NCBI GenBank assembly: GCA_903906635.1
Contig: CAIVLE010000205.1
Location: 1-57,083 of the forward strand
DNA: 57,083 bases
Origin: an uncultured Burkholderiales bacterium
Lineage (GTDB): Bacteria; Pseudomonadota; Gammaproteobacteria; Burkholderiales; Burkholderiaceae_C
Reading direction: 5' to 3'
In this document: piece by piece, positions 1-57,083 of the stretch
How the letters are laid out: every line of letters starts with the position of its first letter
Position numbering within the stretch: the first letter of the stretch is position 1
Position numbers and translations under genes: made by a program
The notes under the pieces: generated by a model
The model's input: the letters and a program-made list of their open reading frames with translations, nothing else
What the model was told of the DNA's origin: nothing
Database searches by the model: none

Positions 1-19
1 ACACAATCCCTCGTTTTTA

Positions 20-38
20 GCACGACCGTGCGGTTTTT
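20..38 (+). terminator. possible terminator of an upstream gene outside the window
   Basis: A short stem, GCACG/CGTGC with almost no loop, is followed by GG and five T residues, just before purN. It could end transcription of a gene lying to the left of the window. The stem is short, so this is a weak call. Confidence 0.3.
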
Positions 39-62
39 GGGCCCCTCGATAATTCGGATCAG

Positions 63-659
63 ATGAAAAATATCGTGATCTTGATTTCTGGCAGCGGCTC
101 CAACATGGCGGCCATCGTGCAAACCGCAAAAGCAGAGCAGTGGGCCAAGCGTCTAGGGGCCCACATCTGCGCTGTCATCAGCAACCGCCCTGACGCTGCG
201 GGCCTGGCATTGGCGCAGTCCCTGGGCATAGCAACCTCAGTAGTGGACCATGCCGCGTTTGCCGCCGAACCACAACCACGTGAAGCCTTCGATGCCGCTT
301 TGATGGCCACCATCGACCGCCACCAACCCCACTTGGTGGTCCTTGCGGGCTTCATGCGTATCTTGACCCCTGGCTTTGTGGCGCATTACAACGGGCGCTT
401 GATCAACATTCACCCCTCTTTGCTGCCCGCTTTCACAGGGCTGCGCACGCATGAACGTGCGCTTGAAGCTGGCTGCAAGTTCGCAGGTGCCACCGTGCAC
501 CGCGTGACACAGGTGCTAGACCATGGCGAGATCTTGGCGCAAGCCGTGGTGCCGGTATTGGCCAGCGACACCGCCGACTCCTTGGCCGAGCGGGTGTTGG
601 CGCAAGAACATGTGATGTATCCGAGGGTAGTGGCTCAACTGCTGCGCCAAACAATCTAA
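63..659 (+). CDS. purN: phosphoribosylglycinamide formyltransferase (GAR transformylase 1)
   Basis: Cytosolic enzyme of de novo purine synthesis that transfers a formyl group from 10-formyltetrahydrofolate to glycinamide ribonucleotide. The 198 residues match the usual PurN length. Visible landmarks are the N-terminal GSGSN phosphate-binding loop (residues 10-14), the catalytic Asn115 and His117 in NIHPSLLPAF, and Asp153 in VLDHGEI, which together form the known Asn-His-Asp catalytic set. The ATG start gives the expected N-terminus MKNIVILISGSG. It stands alone, with a convergent HNH nuclease gene 36 bases downstream. Assignment is firm. Confidence 0.96.
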   Translation: MKNIVILISGSGSNMAAIVQTAKAEQWAKRLGAHICAVISNRPDAAGLALAQSLGIATSVVDHAAFAAEPQPREAFDAALMATIDRHQPHLVVLAGFMRILTPGFVAHYNGRLINIHPSLLPAFTGLRTHERALEAGCKFAGATVHRVTQVLDHGEILAQAVVPVLASDTADSLAERVLAQEHVMYPRVVAQLLRQTI

Positions 660-695
660 GAAGCTAAGACGGCGCTCCAGCGCCAAGACGCCAAC

Positions 696-1253
696 TCAAG
701 CCAAAAGCCGAGAGCTCTTGGGCACATGCGCCATCAAAAACTCCATTTGGTCCGACAAAATGCGGCGGTTGCGCAAGATGAAGTCTTCCCACAGACTGGG
801 CACATAGGGGGTGTAGAGCAAGGGCATGTGGGCTTGCTCGGGCGTGCGGTTGCCCTTGCGGTGGTTGCATGACTTGCAAGAGGTGACCACATTCATCCAG
901 TGGTCCATGCCTTGTTGACCAAAAGGCCGAATGTGTTCGCGCGTCAATTCAGTTTCATGGAAATGGTCGCCACAGTAAGCACAAATGTTGCGATCTCTGG
1001 CAAACAGCTTGGCATTGGTCAGGCTGGGCTTCAAATCAAACGGGTTGATGTTGGGCACGCCGCGCGTGCCAATGATGCTATTGACCGTGATCACCGAGAG
1101 ATCTCCCGTGATGGCGTTGGTTCCGCCATGAAACACTGCCACCTCGGCTCCCGACTCCCAGCGCACATCACCCGCGGCGTAGTGGATGACCGCTTCTTCT
1201 AGCGAGATCCAAGATTGGGGCAGCCCTTGGGCTGAGAGTTTCAAGACCTTCAC
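696..1253 (-). CDS. HNH endonuclease family protein
   Basis: Probable metal-dependent HNH nuclease of 185 residues. The C-terminal half shows paired zinc-binding cysteines CAYC (91-94) and CKSC (126-129) bracketing the core REHIRP (His107), and ends the module with NHRKGN. The first 80 residues carry no motif I recognise. The start is GTG, with a strong GGAGG six bases upstream. It is transcribed divergently from ribF. No methylase, integrase or other mobile-element gene is adjacent, so it does not look like a restriction system or homing element. Related stand-alone HNH proteins are common in Burkholderiales and their physiological role is unknown. The target is not predictable from sequence. 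Confidence 0.85.
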   Translation of the reverse strand: MKVLKLSAQGLPQSWISLEEAVIHYAAGDVRWESGAEVAVFHGGTNAITGDLSVITVNSIIGTRGVPNINPFDLKPSLTNAKLFARDRNICAYCGDHFHETELTREHIRPFGQQGMDHWMNVVTSCKSCNHRKGNRTPEQAHMPLLYTPYVPSLWEDFILRNRRILSDQMEFLMAHVPKSSRLLA

Positions 1254-1367
1254 ACCACACCTCCATCATTCGAGTTGAAAACACCGATTCGGAATGCACA
1301 CGTCTATCAAGGACAATATACAGCGATTGCGTGTCATGTCCTTGTCACGCACCAACCATTCAGCACC

Positions 1368-2345
1368 ATGCAAGTTTTCAGAGGTTTTCACCACCCCGCG
1401 CTCGCTCCAGCCTGCGCCCTGACCATCGGCAACTTTGACGGTGTGCACCGCGGCCACCAAGCCATGCTGGCCTTGCTGCACAACGAAGCCCGCCACCGTG
1501 GCGTGCCCAGCTGTGTGATGACGTTTGAGCCCCATCCCCGAGACTTTTTTGCCAAGCGCTTTCAAAAGCCCGAATTGGCTCCCGCGCGCATTGCCACGCT
1601 GCGCGATAAGCTCAACGAGCTGCGCGCTTGTGGCGTCAACCAATGCGTGGTACTGCCTTTTGACCATGCGTTTGCCTCACAAGAACCACACGCCTTTATT
1701 GAGGACGTGCTGTGCCAGGGCCTGGGCGTGAGATATGTGCTGGTGGGCGATGACTTTTGTTTTGGCGCCAAACGTGCGGGTGACTACGCGATGCTTGACG
1801 CCGCAGGAGCGAAACTGGGCTTTGACGTGGCGCGCATGAACAGCTACGAAGTGCACGGCCTGCGCGTGTCTAGCTCTGCCGTACGGGAGGCCTTGCAGCG
1901 GGGGGATATGCACGCAGCCACGCAGCTTTTGGGGCGCCCCTACGCCATCTCAGGCCACGTGGTGCATGGACGCAAACTCGGACGTGAGCTCGACTGCCCC
2001 ACCTTGAATTTGCGCTTTTCTCATGGGAAACCTGCTGCCAGCGGCATCTTTGTGGTCCGAGTGCATGGCTTGGGCGACACCGCCTTGAGCGGAGTGGCCA
2101 ACTTAGGGGTGAGACCCTCGCTTGACGCCAACGATGTCAACGGCGGGCGCGTGCTGCTAGAGACCCACTGCTTGGACTGGCCTGCCCACTTAGGGGCCGA
2201 GGGGGGCTACGGTAAAATTATCCGTGTGGAACTGCTACATAAATTGCACGACGAGCGCAAATACGATGGTCTGCAAGCCTTGCAGCAAGGCATACGCCAA
2301 GACTGCGAAGACGCACGTGCCTGGGCTGCCAGCGCGCGAATTTGA
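1368..2345 (+). CDS. ribF: bifunctional riboflavin kinase / FAD synthetase
   Basis: Makes FMN from riboflavin and then FAD from FMN plus ATP. The N-terminal adenylyltransferase domain shows the nucleotide-binding motif GNFDGVHRGH (residues 21-30). The C-terminal riboflavin kinase domain begins near GRKLGRELDCPTLNL and includes GVANLGVRPS. An upstream in-frame TTG at 1275 would add 31 residues, but family members start with a short sequence like MQVFRGFHHP, so the ATG at 1368 is preferred. No FMN riboswitch is visible ahead of it. It is followed by ileS and lspA in the same direction, an arrangement conserved in many proteobacteria. Confidence 0.94.
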   Translation: MQVFRGFHHPALAPACALTIGNFDGVHRGHQAMLALLHNEARHRGVPSCVMTFEPHPRDFFAKRFQKPELAPARIATLRDKLNELRACGVNQCVVLPFDHAFASQEPHAFIEDVLCQGLGVRYVLVGDDFCFGAKRAGDYAMLDAAGAKLGFDVARMNSYEVHGLRVSSSAVREALQRGDMHAATQLLGRPYAISGHVVHGRKLGRELDCPTLNLRFSHGKPAASGIFVVRVHGLGDTALSGVANLGVRPSLDANDVNGGRVLLETHCLDWPAHLGAEGGYGKIIRVELLHKLHDERKYDGLQALQQGIRQDCEDARAWAASARI

Positions 2346-2447
2346 CGGGGCACGCCCGACGCACCTTGCCCCGCGTCTGTCCTTTACGCCTTTAGCCCGC
2401 GCCCCTAGCCGAGCCCTCGCCCAACCTGCCTTGCCCTTGAAACAGAC

Positions 2448-5300
2448 ATGACCGACAAAACCGCCTCCCCCGACACCCGCATCAACATGATGGACACGCC
2501 GTTTCCCATGCGGGGCGATTTGCCCAAGCGCGAACCGGCTTGGGTCAAACAGTGGAACGAACAAGGTTTGTACAAAAAGCTACGTGTGGCGCGCCGTGGT
2601 GCGCCCTTGTTTGTGTTGCACGACGGCCCGCCCTACGCCAACGGCAAACTGCACATTGGTCACGCGCTCAACAAAGTGCTCAAAGACATGATCGTCAAGT
2701 CCAAGCAACTCGCTGGATTTGATGCGCAGTACATCCCAGGCTGGGACTGCCATGGCCTGCCGATTGAAAACGCGATTGAAAAACTGCACGGTCGCAAGCT
2801 CAGCCGCGACGACATGCAAGCCAAAAGCCGCGCCTTTGCCGGCGAACAAATTGACCAGCAGCGCGAAGACTTCAAACGCCTGGGCGTGCTGGGCGACTGG
2901 GAGCGCCCCTACCGCACCATGGATCCGGCCAACGAAGCGGGTCAGCTGCGCGCTTTCAAACGCGTGATCGAACGGGGCTTTGTCTACCGAGGCTTGAAGC
3001 CCGTGTACTGGTGCTTTGACTGCGGCTCGTCCTTGGCCGAGTTTGAAATTGAATACGCCGACAAGAAAAGTGAAACCCTCGACGTGGCCTTCCAATGCGC
3101 CCAGCCCGAGAAACTGGCAACAGCCTTTGGCTTGCCCAAGCTCGACAAAGACGCGTTTGCCGTGATCTGGACCACCACCGCATGGACCATTCCTGCCAAC
3201 CAGGCCTTGAACCTCAACCCTGAATTGACCTATGCCTTGGTCGACACCGAGCGCGGCTTGTTGATGTGCGCCGAGTCGCTGGTCCAAAAATGCCTGGAGC
3301 GCTGGCAGCTCAGTGGCAGCGTGGTCGCCACCACATTAGGCAAAACGCTGGACCTCATCACGTTTCACCACCCGCTGTCGCAGGTGCACGACGGCTACCA
3401 ACGCACGGCCCCGGTGTACCTGGCCGACTACGCCACCGCCGAAGACGGTACCGGCATCGTCCACAGCGCCCCGGCTTACGGCGTGGATGACTTCAACTCC
3501 TGCATCGCGCACGGCATGAAGTACACCGATATCTTGAACCCGGTGCAAGGCAATGGCACGTATGCCGCTGACTTTCCCTTGTTCGGTGGCCTGCACATCT
3601 GGAAAGCAGTGCCCGTCATTTTGGAAACCTTGCAAAACGCCGGACGTTTGCTGGCCACGCACACCATCACCCACAGCTACCCGCATTGCTGGCGCCACAA
3701 AACGCCGGTCATTTACCGTGCGGCGGCCCAGTGGTTCGTACGCATGGACGAGGGTCCGGGTGTCTTCACATCCGACAAGGCCCCCAAGACGCTTCGCCAA
3801 CTCGCACTGGATGCGATCGAGCACACCCACTTCTACCCCGAAAACGGCAAAGCGCGTTTGCGGGACATGATTGCCAACCGGCCCGACTGGTGCATCTCGC
3901 GCCAACGCAGCTGGGGTGTGCCGGTGCCCTTCTTCTTGCACAAAGACAGTGGTGAGTTGCACCCCCGCACCATGGCGATCTTGGACCAAGCCGCCGACAT
4001 CGTGGAACAAGGCGGCATCGAAGCCTGGAGCCGCGTGACGGTGGAAGAGATTTTGAACCAAGCCGGTGACAACCCGGCCCACTACACCAAGAGCACCGAC
4101 ATCTTGGAGGTGTGGTTCGACTCGGGCTCAACCTTCCAGCACGTGCTGCGCGGCAGCCACAAAGACGCCTACGACCGTGCGCCTTTTCACGCCCAAGGCC
4201 CGGAAGCCGACCTGTACTTAGAAGGTCACGACCAACACCGGGGCTGGTTCCACAGCTCGCTGCTGTTGGGCTGTGCGCTGTATGACCGCGCACCCTACAA
4301 AGGCTTGTTGACCCACGGCTTTGCCACCGATGGCCAAGGCCGCAAAATGAGCAAAAGCCTGGGCAACACCGTCGCGCCGCAAGAAGTCACAGACAAGATG
4401 GGCGCAGAGATTGTGCGGTTGTGGGTGGCCTCTACCGATTACTCGGGCGACCTCAACATCGACGACAAAATCTTAGCCCGCGTGGTCGACGCCTACCGGC
4501 GCATCCGCAACACCTTGCGGTTTTTATTGGCCAACGTGAGCGACTTTGACCCAGCCACAGACACCGTGGCCTTTGACGATTTGCTGGAGATTGACCAATA
4601 CGCGCTGTCGCGCGCTGCACAGTTGCAAGCTGACATCCGAGCGCACTTTGATGCGTACGAGTTCCACCCCGTGGTGTCCAAATTGCAGGTCTACTGCTCG
4701 GAAGATTTGGGCGCGTTTTATTTGGACGTACTCAAAGACCGCCTGTACACCTCAGCTCCTAAGTCTCTTGCACGGCGCAGTGCACAAACCGCCTTGCACC
4801 AGATCACGCACGCCATGCTGCGCTGGATGGCGCCGTTTCTGAGCTTTACCGCCGAAGAGGCGTGGAGCCTATTTGGTCACTCCGAGTCCATCTTCTTGGA
4901 AAGCTTTGTCGATTTAGGCCAAGCCGACACCACTTTGCTGGCCAAGTGGGCACGCATAGGCGAGATTCGCAACGCGGTCAACAAAGACATCGAGACCGTT
5001 CGTGCCGAGGGCAAATTGGGCTCGTCGCTGCAAGCCAACATCACCTTGCAAGCCAACGCCGAGGATTACGCCCTTTTGAGCAGTCTGGGCGAGGACTTGA
5101 AGTTTGTCTTCATCACCTCGGCCATGGCCCTCACGCAAGGTGAGGCCTTGGCCACCCAAGTGCGTGTGAGCCCCGATGCCAAATGCGAGCGCTGCTGGCA
5201 CTACCGCGACGATGTCGGCCTGGACGCCGCCCACCCCACTTTGTGTGGTCGATGCACCAGCAACCTGTATGGCGCGGGCGAAGTGCGCCATTTCGCCTAA
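2448..5300 (+). CDS. ileS: isoleucyl-tRNA synthetase
   Basis: Class I aminoacyl-tRNA synthetase that charges tRNA-Ile and edits misactivated valine. The 950 residues are typical. The signature HIGH is at residues 69-72, the KMSKS loop near residue 633, and the CP1 editing domain lies between them, with the editing-site-like segment [15 protein letters not shown]. The C-terminus carries the zinc-binding CERC...CGRC pair expected of bacterial IleRS. It lies between ribF and lspA and ends 21 bases before lspA, so the two are probably cotranscribed. No T-box leader is present, as expected for a proteobacterium. Confidence 0.98.
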
Positions 5301-5321
5301 CGCCCCAACCTAAAAAAACAC

Positions 5322-5822
5322 ATGGCACGTCACACACTCATGCGCAGCAGCACCTCCCATTGGGTGTGGTTGTGCATCGCCGCTCTGCTGGTGCTGGCAG
5401 ACCAGTTCACCAAAGTGTTGATCGTGGGCCGCTACGCCTTGGGCGAGGGATTTGCCGTGACCGATTTTTTCAACATCGTGCGGGTTCACAACGAAGGCGC
5501 TGCGTTTTCATTTTTGGCCAGTGCAGGCGGATGGCAGCGTTGGTTCTTCACGGCCTTGGGCGTGGCGGCGGCGGGGGTGATGGTGTGGCTGCTCAAAAAG
5601 CACCCCGGTCAAACACTGTTTGGCTTGGCACTGTCGTGCATCTTGGGCGGAGCCATTGGCAATGTGATCGACCGCGTGCTCTACGGCTACGTGGTCGACT
5701 TTCTGGACTTTCACCACACAGGCGTGCACTTTCCGGCCTTCAACTTGGCCGATAGCGCCATCACTTTTGGCGCAGCTTGTTTGGTACTCGACGAGGTGTT
5801 GCGCGTGCGGCGTGCGCGCTGA
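5322..5822 (+). CDS. lspA: lipoprotein signal peptidase (signal peptidase II)
   Basis: Inner-membrane aspartic protease that removes the signal peptide from diacylglyceryl-modified prolipoproteins. The 166-residue protein has four predicted membrane helices. The conserved blocks are visible: NEGAAFSF, then GNVIDR with the first catalytic Asp, then FNLADSAIT with the second. An in-frame ATG at 5340 would shorten the N-terminus by six residues. The first ATG follows a weak upstream purine tract, so the exact start is uncertain by those residues. It is the last gene of the ribF-ileS-lspA run and is closed by a strong terminator. Confidence 0.96.
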
Positions 5823-5846
5823 CGCACATCACCCCGCCCCATACGT

Positions 5847-5880
5847 CAAAAAGCCCTGCTGTCTCCAGCAGGGCTTTTTG
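5847..5880. terminator. strong bidirectional intrinsic terminator
   Basis: Perfect 14-base arms CAAAAAGCCCTGCT and AGCAGGGCTTTTTG are separated by a six-base loop. The A-run on one side and T-run on the other allow it to work on both strands. It sits between the convergent genes lspA and the quinone reductase gene. Confidence 0.93.
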
Positions 5881-5906
5881 CTTATGGCCTGAGCCAGGGA
5901 ATCCAA

Positions 5907-6890
5907 TCACAAAGTGATGATGGTGCAACCGGTGGTCTTGCGCGCTTCCAGGTCGCGGTGCGCTTGTGCGATATCAGCCAGTTTGTAGGTTTGATCGATA
6001 TGGATCTTGACCTTGCCGCTGGTGACAGCCTCAAACAAATCGTCGGCCATTTCTTGCGTGCTCTCCCGGGTCACGATGTGGCTGAACAAAGTTTGGCGGG
6101 TCACGTAGATCGAGCCCTTGCCACCCAAGATGCCAGGCGCAAAAGGCGGCACGGGGCCTGATGCATTGCCGAAACTGGCCATCAGGCCAAACGGCGCGAT
6201 GCAGTCGAGTGATTTCTCCCAGGTGTCCTTACCCACCGAGTCGTAGACCACTTTGACACCTTTGCCACCGGTGATTTCTTTCACGCGGGTCAAGAAGTCT
6301 TCACTGGAATAGTTGATCACAAAGGCGGCGCCGTTGTCTTTGGCGAGTTGGCATTTGGCGTCGCTGCCTGCCGTGCCAATCAGCTGGTAGCCCAGGGCAC
6401 GTGCCCATTGGCAAGCGATCAAGCCCACACCGCCCGCAGCAGCATGGAACAAGACGAAGTCACCGGCTTTCAAGCCACCTTGAGGCAAGGTGCGCTTGAG
6501 CAAGTACTGGGCCGTCAAGCCCTTGAGCATCATGGCCGCACCGGTCTCAAACGAAATCGCGTCGGGCAATTTACACACGCATTTGGCAGGCATGACACGC
6601 TCTTCGCAGTAGCTGCCCGAGGGATGGCTGGCATAAGCTGCGCGGTCACCCACCTTCAAATGGGTCACGCCCTCGCCCACGGCTTGCACAATGCCCGAAG
6701 CCTCCATGCCCAGACGCACAGGCATCGGAGCGGGGTACAGGCCAATGCGCTGATACACGTCGATGAAGTTCAAGCCAATGGCCTTGTGGCGGATTCGAAT
6801 TTCGCCCGGGCCGGGTTCGCCCACGGTCACATCGACCAATTTCATTTCTTCGGGACCGCCGTTTTTTTCAATGATGACTGCTTGGGTCAT
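5907..6890 (-). CDS. zinc-independent quinone oxidoreductase (QOR family, MDR superfamily)
   Basis: Predicted NADPH-dependent quinone reductase of 327 residues, soluble and probably dimeric. It shows the MDR fold: an N-terminal GroES-like domain with GLNFIDVYQRIG and GMEASG, and a Rossmann domain with AAAGGVGLIACQWA for NADPH binding. The zinc-ligand cysteines of alcohol dehydrogenases are absent, which fits the QOR (quinone reductase/crotonyl reductase) branch. It is a single-gene unit: a terminator lies beyond its 3' end and the neighbouring DMT gene is divergent. The physiological substrate may be a quinone or an enal and cannot be decided here. Confidence 0.88.
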   Translation of the reverse strand: MTQAVIIEKNGGPEEMKLVDVTVGEPGPGEIRIRHKAIGLNFIDVYQRIGLYPAPMPVRLGMEASGIVQAVGEGVTHLKVGDRAAYASHPSGSYCEERVMPAKCVCKLPDAISFETGAAMMLKGLTAQYLLKRTLPQGGLKAGDFVLFHAAAGGVGLIACQWARALGYQLIGTAGSDAKCQLAKDNGAAFVINYSSEDFLTRVKEITGGKGVKVVYDSVGKDTWEKSLDCIAPFGLMASFGNASGPVPPFAPGILGGKGSIYVTRQTLFSHIVTRESTQEMADDLFEAVTSGKVKIHIDQTYKLADIAQAHRDLEARKTTGCTIITL

Positions 6891-7002
6891 GGAAAGTTCT
6901 CCTGAGGGGGGACAAATAATTTGGCAAACTGAAGCATCCTGCCATGAAACGGCTCAACGCCAGTGTCACCTCGGTTATTCAGGCTGAGTTAGAGTGCCTG
7001 CC

Positions 7003-7911
7003 ATGCCTTTGACTGCCCATACCCTCACGCCGCGCGCTGCGGCACTGCTTTTGGTCCCCCCCCTGATGTGGGCCAGCAACGCCATTGTGGGTCGCATGAT
7101 TCACGAGATGATTCCCCCCATGACGCTCAATTTGGTGCGCTGGATCTTGGCGGGTTTGCTGCTGCTGCCATTCACCTATTCAATATTGCGCCCTCGCAGC
7201 CCCTTGTGGTCGCACTGGAAGCGCTATGCCTTGCTGTCCTTGTTGGGGGTGGGTTTTTACAACAGTTTGCAGTATTTAGCGCTGCAAACCTCCACCCCCA
7301 TCAACGTGACCCTGGTGGCGTCCAGCAACCCCGTGTTCATGCTGGGGGTTGGCGCCATCTTCTTCAAACAAAGCATCCGCAAGCGGCAAATGTTGGGCGC
7401 CATGCTCTCGATCTGCGGGGTCTTGCTGGTGCTCTCACGGGGCGACTTGCAAGCGTTGCTGCAGGTGCAATGGGTGGTGGGCGATGTGTTTGTGCTGATG
7501 GCCACCGCCTCGTGGGCCGGCTACAGCTGGTTGTTGTCTCAAACCACCGAACCGAGTGAAGTGCGCCACGACTGGGCCAATTTTTTGATGGCCCAAATCG
7601 CCTTGGGACTGGTGTGGTCGGGCCTGTTCACGGCCAGTGAATGGGCCCTCACAGACCCCCACATCACTTGGGGCTGGCCACTGGCCGCTGCGTTGGTGTT
7701 TGTGGCCGTTGGGCCCGCCATCTTGGCCTACCGCTGTTGGGGGCTGGGGGTGCAACAAGCCGGCCCCAACATTGCGGGCTTTTTTGCCAACCTCACGCCC
7801 TTGTTTGCCGCCTTGCTGTCTGTGCTGGCGCTGGGTGAGCTGCCCGCGTGGTACCACATGGCCGCCTTTGGCTTGATCGTGGCGGGCATTTGGGTGTCCT
7901 CACGCCGATAA
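7003..7911 (+). CDS. DMT-superfamily transporter (EamA domain)
   Basis: Inner-membrane protein of about 302 residues with ten predicted helices arranged as two EamA repeats, the drug/metabolite transporter fold. Typical features are PPLMWASNAIVGR at the first helix and NLTPLFAALLSVLALGE near the start of the last pair. A GTG at 6994 three codons upstream is possible, but the ATG at 7003 is preferred. Substrates of this family range from amino acids to nucleotides, and nothing here identifies one. It is one of four EamA proteins in the window, all encoded separately. Confidence 0.88.
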   Translation: MPLTAHTLTPRAAALLLVPPLMWASNAIVGRMIHEMIPPMTLNLVRWILAGLLLLPFTYSILRPRSPLWSHWKRYALLSLLGVGFYNSLQYLALQTSTPINVTLVASSNPVFMLGVGAIFFKQSIRKRQMLGAMLSICGVLLVLSRGDLQALLQVQWVVGDVFVLMATASWAGYSWLLSQTTEPSEVRHDWANFLMAQIALGLVWSGLFTASEWALTDPHITWGWPLAAALVFVAVGPAILAYRCWGLGVQQAGPNIAGFFANLTPLFAALLSVLALGELPAWYHMAAFGLIVAGIWVSSRR

Positions 7912-7915
7912 AAAA

Positions 7916-7942
7916 AGCGCGTCTTGTCAGCCAAGACGCGCT
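7916..7942 (-). terminator. intrinsic terminator of the SDR operon
   Basis: Eleven-base perfect arms AGCGCGTCTTG and CAAGACGCGCT with a five-base loop. On the minus strand the stem is followed by a run of T residues (the A-run at 7911-7916), so it terminates the SDR/DMT transcript. It also abuts the stop codon of the convergent DMT gene. Confidence 0.88.
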
Positions 7943-7965
7943 GTGTCAACGGCACATCGTTGTGA

Positions 7966-8760
7966 TCAGAAGGTGCCCGAGTAGGCCCCGCCATCGGTCA
8001 AGATGTTTTGGCCCGTGATGTAGCTCGCCTGCGCCGAGCATAAAAACGCACAGGTGTCGCCAAACTCAGAGGGGTGTCCAAAGCGTCCACTGGGAATGGT
8101 TTTTTTGCGGGCATCGGCCACTTCCTCGATCGACTTGCCGGTTTTCTCAGCCGCCCCCTTCAAGGTGGTGCGGATGCGGTCGGTGTCGTAGGCTCCAGGC
8201 AACAAGTTGTTGAGAGTGACGTTGCGCGAGGCCAATTTGGATTGACGTGCCACGCCGGCCACAAATCCGGTCAGACCCGAACGTGCGCCATTGGACAAGC
8301 CCAGTACGTCAATGGGCGCCTTGACCGCACCCGAGGTGATGTTGACAATGCGGCCAAAGCCACGCTCAGCCATGCCGTCCACGGTGGCTTTGATCAGCTC
8401 AATCGGGGTCAACATGTTGGCATCCAAGGCTTTGAGCCAATCGTCACGTTCCCAGTTGCGAAAGTCCCCTGGGGGTGGGCCGCCCGCGTTGGTCACCACA
8501 ATGTCAAAGTTTTTGCCCGGGCCGCCAGGCACCGACCAAATGGCTTCGCGCCCTTGCGCAGTGGTGATATCCACCGCCACGGTCAAGATGGTGGTGCCCC
8601 ATTTGCGCAACTCAAGTGCCGCGGCTTGCAGCGCCTCGCCGCCGCGCGCCACGATCACCACGTTGACGCCTTCACGCGCGAGTGATTGGGCGCAGCCCAG
8701 CCCCAAGCCCTTGCTCGCGCCACCCACCAAAGCCCACTTCCCTTTGAGACCTAAATCCAT
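7966..8760 (-). CDS. SDR-family protein lacking the classical Tyr-x3-Lys catalytic pair
   Basis: Short-chain dehydrogenase/reductase fold of 264 residues. The cofactor motif GASKGLGLG and the NAGG stabilising motif are intact, and the C-terminal DGGAYSG end is typical. After the catalytic-region Ser in NITSG, the positions normally holding Tyr and Lys (plus 13 and plus 17) read Ser and Arg in GLSNGARSG. It therefore belongs to an atypical SDR subgroup and may be non-catalytic or use another mechanism. The ATG at 8760 shares its A with the upstream DMT stop codon (TGATG), which implies translational coupling. A GTG one codon earlier is also possible. Confidence 0.83.
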   Translation of the reverse strand: MDLGLKGKWALVGGASKGLGLGCAQSLAREGVNVVIVARGGEALQAAALELRKWGTTILTVAVDITTAQGREAIWSVPGGPGKNFDIVVTNAGGPPPGDFRNWERDDWLKALDANMLTPIELIKATVDGMAERGFGRIVNITSGAVKAPIDVLGLSNGARSGLTGFVAGVARQSKLASRNVTLNNLLPGAYDTDRIRTTLKGAAEKTGKSIEEVADARKKTIPSGRFGHPSEFGDTCAFLCSAQASYITGQNILTDGGAYSGTF

Positions 8761-9668
8761 CACTTTGCTCCATATTTAGAAACGATAAACACACCACTCA
8801 ACACCAACAAGGTACCGAGACCAATCCACAGGTTGAGTGGTTCATCCAACACCATCACGCCCAAGGCAACGGTAGCCATGGGGCCAATCATGCCAGTTTG
8901 TGCCGTGAGTGCGGGGCCAATGCGCTCAATGGCCATCATCACCATCAACACCGGGGCCACCGTGCACACACAGGCGTTCAAAGCGGCCAACCACATCACG
9001 TCCAGCGGCACATCGGCGGCAGACCACGGACGCAACACCACAAACTGCAAGAGGCAACACACACACGCCACGCTGGTGGCCCAACCCACCAAACGCATGG
9101 CGCCAATGCGCTGCACCCACTGACCGCTGTAAATCAAATACATGGCATAAGTGAGCGCGCTGGCAAACACCAACAAAGCGCCCAACAAGACGTCCGGGCC
9201 AGCAAAGGACACCTCGTGCACAAACACCAGCAGCACACCGCTGTAGCTCACCGCCATGGCCAGCATGCGTATGGGTTGAATGGGTTTTTTGTAGAGCACC
9301 CAACTGATCAACATCACCAAGGTGGGGTTGAGGTACAAGATCAAACGCTCCAAGCTGGCCGTGACGTATTGCAGCCCCAGAAAGTCCAAGTAACTCGACA
9401 GGTAGTAGCCCACAAATCCCAAAGCCGCAATGCGCCCTGCATCTGTGCGTGTCAGTGGGTTGGCCTTTGCATGCGCTTGGCGCTCTGACCACCACCCCAG
9501 CAACAAGAAAAAAGGCAATGCAAACAGCATGCGGTACATGATCAGCGTGGCTGCATCCACCCCATAGCGGTAAGACAGTTTGACGATGATGGCTTTGCCG
9601 CTGAACGCGATGGCACCGGCAGATGCCAGCAAGAGCCCCGGCAAGCTCGGTTTGAGGGAATGTGGCAT
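8760..9668 (-). CDS. DMT-superfamily transporter (EamA domain), coupled to SDR gene
   Basis: Ten-helix inner-membrane transporter of about 302 residues with two EamA repeats, seen in GAIAFSGKAIIVKLSYRYG (first helix) and in the C-terminal repeat around TGMIGPMATVALGVMVLDEPL. The open frame extends upstream to 9920, but that extension is soluble and overlaps the divergent antiporter gene. The ATG at 9668, giving MPHSLKPSLPGLLLASAG, is therefore chosen. Its stop overlaps the start of the SDR gene by one base, so the two are probably made together and may handle the same metabolite. The substrate is unknown. Confidence 0.86.
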   Translation of the reverse strand: MPHSLKPSLPGLLLASAGAIAFSGKAIIVKLSYRYGVDAATLIMYRMLFALPFFLLLGWWSERQAHAKANPLTRTDAGRIAALGFVGYYLSSYLDFLGLQYVTASLERLILYLNPTLVMLISWVLYKKPIQPIRMLAMAVSYSGVLLVFVHEVSFAGPDVLLGALLVFASALTYAMYLIYSGQWVQRIGAMRLVGWATSVACVCCLLQFVVLRPWSAADVPLDVMWLAALNACVCTVAPVLMVMMAIERIGPALTAQTGMIGPMATVALGVMVLDEPLNLWIGLGTLLVLSGVFIVSKYGAK

Positions 9669-9755
9669 GGCTCTGATTTTAATTTGTGGAACTGGGTTTG
9701 GGCTGTCACCTGCGAACTCAGCGTGGTTACTATGCTTGGTTGCTACCATTGACCG

Positions 9756-11513
9756 ATGTCCTCCCTCGATCTCACCTTGCTCTACCTCTGCGCGGCAGTC
9801 GTGAGCGTGGTGGGCTGTCGTTTGATGCATTTGCCGGCGATGTTGGGGTATCTGTTGGCGGGCTTGTTGATTGGCCCCAACGCTTTGGCTTTGGCCAAAG
9901 ACTCCAGCTCGGTGGCCCATTTAGCCGAGTTTGGCGTGGTGTTTTTGATGTTCGTGATTGGCTTGGAGTTCAACCCGCCCAAGCTCACGCAGATGCGTCA
10001 GGTGGTGTTCGGTTTGGGTCTGGGCCAAGTCGTGCTCACCTTGCTAGGCACTTGGCTGTTAAACCAAGGCATCTCTTGGGGCATGGCCCAGCTCGCCTTG
10101 CCCTGGCAGGTTGGCTGGCAAACTGCACTGGCCATGGGCAGCGCCTTGGCCATGTCGAGCACGGCCATCGTGGTCAAGCTCATGGCAGACCGCGTGGAGC
10201 TGGAGTCGCCCCATGGCCAGCGGGTGATGGGCGTGTTGCTGTTCCAAGACTTGGCGGTGGTGCCCTTGCTGGTGCTGATTCCAGCTCTGGCCGACATGGG
10301 CGAGCACAACCTTTGGACGGCGCTGTCGGTGGCCATGCTCAAAGCCAGCGTGCTGGTGGGTGCGCTGCTATGGGGCGGGCCACGGGTGATGCGCCAATGG
10401 CTGTATTTGGTGGCGCGGCGCAAAAGCGACGAGCTGTTCATGCTCAATTTGTTGTTGATCACACTGGGCCTGGCGTGGTTGACCGAGTGGGCAGGTTTGT
10501 CGCTGGCCATGGGCGCTTTTTTGGCGGGCATGCTGATTGCTGAGACCGATTTCAAACACAAGGTGGAAGCCGACATACGTCCCTTTCACGACGTGCTCTT
10601 GGGTTTGTTTTTCATCACCATCGGCATGAAGCTTGACTGGGAGGTGGTGGTCCAGAACTGGGCCTGGGTGTTAGCACTCAGCGTGCTGCCCGTGCTGTTC
10701 AAGGCCGCGCTGGTGTTTGTGCTGGCGCGCATGCACGGAGGGACGGCAGGAGTGAGCCTGCGCACGGCCATCTATTTGGCCCAAGCCGGTGAGTTTGGTT
10801 TTGTGCTGCTGTCTCTGGGGCAAACCCATGGGTTGGTGCCTGAGGGCTGGGTCAGCCCCATCTTGGCGTCGATGGTGCTGTCCATGATTGCCACACCGTT
10901 GTTGATCATGAACGCCGAGCGCATCGTCGCCCGCTGGGTCAGCACTGATTGGTTGGAGCAATCACTGGCCCTCACGGGCATGGCCCAGCGCACCTTGAAA
11001 ACCGAACACCACGTCATCGTCTGTGGGTATGGCCGCAGCGGCCACAACTTGGTGGACTTGCTGCGCCTAGAAGGCGTTGCTTATGTGGCCTTGGACAGCG
11101 ACCCTGACAAAGTGCAAAGCGGGCGCGAGCACGGACACTCTGTGGAGTTTGGAGACGCGACCCGTTTGACCAGTTTGATGTCAGCGGGTTTGGCGCGTGC
11201 CGCTGCGGTGGTGGTGACCTACCCCGACACGGCCTCGGCCCTCAAGGTGCTGGCTTGGGTGAAAGAACACGCGCCCCAAGTGCCCGTGGTGGTGCGCACC
11301 CACGACGACAAAGATTTAGAACAACTGCGCGCAGCGGGCGCAAGCGAAGTGGTGCCCGAAGTGATCGAAGGCAGTCTGATGTTGGCCAGCCAAACCTTGG
11401 CACTGATTGGCACACCGCTCAAGCGGGTGTTCCGTTTGGTGCAAGCGCAGCGAATGAGCCGCTACGCTTTGATGCGTGAAAAGCCCACTGCACAAGACGA
11501 CTCGCCACCTTGA
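9756..11513 (+). CDS. Kef-type monovalent cation:proton antiporter with TrkA-N domain (CPA2)
   Basis: Inner-membrane antiporter of 585 residues. The N-terminal two thirds form the Na+/H+-exchanger fold, with LGYLLAGLLIGP and the conserved FLMFVIGLEF early on and LGLFFITIGMKLD later. The C-terminal third is an RCK/TrkA-N Rossmann domain with GYGRSGHN near residue 428, followed by the acidic residue in VALDSD that usually contacts NAD(H). This architecture matches KefB/KefC and YbaL, which exchange K+ (or Na+) for protons under electrophile or pH stress. No KefF/KefG ancillary gene is adjacent, so the YbaL-like type is as likely as true KefB. Confidence 0.9.
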   Translation: MSSLDLTLLYLCAAVVSVVGCRLMHLPAMLGYLLAGLLIGPNALALAKDSSSVAHLAEFGVVFLMFVIGLEFNPPKLTQMRQVVFGLGLGQVVLTLLGTWLLNQGISWGMAQLALPWQVGWQTALAMGSALAMSSTAIVVKLMADRVELESPHGQRVMGVLLFQDLAVVPLLVLIPALADMGEHNLWTALSVAMLKASVLVGALLWGGPRVMRQWLYLVARRKSDELFMLNLLLITLGLAWLTEWAGLSLAMGAFLAGMLIAETDFKHKVEADIRPFHDVLLGLFFITIGMKLDWEVVVQNWAWVLALSVLPVLFKAALVFVLARMHGGTAGVSLRTAIYLAQAGEFGFVLLSLGQTHGLVPEGWVSPILASMVLSMIATPLLIMNAERIVARWVSTDWLEQSLALTGMAQRTLKTEHHVIVCGYGRSGHNLVDLLRLEGVAYVALDSDPDKVQSGREHGHSVEFGDATRLTSLMSAGLARAAAVVVTYPDTASALKVLAWVKEHAPQVPVVVRTHDDKDLEQLRAAGASEVVPEVIEGSLMLASQTLALIGTPLKRVFRLVQAQRMSRYALMREKPTAQDDSPP

Positions 11514-11567
11514 CTCACAACCGGGCGTCGCCTGCAAGCCTCCCCCCCTCTTTAACGAATTTTTTTC

Positions 11568-12509
11568 ATGATTCAATTTTTGACACGGCGCCTTCAAATG
11601 GCCCACCGCCGCACCCACCGTGCGGCTGGCAAGCTGCCCGTGGCCTTGCAAGGCATGCTCTGGATGGTGCTGGGGGGCATAATGTTTTCGATGCTCAACG
11701 TCATCTCCCGCAAGATGACGCTCGAGCTCGATGCGTTTGAAACGCAGTTTTTGCGCTATCTGTGTGGGCTCTTCGTTTTGTTGCCTGTCGTCTTGCGCGC
11801 GGGAGCAGCGACGTTTTGGCCCCGTGACATCAAGGGCCAGTTTTGGCGAGGCGCAGTTCACACAGCAGGCCTGATGCTGTGGTTCATCGCCTTGCCCCAC
11901 ATTCCCATGGCCGACATGACGGCCATCAGCTTCACCGGACCCATCTTCATCATGATCGGTGCCGCTTGGTTCTTGGGCGAGCGCATGCGCCGTGACCGTT
12001 GGGTGGCGGCCTTGTTTGGCTTTGCAGGCGTGGTGGTGGTGCTGCTGCCCCATCTCTCCAGTGACGGCGGGGTCTACCACCTCATCATGCTGTCATCGGC
12101 GCCCGTGTTTGCAGCCTCGTTCTTGATCACCAAGGCCTTGACCCGCTACGAAAGCCCCGGCGTGATCGTGCTTTGGCAAGCCATCACGGTGGCCATTTTC
12201 AGTTTGCCCATGGCTGTGCTGCATTGGAAATACCCAAGCGCTTGGCAATGGGTCCACTTTTTGGCCGCTGGCGTCTTGGGCACCATGGCCCACTATTGCA
12301 TGACACGTGCCCTGCATGTGGCGGACATCTCAGCCACCCAATCGATGCGGTTCTTGGATTTGCTGTGGTCCTCGCTCATGGGTTGGTGGGTCTTCACCGA
12401 AGTGCCCAGCGAAACCACTTGGATTGGCGCTTCGGTGATCTTGCTGTCCACGGTATGGATTGCGCGGCGCGAAGGCCAGCGCAAAGTAGTGGCCGCGCCA
12501 CAGCCCTGA
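11568..12509 (+). CDS. DMT-superfamily transporter (EamA domain)
   Basis: Membrane protein of 313 residues with ten predicted helices and two EamA repeats. The first repeat holds GGIMFSMLNVISRKM and the segment ITAISFTGPIF-like in DMTAISFTGPIF. The second ends in VPSETTWIGASVILLSTVW. The N-terminal 30 residues are basic and hydrophilic, longer than in most relatives, so an internal start near residue 24 (MLWMVLGG) is possible. It lies 54 bases after the Kef-type gene in the same direction. Sequence resembles exporters of the S-adenosylmethionine/riboflavin-type DMT group only in general fold, and the substrate is unassigned. Confidence 0.86.
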   Translation: MIQFLTRRLQMAHRRTHRAAGKLPVALQGMLWMVLGGIMFSMLNVISRKMTLELDAFETQFLRYLCGLFVLLPVVLRAGAATFWPRDIKGQFWRGAVHTAGLMLWFIALPHIPMADMTAISFTGPIFIMIGAAWFLGERMRRDRWVAALFGFAGVVVVLLPHLSSDGGVYHLIMLSSAPVFAASFLITKALTRYESPGVIVLWQAITVAIFSLPMAVLHWKYPSAWQWVHFLAAGVLGTMAHYCMTRALHVADISATQSMRFLDLLWSSLMGWWVFTEVPSETTWIGASVILLSTVWIARREGQRKVVAAPQP

Positions 12510-12510
12510 T

Positions 12511-12569
12511 CCCTTCACTGCCCTTCACTGCCCTTGACTGCCCTTGACTGACCTTCACTGACCTCACTG
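12511..12569. repeat. degenerate 10-bp tandem repeat
   Basis: About six head-to-tail copies of a decamer close to CCCTTSACTG (S is C or G). The first four are exact apart from the C/G alternation and the last ones are slightly changed or one base short. The array fills the gap between two convergent genes and runs into the stop codon of the gamma-glutamyltransferase gene. No flanking spacers are present. Confidence 0.85.
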
Positions 12570-14366
12570 ACCCATCACAAGGCCTTCTCGGCGCGGGTCA
12601 CTGGCCCCCACCCACACCGCGCGGGCGTCTCGCACCTGGCGCACCAAGACGCCCGCGCCACTGGTGAGCTCGCGTGTTTGCACCTCACCACCACGCGCGC
12701 GCAATGCACCCAAGCTTGCTGCGCTGAAGCGTTGGGTCTCCAACATCATGGCGCCCCCCACATTGCCAAAGTTAGGCAAGTTCAAGGCCTGCTGGGGCGT
12801 GAGCCCCCACTGCAAGACGCCCAGCAAAACCTTGGCTGTGAAATGAATGATCATCTCGCCCCCCGGGCTTCCCAGGCTCATCATCAATTCACCGCTGTCT
12901 GGGTCAAAGACCAGCAAGGGCGACATGGATGAGCGCGGACGTTTGCCCGGCTCCACCCGATTGGCCACGGCTTGACCTTGGGCGTTGCGTGGCACAAAGC
13001 TGAAGTCGCTGAGCTCGTTGTTGAGCAAAAAACCATGCACCATCTGGCGCGCCCCAAAAGCACTCTCGATGGTGGTGGTCATGGCCACTGCGTGGCCTTG
13101 GCCATCGACGATGCTCAGGTGCGAGGTGCCGAACTCCGCCTGAGGCAGGCTGGGGGCGAACTGACTGAGCTCACCACGCACTGGCGTGCCGTGCGTCACC
13201 TGAGGCCTGCGCGTGGGGCCGATCAGGCGCGATCGCTCGCGCAAGTAATCTGGTTTGAGTAAGCACTGCCAATCGCCCCCGGGCGCCGGCACAAAAGCAG
13301 GGTCGCCTACGTACTGCGCACGGTCGGCATAGACCAAGCGCGATGCTTCGCTGTAGGCGTGCAACCACTCCGGCGTGGGCACGCCATCGCGCAAGGGCTC
13401 TGGGACCCAAGCGCTGTGCTGCAACAGCCCCAACAGTTGGCCAATCGCCAACGTGCCAGAACTCGGAGGTGGGAACCCACAGATGCGATAGTGACGCTGT
13501 GCCAACTGCTGCACAAAGCACAAAGGCTCACGCACCAGCGGCTGGTAGCGCGCCAAGTCATCCAAACTCAAGTGGCCCGGGTTGGTGGGGTGTTGCTGCA
13601 CCTTGTCCACCATGGCTTGTGCCACCTCACCGCTGTAAAACGCCGAGACACCCTCTTGCGCAATCCGAGTGAGCAACTTGGCCAAAGGCGGGTTGCGCAA
13701 GTTGTGGCCCACAGGATGCGGCAGGCCATCGGCTTGGTAAAAATAAGCCCGTGCCGTGGGGTCCAGTCTCAAGTAGCGATCGGCCTTGAGCTGCGCATAC
13801 AGCCTAGGAGTGATGGCAAAGCCCTGAGTGGCCAAGCGTATGGCCGGCTCAAACAAGCGGGCCCAAGGTAATTTGCCGTGTTGTTGGTGCGCCAAGGCGA
13901 GCATGCGCAGCACACCAGGTGTGCCCACCGCACGTCCCCCCACCACCGCTTGATAAAAGGGAAAAGGCTCACCTTGTGCGGTGACAAACAAGTTCTCCCC
14001 TACAGCAGCAGGTGCAGTCTCGCGGCCATCAAAGGCTTGTACGTGTGAGCCCTGGCTGTGCAGCAACAACGCCCCCCCGCCCAAGCCACTGGACTGGGGT
14101 TCAACCAAGGTGAGCACCATTTGCACAGCCACAGCAGCGTCCAGCGCCGAGCCACCCGCTTGCAAGATGTCGTAGCCCGCTTGGGTGGCCAGAGGATGGG
14201 CCGCAACCACGGCCCAATGCGGACTCACCACCTCGCTTTGGGAGCGCCACCCCGTGGCCATTTCGGGTTGCACGGGGGATGTGCCTACCCACTCCAGCGC
14301 TTGCCCCAGCGCGCTCGCCGCCCACAGCCACCCCCCGATCCAGACTCCCAGGTGACGACGGATCAT
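12564..14366 (-). CDS. ggt: gamma-glutamyltransferase, exported
   Basis: Ntn-hydrolase precursor of 600 residues that self-cleaves into large and small subunits and hydrolyses or transfers the gamma-glutamyl group of glutathione and related compounds. A signal peptide (hydrophobic WIGGWLWAASALGQA) directs it to the periplasm. The processing and nucleophile Thr lies in GTSHLSIVDGQGHAVAMTTT, and the glycine-rich MSLGSPGGEMI motif of the small subunit is present. A second family member lies 12 bases upstream, so the two likely form an operon. Periplasmic GGT salvages cysteine and glutamate from exported glutathione. Confidence 0.93.
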   Translation of the reverse strand: MIRRHLGVWIGGWLWAASALGQALEWVGTSPVQPEMATGWRSQSEVVSPHWAVVAAHPLATQAGYDILQAGGSALDAAVAVQMVLTLVEPQSSGLGGGALLLHSQGSHVQAFDGRETAPAAVGENLFVTAQGEPFPFYQAVVGGRAVGTPGVLRMLALAHQQHGKLPWARLFEPAIRLATQGFAITPRLYAQLKADRYLRLDPTARAYFYQADGLPHPVGHNLRNPPLAKLLTRIAQEGVSAFYSGEVAQAMVDKVQQHPTNPGHLSLDDLARYQPLVREPLCFVQQLAQRHYRICGFPPPSSGTLAIGQLLGLLQHSAWVPEPLRDGVPTPEWLHAYSEASRLVYADRAQYVGDPAFVPAPGGDWQCLLKPDYLRERSRLIGPTRRPQVTHGTPVRGELSQFAPSLPQAEFGTSHLSIVDGQGHAVAMTTTIESAFGARQMVHGFLLNNELSDFSFVPRNAQGQAVANRVEPGKRPRSSMSPLLVFDPDSGELMMSLGSPGGEMIIHFTAKVLLGVLQWGLTPQQALNLPNFGNVGGAMMLETQRFSAASLGALRARGGEVQTRELTSGAGVLVRQVRDARAVWVGASDPRREGLVMGQ

Positions 14367-14378
14367 GGGCGGCCCGGA

Positions 14379-16001
14379 TTAAAAACCAGCGGCCAGCCCG
14401 TCGCGACGGGCATCGCTGGCCACCACATAGCCTTCAACCTTGGGGTCACCGGCGCGCCAAATGAACTGACCAGCACCAAAGTCTTGGTAGCTGTCGTTGA
14501 TCACATCCACGCGGTGACCGCGTGACTGCAGCCCTGACACCGTGTCGTGGTTGAGGTTGGACTCGACGTTGATCTCCAACCCAGCGTTGTAGCGCCAGCG
14601 CGGTGCATCACAGGCCGCTTGTGGGTTTTGTCCGTAGTCCAGCATGCGCACCAAGGTTTGCATGTGGCCTTGCGGTTGCATGTTGGCCCCCATCACACCA
14701 GAGCTCATCACGTGTTGACCGTCTTTGCTTAAGAAGGCGGGGATGATGGTGTGAAAAGGCCGCTTGCCGGGTGCTACCAAGTTGGCGGGATTGAGGCCTT
14801 GTGCATTCAAGCTGAAACCGTGGCCCCGGTTTTGCAAGCTGATGCCAAAGTTGGGCTCGACACAGCCGGAGCCAAAGCCCATGTAGTTGCTCTGAATGAA
14901 GCTGACCATCATGCCGTTCTCGTCGGCCGTGCTGAGGTAAATGGTGCCGCCTTTGACCGGGTTGCCTGCGCCAAAGTCTTGCGCTTTTTTCATGTCGATC
15001 AAGCGCGCGCGGCTCTTCAAATACGCCGGGTCCAGCATTTGTGCCGGTGTGACCTCCATCTGACTGGGCTCGGCCACGTAGCGGTACACATCGGCAAACG
15101 CGAGCTTGATGGCTTCGATTTGCAAATGCTGCGAGTCCACACCGTCCAATGCCAAACTGGCCACGTCAAAGTGCTCCAGAATGCCCAGCGCGATCAAGGC
15201 GGCAATGCCTTGTCCGTTGGGAGGGATTTCATGCAAGGTGTAGCCCCGGTAGTTTTGCGCGATGGGGGTGACCCATTCGGCTTTGTAATCGGCAAAATCA
15301 CGCGCGGTGATGCTGCCACCGTTTGCTGCGGCGAATTTTTCAATCGCCTGCGCGATCTCGCCACCATAAAAAGCAGCACCCTTGGTTTGCGCAATGGCAC
15401 GCAAACCTTTGGCAGCAGCAGGGAACTTGAACAACTCGCCCACATTTGGCGCACGGCCCCAAGGCAAAAAGTTTTGGGCAAAGCCAGGCAAGCCTTGTAA
15501 CTCGGGTGTGGCAGCCGCCCACTTTTGTTGCACCACCACCGGCAGCAAGTAACCACGTTCGGCAATCTCAATGGCAGGCTGGAGCAAATCTTCAAATGGA
15601 AGTTTGCCAAAGCGCTCACTCATCGCCACCCAACTGGCCACGGCACCGGGCACCGTGACCGAGTCAAAGCCGCGTTTGGGCGGCGTTTGGGCGCCCGCGC
15701 CATATTTGCGCTGGAAGTACTCAGGCGTCCAAGTTTGTGGGGCACGACCGGAGGCGTTCAAACCATGCAGTTCTTTGCCGTCCCACAAAATGCAAAACGC
15801 GTCTGAACCCAAGCCATTGCTCACCGGTTCAGTCAAGGTGATGGCGGCCGCTGCGGCAATGGCCGCATCGACCGCATTGCCACCTTGCCACAGCATGCGC
15901 AAGCCCGCCTGTGCGGCCAGTGGGTGAGAGGTAGACACCACGTTGCGGGCAAAAACCGGCAATCGGGTGGAGGTGTAGGGGTTGTTGTAATTGAAGTTCA
16001 T
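14379..16001 (-). CDS. gamma-glutamyltransferase family protein (YwrD-like, no signal peptide)
   Basis: A 540-residue Ntn-hydrolase of the GGT family. Conserved N-terminal segment STSHPLAAQAGLRMLWQGGN and the likely nucleophile Thr in GGTIYLSTADENG are present, followed by the small-subunit region ending GVMGANMQPQGH. No signal peptide is seen, so it probably acts in the cytosol, unlike its neighbour. Related cytosolic family members hydrolyse gamma-glutamyl compounds or act on cephalosporin-like amides, and the true substrate is unknown. An in-frame TTG at 16019 is less likely as start than the ATG at 16001. Both starts lack a good ribosome-binding site. Confidence 0.88.
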   Translation of the reverse strand: MNFNYNNPYTSTRLPVFARNVVSTSHPLAAQAGLRMLWQGGNAVDAAIAAAAAITLTEPVSNGLGSDAFCILWDGKELHGLNASGRAPQTWTPEYFQRKYGAGAQTPPKRGFDSVTVPGAVASWVAMSERFGKLPFEDLLQPAIEIAERGYLLPVVVQQKWAAATPELQGLPGFAQNFLPWGRAPNVGELFKFPAAAKGLRAIAQTKGAAFYGGEIAQAIEKFAAANGGSITARDFADYKAEWVTPIAQNYRGYTLHEIPPNGQGIAALIALGILEHFDVASLALDGVDSQHLQIEAIKLAFADVYRYVAEPSQMEVTPAQMLDPAYLKSRARLIDMKKAQDFGAGNPVKGGTIYLSTADENGMMVSFIQSNYMGFGSGCVEPNFGISLQNRGHGFSLNAQGLNPANLVAPGKRPFHTIIPAFLSKDGQHVMSSGVMGANMQPQGHMQTLVRMLDYGQNPQAACDAPRWRYNAGLEINVESNLNHDTVSGLQSRGHRVDVINDSYQDFGAGQFIWRAGDPKVEGYVVASDARRDGLAAGF

Positions 16002-16017
16002 GGGTTTGTTTCTATGC

Positions 16018-16042
16018 AAAACGGCACCCGAAGGTGCCGTTT
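16018..16042 (-). terminator. intrinsic terminator after tctA
   Basis: Ten-base perfect arms AAACGGCACC and GGTGCCGTTT close on the very stable TTCG tetraloop when read on the minus strand, followed by a TTTTG tail. It lies 27 bases after the tctA stop and immediately before the GGT-family start, so it may let only part of the tct transcript continue into the GGT genes. Confidence 0.82.
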
Positions 16043-16068
16043 CTCAACTAGGTGTCAATCACCTGTGA

Positions 16069-17580
16069 TCACTCTTCAACGAAGGCTTCTTCGCGCTTGG
16101 AGCGGATCGATGGCAACAGCACAATGATGAGCAGCAACAGCGCTGCGCCCAACAAACCGCCCGACAAAGGACGGGTCACAAACACCGACCAGTCACCACG
16201 CGAGAGCAACAAGGCACGGCGCAAGTTCTCTTCCATCATCGGGCCCAAGATGAAGCCCAACAACAGGGGAGCAGGCTCGCAACCCAACTTGACAAACAAG
16301 TAGCCGATGAAGCCAAACGCTGCCACCAACCAAATGTCAAAGGTGTTGTTGTTGGTCGAGTACACACCGATGGCGCAAAACAGCACAATCGCGGGGAACA
16401 AGAAGCGATAAGGCACAGACAGAAGTTTGATCCACATGCCAATCAGAGGCAGGTTCAAGATCACCAACATCAAGTTACCAATCCACATCGAGGCGATCAA
16501 ACCCCAGAACAACTCAGGGTTGCTGGTCATCACCTGGGGACCAGGCTGGATGTTGTGGATCGTCATGGCGCCCACCATCAAAGCCATCACCGCGTTGGGT
16601 GGAATACCCAAGGTCAGCAAAGGAATGAAGGAAGTTTGTGCACCGGCGTTGTTGGCCGACTCAGGAGCAGCCACACCGCGGATGTTGCCTTGACCGAAAG
16701 GAACTTCACCAGGACGCAGCTTGGTTTTCTTCTCGATGGTGTAAGCCGCAAACGCTGCCAACAATGCACCGCCACCTGGCAACACACCCAAAATAGAACC
16801 CAAGGCCGTGCCACGCAGCACCGCAGGAATCATGTTCTTGAAGTCTTCCTTGGTGGGGAACAGGCCTTCCACCTTGGCAGTGAACACCTCACGCTCGTCT
16901 TCGGGTTGTGACAGGTTGGAGATGATCTCGCCGTAGCCAAACACACCCATGGCCACTGCCACAAAACCCACGCCGTCGGTCAGCTCAGGAATGTCAAAGC
17001 TAAAGCGTGCCACCCCAGAGTTCACGTCAGTGCCAATCAAGCCCATCAACAAACCCAGCACGATCATGGCAATGGCTTTGAGCAAGGAACCCGAGGCCAG
17101 CACCACCGCACCCACCAGACCCAAGATCATGAGCGAGTAGTACTCGGCAGGACCGAACTTGAAGGCCAATTCGGTCAAAGGCGGCGCAAAAGCGGCCAAG
17201 ATCAAAGTTCCCACAGAACCTGCAAAGAACGAACCCAAACCGGCGGCTGCCAGAGCGGGTCCAGCACGACCTTTGCGGGCCATTTGGTAACCGTCAATGG
17301 TGGTCACCACCGAAGAAGACTCACCGGGCAGGTTGACCAAAATCGCAGTGGTCGATCCGCCGTATTGCGCACCGTAGTAAATACCGGCCAACATGATCAG
17401 CGCCGACACAGGGGGCAACGCATAGGTGGCGGGCAACAACATGGCGATGGTGGCGACTGGGCCGATGCCAGGCAACACACCGATCAAGGTACCCAAAATA
17501 CAACCAATCAAGGCGTAAAGCAGGTTGATGGGCGTGAAGGCTACGCCAAAACCCAAAGCAAGGTTTGAAATCAAATCCAT
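16069..17580 (-). CDS. tctA: tripartite tricarboxylate transporter, large membrane subunit TctA
   Basis: Polytopic inner-membrane permease of 503 residues with about eleven helices, the main translocation subunit of a TTT-family secondary transporter for carboxylates. The family signatures GVLPGIGPVATIAMLLPAT, YYGAQYGGSTTAILVNLPGE and GVLPGGGALLAAFAAY are all intact. It follows tctB by 15 bases. The periplasmic binding protein TctC, which sets substrate specificity, is not encoded here. In Burkholderiales the binding proteins are often encoded elsewhere in large numbers. The substrate could be citrate, tartrate, phthalate or another carboxylate. Confidence 0.95.
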   Translation of the reverse strand: MDLISNLALGFGVAFTPINLLYALIGCILGTLIGVLPGIGPVATIAMLLPATYALPPVSALIMLAGIYYGAQYGGSTTAILVNLPGESSSVVTTIDGYQMARKGRAGPALAAAGLGSFFAGSVGTLILAAFAPPLTELAFKFGPAEYYSLMILGLVGAVVLASGSLLKAIAMIVLGLLMGLIGTDVNSGVARFSFDIPELTDGVGFVAVAMGVFGYGEIISNLSQPEDEREVFTAKVEGLFPTKEDFKNMIPAVLRGTALGSILGVLPGGGALLAAFAAYTIEKKTKLRPGEVPFGQGNIRGVAAPESANNAGAQTSFIPLLTLGIPPNAVMALMVGAMTIHNIQPGPQVMTSNPELFWGLIASMWIGNLMLVILNLPLIGMWIKLLSVPYRFLFPAIVLFCAIGVYSTNNNTFDIWLVAAFGFIGYLFVKLGCEPAPLLLGFILGPMMEENLRRALLLSRGDWSVFVTRPLSGGLLGAALLLLIIVLLPSIRSKREEAFVEE

Positions 17581-17595
17581 TGTTTATTCTCCGAC

Positions 17596-18081
17596 TCAAC
17601 CAGTGATGAAAGTAGGCCACACCGGCATCTGCAACTTGAGCAGAACGATGAACGCCAAGTAACTACCAACCGACAAAATCGTGGCCAGCAGCAACACATC
17701 TTTGAGGACAAATTCTTCGCCCGCTTTGCTGGCAATGAGCACCAAAGCGTAGATGGCCATGATCAAGCCCATGGCAGGAAGGCCGATGCTTGGCAGTCCG
17801 CCCAGCAAAACACCAAACGCCAAGTTGGCTCCCAAGATGTAAAAGACGGGACGCCAGGCGAACTTGCCCACCTTGTCACCGTCTTCGGCGTGCTCCACCA
17901 GCGAATAAAAGATGATGAAAGCACCCAATACGGCCAGCACGATGCCCAACAACAACGGGAAGTATCCGGGACCCATACGAGCACCGGTACCCACGGAGTA
18001 ATTCATGGAACCTACAGCAAAACCACCACCGACCAATGTGAACATCAGGCCGGAGAAAAAGTCTTTTTGACTTTTGATCAT
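17596..18081 (-). CDS. tctB: tripartite tricarboxylate transporter, small membrane subunit TctB
   Basis: Small inner-membrane subunit of 161 residues with four predicted helices, partner of TctA. The characteristic GARMGPGYFPLLLG segment after the first helix is present. ATG start with upstream GAGGAG eight to ten bases away. It is the first gene of tctBA. The 131 bases upstream, shared with no divergent gene, contain a small inverted repeat (ACAC...GTGT around 18152-18163) that could be an operator. I see no clear binding site for a named regulator. Confidence 0.92.
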   Translation of the reverse strand: MIKSQKDFFSGLMFTLVGGGFAVGSMNYSVGTGARMGPGYFPLLLGIVLAVLGAFIIFYSLVEHAEDGDKVGKFAWRPVFYILGANLAFGVLLGGLPSIGLPAMGLIMAIYALVLIASKAGEEFVLKDVLLLATILSVGSYLAFIVLLKLQMPVWPTFITG

Positions 18082-18212
18082 TTCTTCTCCTCAAAGAACA
18101 GCGAACATGGCGCGAATTGTGAGGGTCGGGTTGTCCACAACAGATGTGGGTTACACCTATGTGTTGTCGCCTTCGGAAACCGGGTAAACCCTGATTTGAC
18201 GCGGGTTGGCAC

Positions 18213-18971
18213 TCAGGGGCTCAAGGGCTTGAAGACCCGTAACCACTTGGTGGCTGGCAGGGGCCAGCGGGCTTGAATGGCTTCAGCTCGGGCCATCAAA
18301 TCTGTCCGTTTGACGGCCTTGGGCGTGCGCTGGGCCAACACAATGGTGTTGCCCTCGCGGGTGGGTTTAAAGGCCCACAGGGCATCCACGCCAAAAGCTT
18401 GGGCCATTTTTTCCACGCTTTGCGCATAGCTGGAACTGCGACCAAACAAATTCACCGTCATGCAGCCCTCCTCAGTGAGCAAGCGACGACAGTCGGCATA
18501 AAACTCTGCGCTGTCGAGCACCGGCGAGGCGGCTTCATGGTCATACAAATCCACCTGCAACGCATCAATCTGACCTTGCCAGTGCGCATGCTGAGCCACC
18601 TCGGCTGCGTCTCCCAAGACGACATTGAGCTTGTCCGTGTCTGCGGGCAGTTTGAACCACAAGCGGCAAGCCGCAATGACCTGAGGGTTGAGCTCGATGG
18701 CGGTGGTCTTCATGCGCAAATGCTTGTGACAAAACTTGGTGAGTGCGCCCGAGCCCAAGCCCAATTGCATGGCATGCAGTTTGGCCACCCGCTCGGGCTC
18801 AACAAACAACAACCAGGCCATCATGCGTTGCACGTACTCGAGCTCGATGTCAAAGGGCTTGTCAATCAGCATCGAGCCCTGAATCCATTCAGTGCCCAAA
18901 TGCAAAAAGCGCACCGGGCCGTACTCGGAGAAATTCACATCGGGAAGGCTTGTTTTTTTGCGCGTGGCCAT
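18213..18971 (-). CDS. spermidine-synthase-like methyltransferase-fold protein
   Basis: Protein of 252 residues with the Rossmann-like fold of spermidine synthases: GLGSGALTKF for cofactor binding, AIELNPQVI with the acidic residue that contacts the nucleotide, VVLGDAAE, and the aspartate loop in ALQVDLYDHEA. True spermidine synthases have the active-site sequence with paired aspartates (DSTDP-like). Here the loop reads DLYDHEA, so polyamine synthesis is doubtful. Orphan SpeE-like proteins of this type are common in betaproteobacteria without known role. It lies 21 bases after recJ and may be cotranscribed. Confidence 0.8.
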   Translation of the reverse strand: MATRKKTSLPDVNFSEYGPVRFLHLGTEWIQGSMLIDKPFDIELEYVQRMMAWLLFVEPERVAKLHAMQLGLGSGALTKFCHKHLRMKTTAIELNPQVIAACRLWFKLPADTDKLNVVLGDAAEVAQHAHWQGQIDALQVDLYDHEAASPVLDSAEFYADCRRLLTEEGCMTVNLFGRSSSYAQSVEKMAQAFGVDALWAFKPTREGNTIVLAQRTPKAVKRTDLMARAEAIQARWPLPATKWLRVFKPLSP

Positions 18972-18992
18972 AGGGGTCTCGGTGTTGTGTGC

Positions 18993-20720
18993 TTAATCGG
19001 CCATGGCTTCAACGACAAAGCGCACGCGTTGTTTGCCTTGCCACTCATCGGCTTCGAGGCGAAAAGCCAAATGGGCAAGAGAGGGCAAGGGGTCAACGCG
19101 GCCAAACCATATGCCGTCGACCAGTTGACCCTGGTGGCGCAACTTCAAGGCCAAGTGCTTCTCGCCCACCAGCCGCTGACCCAAGACCTCGACTTCCTCA
19201 CTGAAAGTGGGCGCCGCAAAGCCCTGACCCCAGACCTCGCGTGCCAGGGTGTCGGCCACGTCATGGCGGCAGTACTCGGGCAACAAGGGACCATCGGTGT
19301 CTAGTCGGCGCTGCAACGTGGCGGCATCGAGCCACTCCTGGGCCACCTGCTGCAAGGCTTCCTCGAAGGTCCCCAGATGCTCCTCCTCCAGCGTGCAGCC
19401 TGCCGCCATGGCGTGGCCCCCGAAACGCAGCAACACGCCGGGGTGACGCTTGGCCACCAAATCCAGCGCATCGCGCAAATGAAAACCTGGAATCGAGCGG
19501 CCCGAGCCCTTGAGCTCATGGCTTTTTCCATGGGCTTGGCTGGGGGCAAAAACAAAGGTGGGGCGGTGGTGCAGCTCTTTGAGTTTGGAGGCCACGATGC
19601 CCACCACGCCTTCGTGAAAGTCGGGGTCGAACACGCACAAAGCCGACGGTGGCTCTTCCTCGGGATCGAACATGTCTTGAGCCAAAGCCAGCGCTTGTTC
19701 ACGCATGTCGCCTTCGATGTCACGGCGCTCGCGGTTGATGCGATCGAGCTGGCTGGCGAGTTCGCTCGCGCGTGCCGCGTCATCGGTGGTCAAGCACTCG
19801 ATGCCCAAGGTCATGTCAGACAAACGGCCCGCCGCGTTGATGCGCGGCCCCAGGGCAAAACCAAAGTCTTGCGAGGTGCATTGCGCGCTGTGCCGGCCCG
19901 CTGCCACCAACAAAGCCGCCATGCCTTGGGGCATGTGGCCTTTGCGAATTCGCGCTAAGCCTTGTGCCACCAAACGCCGGTTGTTGGCGTCGAGCTTGAC
20001 CACATCGGCCACAGTGCCCAATGCCACCAAGGTCAGCAGGCTGTCGAGCTTGGGTTGTGCAAGAGGCGCGCCCGCCGTGTCTGGCGTGAAGCTGCCGCGC
20101 GCGCGCAACTCGGCGCGCAGTGCCAGCAGCACATAAAACATCACGCCCACACCGGCCAAGGCTTTGCTGGCAAAGGTACAGCCCGGTTGGTTGGGGTTGA
20201 CGATGGCGTCGGCTTGCGGCAACTCTGCCCCAGGCAAGTGGTGGTCGGTGACCACCACTTGAAGGCCTAAGGCTTTGGCGGTGGCCACACCCTGCACGCT
20301 GGCAATGCCGTTGTCCACCGTGATCAAGACATCCGCGCCACTGGCCTTGACGCGCTGGGCAATCGGTGGCGTGAGGCCATAGCCGTCCACCACGCGATCG
20401 GGCACGATGTAGGAGACGTGACGCGCACCCAACATGCGCAGCCCACGCAAAGCCACCGCACAGGCGGTGGCGCCATCGCAGTCGTAGTCAGCCACGATGC
20501 ACAGACGTTGGTCTGCCGCCATGGCATCGGCCAGCAGCTGCGCTGCCGCGCCAATTCCTTTGAGCCCGTCTGGCGCCAGCAAATGCGCCAGCGACACGTC
20601 CATGCTGAGCGGATCGCTCACACCACGCGCAGCATACAAACGCGCCAGCAAAGGGTGCAGCCCAGCTTGCTCCAAGGCCCAGACACTGCGAGGCGGCATA
20701 TCGCGCGGAATCAATTGCAT
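18993..20720 (-). CDS. recJ: single-strand-specific 5'-3' exonuclease RecJ
   Basis: DHH-superfamily nuclease of 575 residues acting in recombination (RecFOR pathway), mismatch and base-excision repair. Metal-binding motifs are visible: DYDCDG near residue 80, the DNG turn in VTVDNG-like ITVDNG, and VTDHHLPG. The DHHA1 RNA-binding-type domain follows with FGGHAMAAGCTL, and an OB-type C-terminal domain ends the protein. ATG start lies four bases after the stop of the upstream phosphoglycerate-mutase-like gene, so the two genes are probably cotranscribed. Confidence 0.96.
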   Translation of the reverse strand: MQLIPRDMPPRSVWALEQAGLHPLLARLYAARGVSDPLSMDVSLAHLLAPDGLKGIGAAAQLLADAMAADQRLCIVADYDCDGATACAVALRGLRMLGARHVSYIVPDRVVDGYGLTPPIAQRVKASGADVLITVDNGIASVQGVATAKALGLQVVVTDHHLPGAELPQADAIVNPNQPGCTFASKALAGVGVMFYVLLALRAELRARGSFTPDTAGAPLAQPKLDSLLTLVALGTVADVVKLDANNRRLVAQGLARIRKGHMPQGMAALLVAAGRHSAQCTSQDFGFALGPRINAAGRLSDMTLGIECLTTDDAARASELASQLDRINRERRDIEGDMREQALALAQDMFDPEEEPPSALCVFDPDFHEGVVGIVASKLKELHHRPTFVFAPSQAHGKSHELKGSGRSIPGFHLRDALDLVAKRHPGVLLRFGGHAMAAGCTLEEEHLGTFEEALQQVAQEWLDAATLQRRLDTDGPLLPEYCRHDVADTLAREVWGQGFAAPTFSEEVEVLGQRLVGEKHLALKLRHQGQLVDGIWFGRVDPLPSLAHLAFRLEADEWQGKQRVRFVVEAMAD

Positions 20721-20724
20721 GGGG

Positions 20725-21753
20725 TCATTCTTTCGGGGCGGTTACCGCCAACAGAGTGTCTAAGGTGGGAGGCTTGAAGTGCCCCCGCAAGCGCCGCCAA
20801 AACCCTGGCTTGGCACTGTCATACACATGGTGCTCGTGCTCGCCGCACAGCACCACGCGCTGAGGCTGGCCCTGGGCCGCCGCAGCCAGCACAGGCGCCA
20901 TCACTTCTGAGTCCACCGCCTTCCAAGCAGCGAGCCAGGCCATCAGGTCTTGTTGCAGCGCGCTGTCGCGCAGATGGCTCACCACATTCACAGGCACAGG
21001 GTCATGCGCCGGGCAGGCAGGCAAAGCGCCCGTGCCGTGCAGCCAAAATGAGTTGATGCTGAGTGCGCGGTGCGCGTTGACCGCATGGGTGTAGAGCAGC
21101 ATTTGCATCTCGTTTTGCAAACGCCGTAACAATTTAGCGCTGCCACTGGGCGCGTCCCCCCCCACCAACCATGGGTCGATGTTGCGACCGATCACGCGCT
21201 CAAGCGAGGCGGTCGGTACGTTCGCCAACACAGGCGAGTGCACCAGCCAACGCCCGGGCAGATCGCGCCGGAGTGTGAAGCCGTCCTCGGCAAAAAACGG
21301 TGCCATGGCGTTGAACAAGGCCAGGTCTGTGGCGTCGTCCAGCGCCAGCGCTGAAGGGTGGCCCATGGTGACTTGGCCATTGCTCACGTGCCAGTTGCAC
21401 AAGCTGATGAAGCCCCAAGCAGCAGGTGCACCCGCTTCAAACGAGGCCGCCTCCAAGCCGATTTCAGCAGCACGCTGCGCAGCCCAGGGCAGGCAGCCAT
21501 CCAGAACAGGCCAGCCCAGGGCTTGGGCCTGAAGGCACTCGTGGGGCAGCGACAAGGCTGCGGGCGCCCAACCCGTGGGCGCCTCTTGCGCCACGACATG
21601 GCGTTGGGAGTGTGCGACCCAAGCGCACAAATTTGGCAGGGCGGCGTCGTTGAGAACTTGCGTCAAGGCAACGGGCTTGGGTTGTGGCGCAGTCCACAAG
21701 GCATAGGGCAAGACCGTGAGGGCGGGGTTTGACGCAGGCAAGACAAAAGGCAT
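20725..21753 (-). CDS. cofactor-independent phosphoglycerate-mutase-like protein
   Basis: Protein of 342 residues in the COG4255-type family annotated as a predicted phosphoglycerate mutase in betaproteobacteria. Recognisable blocks are RNIDPWLVGG, LLRRLQNEMQMLLYTH and INSFWLHGTG, which are the family's conserved core. The metal-binding motifs of the classical alkaline-phosphatase-type iPGM are not evident, so real mutase activity is uncertain. The open frame extends to 22083, but that part lies opposite lolC, so the ATG at 21753 is taken as the start. Its pairing with recJ is a common betaproteobacterial arrangement. It is divergent from lolC. Confidence 0.82.
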   Translation of the reverse strand: MPFVLPASNPALTVLPYALWTAPQPKPVALTQVLNDAALPNLCAWVAHSQRHVVAQEAPTGWAPAALSLPHECLQAQALGWPVLDGCLPWAAQRAAEIGLEAASFEAGAPAAWGFISLCNWHVSNGQVTMGHPSALALDDATDLALFNAMAPFFAEDGFTLRRDLPGRWLVHSPVLANVPTASLERVIGRNIDPWLVGGDAPSGSAKLLRRLQNEMQMLLYTHAVNAHRALSINSFWLHGTGALPACPAHDPVPVNVVSHLRDSALQQDLMAWLAAWKAVDSEVMAPVLAAAAQGQPQRVVLCGEHEHHVYDSAKPGFWRRLRGHFKPPTLDTLLAVTAPKE

Positions 21754-21795
21754 GGACGCGATTGTCTGTGATGTGGTGACACAATCGCGCCTGTC

Positions 21796-23064
21796 ATGAC
21801 GTCTCACCTGAGAATTCCCTACGAACTGCTGATCGGTTGGCGCTACACCCGCGCGGGCCGATCCAGCGCGCGCAATGGTTTCATCTCGTTCATCTCGGGC
21901 GTGTCCATGCTTGGCATTGCCTTGGGCGTGGCAGCCTTGATCATTGTGTTGAGTGTGATGAACGGCTTCCAAAAAGAAGTGCGCGATCGCATGTTGGCCG
22001 TGGTGGCCCACATTGAACTGTTGGCGCCGGGGGGAGAGGGCTTGGCCGATGTGGCGGGGTTGATGGCCCAGGCGCGCCAACACCCCTCAGTGGTGGCAGC
22101 CGCACCTTTTGTGGCGCAACAAGCCTTGATGGGGCGTGGCGACGAGATGCGCGGCGCCATGGTGCGCGGCATTGCACCTGAGCTCGAAACCCAGGTCAGC
22201 GACTTCACCTTGCAATTGCCACCCGCTGCGCGTGCTGCACTGCAAGCCGACAGCTTCAACGTGGTGCTGGGCGGCGAGCTGGCCCGCGCACTGGGCGTGC
22301 AAGTGGGCGACCGCGTGACGCTCGTGGCACCCGGCGGGCAAGTCACGCCTGCAGGCGTGCTGCCACGCTTGAAACAACTCACCGTGGCCGGGCTGTTTGA
22401 CTCAGGCCACTACGAATACGACGCCACCTTGGTGCTGCTGCACATCGAGGACGCACAGCGCATCTTTCGATTGACCTCGCCCAGCGGCGTGCGCCTGAAA
22501 CTCAAAGACAGTCAACAAGCACGCAGCGTGGCGTCTGACTTGGCGGCCCAATTGGGGCCCGACGTGATCGTGCGTGACTGGACCCGGCAAAACCGCAACT
22601 GGTTTGCCGCCGTGCAGGTTGAAAAGCGCATGATGTTCATCATCCTCACCCTGATCGTGGCGGTCGCCGCATTCAACCTGGTCACCACCTTGGTGATGAC
22701 GGTGACAGACAAACGCGCGGACATCGCCATCTTGCGCACCTTGGGAGCTAGTCCTCAAAGCATCATGGCCATTTTTGTGGTTCAAGGCGCTACGGTGGGC
22801 GTGCTGGGCACCTTGGCTGGCTTGCTGTTGGGCTTGGGCGTGGCGTTGAACATTGACGTCATCGTGCCCGCCATCGAAAACGCCCTGGGTGCGAGCTTTT
22901 TGCCGCGCGACATCTACCTCATCAGCCGCATGCCCAGCGACCCCCAATCGGGCGACATTTGGCCCATTGTGTTGTTGTCCTTGGCCATGGCCTTGGTGGC
23001 CACGCTGTACCCGAGTTGGCGTGCCAGCCGCATCAACCCCGCCCAAGCGCTGCGTTATGAGTGA
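21796..23064 (+). CDS. lolC: lipoprotein-releasing ABC transporter permease LolC/LolE
   Basis: Inner-membrane permease of 422 residues that extracts mature lipoproteins and hands them to LolA. It has the FtsX/MacB-type layout: an N-terminal helix in [30 protein letters not shown], a large periplasmic domain (about residues 50-270) and three C-terminal helices including the [13 protein letters not shown] coupling region. Only one permease gene is present with lolD, so it may act as a homodimer (LolF-like) unless a second copy lies elsewhere. Its stop overlaps the lolD start by eight bases. Confidence 0.93.
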
Positions 23065-23767
23065 GCACAGCCACATCCCCCATAAGCCCCCCGTGCTGAA
23101 GGCGCGTGAGCTGGGCCGACGCTTTCGAGAGGGCCCCTTGGACGTCAACGTGCTGCAAGGCGTGAACTTAGAGGTTTATAGCGCAGAGACAGTGGCCATC
23201 GTGGGTGCCTCAGGTTCTGGCAAAAGCACCTTGTTGCATGTGCTCGGTGGCTTGGATGCCCCCACCAGCGGTGAGGTGTCTTGGCTGGGCCAGCCCTTGA
23301 AGGATCTGAGTGTGAGTCAGTTGGGTGCGCTGCGCAACCAACACTTGGGCTTTGTCTACCAGTTCCACCACCTGCTGCCCGAATTCAGCGCCCTCGACAA
23401 CGTGGCCATGCCCCTTTGGATTCGACGCATGGACCGCGTGGCAGCCTGCGCTCAGGCACAAACCATCTTGCATGCCGTGGGCTTGGGCCAGCGCATACAC
23501 CACCGCCCTGGCGAACTCTCGGGCGGGGAGCGCCAGCGCGTGGCCATTGCCCGTGCGCTAGTGACGCGCCCGGCCTGCGTGCTGGCCGACGAACCCACGG
23601 GCAACCTCGACCGAGGCAGCGCCGACCAAGTGTTTGCGCTCATGCTCCAATTGGCCCGCGAGCAAGGCACGGCCTTTGTTGTGGTGACCCACGACACCTC
23701 CCTGGCCGCACGGTGCGATCGCCAACTGAGCCTCCAACAAGGCCAACTAGAAGTCGATAGAAGGTGA
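23057..23767 (+). CDS. lolD: lipoprotein-releasing system ATP-binding protein
   Basis: ABC ATPase of 236 residues that powers LolC/E. Motifs in order are Walker [11 protein letters not shown]-loop [18 protein letters not shown] (the FQ-H-LLPEF signature typical of LolD), ABC signature LSGGERQR, Walker [14 protein letters not shown] and the switch His in VVTHD. The open frame extends upstream inside lolC. The ATG at 23057, giving [12 protein letters not shown] and overlapping the lolC end, is the sensible start. Together the two genes form a minimal lol operon. Confidence 0.95.
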
Positions 23768-23860
23768 AAAAGAGGCACATCTAAGTCAATAAGTAACTAT
23801 TAAATAACTTAATTTTAATATTTTTAGTACTTTTTAGTTGTTTTATATAGAATCCTTCCT
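23768..23860 (+). promoter_or_regulatory. AT-rich island, probable promoter of the J-domain gene
   Basis: Ninety-three bases of strikingly AT-rich DNA between GC-rich genes. It contains two copies of TTTTTAGT ten bases apart, an inverted TAAGT...ACTTA pair, and TATATA at 23844-23849 only 11 bases before the next ATG. It probably holds a promoter, perhaps with an UP-type or nucleoid-protein-binding element. No ribosome-binding site is seen, so near-leaderless translation is possible. Confidence 0.55.
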
Positions 23861-24205
23861 ATGGACGGATTCAAAGACTATTACGCATTGCTAGGCGTGG
23901 CCCCCATGGCGCAGCCCGAAGTCATCCGCGCCGCCTACCGCGCTTTGGCCAAGCGTTACCACCCGGACCACGCCCGCGCCACACACCCTGGCACGGGCGA
24001 GCACATGGCCCAACTCAATGCGGCTTATGCCGTCTTGTCTTGCCCTCACAGGCGCTATGCCTATGACCAGTGGTTGCGCCAGCGCCCGGCCCCAGTCCCC
24101 CGCCTGAGCACGGATGTGCCGCACAGCACCTCGCACAGACCCGCTGCCTACCCCGGCGTGTTGACCACCTACGACCGGCGAGGTCGCTTGCACGCCTACC
24201 CCTGA
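23861..24205 (+). CDS. small J-domain (DnaJ-like) protein
   Basis: Protein of 114 residues consisting of an N-terminal J domain and a short tail. The opening DYYALLGVAP, the helix RAAYRALAKRYHPD with the essential HPD motif (residues about 34-36), and LNAAYAVLSCPHRRYAYD match the J-domain consensus. No Gly/Phe region, zinc finger or C-terminal peptide-binding domain follows, so it is a type III J protein that would stimulate an Hsp70 partner. The last 35 residues are proline-rich and lack recognisable motifs. It stands behind the AT-rich region and ends 68 bases before tatD. Confidence 0.85.
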   Translation: MDGFKDYYALLGVAPMAQPEVIRAAYRALAKRYHPDHARATHPGTGEHMAQLNAAYAVLSCPHRRYAYDQWLRQRPAPVPRLSTDVPHSTSHRPAAYPGVLTTYDRRGRLHAYP

Positions 24206-24273
24206 GCCAGCCCGTGGGTCCCCCCCAGAGGCGGCCTTGGCCCGCCATGGGTGGGCTTGATAATTCAAGCACC

Positions 24274-25104
24274 ATGCACTGGATCGACACCCACTGCCAC
24301 CTTGACGCAGCTGAATTTGACGCAGACCGCACGCCTGTGCGTAACCAAGCGCGGGCCCAAGGGGTGGGCTGTTGTGTCATTCCGGCGGTGCAAGTGGCCA
24401 ACTTTGATGCCGTGCGCGAGCTGGCACATGCCCATCACGATGCCTATGCTTTGGGCATCCACCCGCTGTACACCCCCCACGCTGCGCTGAAAGATGTGGA
24501 ACACCTCGACCTCGCCTTGCAAGCGCACCACGCGGACACGCGCTTGGTCGCAGTGGGTGAGGTGGGCTTGGATGGTTTTGTGCCCACACTCAACACGGCG
24601 TCGGCATGGGCCACACAAGAACACTTTTATCGGGCACAACTCAGGCTAGCGCAAAAGCACCAATTGCCGGTCATCTTGCATGTGCGCCGATCGGCGGACA
24701 GGCTGCTCAAAGGCCTGCGAGACATTCGGGTGCAAGGCGGCATTGCGCACGCCTTCAATGGCAGTTTGCAACAAGCGCAAGCGTTCCTCGCACTGGGTTT
24801 CAAATTGGGCTTTGGCGGAGCACTCACCTTTGAGCGTGCTTTGCAACTGCGCCGTTTGGCGACTGAGTTGCCGCTGTCGGCCATCGTGCTTGAAACCGAT
24901 GCACCCGACATTGCGCCCCAATGGCTGTATGCCACGGCCAAGCAGCGCAGCGCCGGCCAAGCACAAGGCCGCAACAGCCCGGGCGAGTTGCCGCGCATCG
25001 CGCAGGTGCTGGCCGACTTGCGTGGCATCTCCTTGGCGGAGTTGGCCCAAGCCTCGCGAGACAATGCCGTGGCAGCCCTGCCCCGCCTACAATTGAACCT
25101 GTGA
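24274..25104 (+). CDS. tatD: TatD-family metal-dependent deoxyribonuclease
   Basis: Cytosolic TIM-barrel metallohydrolase of 276 residues. The first metal site DTHCHLD is at residues 4-10, followed by GEVGLDGF with the bridging Glu, LHVRRS, a conserved His in AHAFNGS, and LETDAPDI with the last Asp ligand. TatD proteins act as 3'-5' exonucleases in DNA repair and D-aminoacyl-tRNA quality control. An upstream in-frame extension to 24070 overlaps the J-domain gene, so the ATG at 24274 is preferred. It overlaps the next gene by four bases (GTGA). Confidence 0.92.
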   Translation: MHWIDTHCHLDAAEFDADRTPVRNQARAQGVGCCVIPAVQVANFDAVRELAHAHHDAYALGIHPLYTPHAALKDVEHLDLALQAHHADTRLVAVGEVGLDGFVPTLNTASAWATQEHFYRAQLRLAQKHQLPVILHVRRSADRLLKGLRDIRVQGGIAHAFNGSLQQAQAFLALGFKLGFGGALTFERALQLRRLATELPLSAIVLETDAPDIAPQWLYATAKQRSAGQAQGRNSPGELPRIAQVLADLRGISLAELAQASRDNAVAALPRLQLNL

Positions 25105-25958
25105 GCACCTCTATTTTGAACGCCGATTTGCACTGCCACTCCGTGGTGTCGGACGGCACACTCACACCCGAAGCCCTGGCCGCAAGGGCTCATGCCAATG
25201 GCGTCGAGTTGTGGGCCTTGACCGATCACGACGAGGTCGGGGGTCAAGTGCGTGCAGCAGCAGCTGCCAAAGCGCACGGCATGAAGTACCTCACGGGCAC
25301 AGAGATTTCCGTCACCTTTGCAGGTCAAACCGTGCACATTGTGGGGCTGGGATTTGATGCCCAAGACCCACGCATCGTCGAGGGCCTGCGCCGCACCCGA
25401 GGTGGGCGCAGCGAACGTGCGCAAGAAATGTCGCAAGGCTTGGCCCAGGTGGGCATCCACGGCGCCTACGAAGGCGCACTCAAGTACGTGGGCAACCCTG
25501 AGCTGATTTCACGCACACACTTTGCCCGCTACTTGGTGGAGTCGGGTGTTTGCCAAGACACCTCCGAGGTGTTTCGCCGTTACTTGACCGAGGGCAAACC
25601 GGGTTTTGTGCCGCACCGCTGGGCCAGCCTGAAAGACGCAGTGCAATGGATCACCCAAGGCCAAGGCGTGGCCGTGATCGCCCACCCGGGGCGCTACAAC
25701 TTCACGGCCAACGAAGAGTTTGCGTTGTTCAGCGAGTTCAAAACCCATGGCGGACAAGGTGTTGAAGTCGTCACTGGCAGCCATACACCGCCCGAGTACG
25801 TGAAATACGCTGACATGGCACGCGAGTTCAATTTGGTGGCCTCGCGAGGCAGTGACTTTCACAGCCCCGAGGAAAGCCGCATCGATCTAGGCACCTTGCC
25901 CTGGTTGCCTGGCCAACTCACCCCTGTGTGGGAGTTGTTGGCCCATCGAATTCAATGA
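25101..25958 (+). CDS. PHP-domain phosphoesterase (RNase AM / YciV type)
   Basis: Polymerase-and-histidinol-phosphatase family enzyme of 285 residues. The metal-binding DLHCHSVVSDG (from residue 9), LTDHDEVGG and the distal ASRGSDFHSPEE motif are in place. Family members in proteobacteria are 5'-3' exoribonucleases on 3',5'-bisphosphate ends and also hydrolyse 3',5'-nucleoside bisphosphates (pAp). A GTG start overlaps the tatD stop by four bases and gives the right N-terminus, while longer upstream forms run inside tatD. Its own stop overlaps the next DMT gene in ATGA. The overlaps suggest a coupled operon. Confidence 0.9.
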   Translation: MSTSILNADLHCHSVVSDGTLTPEALAARAHANGVELWALTDHDEVGGQVRAAAAAKAHGMKYLTGTEISVTFAGQTVHIVGLGFDAQDPRIVEGLRRTRGGRSERAQEMSQGLAQVGIHGAYEGALKYVGNPELISRTHFARYLVESGVCQDTSEVFRRYLTEGKPGFVPHRWASLKDAVQWITQGQGVAVIAHPGRYNFTANEEFALFSEFKTHGGQGVEVVTGSHTPPEYVKYADMAREFNLVASRGSDFHSPEESRIDLGTLPWLPGQLTPVWELLAHRIQ

Positions 25959-26842
25959 ATTCGACCACACGGCCACCGCTGCCACTCGCGGGTATTGCAT
26001 ATGCCGTCTTGGCCATGGCCTGCTTTGCTGTGCTTGACACCACCAACAAGTTTTTGATCGCCAGCGTGCCCTTGCTGATGGTGCTGTGGTTTCGCTATGC
26101 CTTCCAAGCCGTGGCCAGCACAGCCGTGATGTGGCCCCGCAGCGGCATGACCATGTTTCAAACCCACAACATTCGGCTCCAAATGCTGCGCGGCTTGTTG
26201 CTGCTGATGTGCAGCGTGCTGGGTTTTACCAGTTTGCGCTACATGCCAGTGGCTGAGTTCACCGCCTTTGTCATGCTCACGCCTTTGGTGGTGACCGCCT
26301 TGGCGCGTTTTGTCATGAAAGAACAGGTGTCAGGGCTGCGCTGGCTGTTTGTGAGTGGTGGCTTGGTGGGCGCCTTGTTGATCGTGCGACCGGGGGGAAG
26401 CATGGACACCAGCCACGCTTGGTTGCCGCTGAGTTTGGTGGTCTCGAATGCACTGTTCCAAATTTTGACCAGCCACATGGCCAAAACCGAGAGCCCTGTG
26501 ACGATGCACCTGTACACCGGGTGGGTTGGCGCCATCATCGCCTCGGTCTTGGTGCTGTGGGGGGCGTGGACCACCGATCTCACCCACTTCGAATGGGAAC
26601 TGATGGTGCTGGTGGGTTGTGCAGGCACCTTTGGCCATTACCTTTTGATCTTGGCTTTTTCGCGTGCGCCCGCTGCCAGCGTGAGCCCATTTCTGTACAG
26701 CGGCATCGCCTTTGCCACCTTCGCAGGCTGGCTGGTCTTTGCCCATGTGCCAGACCTGTGGGCGCGCATGGGTATGCTGCTGATTGCGCTGTGCGGTATT
26801 GGCGCTGCCGTGCTCAGCCACCACGAACACCGCAGGCCTTGA
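25955..26842 (+). CDS. DMT-superfamily transporter (EamA domain)
   Basis: Ten-helix inner-membrane protein of 295 residues. The first EamA repeat holds AVLAMACFAVLDTTNKFLIA and LGFTSLRYMPVAEFTAF, and the second LPLSLVVSNALFQILTSHMA. The protein ends in a His/Glu/Arg tail after the last helix. Start is the ATG that overlaps the PHP gene stop (ATGA), rather than the in-frame GTG at 25928. The MPVAEFTAFVMLTPL segment resembles RhaT/SAM-type members, but no substrate can be assigned. It is placed among nucleic-acid enzymes without obvious functional link. Confidence 0.87.
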   Translation: MNSTTRPPLPLAGIAYAVLAMACFAVLDTTNKFLIASVPLLMVLWFRYAFQAVASTAVMWPRSGMTMFQTHNIRLQMLRGLLLLMCSVLGFTSLRYMPVAEFTAFVMLTPLVVTALARFVMKEQVSGLRWLFVSGGLVGALLIVRPGGSMDTSHAWLPLSLVVSNALFQILTSHMAKTESPVTMHLYTGWVGAIIASVLVLWGAWTTDLTHFEWELMVLVGCAGTFGHYLLILAFSRAPAASVSPFLYSGIAFATFAGWLVFAHVPDLWARMGMLLIALCGIGAAVLSHHEHRRP

Positions 26843-26843
26843 G

Positions 26844-27482
26844 ATGGCACAGTTCCTACAAGTGCACCCCGAGAACCCGCAACAGCGCTTGCTCAAACAA
26901 GCCGTCGCCTTGCTCACCCGAGGCGGTGTGGTTGCTGTACCCACCGACTCGAGCTACGCCTTGGTCTGCCACCTCGACGACAAAGCCGCGGTCGAACACA
27001 TGCGACGCATGCGCCAAGTCGACGACAAACACCACCTGACCCTGATGTGCCGTGACCTGTCCGAGCTGGCCAACTATGCACGGGTCGACAACCGCCAGTA
27101 CCGTTTGCTCAAAGCGGCTACGCCGGGGGCCTACACCTTCATCTTGGAAGCCACCAAAGAAGTGCCTCGTCGGGTCAGCCATCCGCAACGCAAAACCATT
27201 GGCTTGCGGGTGCCGCAAAACCGCTGCCTTCTGGACTTGCTTGAGCTCCACGGCGCCCCCCTGTTGGCCACCACCTTGATCGCGCCGGGTGACAGCGACC
27301 CGATGAACGATGCACAGGCCATTCGCGCGCGTTTTGAACACGAATTGGCTGCCGTGATCGACGCCGGCGCGTGCCCCTTAGAGCCCACCACCGTGGTGGA
27401 CCTCACCCCGATGGATGGCGGCGGCGACCCTGCCCTGATACGCCAGGGACGTGGGCCCTTGAATGCCTTGGGCATGGGTTAA
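26844..27482 (+). CDS. YciO/Sua5/YrdC-family protein
   Basis: Protein of 212 residues with the YrdC fold that binds double-stranded RNA or nucleotides. The start FLQVHPENPQQRL, the P-x-T-D-S motif in AVPTDSSYALVC, and KTIGLRVPQN match the YciO branch more closely than TsaC/Sua5, which make threonylcarbamoyl-AMP for the tRNA t6A modification. The KxR/SxN residues for TsaC activity are only partly recognisable, so the t6A role is open. It begins one base after the DMT stop, and a longer form from 26784 would overlap that gene. Confidence 0.85.
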   Translation: MAQFLQVHPENPQQRLLKQAVALLTRGGVVAVPTDSSYALVCHLDDKAAVEHMRRMRQVDDKHHLTLMCRDLSELANYARVDNRQYRLLKAATPGAYTFILEATKEVPRRVSHPQRKTIGLRVPQNRCLLDLLELHGAPLLATTLIAPGDSDPMNDAQAIRARFEHELAAVIDAGACPLEPTTVVDLTPMDGGGDPALIRQGRGPLNALGMG

Positions 27483-27512
27483 CACGCAAGTATTCGATGC
27501 GACAATGATTGT

Positions 27513-28184
27513 GTGAACTTCTCTGACCTGATTCAAACCGTTCTGATCTACGCCTTGCCGGTGATATTTGCCATCACCTTGCATGAAGCAGCCCATGGCT
27601 ATGTGGCCCACCGCTTGGGCGACAACACCGCTTGGATGATGGGACGGGTCACTTTGAACCCCATGCCGCACATCGACCCCATGGGCACGATCGTGATTCC
27701 AGCGATGCTGTACGTGGTCACGGGGGGCACTTTTTTGTTTGGCTATGCCCGTCCTGTGCCGGTGAATTTTGGCCGCCTCCACCACCCCAAGCGCGACATG
27801 ATTTGGGTCTCTTTCGCTGGCCCCGCCATCAACTTCATCCAAGCCCTCGTTTGGCTGTTGGCGTTTTACTTGCTCAATATCTTGGGCGTTACCGAAGCCT
27901 ATTTCCTCAAAATGGCCTTGGCTGGCGTGGTGGTCAATGTCTCCATGTTTGTCTTCAACCTCTTCCCCTTGCCCCCTTTGGATGGCGGTCGGGTGCTGGT
28001 GGGCTTGCTGCCATGGCGCCAGGCCGTGTGGCTCTCCAAAGTGGAGCCTTACGGCATGTACATCGTGCTGGCCTTGGTGGCTTTTCACACACTCAACGAT
28101 TACTGGATGGGGCCCTTGATGAAATGGACCCTCTGGGCCTTGTCGCTGCTGCTGAGTCCTCTTGAATTTTTACTGAAGCCTTGA
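27513..28184 (+). CDS. site-2-protease-family (M50) membrane metalloprotease
   Basis: Integral membrane zinc protease homologue of 223 residues with about five to six helices. The zinc-binding HEAAH lies at residues 25-29, and the third-ligand motif reads NLFPLPPLDGGRV near residue 150. This short form lacks a PDZ domain, unlike RseP, and belongs to the widespread YwhC/FliR-neighbour-like group of minimal M50 proteases whose substrates are unknown. Start is GTG at 27513. It is followed four bases later by trpS, a pairing that is common in betaproteobacteria. Confidence 0.89.
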   Translation: MNFSDLIQTVLIYALPVIFAITLHEAAHGYVAHRLGDNTAWMMGRVTLNPMPHIDPMGTIVIPAMLYVVTGGTFLFGYARPVPVNFGRLHHPKRDMIWVSFAGPAINFIQALVWLLAFYLLNILGVTEAYFLKMALAGVVVNVSMFVFNLFPLPPLDGGRVLVGLLPWRQAVWLSKVEPYGMYIVLALVAFHTLNDYWMGPLMKWTLWALSLLLSPLEFLLKP

Positions 28185-28188
28185 TCTC

Positions 28189-29385
28189 ATGAAAGAACGC
28201 GTTCTCTCCGGCATGCGCCCCACGGGTGCTTTGCATTTGGGCCATTACCACGGCGCCTTAAAAAACTGGGTCCGTCTGCAGTCGCAGATGGATTGTTATT
28301 TTTTCGTTGCCGATTGGCACGCCTTGACCACGCACTACGCCAGCCGCGAGGTGATCGAGAAAAACGTCTACGAAATGGTGATCGATTGGTTGGCCAGCGG
28401 CCTGCAGCCCGACCAGTGCACCTTGTTTTTGCAAAGTCGCATCCCCGAACACGCCGAGTTATTCACCCTCTTGGCCATGGGCACGCCGCTGGGCTGGCTG
28501 GAGCGTGTGCCCACCTACAAAGACCAGCAAGAAAAGCTCAAGGACAAAGACCTGACCACCTACGGCTTCTTGGGCTACCCCTTGCTGCAAGCAGCGGACA
28601 TCTTGATCTACAAAGCCAAGTACGTGCCGGTTGGCGAAGACCAAGCCAGCCACGTGGAGTTGACCCGCGAAGCAGCTCGGCGATTCAACCATTTATACGG
28701 CCGCGAAATCAACGCCGAAGCCAAGGTCCAAGCCAGTCTGGCCAAACTCCCCAAAGACAGCGTCAAGCGCTTGGAAAAGTCACGTAAGGCCTACCAAGAA
28801 AGCGGCGACGCCAAAGCCATGGAAGGGGCCTTGGGCTACCTGGCCAGCGCGCCCGAGTTGTTGAGCGAAGACCGCGAGCGGCTGGAGGGCTACTTCAAGG
28901 GGACGGGCAAGGTCGTGCTGCCTGAGCCTCAAATTTTGCTCACCCAAGCCAGCAAACTGCCGGGCTTAGATGGCGCCAAGATGAGCAAAAGCTACAACAA
29001 CGCCATTGCCATTCGCGAAGACCGGGCCACCATCGAGCACAAAGTCAAACGCATGCCCACTGACCCAGCGCGCATGAAACGCTCTGACGTGGGCGACCCT
29101 GAGAAATGCCCGGTGTGGCAATTTCACTTGGTTTACAGCGACCAAGGGCAACGCGAATGGGTCTCCAAAGGCTGCACCAGCGCGGGCATTGGCTGCTTGG
29201 AATGCAAGCAACCCATCATCGACGCCATCTTGCGAGAACAGCAACCTATGTTGGAACGCGCAGAGCCTTACGTGACTAACCCTAAAATAGTTCGTGATAT
29301 CGTAGACGCAGGTACTGAAAAAGCACGTATCACCGCCAGAGAAACCATGCGCGACGTGCGCGAAGCCATTGGGCTGAACTACTGA
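28189..29385 (+). CDS. trpS: tryptophanyl-tRNA synthetase
   Basis: Class Ic synthetase of 398 residues that charges tRNA-Trp. The HIGH equivalent reads LHLGHYHGAL near residues 17-26, and the KMSKS loop is intact in GAKMSKSYNN. The protein is longer than the E. coli enzyme because of an insertion around residues 190-240 (rich in Lys, Glu and Ala). The insertion is followed by a cysteine pair in CTSAGIGCLEC that could bind metal. These longer TrpRS forms are known in betaproteobacteria. ATG start lies just after the M50 stop. Confidence 0.96.
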   Translation: MKERVLSGMRPTGALHLGHYHGALKNWVRLQSQMDCYFFVADWHALTTHYASREVIEKNVYEMVIDWLASGLQPDQCTLFLQSRIPEHAELFTLLAMGTPLGWLERVPTYKDQQEKLKDKDLTTYGFLGYPLLQAADILIYKAKYVPVGEDQASHVELTREAARRFNHLYGREINAEAKVQASLAKLPKDSVKRLEKSRKAYQESGDAKAMEGALGYLASAPELLSEDRERLEGYFKGTGKVVLPEPQILLTQASKLPGLDGAKMSKSYNNAIAIREDRATIEHKVKRMPTDPARMKRSDVGDPEKCPVWQFHLVYSDQGQREWVSKGCTSAGIGCLECKQPIIDAILREQQPMLERAEPYVTNPKIVRDIVDAGTEKARITARETMRDVREAIGLNY

Positions 29386-29404
29386 AAGCAGGAGAGAGAA
29401 AAAA

Positions 29405-30001
29405 ATGAGTTTGTACATCATCGATGACCATCCCCTGGTGCGCCAAGCCATCGCCATGCTGCTGCGGCGCATGAAGCCAGCCGCCAAAGTGGTCGAGTTG
29501 GAAAAATTCAGCGAGCTGCAAGCGGCCATCATCAAAAACGGTGCACCCGAGTTGTTTGTGTTGGATTTGCTGCTGCCTGGTGTCAAAGGCACCACCGCCG
29601 TGAGCGAAGTCAAAGGCATGTACGGCGACGTCCCCTTGGTGGTGATCTCCTCCATGCCCGCCGGTGAAGCCGAAGAAACCTGCATCGAGGCAGGCGCCGA
29701 TCTCTACATTGAAAAATCCACCGCTGCAAACGACATCTCTGCAGCCATCCAAGGTCTGTTTGCTGCAGCGGACGGCACGCCCGACGAAGACATTGTGGTG
29801 GCGGGCGACACCAAGTTGTCCAAGCGTCAAAAACAATTGATCATCATGCTCGACCGGGGCTTGAGCAACCGAGACATTGCCACCGAACTCGATATCAGCG
29901 AACACACCGTCAAAGTTCACCTCTGGCGTTTGTTCCGTCGCTTGAACGTCAAGAGTCGCACCCAGACGCTGCACTTTGCACGCATGAACGGTTTGCTGTA
30001 A
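29405..30001 (+). CDS. NarL/FixJ-type response regulator (orphan)
   Basis: DNA-binding response regulator of 198 residues. The receiver domain has the acidic pair in YIIDDHP, the phospho-acceptor Asp54 in FVLDLLLPG, and the Lys in ADLYIEKS. The LuxR-type helix-turn-helix (LSNRDIATELDISEHTVKVHLWRLFRRLNV) fills the C-terminus. No histidine kinase gene is nearby, so its partner is elsewhere. It lies 19 bases after trpS with a GGAGAGAG ribosome-binding site, and a terminator closes the run. Target genes cannot be named. Confidence 0.9.
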   Translation: MSLYIIDDHPLVRQAIAMLLRRMKPAAKVVELEKFSELQAAIIKNGAPELFVLDLLLPGVKGTTAVSEVKGMYGDVPLVVISSMPAGEAEETCIEAGADLYIEKSTAANDISAAIQGLFAAADGTPDEDIVVAGDTKLSKRQKQLIIMLDRGLSNRDIATELDISEHTVKVHLWRLFRRLNVKSRTQTLHFARMNGLL

Positions 30002-30023
30002 GCCCGAACCCTCTCCCAAATAC

Positions 30024-30051
30024 AAAAACCGCTCCAAAGTGAGCGGTTTTT
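30024..30051. terminator. bidirectional intrinsic terminator
   Basis: Eleven-base arms AAAAACCGCTC and GAGCGGTTTTT with a six-base loop. It lies between the response regulator gene and the convergent ccmI, and serves both strands. Confidence 0.93.
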
Positions 30052-30076
30052 GTTTTGATTACCTCACCTCTCGCCC

Positions 30077-31414
30077 TCAGCGCAATGCGTCGCGCACCAT
30101 CAAATTCAGCCCCGTGCTGCCGGGCTTGACGGGGCTCACACTGACGCCCAAATCTCCCGCTTGCTGGGTGGCTTGGCCGCTCTTGGAGATGCGCACCCGA
30201 ACCGTCACCTCTTGCGCATCGGAGAGCTTGGCTGCTGGGTTCATCGCCGTGCTGTCGTCGAGCACAAAGTCAAAAGGCAGCTTGGCCGCCGTGGTGCGCA
30301 CAATGGCCAGCGGCATGCGCGAACCCGTCACAGGTGTGGCATACACAAACACGGTATCGGTGGGGGCCACTTTGCCTGCCAACTCACTCACCAAACTCAC
30401 CCGGCCACTGATGCTGGAAGCCTGAATGGCCGCATCTCGCTCACTCACGCTGTCGGCACGCGGCAGCGCCGGGGGCAATCCCAGCTTGCTGCGCGCCTCG
30501 GCAATGGCACGATCGAGCTCAGGCGCATCGGGTGAATCGGGCGAGACCTCTTCACGGGCACGCTCCCAAAACCGCAACGCAGAGCGGAAGTTGTCTTCGG
30601 CATACGAGGCACTGCCGGCCAACAACAAGGCGTTGAGTTGGTGTGGGTCAGCAGTCAAAACGCGCTGGATGATGGCCCAGGGCTCACCGGCGAAGTTGCC
30701 ACCATTTTTTTGCGCCAATACCTCGGCACGCTCGATCGACACGTTGTCGTCTTGGCTCAGAGCCAGCGCACGGCGCAAAGCCTCATCGGCTTCAGCGTAG
30801 CGACCCAAGGCACGCTGGACCCGCCCCAACATGACCCAGCCATCGACTTGGTTGGGCTCATCTTGCAAACGTCGCGTCAAAGCAGTGGCCATGGCCACCA
30901 ACTTCTCCGGAGTGACTTCACCCTCGTTGCCCATGCCTTGCTGAGCCGCCAAGGGATCGAGCGCCTGGGGCTCACCCAGCACGCTGTACAAGCCCATCGA
31001 CAAGAGCGGCACCCAAAAGATCACAGCCAGCATCAGCCACCACGGCTTGCGTAAGCTGGTCTCGTGAGGGGGGCTGACGGCATGTGCCCTCTCATCGCCC
31101 CCGTTGTCGGCGTGCATCGCCGTCACGGGGCCCACGTCTTCCAACAAACGCTGCGCCAGCTCATCTTGGCCAATTTGCAGCTCCTCATCGCTCAGACGGC
31201 CCAGGGCGTGCTCGCGCTGTAAATCCAACAACTGGTCACGGTAGACCGCGGCGTTGGCCTGCGTCGGCAGGTCTTGCTTGTTCGCAGGTGTCTCCCCCTT
31301 TGAGCTGGCGCGAGCGCCCGCCAAAGCACCGCGCCAAAGCGCCACGCACAATACCGCCACAACCAGCAAAGTCAAGCCGCTGGCAGCTAAGATGAAAACA
31401 AGAGCTGGCGTCAC
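30077..31414 (-). CDS. ccmI: cytochrome c biogenesis protein CcmI (apocytochrome chaperone), copy 1
   Basis: Protein of 445 residues that holds apocytochrome c near the haem lyase. It has an N-terminal membrane helix (about residues 6-27), a cytoplasmic leucine-zipper-like loop containing YRDQLLDLQREHALGRLSDEE, a second helix (near WLMLAVIFWVPLLSMGLYSVLG), and a periplasmic TPR domain recognisable from WVMLGRVQRALGRYAEADEALRRA. A C-terminal beta domain completes it. Start is GTG, nearly overlapping ccmH. It is the last gene of the ccmCDEFGHI run. A second CcmI of 402 residues is encoded at 37138. Confidence 0.93.
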   Translation of the reverse strand: MTPALVFILAASGLTLLVVAVLCVALWRGALAGARASSKGETPANKQDLPTQANAAVYRDQLLDLQREHALGRLSDEELQIGQDELAQRLLEDVGPVTAMHADNGGDERAHAVSPPHETSLRKPWWLMLAVIFWVPLLSMGLYSVLGEPQALDPLAAQQGMGNEGEVTPEKLVAMATALTRRLQDEPNQVDGWVMLGRVQRALGRYAEADEALRRALALSQDDNVSIERAEVLAQKNGGNFAGEPWAIIQRVLTADPHQLNALLLAGSASYAEDNFRSALRFWERAREEVSPDSPDAPELDRAIAEARSKLGLPPALPRADSVSERDAAIQASSISGRVSLVSELAGKVAPTDTVFVYATPVTGSRMPLAIVRTTAAKLPFDFVLDDSTAMNPAAKLSDAQEVTVRVRISKSGQATQQAGDLGVSVSPVKPGSTGLNLMVRDALR

Positions 31415-31415
31415 A

Positions 31416-31886
31416 TCAGCCTTTCAACAATTGTTCAGCACGCGAGCGTTCTTCATCGCTCAAAGCCTTGGGTCTGATCTGCACTCGGCGCTCTTGGACA
31501 TAGCGCGCCAGCAGAACCAGCGCCACCAGCAGCAACACAAATGGGCCAAACCACAGCACCCACGTCAACGGTTTGACTTCTGGTCGGTAGAGCACAAAGT
31601 CGCCGTAGCGGGCGACCAAAAAGTCTTTCACCTCTGGGTCGCTCTTGCCTTGTCGAATCAGATCGCGCACTTCGCGGCGCAAGTCATCGGCCAACTCGGC
31701 CTGCGACGAGGCCAAGGATTCGTTTTGACACACCAAACACCGCAGCTCTTGCGACAGAGCGACCAAGCGTGCTTCCACCACCGGGTCTTGAGCCAGCGGC
31801 GCGGCCTCAGGCCCTGTTTGCGCGAACCCACTCAAAGAGGCCACACAACAGGCCAAACAAAGCCAATAACGTTGCACCAAGCTCAT
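31416..31886 (-). CDS. ccmH: cytochrome c biogenesis thioredox protein CcmH, copy 1
   Basis: Membrane-anchored periplasmic protein of 156 residues that reduces or positions the CxxCH cysteines before haem ligation. The active-site motif LRCLVCQNE is present, followed by SLASSQAELADDLRREVR and a C-terminal membrane helix before VRPK-like LLARYVQERRVQI. A signal peptide precedes it. The start overlaps the ccmG stop by four bases. The motif is identical in spacing to that of the second copy at 38343. Confidence 0.95.
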   Translation of the reverse strand: MSLVQRYWLCLACCVASLSGFAQTGPEAAPLAQDPVVEARLVALSQELRCLVCQNESLASSQAELADDLRREVRDLIRQGKSDPEVKDFLVARYGDFVLYRPEVKPLTWVLWFGPFVLLLVALVLLARYVQERRVQIRPKALSDEERSRAEQLLKG

Positions 31887-32461
31887 GATTGATTCAGCTT
31901 TTCGATCAGCGGCATGATTTTTTCAACCAGCAAGGCCGGGGTCACCGCACCCACATGCTTGAAGCGAATCACACCTTCTTTGTCGATGAGGTAGGTCTCT
32001 GGCACGCCATAGACCCCATAGTGAATGCCCACACGGCCATCCAAGTCCATCACCGAGTTGACGTAGGGGTTGCCATGGCGCTGCAGCCAGACTTGGCTGC
32101 GTTCTCGCGCCACGCGCAGTTTTGTGTCCTCGCTTTGTTTGGCCGCCTCGTCTTGCGGTTGAATTTCTTTGTAGCTCAAACCCACGATGGGCACGCTGTA
32201 CTTTTGGGCAAACGCCACCAACACAGGGTGCTCTTCGCGACACGCCACACACCATGTCGCCCAGACGTTGAACATCCACACCTTGCCGCGCATGTCGACA
32301 GGAGAAAACGGCGTGTCACCGTTCAAGGTGGGTAAGCTGAATTCGGGCGCTGGCTTGTTGATCAAAGGCGATGGGATTTCGCGTGGATCTCGGTTCAAAC
32401 CGATGGCCAAAAACACCACCAAGCCGAGAAAAAGCACCAAAGGAATCAGAAATTTTTTCAT
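31883..32461 (-). CDS. ccmG: thiol:disulfide interchange protein CcmG (DsbE)
   Basis: Periplasmic thioredoxin-fold protein of 192 residues anchored by one N-terminal helix (FLIPLVLFLGLVVFLAIG). The redox site reads WATWCVACREEHP, near residue 81. It keeps apocytochrome cysteines reduced for CcmF/CcmH. The open frame extends to 32578 inside ccmF; the ATG at 32461, overlapping the ccmF stop (ATGA), yields the expected N-terminus [11 protein letters not shown]. Unlike F, H and I, this gene is not duplicated in the second cluster, so both haem lyase systems would have to share it. Confidence 0.95.
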   Translation of the reverse strand: MKKFLIPLVLFLGLVVFLAIGLNRDPREIPSPLINKPAPEFSLPTLNGDTPFSPVDMRGKVWMFNVWATWCVACREEHPVLVAFAQKYSVPIVGLSYKEIQPQDEAAKQSEDTKLRVARERSQVWLQRHGNPYVNSVMDLDGRVGIHYGVYGVPETYLIDKEGVIRFKHVGAVTPALLVEKIMPLIEKLNQS

Positions 32462-34386
32462 GCTTGAACCTTGCGGTATCTGCGGTCCAAGGCGGCCAAC
32501 ACGCCGCCCAAGACCATCAGCAACACCCCGCCCCACAGCCACGGCACAAAGGGTTTGTAGTACACGCGCATGCTCCACTCGGTGCGCGCATCGTCGAGCG
32601 CGTCCCCCAATGACACATACAAATCACGCATGAAACCCGAATCGATGGCCGCCTCGGTCATGGGCATGGCCGAGGAGAAATAGCGACGCTTCTCGGGCTG
32701 CATCACATCCACCACCTGGCCATCGCGCAGCACTTGCACATCGGCGCGCACAGCCTTGTAGTTGGGCCCGAGCACCTCATTGAGTTGGGCCAATCGGAAG
32801 GTGTAAGGCGCAATCGTCACCACATCGCCCACGTGCATGCGCACATCGCGCTCCACCTCGTAGGACTTGACGCCGGTGACACCCATCACCAACACCGCCA
32901 TGCCAAAGTGGGCCACTTGCTGGCCCCAAAAGGACAGTCCGATACGCCCAGGTTTGCGCACGCGTTCGATCACTTGCTGCGCGGTCCCTAAGGCCACCCA
33001 CGCGCCCAAGAAAAATCCCAACACCGTGCCCACCGACCAGCCGCCCAAAAAGTAAGGCCAGACCAAGGCCACCGCCAAGGCACCGGCAGCGGTGAAGCGC
33101 AGTTGATGCGCCAGCTCGGCCACATGCGCTTCGCGCCAACGTGAGATCGAACCCGGAATCATCAAGAAGACCACCGGCACCAACAGCGGCGCAAACACGG
33201 CATTGAAATACGGTGGGCCCACCGACAACTTGCCCAAGTTCAAGGCGTCAATGATCAAGGGATACAGCGTGCCCAACAGCACCGCGGCTGTGGCCACCAC
33301 CAACAACACACTGTTGGCCAACAAGAACGATTCGCGCGACACCAAGTTCATGGTGCCACCCAGGGTCACGCGTGGTGCGCGCCAGGCAAATAAGGTCAAC
33401 GAAGATCCGACCACCACCGCCAAAAAGATCAGCACAAAGATACCGCGCTTGGGGTCTGACGCAAAGGCGTGCACCGAAGTCAGCACGCCAGAGCGAACCA
33501 AAAACGTACCCAGCAGCGAGAGCGAAAACGCGGCAATCGCCAGCAACACCGTCCAGGCTTTGAAGCTGCCACGCTTCTCGGTCACCATCAGCGAATGGAT
33601 CAAGGCAGTGGCCACCAGCCAGGGCATGAGCGAGGCGTTTTCGACCGGGTCCCAAAACCACCACCCGCCCCAGCCCAGTTCGTAATACGCCCACCACGAA
33701 CCCAGGCCGATGCCAAAGGTCAGAAAAGTCCAGGCAATCACGGTCCAAGGGCGCGACCAACGCGCCCATGCAGCGTCGAGTCGCCCGCTGAGCAAGGCCG
33801 CCACGGCAAAGGCAAATGCCACCGACATGCCCACGTACCCCATGTACAGCATAGGGGGGTGGATCACCAAACCGGGATCTTGCAGCAAGGGGTTGAGGTC
33901 ACGACCATCCAAGGCCGCAGGCAACAAGCGCTCAAACGGGTTGGAGGTGGTGAGGATAAAGAGTAGAAATCCCACCGAAATCAAACCCAACACGCTCAGC
34001 ACCCGAGCCACCATGTCCAGGGGCAAACTGCGCGAAAACAGCGCCACCGCCAACGACCACAAGGCCAGCAGCAACACCCACAACAAGAGCGAGCCTTCAT
34101 GGCCACCCCAAACTGCAGCGAACTGATAGGGCTTGGGCAGCAAAGAGTTGGAGTGTTGTGCCACGTACTGCACCGAAAAATCGTTGTTCAAAAAACACGC
34201 CGCCAAAGACACAAAGGCCACAGATACCAACACAAACTGCAGGGCTGCCGTGGGACGCGCCAAACTTTGCAAGGTCATTTGCATCTGCGTGCTGCGCACA
34301 TACGTGCCCAGCAAAGGCAGCACACCTTGCAGCAGGGCCACCACTGCCGCCAAAATCAAGGCGAAATGTCCAAACTCAGCGTTCAT
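32458..34386 (-). CDS. ccmF: cytochrome c haem lyase subunit CcmF, copy 1
   Basis: Large inner-membrane protein of 642 residues with about fifteen helices that takes haem from holo-CcmE and attaches it to apocytochrome c. The tryptophan-rich WWD domain reads [21 protein letters not shown], preceded by the [12 protein letters not shown] loop, and flanking periplasmic histidines for haem coordination are present. Its start overlaps the ccmE stop. The second copy at 38812 has exactly the same length and the same WWD core but differs in the C-terminal periplasmic part. Confidence 0.97.
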
Positions 34387-34835
34387 GGGGTTTCTTTCAC
34401 CGATTGCGCAGCCTTCGCCGCAGCCGCTTGGTCCAAGGCGTGCTTGGCTTCGGGCGGCATGTAGTTTTCGTCATGCTTGGCCAGCACCTCGCTGGCCACA
34501 AAGACGCCGTCGTCACCCAGCTTGCCCTGAGCCACCACACCGCGGCCCTCTTTGAACAAGTCTGGCAGCAAGCCCACAAAGGTGACCGTCATGTCTTGAG
34601 CGGTGTCGGTGATGACAAACCGCACGCTGTTGCCCTCGCGTTGCAAACTGCCTTCTTTGACCATGCCACCGGCGCGAAACGTGCGGCCCTTGGGTGCTTC
34701 ACCTTGGCTGACTTGGGTCGGCGTGAAAAAGAACACCAAGTTACTTTGAAAAGCATTCAACACAAAGGCAGCTGCTGCAGCCAACACCACGATGCCTGCG
34801 GCAATCAACGCAAAGCGCTTGGTTCTGGGTTTCAT
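34383..34835 (-). CDS. ccmE: periplasmic haem chaperone CcmE
   Basis: Single-helix-anchored periplasmic protein of 150 residues that covalently binds haem before passing it to CcmF. The N-terminal segment [20 protein letters not shown] anchors it and the OB-fold follows. The haem-binding His is in [12 protein letters not shown], with the conserved Tyr four residues on. The start ATG at 34835 shares its A with the ccmD stop (TGATG). The longer frame to 35012 lies inside ccmD and is rejected. Confidence 0.96.
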
Positions 34836-35026
34836 CAATGCGCATCCTCTGCAGGTAATTCGGCCAAGACACGTTCGGTGCGCAACTGCGCCAGAACTTG
34901 GGTACGTGCCCAACGCGCTTGCAACACTTCTAGGGCCAATAAACCAAAGGTCATGCCCATGCTCCCCCAGACATACACTGCATAGCCGCCCATGGCCCAA
35001 AAATCGGCCCAACTGTTCCAGGTCAT
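34835..35026 (-). CDS. ccmD: small haem exporter protein CcmD
   Basis: Small membrane protein of 63 residues with one helix, which links CcmE to CcmC and helps release holo-CcmE from the CcmABC complex. It begins [20 protein letters not shown], a typical CcmD start with conserved aromatic and Gly-Tyr residues, and ends in a basic then acidic cytoplasmic tail. The frame upstream of this ATG is open but lies within ccmC. It overlaps both ccmC (four bases) and ccmE. Confidence 0.9.
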
Positions 35027-35781
35027 GGTTTCACCTCCGCCAAGTCTTGCACCCAACTGGCATGGCGTTCGCGCTGCAAGATCAAGGTGCGCACACGGTA
35101 GAACACCAAAGCCAGGGTGTACAACCAAAAAGCCAACGCCATGAGCAACATGGCCCACAGCATGACCGCCGCCATGGTGGGCGATTTGGTCAGGGACACC
35201 GATGCGCCTTGGTGCAAGGTATTCCACCACTTCACTGAAAAATAAATGATCGGCACATTGATCGCCCCCACGATGGCCACCAGCGCACCGGCTCGGTCGC
35301 TGCGACGGGTGTCGTCGATCGCTGAAGTCAAGGCGATGTAGCCCAAATACAAAAAGAAAAGAATCAGCTCTGAGGTCAAGCGTGCATCCCACACCCACCA
35401 AGCGCCCCACATGGGCTTGCCCCATAGCGCACCGGTCCACAACGACAGAAAAGCAAACAAGGCCCCAGTCGGCGCCAAGGCACGGGTCATCATGCCCGAC
35501 AGGCGCGTGTTAAAGGTCAGCCCCAGAACGCTCCAAAAGGCCATGGCCAAGTAAATCACCATGGACATCCAAGATGCGGGAACATGGACAAAAATGATGC
35601 GGTAGCCCTCGCCTTGCTGAAAATCGGTAGGCGCCACCATGAAGCCCAGCCAGAGCCCTGCAGCCAACAAGACGCTGGCCAACATGGCACACCACGGCCA
35701 AAGGCGGGCCGCCAAGCCGTAAAAAGTCTGCGGAGCTGCGTAATAAAACCAGTGGATGCCGGTTCGCGTGGGATGTATCAC
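35023..35781 (-). CDS. ccmC: haem exporter/haem handling protein CcmC
   Basis: Six-helix inner-membrane protein of 252 residues that loads haem onto CcmE. It carries the WWD-type motif [19 protein letters not shown] (about residues 125-143) and the conserved [10 protein letters not shown] histidine loop. This is the first gene of the ccmCDEFGHI run. In most proteobacteria ccmA and ccmB directly precede ccmC. Here they are about 15 kb away at 50609-51924, on the same strand, so ccmC must have its own promoter in the 181 bases upstream. Confidence 0.96.
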
Positions 35782-35884
35782 CGATGTGTCTTTGTGCGCT
35801 GTGAACGCTGTGTCAGTGAGGAGATTTTACGCACTTGCTACCAGTCGAGCACGAGACAAAGGGATGACCCTGCCAAGACATCTG

Positions 35885-35898
35885 TTGACTTGGATCAA
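35885..35898. promoter_or_regulatory. FNR/Anr-like box
   Basis: TTGAC-TTGG-ATCAA differs by one base from the consensus TTGAT-N4-ATCAA. It lies between divergent ccmC and the first hemerythrin gene. A possible -10 (GATTCT at 35921) would put the box centre near -41.5 for the hemerythrin promoter, the activating position. No FNR gene is in the window. Confidence 0.65.
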
Positions 35899-35962
35899 CT
35901 CGTAATGCTTCAGTCCGTGCGATTCTGAAATCACTTCCAAAAAGACACTAGGAGACACACTC

Positions 35963-36547
35963 ATGAACCACCCCAGTATTCGAATCATCCGCGAAGAGCA
36001 TGCTGCCTTGTCTGCCATGCTGCAGTCTTTGCGCATGATGCTCAAGCGAGGCCCCAAAGACCAGCCTGAAATGTTTTTCGATGTGCTGCGCGCCATGCTG
36101 TTCTACGTCGACGAGTTTCCAGAGCGCTTGCACCACACCAAAGAGTCTGCGCTCTTGTTTCCTCCTGTCGCCAAACGATCACCCCACTGCCAGGTGGTGA
36201 TCCAGCAACTGGAAAAAGACCATGCCAAGGGTGAGTCCAATGTGCGAGAACTCCAGCACCTGTTGCTGGCTTGGGAATTACTGGGTGAATCCAGACGCCC
36301 AGCCTTCGAACACGCCACAAACACATTTTTAGACTTCTATGTGCAGCACATGCAAATGGAAGAAACCGTGGTGATTCCGGAAGCCCTAAAGGTCTTGACC
36401 GACGAAGACTGGGCGGCCTTGGATGCTGCGTTTGAAACCAACGCCGACCCGCTCACCGGCAAATACCCCCATGAGCCCTTGTACGACCGATTGTTCACAC
36501 GCATCACCATGAATGCACCCGAACCCATCGGACTGGGGCGCCATTGA
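35963..36547 (+). CDS. hemerythrin-domain protein 1
   Basis: Cytosolic four-helix di-iron protein of 194 residues. Likely iron ligands lie in IIREEHAALS, RLHHTKESALLFPPV, QLEKDHAKGE and HMQMEETVVIPEAL, matching the H-x-HxxxE-H-HxxxE order of hemerythrins with some spacing differences. Such proteins bind oxygen or nitric oxide or deliver iron (YtfE-like). The GGAG ribosome-binding site is 10 bases before the ATG. An FNR-like box lies upstream, so it is probably induced at low oxygen. The gene is followed 17 bases later by a second hemerythrin gene. Confidence 0.87.
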   Translation: MNHPSIRIIREEHAALSAMLQSLRMMLKRGPKDQPEMFFDVLRAMLFYVDEFPERLHHTKESALLFPPVAKRSPHCQVVIQQLEKDHAKGESNVRELQHLLLAWELLGESRRPAFEHATNTFLDFYVQHMQMEETVVIPEALKVLTDEDWAALDAAFETNADPLTGKYPHEPLYDRLFTRITMNAPEPIGLGRH

Positions 36548-36564
36548 CACACAAGGGGCAAACC

Positions 36565-37104
36565 ATGAACACAGACACCCAAGCATCCAGCTATCCACTG
36601 GAAGGCTTCACCCATTCGCATTTCGACATCGTGATTCAGCTCGACCGCTTGGCCGAGTTGCCAGCACTGTTGGCCCCTGCCGAATTGGCCAAAAAAACAG
36701 CCCTCAACGCCTTGGCCTTTTTCAAAAACTCGGTGCAAGTCCACCACAGCGATGAGGAGCGCGCTTTGTTTCCTGCCGTCAGCCAAAGCGCAACGCCCGG
36801 CTCAGAGCGGGCTCGCGTGGAAGACCTGGTGGAAGAGTTGGTGCGCCAACACCGCAGGCTCGAATCGCTTTGGCACACGATAGAACCTGAGTTGAAAAAA
36901 ATAGCCAAAGGCAGCGACCATCAACTCAACACAGATTGCTTGACCCAGTTGGTGCAGCAGTACCATCACCACGCCCGTTTTGAAGAACGAGAGTTTTTAC
37001 CCTTGGCGCATCGCATCCTGAGTCGCAACCCTCACCACATGGAGGCCCTAGATTTGTCCTTGCACATGATGCACCGCCCCAGCTATCTGGCAGCCCACAT
37101 CTGA
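36565..37104 (+). CDS. hemerythrin-domain protein 2
   Basis: Second four-helix hemerythrin-like protein, 179 residues. Likely metal ligands are in FTHSHFDIVIQLDRL, VQVHHSDEERALFPAV, LVRQHRRLES and YHHHARFEEREFLPLAH. It is only distantly similar to its neighbour, so the pair is probably not a recent duplication. The ATG at 36565 is preferred over the TTG at 36544 because an AAGGGG ribosome-binding site precedes it. The two genes probably form one transcript under the FNR-like site. Possible roles are oxygen sensing, nitric-oxide binding or iron-centre repair. Confidence 0.86.
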   Translation: MNTDTQASSYPLEGFTHSHFDIVIQLDRLAELPALLAPAELAKKTALNALAFFKNSVQVHHSDEERALFPAVSQSATPGSERARVEDLVEELVRQHRRLESLWHTIEPELKKIAKGSDHQLNTDCLTQLVQQYHHHARFEEREFLPLAHRILSRNPHHMEALDLSLHMMHRPSYLAAHI

Positions 37105-37114
37105 ACATATCCAC

Positions 37115-37133
37115 TCAGCGCGAGGGGCGCTGA
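37115..37133. terminator. possible terminator between hemerythrin 2 and ccmI2
   Basis: Seven-base arms TCAGCGC and GCGCTGA with a five-base loop lie in the 33-base gap between convergent genes. There is no clear T-run, so termination is uncertain. Confidence 0.4.
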
Positions 37134-37137
37134 CATT

Positions 37138-38346
37138 TCATGGACGAACCGCATCCAGGCGCAAGTTCAACTTGGAGTTGGCCGACGTGACCGTCGGTTT
37201 GGTGGCTGAATACAAATCCCCCGGTTCGGGTTTGGCTTGCCCTGACTTGGAGACACGCGCCTCCAATTCGATCTTCGGATGAGCCGACAAGCTCACGCCA
37301 TCTCCCATGCGCAGGCTGTCATCGATTACAAAGGCTTGCGGAAAGTCACCCACCTTGGAGCGAAACACCGCCAGCGGCATGCGCTCTCCAGGTCGACGGG
37401 CAATGACCATCAACACATCCGTGGGCAGCACCTTGACCTGCAGCCCTCGGCCCAACTCCACCACACCCTCGATCTTGACGGCGGGTTTGGCCGCGAGCGC
37501 TGAGACGGGCGCTGTCAAGGTGCCGCCGCTGTCACGCGCCTCTTGGATCGCGTCAACCAATGTTTGTGCGTCGTCCGAATCTGGCGGTAACAACGCCTGC
37601 AAGCGGTTCCAGGTTTGAATCGCCTCGGTGTAACGCTCAGCACGAAAGGCCGCCGTGCCAGCCAGCCACAGTGCCATTGGATGGTTGGGGTCAGCCGCCA
37701 ACGCCTGCTGAATCAAGGCAGCGGGCTTACCTGCGAAATTGCCATTGGCATTGGTTGCCACCACATCAGCATAGTCCGCCAACATCTGGGCATCCAAGGG
37801 CATCACCTGCGCTGCACGTGCATAGGCTTTTTCAGCATCTAGCGGGCGACCCATCACTTTGTAGGAGCGCGCCAACATGGCCCATCCTTTGGGGTTGTTG
37901 GGGTCAAGCTTGAGCTTTTGCTCCAAGCCAGCCACCATCTGCTCCACCTCCTTGGCCGCTGCAGAATTGGTTGCGACAAGCCCCTCGATGGCCTCGGGCG
38001 TTCCTAGCCAAAGGTACAAACACACGGCCGTCACAGGCAGCCACAAGCCCAAAGCCACCAGCGTTCGTGTTGGCGTGGGGTAAGAGGCCTGAGCAGCCGA
38101 GGTGTCACCTTGCGATTCGTCGAGCACGCGCTGGGCCAACTCGCGCTGGGCCTGCGCATGGTCGTGTGGCGACAACGAACCCTCTGCCAAATCCATGTCC
38201 AGGCGACGCCTGTGTTCTTGGTATGCCAGCGCATTGACGTGTTCATGGCTCACGGCCAACGACTTGCGCTTGCCCATGAAAGGCCGACACAACAGCAGCA
38301 GCACCACAGCGAACAAGGCCAACGCGGCAAGAAGAAAAACAATCAT
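37138..38346 (-). CDS. ccmI: cytochrome c biogenesis protein CcmI, copy 2
   Basis: Second apocytochrome chaperone, 402 residues. It keeps the family layout: an N-terminal helix MIVFLLAALALFAVVLLLL, a cytoplasmic loop with YQEHRRRLDMDLAEGSLSP, a second helix (LVALGLWLPVTAVCLYLWLG), then TPR repeats seen in GWAMLARSYKVMGRPLDAEK, and a C-terminal beta domain. It is 43 residues shorter than copy 1, mostly in the linker and TPR part, which is the part that recognises client cytochromes. It is the last gene of the mto-ccmFHI run, overlapping ccmH2. Confidence 0.92.
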   Translation of the reverse strand: MIVFLLAALALFAVVLLLLCRPFMGKRKSLAVSHEHVNALAYQEHRRRLDMDLAEGSLSPHDHAQAQRELAQRVLDESQGDTSAAQASYPTPTRTLVALGLWLPVTAVCLYLWLGTPEAIEGLVATNSAAAKEVEQMVAGLEQKLKLDPNNPKGWAMLARSYKVMGRPLDAEKAYARAAQVMPLDAQMLADYADVVATNANGNFAGKPAALIQQALAADPNHPMALWLAGTAAFRAERYTEAIQTWNRLQALLPPDSDDAQTLVDAIQEARDSGGTLTAPVSALAAKPAVKIEGVVELGRGLQVKVLPTDVLMVIARRPGERMPLAVFRSKVGDFPQAFVIDDSLRMGDGVSLSAHPKIELEARVSKSGQAKPEPGDLYSATKPTVTSANSKLNLRLDAVRP

Positions 38347-38804
38347 GGCGCATCTTTCTGCATCAATTCCTGCACCCGCTGCTGCTCTTGGGCCGACAAC
38401 TCGCGAGGCGATTCAAGGGGCTTGAGCGTGCGCAGGTGGCGCAACAACATCACCAAGGCCCACAGCAGCAACGCAAAGGGTCCCAGCCAAAGCAGCCAAG
38501 TTCGTTGGCTCACAGGCGGGCGGTACAAGACAAAGTCGCCATACCGCGCCACCATGAATGCTTTGATGTCCGCATCACTTTTGCCTTGCTGGATCAACGC
38601 GCGCAGCTCACGCCTGAGGTCTTGCGCCAACTCGGCGCGAGAGCCAGCCAAAGACTCGTTTTGACACACCAAACAGCGCATCTCTTCAGAGATCACGACC
38701 AAACGCTGCTCCACCAACGGGTCTTCGGCCAATAGCACGGCCTCTTTGGCCCAAGCCGAGGCCATGGTGCCAAGACACCACACCACCACCACCAGGGTCT
38801 TCAT
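38343..38804 (-). CDS. ccmH: cytochrome c biogenesis thioredox protein CcmH, copy 2
   Basis: Second CcmH, 153 residues from the chosen ATG, with a signal peptide (TLVVVVWCLGTMASAWA), the motif MRCLVCQNESLAGS and a C-terminal membrane helix in LLWLGPFALLLWALVMLL. The first ATG at 38822 would overlap ccmF2 and add six residues before the signal peptide, so 38804 is preferred. The motif is the same LVCQNE type as in copy 1, and there is no sign of an NrfF-like change. Confidence 0.92.
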   Translation of the reverse strand: MKTLVVVVWCLGTMASAWAKEAVLLAEDPLVEQRLVVISEEMRCLVCQNESLAGSRAELAQDLRRELRALIQQGKSDADIKAFMVARYGDFVLYRPPVSQRTWLLWLGPFALLLWALVMLLRHLRTLKPLESPRELSAQEQQRVQELMQKDAP

Positions 38805-38811
38805 GTGCATC

Positions 38812-40740
38812 TCACACCTCATGCGTCACGCGGGCTGTGTGGCGACGGTAGCGGCGGTCCAGGGTCGCCAACACCCCCCCCAAGGCCATCAGCAAGCAGC
38901 CGCCCCAAATCCAATCGACAAAGGGTTTTATAAACACACGCACCGACCAGGCCGATCCATCCAGCAACTCGCCCAGCGAGACATACAGGTCGCGCGTCAC
39001 AGCGGTATCAATCGCGGCCTCGGTCATGGGCATGGCCGATGAAAAGTAACGCCGTTTTTCAGGGAACAAGGTCAAGCGCACTTCTGCGTTGTGGCTGACC
39101 TCAAAGGTCGCACGCGAGGCCTGGTAATTGGGGCCATCGACTGGCTCAACGCCCAGCAGTTTGAATTGGTAAGCCCCCAAGGTGGCAGTGTCGCCCGGCT
39201 CCATCCGCACATCTTTTTCTTGCTGGTAGCCCCCCACCAATGTGACGCCCACCACAAACACGGCCATACCCGAATGCGCCAACTGCATGCCCCAATACGC
39301 CACGGGTGGCATGCCCACACGCACACGCTGCACCACTTGCGTGAGCACCGAACTGGCCACCCAAGCAGCCACGGTGATACCCACATAGGTCATCACCGTG
39401 GCCTCACCGAGGGACAACCTCACCCACAGGGGGGCGATCACAGCCGCGACAACCGCCACGCGCAGGTGCTTAAGCAAAACAAGCGCCGAGGCATTCTTCC
39501 AGGGGGCCAACGGTCCGACCCCCATCAAGACCAGAACCGGCAACATGATGGGCACAAAGACGGTGTTGAAGTAAGGCGGGCCGACCGATAACTTGCCCAA
39601 GTTGAGCGCGTCCATCACCAAGGGATACACCGTACCCAGCAATACAGCGCAAGCGGCCACAACAAAAAACACATTGCCCACCAGCAACAGCGCTTCGCGC
39701 GACAACAGTGCAAACGATCCCCCACGGCTGTGCTGGTGCGCCCGCGCGGCAAACAAGGTGAGCGATGCGCCGACCACCAAGGCCAGCAAAATCAAAATGA
39801 ACACCCCACGGCGCGGGTCAGAGGCGAAGGCATGCACCGAGGTCAGCACACCAGAGCGCACCAAGAATGTCCCCAACAGCGACAAAGAAAACGCGCTGAT
39901 GGCCAGCAAAACCGTCCAGTTTTTGAAACTGCCGCGCTTGTCTGTCACAGCCAACGAATGCAGCAAGGCCGTTCCCACCAACCATGGCATGAAGGAGGCG
40001 TTTTCGACCGGATCCCAAAACCACCAGCCACCCCAGCCTAACTCGTCATACGCCCACCAAGATCCCAGGGCAATGCCCGCAGTCAAAAAAGACCAGGCTA
40101 CGGTGGTCCAAGGGCGTGACCACCGGGCCCAGGCCGCGTCCAACTGTCCCGACAACAAGGCGGCGATGGCAAAAGCAAAGGCCACCGAAAAGCCCACATA
40201 GCCCATGTAGAGCATGGGCGGGTGAAACACCAAACCAGGGTCTTGCAACAAGGGGTTGAGATCTCGGCCATTGGGCGGTGCTGGCAACAAACGCTCAAAA
40301 GGGTTGGAGGTCAAGAGCACAAACAACAATAAGCCCATGGTCACCAAACCAAGCACACTCAACACGCGCGCCACAGTCACATCGTCCAAGTGACGAGACA
40401 ACTGCGCCACCGCCAAGGTCCAACACGCCAGCATGTAGACCCACAGCAACAGAGAGCCTTCGTGGCCACCCCAGACAGCACCAATGCGGTAGATTACCGG
40501 TAACTGGGCATTGGAATGCTCTGCCACATACTGGACCGAAAAATCATTGCAGTAAAAAGACCATACCAACACACCAAATGCCACCGACATGGCGACAAAC
40601 AGGGCTTGGGCGGCTGGGCGCGCCAAAGCCACCCAGCCAGCTCGAGCCTGCTGCGCACCGACCAAGGGCAGCGTGCCTTGAATGAAAGCCAAACACAGCG
40701 CCACCACCAGGGCTAAATGCCCAATCTCAGGAAGCATCAT
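38812..40740 (-). CDS. ccmF: cytochrome c haem lyase subunit CcmF, copy 2 (mto-linked)
   Basis: Second haem lyase subunit, 642 residues, about fifteen helices. The [12 protein letters not shown] loop and the WWD domain [21 protein letters not shown] are intact. Its ATG overlaps the stop of the CymA-type cytochrome by four bases, so it is translationally coupled to a client gene. Only F, H and I are duplicated. CcmABCDEG are shared. This mirrors NrfEFG, the dedicated lyase set of nitrite reductase, but no CxxCK motif or NrfA is present. The likely clients are the multihaem proteins upstream. Confidence 0.95.
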   Translation of the reverse strand: MMLPEIGHLALVVALCLAFIQGTLPLVGAQQARAGWVALARPAAQALFVAMSVAFGVLVWSFYCNDFSVQYVAEHSNAQLPVIYRIGAVWGGHEGSLLLWVYMLACWTLAVAQLSRHLDDVTVARVLSVLGLVTMGLLLFVLLTSNPFERLLPAPPNGRDLNPLLQDPGLVFHPPMLYMGYVGFSVAFAFAIAALLSGQLDAAWARWSRPWTTVAWSFLTAGIALGSWWAYDELGWGGWWFWDPVENASFMPWLVGTALLHSLAVTDKRGSFKNWTVLLAISAFSLSLLGTFLVRSGVLTSVHAFASDPRRGVFILILLALVVGASLTLFAARAHQHSRGGSFALLSREALLLVGNVFFVVAACAVLLGTVYPLVMDALNLGKLSVGPPYFNTVFVPIMLPVLVLMGVGPLAPWKNASALVLLKHLRVAVVAAVIAPLWVRLSLGEATVMTYVGITVAAWVASSVLTQVVQRVRVGMPPVAYWGMQLAHSGMAVFVVGVTLVGGYQQEKDVRMEPGDTATLGAYQFKLLGVEPVDGPNYQASRATFEVSHNAEVRLTLFPEKRRYFSSAMPMTEAAIDTAVTRDLYVSLGELLDGSAWSVRVFIKPFVDWIWGGCLLMALGGVLATLDRRYRRHTARVTHEV

Positions 40741-41333
40741 TCGTCAGGGTCTTCGTATTCTTTGGGCAATTGATGGGCAATGCCTTTGTGACAGTCGATG
40801 CATGTTTTGCCTTCTTCTTTGGCTTTCATGTGCTTTCTGTAAGGCGTTTGTTTTTGCAGTTCGGAACTCATCGCATCAAAGTTGTGGCAATTGCGGCATT
40901 CGCGTGAATTGCTTTCTTTCATGCGTTGCCACTCGTGACCTGCCAACTCCATGCGCTTGGCTTCGAATTTTTCTTTGGTATCGATGCTGCCGGTGATCTT
41001 GCCCCAGACCTCAAAACTGGCCTTGGACTTGCGGATCATTTTGTGTACCCAATCTTTGGGCACATGGCAATCAGAACAGATGGCACGCACACCTGTGCGG
41101 TTGCTGTAGTGGATGGTCTCTTTGTACTCTTGGTACACCGTGTCACGCATTTCGTGACAGGTGGTGCAAAACTCTAAGGTGTTGGTCATCTCCATGGCGG
41201 TGTTGAACCCACCCCAAAAAATAATGCCCGCAACAAACGATGTGCTAGCGATCCCGATCAGCGAATATTTGGCACTTGGTTTCTTCAAGATGCGCCACAC
41301 GCGTTTGAAAAACCCGGGTTGTTCGTTGTCCAT
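40737..41333 (-). CDS. cymA: NapC/NirT/CymA-type tetrahaem quinol dehydrogenase (mtoC/cymA)
   Basis: Inner-membrane-anchored periplasmic cytochrome of 198 residues. One N-terminal helix (about 23-42) is followed by four CxxCH motifs: CTTCH (56-60), CSDCH, CRNCH and CIDCH. This is the NapC/NirT/CymA pattern. CymA passes electrons between the quinone pool and periplasmic cytochromes, in either direction. The length matches CymA (about 190 residues), and not longer NrfH-fused forms. The start ATG follows GGAGTACAACCTC. Its stop overlaps ccmF2. Placement after MtoB matches mtoC/cymA of Fe(II)-oxidising betaproteobacteria. Confidence 0.92.
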   Translation of the reverse strand: MDNEQPGFFKRVWRILKKPSAKYSLIGIASTSFVAGIIFWGGFNTAMEMTNTLEFCTTCHEMRDTVYQEYKETIHYSNRTGVRAICSDCHVPKDWVHKMIRKSKASFEVWGKITGSIDTKEKFEAKRMELAGHEWQRMKESNSRECRNCHNFDAMSSELQKQTPYRKHMKAKEEGKTCIDCHKGIAHQLPKEYEDPDE

Positions 41334-41359
41334 GAGGTTGTACTCCGGTCAGTTCAATT

Positions 41360-41388
41360 AAAAAAGCGAGGAGTTCAAAGCACCCCTC
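41360..41388 (-). terminator. hairpin with T-run between mtoB and cymA (possible attenuator)
   Basis: Read on the minus strand, GAGGGGT and ACTCCTC pair (one G-T wobble) across a seven-base loop, followed by GC and six T residues. It lies 36 bases after the mtoB stop and 27 bases before the cymA start. It may reduce readthrough into cymA-ccmFHI. Confidence 0.6.
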
Positions 41389-41424
41389 AAAGCTCATCAC
41401 ACCCAAAGGGTTGACATGTGTGGG

Positions 41425-43797
41425 TCAAAAGCTGTGAATGAAACTGGCCCCAAACGCATTGACAGAGTAACTACCGGAGGTCTGGTACGTGGGCAACAAG
41501 GTGTTGGGGTTGGAACCTTGGGTCGTGGCATTGGCCGGCCCTTGGTAGCCGTTGTAGTAGTAGTCGCTGCTGGTCAAGCGTTGCTGCAAATACATCAGCA
41601 CTACTTTGGAAGATTTGTCGACTTGGTAGGTTCCCGTGAGTTTGAAACGTGTGGTGTTTGAGCGAATATCTGGCAACTGACCGCATGACAAAATTTGCGC
41701 GCTACTACAGGTCAAGATATTGCTGCCTGTGGGAACGCCCAAAGTCGCACCGGGGTAGTTCAGCTGTGTGTTGTAGCCTGCGTTGCCCAAGGAATAACTC
41801 ATGTCCCCGGCCAACTCAAACTTACCGGCCATCAATCCTCCTTGCTTGAATCCGAAACCCACCGTCAAGTCTTCGTCTGTCAACTTATTGGTCCAAGTGG
41901 CCACGGCAGGAATGTTGAGGGCAGTGGCACTGGCCGCACTGGCTGTGGTGGTGTAGCGCTGCAAATTGGTCATGTCCCGTTGACGCGACTGCTGGGTGAC
42001 AAAGGCATTCAATGAACCGTTGTCTGCGTAGTTGTAGGTGGCATCCAGGTTCAAGCTCCAGCTCTTGCCGTTTTGTACACCATAGGTGCTGTCTGGGTAT
42101 TTGTCATCGCTGTAGCGGCCACTGACGCTCAACTCCAACAACTCGTTGGCCTGCCAATTGACACTGGCCTTGACATATTGCTGCTGACGAGAAGCAGAAA
42201 ACACAGGATAAAAGCCGTAATAGTCACCCGCGTTTTGTCCTTTGGTTGTGGTGTTGGGCGATGGCACAGGACCGGGCACTGCACCGTTTTGACTGATGAA
42301 GCTGGCCAACGCATAGGGATCAGAAATGGTTTTGCGATCGCTGAAGCCCATGCCCACTTTGAACTGTGTGTCTTCGGCAGTTTTGATGCGGTAAGTGGCA
42401 TCCAATTTGTCGTCAGTGCTTGATTTAGCCACCACACAGTTGACACCGGCGGTGTAAGCCGTACCACCACCCGACGCCAATTGGTTGCACCAGCGGTCAA
42501 GATTTTCGTGGCTGACCGACATGCGCAGATGCTGGTCTTGTTGCAAACGGTAATCCCCAGCGACTTCGAGCTGTTCTTTGCGGGTGCTCAATGGGGTATT
42601 GGGGTAGTTGGCCGTGTTACCCCCGTCGATCGCATTGAAGTTGTACAAGTTCGAGGTGGTCAGGTTGTTGCGCTGGTCATATTTGTAGGCCACCGACATC
42701 AGCAACTCACGACTGGCTTGATGCGTCAATTTCGCATCGGCATGCGTGTTGATGATCGAACCATTCAATGAGCTGGGAATATTGTTGTTCAATAACAAAC
42801 CATTGGTCGAGATAAAGGGGACGTTTTGCGAGCCACCGCCATAAGAAAAATTGGCTGCCAGCTTGGTCTGCGGTGCGAGCTTGTAGCCACCCGACAAATT
42901 GACTTGGTTGAACGAGTTGTTCGGCGCCGTAGGCATCAGCTGGGTGGTACTGGCGCCAGCCCAACTTTGAAACTGCACGCTGTCGTAGCCATCCCTGAAT
43001 ACAGAACCCACGATCGACATGGTGGCGTAGGCGTCGTCCTGACGCCAGTTCATGGCTACGTTGTAGTTGTCGGTTTGATAATTGGTAGGCATGGGCAAGA
43101 TCGACACCGCTTGTCCTGTGGCGCCTGCGACCCCGGCAATGCCAAAGGCCATCAACTTCGCACCTGACTGGTCGAGGTGGTTGTAGTCAAAGGTGTAATT
43201 GAGATGCGAATCGATCACCACGCCGCCACTCAGGGTGGTGTTTTTACGCGTGGTGCCAACGTCCATCGTTCTGAATGCGGCCAGCTGAGCGGCCGAGATA
43301 CCCCCGGTGAGCGTGGGATTGTTGGTGTTGGCTATCAGGCCAAACCCTGGCAAAGAGAAAACATTGCCCCCGTTGCCACCTGAGTAGGGAGTTTGGTAGC
43401 TGTCGGTGAGGCTGTGCTGCAGCGCATCGTATTGCAGGTTCAGATTCCAAGAGCCTTGGTCGCTGATAGTGGCCTGCGCATCACGCGAACTCAGCCCCAA
43501 GTTGCTGCCCCGGATGGACCAGCGCTGGGTGGCACCGGTTTCGTTCTCATCGTACGCACTGCCTCCGCGCACATCGAGGTTACCGATGCCGTATGCGCCG
43601 CTTTTGTTCAGCCCAGAGTATTCGCCGAACTTGGCCGAACTTTGGGAGACACCCAGCACACCCCATTCAATCGTGTTCTCGGGTTTCTTCAAGGCTGCAG
43701 CTTCGTCGTCGTCGGCGCGAGCAGACATGGCGGTCAGGGCCGTGAGCACAGCCAAGGCCATGACACTGAGGTTCAGATTGGTTTTATGCGAGCTCAT
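41425..43797 (-). CDS. mtoB: MtrB/PioB/MtoB-family outer-membrane beta-barrel protein
   Basis: Large outer-membrane porin of 790 residues that would sheathe the decahaem cytochrome through the outer membrane. A signal peptide (ALAVLTALTAMSARA) precedes a mature chain of alternating polar and hydrophobic strands, rich in Asn, Ser, Gly and Tyr, ending in a terminal Phe as outer-membrane proteins do. No N-terminal CxxC as in Shewanella MtrB is present, and the first Cys is about residue 440. This fits PioB/MtoB-type members. The second ATG, six bases from GGAG, is preferred. It lies 21 bases after mtoA. Confidence 0.88.
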   Translation of the reverse strand: MSSHKTNLNLSVMALAVLTALTAMSARADDDEAAALKKPENTIEWGVLGVSQSSAKFGEYSGLNKSGAYGIGNLDVRGGSAYDENETGATQRWSIRGSNLGLSSRDAQATISDQGSWNLNLQYDALQHSLTDSYQTPYSGGNGGNVFSLPGFGLIANTNNPTLTGGISAAQLAAFRTMDVGTTRKNTTLSGGVVIDSHLNYTFDYNHLDQSGAKLMAFGIAGVAGATGQAVSILPMPTNYQTDNYNVAMNWRQDDAYATMSIVGSVFRDGYDSVQFQSWAGASTTQLMPTAPNNSFNQVNLSGGYKLAPQTKLAANFSYGGGSQNVPFISTNGLLLNNNIPSSLNGSIINTHADAKLTHQASRELLMSVAYKYDQRNNLTTSNLYNFNAIDGGNTANYPNTPLSTRKEQLEVAGDYRLQQDQHLRMSVSHENLDRWCNQLASGGGTAYTAGVNCVVAKSSTDDKLDATYRIKTAEDTQFKVGMGFSDRKTISDPYALASFISQNGAVPGPVPSPNTTTKGQNAGDYYGFYPVFSASRQQQYVKASVNWQANELLELSVSGRYSDDKYPDSTYGVQNGKSWSLNLDATYNYADNGSLNAFVTQQSRQRDMTNLQRYTTTASAASATALNIPAVATWTNKLTDEDLTVGFGFKQGGLMAGKFELAGDMSYSLGNAGYNTQLNYPGATLGVPTGSNILTCSSAQILSCGQLPDIRSNTTRFKLTGTYQVDKSSKVVLMYLQQRLTSSDYYYNGYQGPANATTQGSNPNTLLPTYQTSGSYSVNAFGASFIHSF

Positions 43798-43818
43798 CAT
43801 GATCTCCAATTTCGTACA

Positions 43819-44829
43819 TCAGCGCTGGAGGTAGCCACCAGCAGGACTGTTCGATCCGTGCACTTGGCTGTGGCAATTCATACAGGCACGCCCCACAATG
43901 TTTTTATTGGGGTACTGCGCCACACCGCTGGCGTTGTTTTTGGTCAAGCCGCCTTGGTAGCTTGCCGCATTGGGGCCAACGGGAGTGCCACTGGCGTGTG
44001 TTCCGTCATGGCACTCTTGGCACATGAACGGTGGGCGCGATTTCAGCAAGGGCGCAATATTCGAACCGTGGGGGCTGTGGCAATTGGCACAGTCTTCTGA
44101 CACAGGCTGGTGTTCGAATAAAAACGGACCGCGTTTTTCAGCATGGCACTGGTAGCAGGTTTCGGTCACCGTGTTTTTCTTCAACAACTTGGGGCCTGTT
44201 GAACCATGTGGGTTGTGGCAGTCTGAGCACACCACTTTGCCCTCTTCAATGGGGTGATGCGAGATTTTTTTGCTGTCAGCCCGTTGCTCTTTGTGGCAGG
44301 TGAAGCACACCTCGGTTTGTGTTTTTTTGTTCAGTACCTTGTCTGTGGGCTTGTGAACTTGGTGACAGCTGTTGCAAGCCACGCCATTGTTTTGGTGTTG
44401 CGCACCGTCCCAGTTGCTGCGCTTGGAGCCTTTGTGGCAGGTCAAGCACTGCTCGGAGCGCTCTTTGTCACCAGACTGGGCAAACGCACCTTTTTTAAAC
44501 ACCACATCAGGCGCTGCACGTCCCTTGACGTTGGGGTCACCTTTGACGTGCTTATCACTGGCACCATGGCAAGACTGGCAAGTGGGTGTGCGTATGTCGC
44601 CGCGCACGCCGTGCTTGGTTTGGTAAAGAGACAACACCGGCGCTGTTTCGCTTTCGTCATGGCATCCGGTACACACCGCATCTTTTGTCAACGCCGCTTT
44701 GGCTATGGCGGCTTTGTTGTTTTCTTGACCTAAGTTGGGCAAGTTGCTGTCTGCGGCCCATGACAAGCCCCCAGCCCCCATGCCTGCTATCAGAATGCAA
44801 GTCGTCAAGAGTTTTCTAAGTGTTGTCAT
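43819..44829 (-). CDS. mtoA: decahaem c-type cytochrome, MtrA/MtoA/DmsE family
   Basis: Periplasmic decahaem cytochrome of 336 residues with a signal peptide cleaved near GGLSWAADS. All ten CxxCH motifs are present: CTGCH, CQSCH, CLTCH, CNSCH, CFTCH, CSDCH, CYQCH, CANCH, CQECH and CMNCH, in two similar pentahaem halves. The length matches MtrA (about 330). Inserted into its barrel partner, it would carry electrons across the outer membrane. No outer-surface MtrC-like decahaem gene is present, which favours the Mto/Pio type. MtoA in iron oxidisers accepts electrons from Fe(II). Confidence 0.94.
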   Translation of the reverse strand: MTTLRKLLTTCILIAGMGAGGLSWAADSNLPNLGQENNKAAIAKAALTKDAVCTGCHDESETAPVLSLYQTKHGVRGDIRTPTCQSCHGASDKHVKGDPNVKGRAAPDVVFKKGAFAQSGDKERSEQCLTCHKGSKRSNWDGAQHQNNGVACNSCHQVHKPTDKVLNKKTQTEVCFTCHKEQRADSKKISHHPIEEGKVVCSDCHNPHGSTGPKLLKKNTVTETCYQCHAEKRGPFLFEHQPVSEDCANCHSPHGSNIAPLLKSRPPFMCQECHDGTHASGTPVGPNAASYQGGLTKNNASGVAQYPNKNIVGRACMNCHSQVHGSNSPAGGYLQR

Positions 44830-44847
44830 CTCTGTCCCCTTATGTGC

Positions 44848-45204
44848 TTACTGAGCCAAGATCCACTGCACCAAGTTCTTGATCTGCTCCATGTCTTTCG
44901 GGGGCGAGGTTTTCACAATCTTGTGTTCTTCTTCGTGGCCATCAGCGAACTTGGCTTTTTCGCCAGAGGTGATGTGCTCGATCAAACGAGCCTCGGCATT
45001 GGCCTTGCCTTTGTATTTCTCGGCCACCTTGTGGTACGCCGGACCGTCTTTTTCTTTGTCAATCGCGTGGCATTTCAAGCAGTTGTTTTGCTTGGCCAAG
45101 GCCTTGGCGGCCTCGATATCCAATGCCAGTGCAGCGGGGGACAGAAACAAGCAAGCTGCGCCAACTAAGCTGGCAGCGATAGCGGAATATGTTGTGTGTG
45201 CCAT
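44848..45204 (-). CDS. mtoD: monohaem c-type cytochrome, MtoD-like
   Basis: Small periplasmic cytochrome of 118 residues with a signal peptide ending ALA (about residue 27) and one haem motif CLKCH (42-46). The C-terminal helix KNLVQWILAQ matches class I cytochromes c. The usual axial-Met segment (xPMPP) reads KTSPP, and the only mature Met is in PKDMEQ. An acidic, His-rich stretch DGHEEEHK lies just before it, so haem coordination may be unusual. It is the first gene of the cluster, and would shuttle electrons between MtoA and CymA or other carriers. Confidence 0.85.
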   Translation of the reverse strand: MAHTTYSAIAASLVGAACLFLSPAALALDIEAAKALAKQNNCLKCHAIDKEKDGPAYHKVAEKYKGKANAEARLIEHITSGEKAKFADGHEEEHKIVKTSPPKDMEQIKNLVQWILAQ

Positions 45205-45227
45205 GTGGTCACCTCATCAAAAGGTTG

Positions 45228-45265
45228 AAAAACCCACACAGGCTTTGAATTGCAAAGTCTGTGTG
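45228..45265 (-). terminator. leader hairpin with T-run before mtoD
   Basis: On the minus strand CACACAGACTTTG pairs with CAAAGCCTGTGTG (one mismatch) over a five-base loop, followed by GG and five T residues. It has the form of an intrinsic terminator but lies 24 bases before mtoD, so it could end the response regulator transcript or act as an attenuator in the mto leader. Confidence 0.72.
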
Positions 45266-45300
45266 CTTAGATGAAATTTTGGTTTCTCAGCCCTCAGGCG

Positions 45301-45353
45301 GCTATAGGCAGGGGATGAAGTTGGGCATCAGACAATTCCTAGACCTAGGAGTT
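45301..45353 (-). promoter_or_regulatory. candidate mto promoter with 7-2-7 inverted repeat
   Basis: An inverted repeat TTCCTAG-AC-CTAGGAG (45336-45351, with two more pairs outside) has the 7-2-7 spacing of NarL-family dimer sites, though not the NarL consensus bases. On the minus strand a possible -10, TATAGC (45301-45306), follows. The repeat would be centred near -49. It starts nine bases after the stop codon of the adjacent NarL-type regulator. Confidence 0.45.
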
Positions 45354-45361
45354 GTTTGGTA

Positions 45362-46009
45362 TTACTCGCGCACGGGATCGAACAGTTTGTGGTCGATGGC
45401 ATAGCGCACCAACTCGACTTGGTGGTGCATGTTCATCTTGAGCAAGATGTGTGACTTATGGGTGCTGACGGTCTTCACACTCAAAGACAGTTCATGAGCC
45501 ATCTCAGTCAGAGTCACACCGCGCACCAAGCGGCTGAACACCTCAAACTCGCGGTCAGTCAACAAGGTGTGCGATGGGTTGCTGGTATGCAGCAAAGTGT
45601 CTTCGGCCAGCAACTCGGCCACTTTGGGGCTGATGAACCGCCCGCCCTGGGCCACCTTGCGAATGGCGGGCACGATCAGGTCGCTGTCGCCTTCTTTGGA
45701 CAAATAACCTGAGGCGCCAGCACGGATCGCCCGCACTGCGTATTGCTCCTCTTGGTGCATGCTGAAGATCAACACTGGCAGTTTGGGCTTGTCAGTCTTG
45801 ATGAGTTTAAGCAACTCCAAGCCGTGGCGCCCAGGCATAGAGAGATCCAACACAACCGCATCCCAATCTCGGCTGCGCACCATCTCCAAGGCCAAGTTGC
45901 CGTTGGACGCCTCACCCCCCACGCACAGATCGGTGGTGTCGGCTAAGATTTTTTTCAAGCCATCGCGAATGATGGCGTGGTCATCGGCCACCAAAATTTC
46001 CAGAGTCAT
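45362..46009 (-). CDS. NarL/FixJ-type response regulator next to the mto cluster
   Basis: Response regulator of 215 residues. The receiver domain shows VADDHAIIRDGL, phospho-acceptor Asp55 in AVVLDLSMPG, and Lys in ASGYLSKEG. The LuxR-type helix-turn-helix region reads LTEMAHELSLSVKTVSTHKS. The start overlaps the stop of the sensor kinase by four bases, so the two form a two-component pair. It lies directly upstream of mtoD, with a 7-2-7 inverted repeat in between, so the mto operon is its most likely target. Signal unknown. Confidence 0.93.
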   Translation of the reverse strand: MTLEILVADDHAIIRDGLKKILADTTDLCVGGEASNGNLALEMVRSRDWDAVVLDLSMPGRHGLELLKLIKTDKPKLPVLIFSMHQEEQYAVRAIRAGASGYLSKEGDSDLIVPAIRKVAQGGRFISPKVAELLAEDTLLHTSNPSHTLLTDREFEVFSRLVRGVTLTEMAHELSLSVKTVSTHKSHILLKMNMHHQVELVRYAIDHKLFDPVRE

Positions 46010-48063
46010 GCCGTGTCTCCCAATGCATCAAGCACCGGCCAAGGCACCACCACCTTCACCGTCAAGCCGTGCTCGTTGTTGTTGGCAATCGAAAAAACAC
46101 CGCCAAGAGCCACCACGCGTTCACGCATGCTGACCAAGCCAATGCCGCCGCCCTTGGGGGGCGTGGGCAAGCCCACGCCGTTGTCCGTGACAGTCAGTAC
46201 CAAGTCCGCCTCGGCATGGACCAATCGAACCAGCACACAACTGGCATGGGCATGGCGGATCACATTGGTCAAGGACTCTTGAACAATCCGAAACAAGGCG
46301 GTCGCAAGGGTATCGTCTTTCACCCAAGTGGCGGCAGGCAGGTCGAGCTGCACCTTCAAGCCGCTGCGTTTTTCAATTTCTGCGGCTTGCCACGTCACGG
46401 CCTCGCCAAAGCCCAAGTCATCCAAGATCAAGGGGCGCAGTTCGGTCGAGATGCGGCGCACCGCCGTGATGGCTACGTCCAAAGACTGGCGCATCTCCAG
46501 CACCTTGTCTGGGCTGGCTTCTCGGCCGTCTTTGAGGCGATTGGCCAGCCACGACAGGTCCAATTTCAGACCGGTCAACTGCTGACCCAATTCGTCGTGC
46601 AATTCTCGGGCAATGCGTGCGCGCTCTTGTTCACGCACATCCTCAAGTTTGGCCGACAGCTCGCGCAATTGCTGGTTGGTTTGGTGCAAATCGGCCTCGG
46701 TGCGTCGCCGCTGTGTCACGTCACGCAGCACCGCCGTGAGTTGCTTGTGGTGACCGATCCAGGTTTGTGAAATCGTCGACTCAATCGGAAACTCGCTGCC
46801 ATCGCGGCGCAGTCCTGTGATCTCCAATTGGGGAGCCAAACTCATGGTGCGCGAGGACACCTGCGAATGCATGAACCGAGACACATGCACATCGTGCTGA
46901 GCGCGCGAACGCTCTGGGATCAGCACCGAGAGCTGCTGCCCCAGAATGTCTGGGGCAGCGAACCCAAACATCAACTCAGCGGCTGGATTGAACAAACGTA
47001 TGGTGAGTGTCTCGTCCACCGCGACCACCGCGTCCATGACCGAGTCAATCGTGTGGTGGTAGCGGTCAGTGGCATCGCGCAACTTGTCGCTCAACACCGC
47101 TTCTCGTTTCAATTCATGCACCAAAACTGCAGCGACGATACCAATGAAGACACACACGAATAAGGCCCCCAAACCGATGGGCACGGCGGTTTCACGCCAC
47201 GACGCTAAAGATTGCTCCTCGTCGTTACTGACACTCACCAGCAAGGGAAATTTCTGCACCCGTCCCACGGCAAAGTCGTACACCGCGCCGTCGCCGCTGC
47301 GGTGCTGAACCATGGTCACGTCGGCACCCACGCTCTGAATGTCAGCCTCACTGAGCTCGGGTGTTTTTTCGCCCATCATGTTCTCTCGATGGGGCAAACT
47401 CGCCACCAAGGTGCCGTCGCTCAAATAGATCGAGATAGGTCGCAAATAATCAAGCTTCATGAAGTTGTAGAGCTGCTCAAAGCGAGGAATATCCACCGCT
47501 GCCACCAACACGCCTTTGAACACACCGTTTGAACCCGAAATGCTTCGGGCCATGTACAACGTCCAACTGTTGTCGATTCGGTTACGCAGCGGATTGCCAA
47601 TAAAAAGGCCTTGCTGGTGATTTTCAGCAAACGCTTTGAAATACGCACGGTCACGGACCGACATGGACGGTGCAGCAATTTCTCTCGACGAGTTGATGAC
47701 CTGACCCTTCGCATCCACCACAAACAAAGACTTGACCTGCCGCACCCCAGAAGCTCGGGTGTTGAGCAACAAATGAATCGGCAAACTGTCCAGCGGGAAT
47801 TGGCTGCCATAGTTGTTTTGCATGCGTTCTTGCACGCCAACCAACAAGGTGTCTAGGCCACTGAAGCTTTGTTCGGTTTGCTCCATGAACATGCGCGCAA
47901 TGCTGATGGTTTCGACCCGCGAATGTTCCAACTCACGTTTGCGCAAATCCCACAGCAAAGCAGCGGCCGACATCGCAATTGCCAGCAAGGTGATGAGTAC
48001 AAAAAACCCCATCGCCTGCGAGGGCTTGGCTTGCAGCTTGAAGCGACGTAGATCGACCTTCAT
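46006..48063 (-). CDS. membrane sensor histidine kinase (Cache-PAS-HisKA_3)
   Basis: NarX/DegS-type kinase of 685 residues. Helix 1 (18-40) and helix 2 (about 295-318) flank a periplasmic dCache-like domain with SVRDRAYFKAF and GVLVAAVDIPRF. A PAS domain follows (YHHTIDSVMDAVVAVDE, FNPAAELMFGF). The HisKA_3 dimerisation domain holds the phospho-acceptor His489 in IARELHDELGQQL, and the ATPase domain has VTDNGVGL. The ligand is presumably a small extracellular molecule. It begins three bases after the nrdJ stop, so it may be cotranscribed with nrdJ. Confidence 0.92.
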   Translation of the reverse strand: MKVDLRRFKLQAKPSQAMGFFVLITLLAIAMSAAALLWDLRKRELEHSRVETISIARMFMEQTEQSFSGLDTLLVGVQERMQNNYGSQFPLDSLPIHLLLNTRASGVRQVKSLFVVDAKGQVINSSREIAAPSMSVRDRAYFKAFAENHQQGLFIGNPLRNRIDNSWTLYMARSISGSNGVFKGVLVAAVDIPRFEQLYNFMKLDYLRPISIYLSDGTLVASLPHRENMMGEKTPELSEADIQSVGADVTMVQHRSGDGAVYDFAVGRVQKFPLLVSVSNDEEQSLASWRETAVPIGLGALFVCVFIGIVAAVLVHELKREAVLSDKLRDATDRYHHTIDSVMDAVVAVDETLTIRLFNPAAELMFGFAAPDILGQQLSVLIPERSRAQHDVHVSRFMHSQVSSRTMSLAPQLEITGLRRDGSEFPIESTISQTWIGHHKQLTAVLRDVTQRRRTEADLHQTNQQLRELSAKLEDVREQERARIARELHDELGQQLTGLKLDLSWLANRLKDGREASPDKVLEMRQSLDVAITAVRRISTELRPLILDDLGFGEAVTWQAAEIEKRSGLKVQLDLPAATWVKDDTLATALFRIVQESLTNVIRHAHASCVLVRLVHAEADLVLTVTDNGVGLPTPPKGGGIGLVSMRERVVALGGVFSIANNNEHGLTVKVVVPWPVLDALGDTA

Positions 48064-48066
48064 GAG

Positions 48067-50484
48067 TTAACCACAAGCCCCCACATGGCCGCACTGGGTG
48101 CAAAACTCGCAACCGTCTTTGCGGATCACGGCATGGGCGCCGCATTCGGTGCATTTTTTGCCAGCCATAACTATCGGGCTGGGCACATTCAAACTGGCCT
48201 GCTCCTCTGTATCAGCCCCAGGAGATGAAAACTTGCACCGCGTCTCAATGATGTTTTGCACCGCATAGGCCACCGCAGCCACTTCGGAGTCGTGCCACAA
48301 AGGCACTTGGGTGCCGTCGGATTTGGCATAGGTCCCCAAGCGCACGGGGCCTCGGTCCCAGGCCACTTTGCGCATGTCACTCAGTGCACGTTCCAAAAAT
48401 CCGCCGCGCGCCGCCAAGGACAACAGGCGCATGCTTGAGGTCACCCATTGCTGCGACTCACCGCTTTGGCCAACCGGCATGAAGAATTCAATGGCACGCT
48501 CCAAGCTTGCGCTGCCATCCGTGCTCGGAATTTGCAAGAACGAGACCAACAGGTACAAGGTTTTTTGGCCTTCGTAGGTCCAGTAGTCCACCTTTTCAGC
48601 CACTGCGGGCAAGGCCCCCTTTGGGCGGCTTTCAATCACGGTGCGCATTGGATCGGTGGCCGCTTGTACCGGAACCGATGTGCCCAGCTCTGCCAAGGCC
48701 GGAACATCCAACACCGAACCCAGGATGCTGTTGGGCCGATAGGTGGCCAAGCCTTTGAGCTTGGCTTGCCAGGCTTGTTGGTACAAGTCTTTGAAGTCTG
48801 CGTAGGGGTAGTCCGCTGGCACGTTGACAGTTTTTGAAATCGCTGTATCCACAAAAGGCTGGACCGCTTGCATCATGGCAAGGTGGTCAGACGCCGCCAT
48901 CTCCAAGGCCGACACAAAGTAGCTGGGCAAGTGATCGACGTCACCACCGAGTTCTCGGTACAGGCGCCAAGCGTGGTCTTGCACCTCGTACGCGCTGGTG
49001 CTGCCATCGGATTCGCGTTTCTTGCGTTGGTAAACCCAAGAAAAAGCAGGCTCAATGCCGTTCGATGCATTGTCGGCAAAGGCCAGGCTCACCGTGCCTG
49101 TGGGCGCGATCGACAGCAAGTGGCTGTTGCGCAAGCCGTGCTGGCGAATTTGCGCTTTCAAGGCCTCAGGCAAGCGGCTGGCAAACGTGCCCGGCGACAA
49201 ATAGGCCTGCGCATCGAACTTCGCAAAAGCGCCTTTTTCTTGCGCCAACGCCACCGAGGCACCGTAGGCCGCGTCGCGCATGGTGCGCGCTATCTGAGTC
49301 GCCATGTCGCGGCCTTCAGCTTGGTTGTAATGCAGTCCTAGCATGACCAAGGTGTCGCCCAAGCCGGTGAAGCCCACGCCGATGCGGCGTTTGTCCATAG
49401 CCTCTTGCCGTTGCTGGGGCAGCGGCCAAAACGTCAGGTCGAGCACGTTGTCCAAGGCACGCACCTGCACAGCCACGACACGCGCAAAAGCCTCAAAGTC
49501 AAAGCTTGCGGCCCCTTGCAGGCCAAACGGATGGCGAACAAAACGCGGCAATATCACAGGCCCCAAGTCACAGCACCCGTAGGGCGGCAAAGGCTGCTCA
49601 CCACACGGGTTGGTGGCGTCAATCGACTCGCAAGCGCGCAAATTGTTGTCTTGGTTGATGTGGTCCAAAAACAAAATGCCCGGCTCGGCAAAGTCATAGG
49701 CCGACAGCATCACCTGGTCCCACACCGCTTGGGCAGGCAAGGTTTGGTAGGTCCACCAGCCATCGTCGCGCTGGCGTGCCCCCGCCGCCAGACTGGCATC
49801 GGCGGGCTTGGCGCGGTGCACCAAGTCCCAGTCGCGGTGCTCGGCCAAGGCCAGCATAAACGCATCCGGTACGCCGACTGAGACATTGAAGTTGTTCCAT
49901 CGTCCCGGCGTTCGTTTGGCTTGTATGAACTCCAGCACATCGGGATGGTCGATGCGCAACACCCCCATTTGAGCGCCGCGTCGCGCCCCGGCGCTCTCGA
50001 CCGTAGCGCACGATTGGTCAAACACATTGATGTAACTGCACGGTCCCGACGCCACTGAGGCTGTGCCATGCACATAGGCGCCACGCGGGCGAATGCGTGA
50101 AAAATCGTAGCCCACACCGCCACCTCGGCGCATGGTCTCGGCCGCTTCTCGCAAGGCCTCGTAAATGCCAGGGTAGCCTTGCGCGTCCACACCTTGAATG
50201 CAATCGCCCACGGGCTGTACAAAGCAGTTGATAAGGGTGGCTTGGATCGAGGTGCCCGCGGCACTCATGATGCGGCCCGCGCCAATGGCGCCCGCCTCTA
50301 GGTTAGCCAAAAACAACTCTTCGTAGTGGCTGCGCTGGTTCTCTGGCTCCACCGATGCCAAAGCCTTGGCTACGCGCAAAAAAACCGCTTGCGCATCGGC
50401 CTCGTCCGCTTTGAGGTATTTTTCTTTCAGCACGTCAAGGCTGATGGCCTGCGACGATGTCATATTCGAGGGTTCGCGCTTCAT
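48067..50484 (-). CDS. nrdJ: class II (adenosylcobalamin-dependent) ribonucleotide reductase
   Basis: Cytosolic enzyme of 805 residues that reduces ribonucleoside diphosphates using a coenzyme-B12 radical, so it works with or without oxygen. Active-site motif NPCGEQ is intact, with the redox Cys in NCFVQPVGD. The C-terminus has a zinc-ribbon-like KKCTECGAHA and CEFCTQCG tail with reducible cysteines. The ATG at 50484 follows AAGGA nine bases upstream; a shorter start at 50463 is possible. No cobalamin riboswitch is visible. Its position between ccmB and the kinase is unusual. Confidence 0.95.
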   Translation of the reverse strand: MKREPSNMTSSQAISLDVLKEKYLKADEADAQAVFLRVAKALASVEPENQRSHYEELFLANLEAGAIGAGRIMSAAGTSIQATLINCFVQPVGDCIQGVDAQGYPGIYEALREAAETMRRGGGVGYDFSRIRPRGAYVHGTASVASGPCSYINVFDQSCATVESAGARRGAQMGVLRIDHPDVLEFIQAKRTPGRWNNFNVSVGVPDAFMLALAEHRDWDLVHRAKPADASLAAGARQRDDGWWTYQTLPAQAVWDQVMLSAYDFAEPGILFLDHINQDNNLRACESIDATNPCGEQPLPPYGCCDLGPVILPRFVRHPFGLQGAASFDFEAFARVVAVQVRALDNVLDLTFWPLPQQRQEAMDKRRIGVGFTGLGDTLVMLGLHYNQAEGRDMATQIARTMRDAAYGASVALAQEKGAFAKFDAQAYLSPGTFASRLPEALKAQIRQHGLRNSHLLSIAPTGTVSLAFADNASNGIEPAFSWVYQRKKRESDGSTSAYEVQDHAWRLYRELGGDVDHLPSYFVSALEMAASDHLAMMQAVQPFVDTAISKTVNVPADYPYADFKDLYQQAWQAKLKGLATYRPNSILGSVLDVPALAELGTSVPVQAATDPMRTVIESRPKGALPAVAEKVDYWTYEGQKTLYLLVSFLQIPSTDGSASLERAIEFFMPVGQSGESQQWVTSSMRLLSLAARGGFLERALSDMRKVAWDRGPVRLGTYAKSDGTQVPLWHDSEVAAVAYAVQNIIETRCKFSSPGADTEEQASLNVPSPIVMAGKKCTECGAHAVIRKDGCEFCTQCGHVGACG

Positions 50485-50608
50485 CAGTGGGTGTCCTTGC
50501 CAACGGTCTGGCCACAGGCTACCCAAGCCGCCCTGCACAAAGTTTGTGATGTATCAAACGTATGAGGGTTAAAGACAAAAATTTAACCCCAAGCATGGGG
50601 TCGGCACC

Positions 50609-51289
50609 TTATTCGAGTGCAATCCGCAACGCAGCAGCGCAGGCCCAAGGGCTGAAAAACAGGGCTGGCCACAACATGGCCAGAAGGATCGAGAAATGGG
50701 CTTGGCTACCCAAACCGCTGGCCTGGGCTTCTACAGCACCGGCACCAAACACCAACACCGGAATAAACAAGGGCAGCACCAGCAAAGACAGCAACACGCC
50801 GCCCCCACGCACACCCAACGTCAAGGCCGCGCCGATGCCACCCACCAAGGACAAGATGGGCGTGCCCATCAACAAAGCCAAGCTGAGTGTGAGCAAGGCG
50901 TCGCTGGACAAATCAAATTGCAACCCAAGCACCGGAGCCAACAGCACCAAGGGCAGACCCGAGACCAACCAATGCGCCAACATCTTGGCACCAACCAGCA
51001 CCGGCAAGGGTGCAGGCGACAAGGCCAATTGCTCTAAAGAGCCATCGCGGTAGTCGGCTTCAAACAAACGCTGCAAGGCCAGCATGCTGGACAACAAAGC
51101 GCCTACCCACAGCACACCGGGCGCCACCAAACGCAAGGTATTGAGCTCGGGGCCAATGCCCAGCGGAAACAAAGCAGCCACCACGACGAAAAAAAACACC
51201 GCCGTGAGCACCTCGCTTTTGCGGCGCATGGCCAGCAGCAGGTCACGCCGCAGCACCGCCCCAAAAGCCGCGATGGTGGGAGAGTTCAT
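50609..51289 (-). CDS. ccmB: haem exporter ABC permease CcmB
   Basis: Six-helix inner-membrane protein of 226 residues, the permease part of the CcmAB complex that uses ATP to release holo-CcmE from CcmC. Conserved segments are FFVVVAALFPLGIGPE near the N-terminus and LFEADYRDGSLEQL with PLPVLVGAKMLAHW. Its start overlaps the ccmA stop by four bases. Normally ccmC follows directly; here nrdJ comes next, 124 bases on, and ccmC lies about 15 kb away. Confidence 0.95.
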   Translation of the reverse strand: MNSPTIAAFGAVLRRDLLLAMRRKSEVLTAVFFFVVVAALFPLGIGPELNTLRLVAPGVLWVGALLSSMLALQRLFEADYRDGSLEQLALSPAPLPVLVGAKMLAHWLVSGLPLVLLAPVLGLQFDLSSDALLTLSLALLMGTPILSLVGGIGAALTLGVRGGGVLLSLLVLPLFIPVLVFGAGAVEAQASGLGSQAHFSILLAMLWPALFFSPWACAAALRIALE

Positions 51290-51924
51290 GGGGCGGCCTC
51301 CAAGCGGTAGCGCTGCACTGCCACAGGAGTGCCATCGGCGCGGGCCAAGCTCACGGCTTGGTGACTTGTGAACAACACCATGCCCCCCTGCAGCACGTGA
51401 TCGGCCATCAAGACGCGCAAGGCATCAACGGCCTTGACGTCCAAGGCCACGAAGGGTTCATCCAGCACCCACAGGGGCGATTGGCTGGCCCACAGTCGCG
51501 CCAAGGCGGTGCGCCGCTTTTGGCCCTGCGACATGACGCGCAATGGCAAGTGCTCGCGCCCACGCAAGCCCATGCGGGCCAAAGCGGCCAGCGCTTGGTG
51601 CTGGGTCAGGGCACGCCCAGCCACCGCCGCATCCGATAACAGGTTTTCCAAGGCGCTGAGCTCTTCTTTGAGCGAGAGACCATGACCCAAATAAAACAAG
51701 GCCGCACGAAAGGCAGCAGGGTCGTCTTGCGTCGGCTGCCCCATCCAGCGCACCTCGCCGGAATCGGCCTGCGACAAACCGCAGACGATGCGCAGCAAAC
51801 TGGTTTTGCCCACCCCGTTGTCTCCCTCCAAATGCAGGGCTTGGCCGGCGTGCAGTTCCAAGTTCACCTCGGCAAACAAAGGCTTATAGCCGCGGGTGCA
51901 AGAAATTTGGGACAGCGTCAACAT
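51286..51924 (-). CDS. ccmA: haem exporter ATP-binding protein CcmA
   Basis: Short ABC ATPase of 212 residues. Walker A is GDNGVGKTSL (about residues 35-44), the signature reads MSQGQKRRTALARL (a CcmA-type variant of LSGGQ), and Walker B LWVLDEPFVALD is intact. The ATG at 51924 starts MLTLSQISC, the family's usual N-terminus. Longer starts at 51954 and 51972 would overlap the acyltransferase gene. It forms an operon with ccmB. Confidence 0.95.
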   Translation of the reverse strand: MLTLSQISCTRGYKPLFAEVNLELHAGQALHLEGDNGVGKTSLLRIVCGLSQADSGEVRWMGQPTQDDPAAFRAALFYLGHGLSLKEELSALENLLSDAAVAGRALTQHQALAALARMGLRGREHLPLRVMSQGQKRRTALARLWASQSPLWVLDEPFVALDVKAVDALRVLMADHVLQGGMVLFTSHQAVSLARADGTPVAVQRYRLEAAP

Positions 51925-51934
51925 GTGCGCGCGC

Positions 51935-52858
51935 TCAGATGAAGGTGCCAGCATAGGTGACCACGCGCCCACCGGTGCTCATTTTGAAACGCGCAATGCC
52001 CGCGCTGCGGATGGTGTTGACGCCACCCAAGTCCAGCACCCGCACGCCGCGCTCACGCAAAGCTTGGATGCCGCGCCACAAAATCAGGTTATGGGCGTGC
52101 AAGTCTCGCCCCGCGTCGCTGTTCCAGCCCACGTGGTAGGTCGCGGCTTCCCCGTGGATCAAAAACATCATGCCTGCCACCCGGTCGCGTCCCACATCGG
52201 CGCGCAGAGTCAACATGTTTTGGCTGGGCTGCTGGCGCGACTGCGCGTACACATCAAAAAACTGCAATGGCAAACCATGCAAGCCACGCTGCTCGCGCTG
52301 CTGCATTTCTGCGTCCAACAACCAACGGTACTGACCCGGATTGGTGCCCACGCGGTGCACCGTCAAGGCCGAGGCTTCAGCGCCACCCAGACGGTGGCGC
52401 CAGCGTTTGTCGAGTTGCGCACGAAGGGTCTCCAGCGACGCGGTCAAGTCCAGCAGCACCGTGCTGTGCCCAGTCATCACACGCCGCCATTTGGACAGGC
52501 CCAACTCAGCTCCATCAGGCTCTTCTGGGGTGATGGCCACCCAGCGCAAACGCCCCAGGGGCAAGGTACGGCGCAAAGCTTGGTACGCCCGTGCTTTGTC
52601 ATCACCCGACAGCGCTTGCAACCACACCGGGCCGCGAGAGCACAAGACAAAGTTCAGGCTTCGGCCCATCAAATGACGCACCATGAATTGCGCCAGGGCC
52701 ACCGGCGTGCCATCTTGGCTGACACAAGCGCGCAGCACATGCACGCCCAAGGCCTTCATGGTCGAGCCATAAGCCCAGTCTTGTTGCAAAGGTGCCGCGG
52801 CCCCCGCGTGCTGCGCATCCCAAAAAGCCAGGTCGACCTGATCCCAGTCAACTTTCAT
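51935..52858 (-). CDS. FemAB-like GNAT-fold acyltransferase
   Basis: Predicted cytosolic acyltransferase of 307 residues with duplicated GNAT-type domains like FemAB/FemX peptidoglycan cross-bridge enzymes and related polysaccharide-modifying proteins. Recognisable segments are LQQDWAYGSTMKALG at the start, KRWRHRLGGAE in the middle, and the final YHVGWNSDAGRDLHAHNLILW and VLDLGGVNTI. Gram-negative relatives are often linked to polysaccharide or sortase-like systems; none is adjacent here. ATG at 52858 chosen over an upstream extension. It ends 10 bases before ccmA, so it may be its operon partner. Confidence 0.8.
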   Translation of the reverse strand: MKVDWDQVDLAFWDAQHAGAAAPLQQDWAYGSTMKALGVHVLRACVSQDGTPVALAQFMVRHLMGRSLNFVLCSRGPVWLQALSGDDKARAYQALRRTLPLGRLRWVAITPEEPDGAELGLSKWRRVMTGHSTVLLDLTASLETLRAQLDKRWRHRLGGAEASALTVHRVGTNPGQYRWLLDAEMQQREQRGLHGLPLQFFDVYAQSRQQPSQNMLTLRADVGRDRVAGMMFLIHGEAATYHVGWNSDAGRDLHAHNLILWRGIQALRERGVRVLDLGGVNTIRSAGIARFKMSTGGRVVTYAGTFI

Positions 52859-52896
52859 GCGCCTAGAATTCCAGAAAAATTGACACCCCAACCCCT

Positions 52897-53094
52897 ATGC
52901 TGAAGTTTCTGAGCGAGCGACGCAAACAACAAACCGTGATGGGCCATCGCTTGGAAGAGCCGCGCCCCACCCTGCTGGTCGTCTGGTGGGCACTGTTCTA
53001 TGTGGGTCTGCCATTGCTGGTCTTGGGTGCGGTGATCGATCTGCTGATACAAGCCACGACCGGCCACTGCACGGGCTTTTGGTGTGGTCTGTGA
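52897..53094 (+). CDS. small single-helix membrane protein, unknown
   Basis: Sixty-five residues with a basic N-terminus (FLSERRKQQ) and one strongly hydrophobic helix (about 27-51) followed by a short tail with two cysteines, CTGFWC. I do not recognise a family. It is divergent from the FemAB-like gene with only 38 bases between starts and lacks a clear ribosome-binding site. The reading frame composition (conserved-looking charge pattern and helix) makes it plausible as a real gene, but it could be spurious. Confidence 0.55.
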   Translation: MLKFLSERRKQQTVMGHRLEEPRPTLLVVWWALFYVGLPLLVLGAVIDLLIQATTGHCTGFWCGL

Positions 53095-53183
53095 GTGGGG
53101 CGGGGCCCACGTTCTGGCAATGAACAGCACGGTGAGTTGACGAAGTCTTAAAAACAAAGGGAATGATCGCACACCGGACCCCT

Positions 53184-53633
53184 TCACTGAGCAGGCAGGG
53201 TGCAAGGGCCTTCAAATTGCAGCCGCACGTTTTTGCCACGGTAAACGATGTCGTGGTACGCATACAAGGTGACGGTTTCGCGTTCGATGCGAATCTCCGA
53301 CACAAACCCCGTGAGTTGGTGTTTGCGCATCGCACCCAACTGCTTGGACGAGGTTAGGTTTTTGCCCGCAAAGTCATCCGTGGTCAAGCTGCTGGCCTGC
53401 ACTTGGTACAACTTAGAGCCGTTGACTTTGAGAAAAATGTTTTTTCCCATGGACTGAATTTCCACCTCGATTTTCTCGGGCGCAATCTTGCGGTCCTCTA
53501 GCGCTGGAATCACACCCTCGACCTGGCAGGGCATTTTGAAAGTCTGTGCGTTGGCACTTTGCCAAGCCATGACGCCAAGACTCAGCGCCATCCACCAACG
53601 AAAGCCAAGACTAAAAAGTGATGTCCAGTTCAT
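53184..53633 (-). CDS. secreted hypothetical protein, coupled to clcF
   Basis: Protein of 149 residues with a clear signal peptide (ALSLGVMAWQSANAQT), so the mature protein is periplasmic. The mature part of about 120 residues looks beta-rich, with two cysteines (MPCQVEG near its start and EGPCTLPAQ at its end) that could form a disulfide joining the termini. No family is recognised. Its start overlaps the stop of the CLC gene by four bases, so the two are cotranscribed and coupled. A functional link to anion transport is possible but unproven. Confidence 0.75.
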   Translation of the reverse strand: MNWTSLFSLGFRWWMALSLGVMAWQSANAQTFKMPCQVEGVIPALEDRKIAPEKIEVEIQSMGKNIFLKVNGSKLYQVQASSLTTDDFAGKNLTSSKQLGAMRKHQLTGFVSEIRIERETVTLYAYHDIVYRGKNVRLQFEGPCTLPAQ

Positions 53634-54856
53634 AAATGCTTCTTGTGGTCCCTGCGCTGCGCGCGGTAAATGCCTTGATGGCCAGAAAACAAATAGCTGG
53701 TGACACAGGCGATGGCTGCAAAAACACCGACCTCTGCACCAAACAACTCCATGGCCATGAGGGTGGAGGCAATCGGTGTATTGGACGCCCCCGCAAAAAC
53801 AGCCACAAAGCCCACTGCGGCCAGCAAATCAAATGGCAAATGGAGCAAGGGCGCCAAGGCATTGCCCAAGGTGGCACCGATGTAAAACAAGGGGGTGACT
53901 TCGCCGCCTTTGAAACCCGTTCCCAAGGACGCGATGGTCAAAACCATTTTGCCCAACCAGTCCCAAGGCGCCAAGGGTTGTTCAAAAGCTTGCACGATCA
54001 CAGGAATACCTAAGCCAATGTAACGGTCAAAGTCCCCCAGTAACACCGCCGCCGCGACCACCGCCCCACCGAGCATGGCGCGCAGCGGCGCATAGGCCAC
54101 CCGCTGCTTCATAAAGTGCCCAAGCGCATGGGTGCTGCGTGCAAAGCCTTGACCGGCCCCTCCAAACACAGCCCCTGCCAACACCATGGCCAGCAAGCCC
54201 CAGGCAGTGATCGCGGGAACCGATGTCAAGGCATAGACGGTGTGGTGCACACCCCACCACAAGCCCACTTGGTCGGCCACCACAGCCGCCACCACACACG
54301 GCAGCAACGCGTCGTAGCGCAAACGTCCAATGGCCAACACTTCCAAACCGAACACCGCCCCGGCCAGTGGCGTGCCAAAGACCGACGCAAAACCAGCACT
54401 GATGCCCGCCATCAACAGCAAGCGGCGGTCGGCATGCGTGAGCCGCCACACGCGCGCCCATTGATCGGCCAAGGCTCCCCCCATTTGCACGGCCGTGCCT
54501 TCGCGCCCCACCGAGGCGCCAAACAAATGAGACACCAGAGTGCCGCCCAGCACCAAAGGCACCATACGCAGCGGTACAGTTTTTTTCGGGTCGTGAATTT
54601 CGTCAATCAACAAGTTGTTGCCGGCATCCACCGACTGGCCCCACGTGAGGTAACACCAAGCCACCACAAAACCTGCCAAGGGCAGAGCCGCCATCAGCCA
54701 CCGATGGGCCTCACGGGTGGCAGTGGCCCAGTCCAGCGCCCACAAAAAGAAGGCCGAGGCGCTGCCCGCCAAGACGGCTACGCCGCATGACAGCAACAAC
54801 CATTTCGCAACTGCCGCCCCCACCTGCCATGCCAGGGGACGCTTGACCTCCTCCAT
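53630..54856 (-). CDS. CLC-type antiporter with fluoride-type filter motifs (CLC-F)
   Basis: Inner-membrane CLC protein of 408 residues. The anion filter motif, usually GSGIP, reads GNNLLI (79-84), and the gating-Glu motif reads GREGT (118-122) with the following AVQMG. Both are hallmarks of the fluoride/proton antiporter branch (CLC-F), which expels fluoride. A further filter region GTGFKGGEVTPLFYIGA is present. The upstream open frame to 55216 is rejected because the ATG at 54856 has GGAG nearby and gives a normal CLC-F length. No fluoride riboswitch motif was seen upstream. Confidence 0.85.
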   Translation of the reverse strand: MEEVKRPLAWQVGAAVAKWLLLSCGVAVLAGSASAFFLWALDWATATREAHRWLMAALPLAGFVVAWCYLTWGQSVDAGNNLLIDEIHDPKKTVPLRMVPLVLGGTLVSHLFGASVGREGTAVQMGGALADQWARVWRLTHADRRLLLMAGISAGFASVFGTPLAGAVFGLEVLAIGRLRYDALLPCVVAAVVADQVGLWWGVHHTVYALTSVPAITAWGLLAMVLAGAVFGGAGQGFARSTHALGHFMKQRVAYAPLRAMLGGAVVAAAVLLGDFDRYIGLGIPVIVQAFEQPLAPWDWLGKMVLTIASLGTGFKGGEVTPLFYIGATLGNALAPLLHLPFDLLAAVGFVAVFAGASNTPIASTLMAMELFGAEVGVFAAIACVTSYLFSGHQGIYRAQRRDHKKHL

Positions 54857-55226
54857 CCTCACTCCTTCAACGCCACCGTGCAGCCAGAAACTCAACCACT
54901 GCGCTGAGCATACCTTGCTCAGCCAGCAAGGAACTTGGGGCTGGAGCCGACAAAAGTCCCAGCCCAAGGGGCTGGGCTTTAAGGCCGTTGCACGACCGCC
55001 CTTGACATGGTTTGCAAGCTCATTTTGAACACTGATCCTTGGAGCCTCACACAGCATGAGTGCACCCGGGCTTTGAGGGCTCTCATGTTGCGCGACACAT
55101 CTTGGCATGACGGGGATAGGTGCCCTAGGGTACGAAAAATACTTTGTTCCTTCGCTTTTTATGTGCGATGGCGCACATACACCCCCGTTTTGAAGCACTA
55201 CATTTACATTGTTCAATAAGGTAAAT
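54857..55226. other. divergent intergenic region with hairpins and operators
   Basis: This 370-base gap between clcF and the first Crp-family gene holds no convincing gene. Toward clcF it has two hairpins: CCTTGCT/AGCAAGG (54913-54931) and CCCAGCCC/GGGCTGGG (54958-54976), the latter followed by TTTT on the minus strand. Toward the regulator it has a near-palindrome at 55120-55133 and the Crp-like repeat at 55160-55179. Confidence 0.7.
55160..55179. promoter_or_regulatory. perfect inverted repeat, Crp-family-like operator
   Basis: TATGTGCG-ATGG-CGCACATA is a perfect 8-4-8 inverted repeat. Read as TGTGC-N6-GCACA it has the half-site length and spacing of Crp-family sites (TGTGA-N6-TCACA). It lies 48 bases before the start of a Crp-family gene, so autoregulation is likely. 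Confidence 0.65.
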
Positions 55227-55946
55227 ATGCCAATTGCCGTCAGTCAATCCAGCAACCATCTTTTGGCTGCTTTGCCCCAAGAGGCATGGGCGCGTTGGCA
55301 ACCCAAGCTTGAATGGGTCAACTTAAAGCTAGGGCAAGTATTGTTAGAGTCCGGTGGAAAAATGACACATGTCTACTTCCCTGTGACTGCCATCGTCTCG
55401 TTGCTGTACGTGCTGGAGAATGGCTCTTCAGCTGAAATTGCCATGGTCGGCAACGAGGGGGTCGTGGGCGTTTCCTTGTTCATGGGCGGGCAAACTACGC
55501 CCAGCCGCGCGGTGGTGCAAAGTGCTGGCACATGCGTTCGACTCAGCGCCACCAAACTCATGAAGGAATTCAACAGCTCGATGCCTGTATTGCATTTGTT
55601 GCTACGCTACACCCAAGCGCTCATTACCCAGATGACTCAAACCGCAGTTTGCAATCGTCACCATTCGCTTGACCAACAACTCTGCCGCTGGCTCTTGCTG
55701 AGCTTGGACCGTCTTGCAGGCAACCATTTGGAGATGACACAAGAGTTGATCGCCAACATGCTGGGCGTCAGGCGCGAAGGAGTGACCGAGGCGGCGGGAC
55801 AGCTTCAAAAAGCCGGACTGATCCGGTATGCCCGTGGAAAAATTGAAGTACTGGAACGTTCTGGACTTGAGGCACGCACCTGTGAGTGCTATGGAGTGGT
55901 CAAAAAGGAATATGACCGTTTGTTACCCGATCTGATCGCCATTTGA
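55227..55946 (+). CDS. Crp/Fnr-family transcriptional regulator 1
   Basis: Regulator of 239 residues with an N-terminal cyclic-nucleotide-binding-type beta-barrel (VLLESGGKMTHVYFPVTAIVS, then ELIV-like SAEIAMVGNEGVVG) and a C-terminal winged helix (LIANMLGVRREGVTEAAGQL). The N-terminal cysteine cluster of oxygen-sensing FNR is missing, and the linker holds the CNRHHSLDQQLCRWLL stretch common to a large betaproteobacterial subgroup of unknown signal. The ATG at 55227 follows AAGG and is preferred to the TTG at 55209. It is preceded by the Crp-like repeat. Confidence 0.9.
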   Translation: MPIAVSQSSNHLLAALPQEAWARWQPKLEWVNLKLGQVLLESGGKMTHVYFPVTAIVSLLYVLENGSSAEIAMVGNEGVVGVSLFMGGQTTPSRAVVQSAGTCVRLSATKLMKEFNSSMPVLHLLLRYTQALITQMTQTAVCNRHHSLDQQLCRWLLLSLDRLAGNHLEMTQELIANMLGVRREGVTEAAGQLQKAGLIRYARGKIEVLERSGLEARTCECYGVVKKEYDRLLPDLIAI

Positions 55947-55976
55947 TCCTCCAAGAAGCCACGCGTTTCTTAATTC

Positions 55977-56678
55977 TCAAAAATGCAAATCTGCAGCAGC
56001 TTGCAAACCTTTCAGGTTAAGGATTTGTAAGTAGCCTCTGGAGTAACTGATCAGGCCTTGTTGCTTGAGCTCTTGCGCGGCCAGTGTCACACTGCTGCGC
56101 GTCACGCCCAATACATCGGAGAGATAAGTTTGCGTGAGTTTGAGCTCAAGGGAGGCGTTTCGGTCCGCACTCAACTGAATCCATCCAGCCAGACGCGATT
56201 GGATGTCTTTTACTTGAAGGTGCGCTGCTAGAAAAGCCACCTCCTGACATAAAGCCCAAATATATCGAGAAAATACCATCAAGATTTCGGGCTTACTTTT
56301 TAAGATCCGCTCAATAGCTGCGCCCTCTGCTCGCAAAGCGCCTCCCTGGGCTTGAACGCGCAAGGTGATGTTGCCTGCTCCCAAGCCCAGCGCATGCTGA
56401 AGTCCTGCTGCGCCTTCACCACCTATCAAGCCAACCGCCAAGCCTTTTCCCCCGCCAAGAGGGTGCACAAACATAGCGACACAAGCATCCAGCAAAAAAA
56501 ATACATCGCAGCGTGTACTGGTCGGACTGCCGATCACATCCCCTTCCTGGAGTTGGACCCACTCGAACTCTTTGGCGATCAACGCTTGGCTTGAGACGGA
56601 AAGTTTAAGCAGCAACTGATTGTGAGAAATAGTCAAACCAACTTTCAAATTGCGGCCTGAAAAGGCCTGTGGTTGCAC
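55977..56678 (-). CDS. Crp/Fnr-family transcriptional regulator 2
   Basis: Regulator of up to 233 residues, convergent with regulator 1. The effector domain is divergent (FEWVQLQEGDVIGSPTSTRCDVFFLL; GLIGGEGAAGLQHALG). The winged helix reads YLSDVLGVTRSSVTLAAQEL. No FNR-type cysteine cluster is seen. The start is unsure: the GTG at 56678 has no good ribosome-binding site, and relatives usually begin near the NQLLLKL segment about 20 residues in. Its ligand and targets are unknown. Confidence 0.84.
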   Translation of the reverse strand: MQPQAFSGRNLKVGLTISHNQLLLKLSVSSQALIAKEFEWVQLQEGDVIGSPTSTRCDVFFLLDACVAMFVHPLGGGKGLAVGLIGGEGAAGLQHALGLGAGNITLRVQAQGGALRAEGAAIERILKSKPEILMVFSRYIWALCQEVAFLAAHLQVKDIQSRLAGWIQLSADRNASLELKLTQTYLSDVLGVTRSSVTLAAQELKQQGLISYSRGYLQILNLKGLQAAADLHF

Positions 56679-56974
56679 AGTTTTTCACGCACGCGGCGTA
56701 CCCAATTGCATCAAGGGCTAACGCTTTGACCAAGGTACACGCAACCGATGTGCGGGTCTGTTCGCCAACGCACGCAGTCCATGAGCCCAACAGATGAGAT
56801 GGCGTTCAGACCTCAAGCGATTTGAGCCGAAGTAATCTGTCGCGTAACGCCAGCCATAGGTGGCGGTGTATGAGGCATCATTGGGTTTGGGTGCTTTTTA
56901 TCCACTTTCGGGTGTCTGTTCGGCTCTCAGAGACTGATCGGTCATGCCTCCAACTGATCAAACACAACATCACA
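56679..56974. other. non-coding gap between regulator 2 and the SOUL gene
   Basis: Nearly 300 bases without a convincing gene. It contains short inverted repeats such as CTCAA...TTGAG (about 56813-56827) and CGCCA...TGGCG near 56849, perhaps promoter or operator elements for the divergent genes. No riboswitch or tRNA is recognised. Confidence 0.5.
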
Positions 56975-57083
56975 ATGATTTCATCAAAACGCTCTGCTTT
57001 GCTTTTTTTAGTGGGACTTTTATGGATGCAAGCCACGATGGCTACTGAAGAACCCAAGTACGAGGTCATCTCCTCAGAAAACG
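56975..57083 (+). CDS. SOUL-family haem-binding protein, 5' part only
   Basis: The first 36 codons of an open frame that runs off the window. They give a basic start (ISSKRSALLF), a hydrophobic signal-peptide core (LVGLLWMQATMA) and the segment EEPKYEVISSEN, which matches the opening strand of SOUL/HBP haem-binding proteins. The mature protein would be exported. The absence of a stop before the window end and the signal peptide support a real gene, but only the start is visible and no clear ribosome-binding site precedes it. Confidence 0.6.
   Translation, partial: MISSKRSALLFLVGLLWMQATMATEEPKYEVISSEN

Follow-up and report, generated by a model that had tools for sequence, protein, structure and literature searches.

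Related conduits and the locus under study

The closest described counterpart of the locus analyzed here is the Mto system of Sideroxydans lithotrophicus ES-1, for which a 2026 model casts PmcA as a low-potential shuttle between MtoA and ImoA; since PmcA has been shown in print for ES-1 alone, we do not take it as defining Mto. In the same organism no contact of MtoD with either MtoA or ImoA is reported, and ImoA covers potentials from 0 to -400 mV (PMC13390432). Group 4 MtrCAB clusters of Betaproteobacteria (Baker et al. 2022, PMC8805035) occur in the same bacterial family as our locus, have mtoC/mtoD homologues and in some cases adjoin ccmA-I; genomes of the latter kind are reported to lack duplicates of the System I genes. 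PioABC of the phototroph Rhodopseudomonas palustris includes PioAB, whose homology to MtoAB is stated in the accessible portion of PMC10654088, and PioC, a high-potential iron-sulphur protein. Ferrovaceae of stratified lakes, some of them phototrophic, combine Mto-like and photosynthesis genes in one freshwater family, all of whose taxa are said likely to use a Cyc2-like protein (PMC13390463, as far as its available text goes).

We analyzed a 57,083-nucleotide stretch of DNA ("the window") from a metagenome-assembled genome (MAG) whose host is a member of the Comamonadaceae, probably related to Limnohabitans and probably from lake water. It bears a four-gene cluster that is an Mto-type outer-membrane electron conduit (Table 1). 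We put at about 0.7 the probability that this is an ES-1-lineage Mto conduit serving photoheterotrophic Comamonadaceae in the uptake of electrons from extracellular Fe(II) or humics to ubiquinone. The locus differs from that of ES-1 in that no pmcA was found, in the two-component system upstream, in its position inside a cytochrome c maturation (ccm) operon with a second ccmFHI, and in a host that has pufLM and no RuBisCO match. Unlike the Group 4 clusters, which have MtrC, it duplicates ccmF, ccmH and ccmI; unlike PioABC, it displays CymA and MtoD, with no high-potential iron-sulphur protein among the scanned window ORFs; and its host belongs to a family other than Ferrovaceae.

Table 1. Features of the mto locus and its surroundings, in window coordinates.
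Feature	Coordinates	Strand	Description	Evidence
ccmC (35023-35781), ccmE, ccmF1, ccmG, ccmH1, ccmI1	30077..35781	-	second part of split ccm operon	Pfam
two hemerythrin-like proteins	35963..37104	+	ccmC edge of insertion	PF01814, 57 bits each
ccmI2	37138..38346	-	TPR/CycH	TIGR03142, PF23892; 35% to ccmI1
ccmH2	38343..38822	-		PF03918; 60% to ccmH1
ccmF2	38812..40740	-	second haem-lyase subunit; 4 bp overlap with cymA	CcmF_C, Cytochrom_C_asm
cymA/imoA	40737..41333	-	198 aa, 4 CxxCH; inner-membrane NapC/NirT tetrahaem quinone oxidoreductase	PF03264, 248 bits (cut-off 24)
mtoB	41425..43809	-	794 aa; outer-membrane barrel sheathing MtoA	PF11854, 362 bits (cut-off 23); TIGR03509, 396.5 bits (cut-off 240)
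mtoA	43819..44829	-	336 aa, 10 CxxCH; decahaem outer-membrane conduit cytochrome	TIGR03508, 289.6 bits (cut-off 192.2)
mtoD	44848..45204	-	118 aa, 1 CxxCH; periplasmic monohaem bis-His cytochrome c	PF00034, 38.1 bits (cut-off 21.3)
hairpin, then U run	45235..45265	-	between dyad and mtoD; candidate terminator or attenuator	66-nt fold, z=-2.86
24-bp dyad	45332..45355	.	upstream of mtoD	overlaps diverged copy (10/14, 45328-45341) of the box of related loci
response regulator	45362..46009	-	LuxR/NarL-type, proposed mto regulator	Response_reg + GerE
sensor kinase	46006..48063	-	dCache-PAS-HisKA_3-HATPase	domain architecture
nrdJ	48067..50538	-	B12-dependent ribonucleotide reductase, between ccmB and kinase gene	TIGR02504, 568 bits (cut-off 400)
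ccmA (51286-51972), ccmB (50609-51289)	50609..51972	-	first part of split ccm operon	CcmB, 247.6 bits; ABC_tran

The four-gene cluster and its kinship with ES-1

An earlier note on this DNA, made without database searches, had read positions 45204-40737 of the minus strand as four genes for 1-, 10- and 4-haem proteins and a barrel, in the mtoD-mtoA-mtoB-cymA order of ES-1 (L193 in our set of loci), and both the genes and their order are borne out. Successive gaps measure 18, 9 and 91 bp. The window has 27 sites with the CxxCH DNA pattern, whereas 9.2 are expected and 0/100 shuffles reach 27; 15 of the sites are those of mtoD, mtoA and cymA. Identity to ES-1 MtoD, MtoA, MtoB and ImoA is 60, 65, 48 and 72%, respectively, the MtoB match scoring 698 bits. 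The best solved-structure relative of MtoD is 4xxl (E=1e-40), identified as ES-1 MtoD in the available text of PMC4412085, and the ES-1 haem ligands His47/His95 correspond to His46/His94 of the window protein, which are kept in all 82 rows of the alignment, where some contigs are counted twice. CymA retains the CXXCHXM haem-I motif of ImoA and the equivalents of His74, Lys101, His167 and His186, quinone-site residues among them. MtoB is predicted to adopt an MtrB-like barrel fold (model pLDDT 80.4; best PDB match MtrB 6r2q_B, TMt 0.90). Its 794 residues are counted from a TTG, and ATG codons a few residues downstream are likelier starts.

Trees of MtoA and MtoB, which the earlier note had proposed as a check, agree in placing the window with ES-1, outside the main clade of MtrCAB loci from the host's family. 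In the first MtoA tree a 47-row clade holds both (SH-aLRT 99), and a more careful MtoA tree retrieves the grouping with bootstrap/SH-aLRT of 99/86; eight MtrC-bearing loci of the window's bacterial family form a separate clade. A topology that unites the window group and seven MtrCAB rows in one clade is rejected (p-AU 0.006, for groups chosen after inspection of the first tree). The absence of an MtrC-like surface cytochrome also stands: the OmcA/MtrC-family model passes its cut-off in 0/84 genomes of the genus, the window's included (two weak sub-cut-off matches fall in other genomes), and in 0 of 14 control genomes; with the same model, ten large decahaem proteins encoded at Mtr loci of the family score 414-608 bits. 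Without MtrC beside mtrAB, and with its MtoA outside the family's main MtrCAB clade, the locus is therefore not assigned to MtrCAB. Against the Mto reading weighs one member of the 47-row clade, L083, which has a large 9-haem protein close by, and PMC10734462, in its available part, doubts that tree or direction can separate MtoA from MtrA.

The best model for MtoA, TIGR03508, is named for the DmsE family by NCBIfam, which would suit a decahaem protein and barrel of the DmsE/DmsF type serving an extracellular reductase of DMSO or a similar substrate. However, a Pfam scan of 30 window ORFs, neighbours on both sides included, disclosed no molybdopterin/DMSO reductase (dmsAB), and in gene order and sequence identity the cluster matches ES-1 mto. 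We accordingly give the DmsE/F identity almost no credence, rejecting it on gene context. The MtoA and MtoB trees contain no named DmsE or PioA reference. An argument for transfer, based on MtoA identities that seemed higher beyond the family than within it, was dropped, because Comamonadaceae-labelled loci and a Ramlibacter reach 72-82%, some of them unplaced in or out of the genus.

Describing the conduit as complete, as the earlier note did, holds for the four genes that it named; in ES-1, however, pmcA is an additional neighbour of imoA, and a search of the genus gave no match to PmcA (0/84 genomes). A tblastn search across all the loci compared found PmcA below E=0.001 in ES-1 alone. Likewise, the four genes do occupy 40737-45204, but the unit is larger, with a two-component system upstream and haem-lyase genes downstream.

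Insertion into a ccm operon

Within the ccm operon, ccmB and ccmC are separated by an insertion that holds the mto cluster and a second ccmFHI. The ccmF2 product is 63% identical to that of the window's ccmF1, while its identity to the CcmF proteins of two other mto loci is 69% (L137) and 74% over 258 residues (L097); because it is closer to the ccmF of these mto loci, we do not regard it as a recent copy of ccmF1. A second ccmFHI adjoins mto only in the window and in its close relative G049; none separates mto from the ccm genes in genome G063 or in the seven named loci where mto precedes ccmA. Co-produced with CymA, CcmF2-H2-I2 would increase the capacity to attach the conduit's 15 haems.

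Such an arrangement could also be produced by assembly or binning, either as a foreign fragment in the MAG or as a chimaera within ccm. GC content is 0.517-0.547 in three 2-kb intervals over 40501-45500 versus 0.552-0.634 in the other 34, and the ccmB-nrdJ junction is seen in the assembly of the window alone, with both the G049 and the G063 contig beginning later. Nevertheless, G049, a separate assembly, carries the same partial nrdJ-mto-ccmC string at 94-99% identity, the order mto-hemerythrin-ccmC recurs in G063, the insertion is bordered on either side by ccm genes of the genus and MtoA itself is found in 13/84 genus genomes, so that we hold an artefact to be very improbable.

A linked two-component system and its putative operator

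In many related loci, too, the gene immediately upstream of mtoD encodes the response regulator. Relatives of the sensor kinase (E<=1e-80) occur in 4/13 mto-positive versus 0/71 mto-negative genus genomes; in three of the nine mto-positive genomes without a match (G040, G063 and G070) the contigs end too early, while in the other six they do not. We infer that the regulator acts on a palindromic box before mtoD, TAGGAATATTCCTA, which is matched at >=11/14 positions in 17/22 regulator-positive versus 3/50 regulator-negative upstream regions, a comparison whose p-value is not independent because the box was read off the same loci that were scored. The window's own copy has diverged (10/14). A first operator motif, TCCTAGGTCTAGGA, derived from the window alone, was discarded: it reaches >=11/14 in only 3/30 regulator-positive regions, namely the window's own and the two supplied by a near relative's contig that is present twice.

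The hairpin between the dyad and mtoD is a candidate terminator of the regulator gene or a candidate leader attenuator. None of the 21 other regulator-positive upstream regions features a leader hairpin like it, the two matches obtained being the box palindrome itself. A scan for sigma-70 promoters returned 2 sites versus 5.8 expected.

Phototrophy and carbon fixation in the genus

The photosynthesis genes pufLM are present in 55/84 genus genomes. The window's genome (a single MAG, 92% complete, which limits absences accordingly) and G049 both have pufLM and no RuBisCO match. Across the genus, pufLM occurs in 8/13 mto-positive versus 47/71 mto-negative genomes (p=0.76), and RuBisCO matches, counted as such although those near 230 bits are possibly RuBisCO-like proteins, in 2/13 versus 29/71 (p=0.12). 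With 5/13 mto-positive genomes lacking pufLM and two having a RuBisCO match (11/13 lack one), neither trait goes with mto. Since the window's host has the reaction centre and gave no RuBisCO match, the electrons most likely serve as a supplement to photoheterotrophic or microaerobic energy gain and not as a basis for autotrophy.

Direction of electron flow

We propose that the cache-domain sensor kinase and NarL-type regulator would turn on the mto operon, and that the ten haems of MtoA, sheathed in the MtoB barrel, would draw electrons from Fe(II), from Fe(II) bound to humics or minerals, or from reduced humics. These would pass to a periplasmic carrier, most simply MtoD, and thence through CymA/ImoA to ubiquinone in the inner membrane, or, in an alternative branch, from MtoD to a high-potential acceptor. 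As no MtoD-MtoA or MtoD-ImoA contact is reported in ES-1 (PMC13390432), MtoD is an unproven carrier here. MenD passes its cut-off in 0/84 genus genomes versus 7/14 controls, in a search confined to the MenD route to menaquinone; hence ubiquinone is likely the quinone, as stated for ES-1. Weak sub-cut-off matches in 83/84 genus genomes are presumably other ThDP enzymes. The potential of ubiquinone lies above the ImoA range, so transfer from ImoA to ubiquinone is downhill.

The same conduit might instead run outward, quinol electrons passing via CymA, MtoD and MtoA to Fe(III), Mn(IV) or humics, either in respiration or as a means for a photoheterotroph to shed excess reductant. The reversibility of Mto/Mtr is discussed in the available part of PMC10734462, ES-1 ImoA substitutes for CymA in Shewanella, running outward (PMC13390432), and Rhodoferax MIZ03 both oxidizes and reduces iron, according to the accessible text of PMC8552755. 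On the other side, MtrC is not found over cut-off in the genus; MenD is below cut-off throughout, and ubiquinol would be a poor donor to low-potential ImoA; and the lineage is shared with the Fe(II) oxidizer ES-1, though lineage is no proof of direction. We thus consider outward flow unlikely and favor uptake to ubiquinone.

A broader picture is tentative and, in our estimation, rather doubtful as a whole: Limnohabitans-related Comamonadaceae without a Calvin cycle might, as photoheterotrophs, save organic carbon by feeding Fe(II)/humic electrons into ubiquinone; the general periplasmic carrier of Mto systems might be MtoD and not PmcA; and the conduit might be a mobile cassette that settles at the ccm operon and is equipped with a sensor, an operator box and haem-loading genes of its own.

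Implications

The locus presents a known kind of conduit in unusual packaging. Clusters without PmcA make it possible to ask directly which small cytochrome is the electron carrier, a question on which the published view changed in 2026, and the regulator and box provide a handle on the signal that switches Mto on. Mto is known mainly from specialized iron oxidizers, and here it recurs in a genus in which photosynthesis genes are common; if its hosts are planktonic photoheterotrophs, as they seem to be, iron- or humic-driven electron uptake would extend to ordinary lake plankton.

The Mto conduit and its relatives

The four consecutive genes claimed by the earlier note, mtoD-mtoA-mtoB-cymA, are all present on the minus strand at the positions claimed (see the table), as are the haem motifs that it had counted, with one CxxCH in mtoD, ten in mtoA, none in mtoB and four in cymA. 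At the DNA level, the window contains 27 occurrences of the CxxCH pattern, where 9.2 are expected, and 15 of the 27 fall within these four genes. Pfam and NCBIfam models strongly assign MtoA, MtoB and CymA and identify MtoD as a class I cytochrome c. As the reference we used a genome consisting of a single 3.0-Mb contig, taken to be Sideroxydans lithotrophicus ES-1, because it alone matches the 4xxl MtoD at 100% in a search of 158 genomes from the family of G570, a genome that shares an identical MtoA with a named Gallionella MAG. Its cluster (L193) has the order mtoD-mtoA-mtoB-imoA-pmcA, and the window proteins are 60% (MtoD), 65% (MtoA), 48% (MtoB) and 72% (CymA/ImoA) identical to their ES-1 counterparts. 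The two histidines described as binding the haem in the ES-1 MtoD crystal (His47 and His95; PMC4412085) are kept in 82 of 82 aligned rows, some of which represent one contig twice, and in alignment the window CymA keeps every ImoA residue named in PMC13390432. An AlphaFold model of MtoB (45 sequences, pLDDT 80.4) displays 27 strands of at least 8 residues and is predicted to share the fold of MtrB from the Mtr complex (TM 0.90, E=4e-40; next match E=4e-10). In the PDB file of that complex, 6r2q, the molecule name of chain A, which is MtrA, reads cystathionine beta-synthase.

The MtoA and MtoB phylogenies that the earlier note had called for both place the window with ES-1 and apart from eight same-family MtrC loci. 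In a quick MtoA/MtrA tree (137 rows), the window lies inside a 25-row clade (SH-aLRT 99) of window-genus genomes and MAGs labelled Comamonadaceae, Burkholderiales, Limnohabitans or beta proteobacterium, which is nested in a 47-row clade with ES-1 (SH-aLRT 99). The eight MtrC loci, with MtrC confirmed by model, form a separate clade (support 100), and two further ones (L205, L207) group with S. baltica MtrA (89), a placement made unsure by the long S. baltica branch. In a careful tree restricted to 52 chosen rows, ES-1 and the window group together at 99/86 (bootstrap/SH-aLRT), and a topology uniting the window group and seven MtrCAB rows in one clade is rejected (p-AU 0.006, the groups having been named after the first tree). 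Likewise, the MtoB tree (96 rows) recovers ES-1 and the window in a 38-row clade (98), with the eight MtrC loci elsewhere. The window cluster is a genuine Mto conduit belonging to the ES-1 lineage. Clade membership is no proof of the direction of electron flow, because PMC10734462 reports weak support along the backbone and no clean separation of MtoA from MtrA; direction, donor and carrier in the window host are candidate assignments.

As to the carrier, PMC13390432 describes MtoA and ImoA of ES-1 as contacted by PmcA, not MtoD. PmcA gave no match in the 84 genus genomes, in a search run without a positive control, and tblastn over all fetched loci returned L193 of ES-1 alone below E=0.001. 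In 45 loci, from 37 distinct contigs, mtoA and cymA occur together and the sequence continues for 1 kb or more past cymA; mtoD is present in 40 of these loci, and pmcA in that of ES-1 alone. In most Mto systems, either MtoD or an unlinked cytochrome acts as the carrier.

Genomic packaging

The ccm operon of the window is split, and the mto cluster lies between its two parts.

Features of the window in and around the insertion
Feature	Window position	Remark
Two Crp-type DNA-binding-domain genes	55209-56678	convergent on opposite strands; near mto region
ccmAB	51972-50609	first part of split ccm operon
End of ccmB homology	50611	equivalent of point in L223
B12-dependent ribonucleotide reductase gene	48067-50538	inside insertion; 3 bp ahead of kinase gene
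mtoD-mtoA-mtoB-cymA	45204-40737	minus strand
mtoB	43809-41425	
Hemerythrin-like genes	35963-37104	
ccmC-ccmI	35781-30077	second part of split ccm operon
Start of ccmC homology	35757	equivalent of point in L223

A ccmC match was found in 74 of the 84 genus genomes, and 30 ccmC loci were fetched. In 26 of these ccmB adjoins ccmC, 25 being from genomes without mto and one from G039, which has mto on another contig; a lone hemerythrin gene separates the two in one mto-less genome (L220, G005); and mto lies upstream of ccmC in three (the window, its close relative G049, and G063). In L223 just 7 bp separate the end of ccmB homology from the start of ccmC homology. Of the two edges of the insertion, the one at ccmB is visible in the window alone. 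In seven named loci elsewhere (L088, L093-L098), mto lies directly upstream of ccmA. Genes for hemerythrin-like proteins are found repeatedly close to mto in the genus (the window, L067, L071, L073, L074, L076 and L087).

The unit reaches beyond the four genes. Downstream, a second ccmF (ccmF2) shares 4 bp with cymA, and ccmH2 and ccmI2 come next. CcmF2 has 63% identity to the window's own CcmF1, against 69% to CcmF of the mto locus L137 and 74%, across 258 residues, to its counterpart in L097, a Ramlibacter locus where mto precedes ccm. Given the higher identity to the latter two, CcmF2 probably came in together with mto rather than by recent duplication of CcmF1. Baker et al. (PMC8805035) report ccmA-I next to mtrCAB and saw no duplication of System I genes in those cases; the window differs from them in its second ccmFHI set.

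Upstream of mto lie genes for a kinase with dCache and PAS domains and for a LuxR-type regulator. Kinase relatives (E<=1e-80) occur in four of the 84 genomes, every one with MtoA (p=0.0004); among the nine MtoA-bearing genomes without it, the contigs of G040, G063 and G070 stop short of that point and those of the other six do not. In related loci the palindrome TAGGAATATTCCTA lies ~105-155 bp upstream of mtoD. Across 72 upstream regions (86 minus 14 near-identical), it matches at 11/14 or better in 17 of 22 regulator-positive versus three of 50 regulator-negative loci, the box having been derived from the same loci on which it was scored. The window's own copy has diverged (10/14) and was scored as a miss.

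Spread and host

Counting the home genome (G000) each time, MtoA is found in 13 of 84 genus genomes (75-98% identity, the window aside), 21 of the 250 family genomes sampled (at most 57% outside the genus) and 31 of the 300 order genomes sampled (up to 67%). Among the best 80 of 138 named relatives are a Ramlibacter and loci labelled Comamonadaceae, with MtoA identities of 72-82%. As some of these loci are not assignable in or out of the genus, we dropped identity as evidence of transfer. Horizontal transfer would be compatible with the GC dip over mtoAB in the window, with the uneven distribution and with the differing flanks.

Several relatives depart from the usual arrangement. Four loci labelled Methylococcaceae, Crenothrix or Methylobacter (L135, L139, L142, L150) carry mtoD-mtoA and form a single MtoA clade; as fetched, three of them also include mtoB. 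More than one mtoAB pair per locus occurs in L153 (three pairs), L124 and L131. A MAG labelled Desulfovibrionaceae (L145) carries mtoD, mtoA (59%), cymA and mtoB, through either transfer or misbinning. L087, from a genus relative, is 81% identical to the window in MtoA and 93% in CymA and only 42% in MtoB, with DNA identity dropping across mtoB and recovering beyond; from these alignments, mtoB looks to have been replaced by a distant allele, as though the exposed surface of the barrel were under diversifying pressure.

Limnohabitans often carry puf genes. We infer a Limnohabitans-like host, helped by pufLM above the cut-off in 55 of the 84 genus genomes, including G000 and G049, and a Limnohabitans-labelled MAG (L098) has a related mto cluster. 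The host presumably comes from a lake, judging by isolate codes and known data sets. RuBisCO gave no match in G000 or G049, where absence is no proof in a MAG 92% complete (G000), and MenD exceeded the cut-off in none of the 84 genus genomes. Among the open-licence PMC papers returned on Limnohabitans and mtoA, none reports such a cluster in the text covered, and no paper there was returned on Limnohabitans, extracellular electron transfer and a porin together. Conduits of the Mto kind are already known; what is unusual here is the genomic packaging, and what is unexpected is the host.
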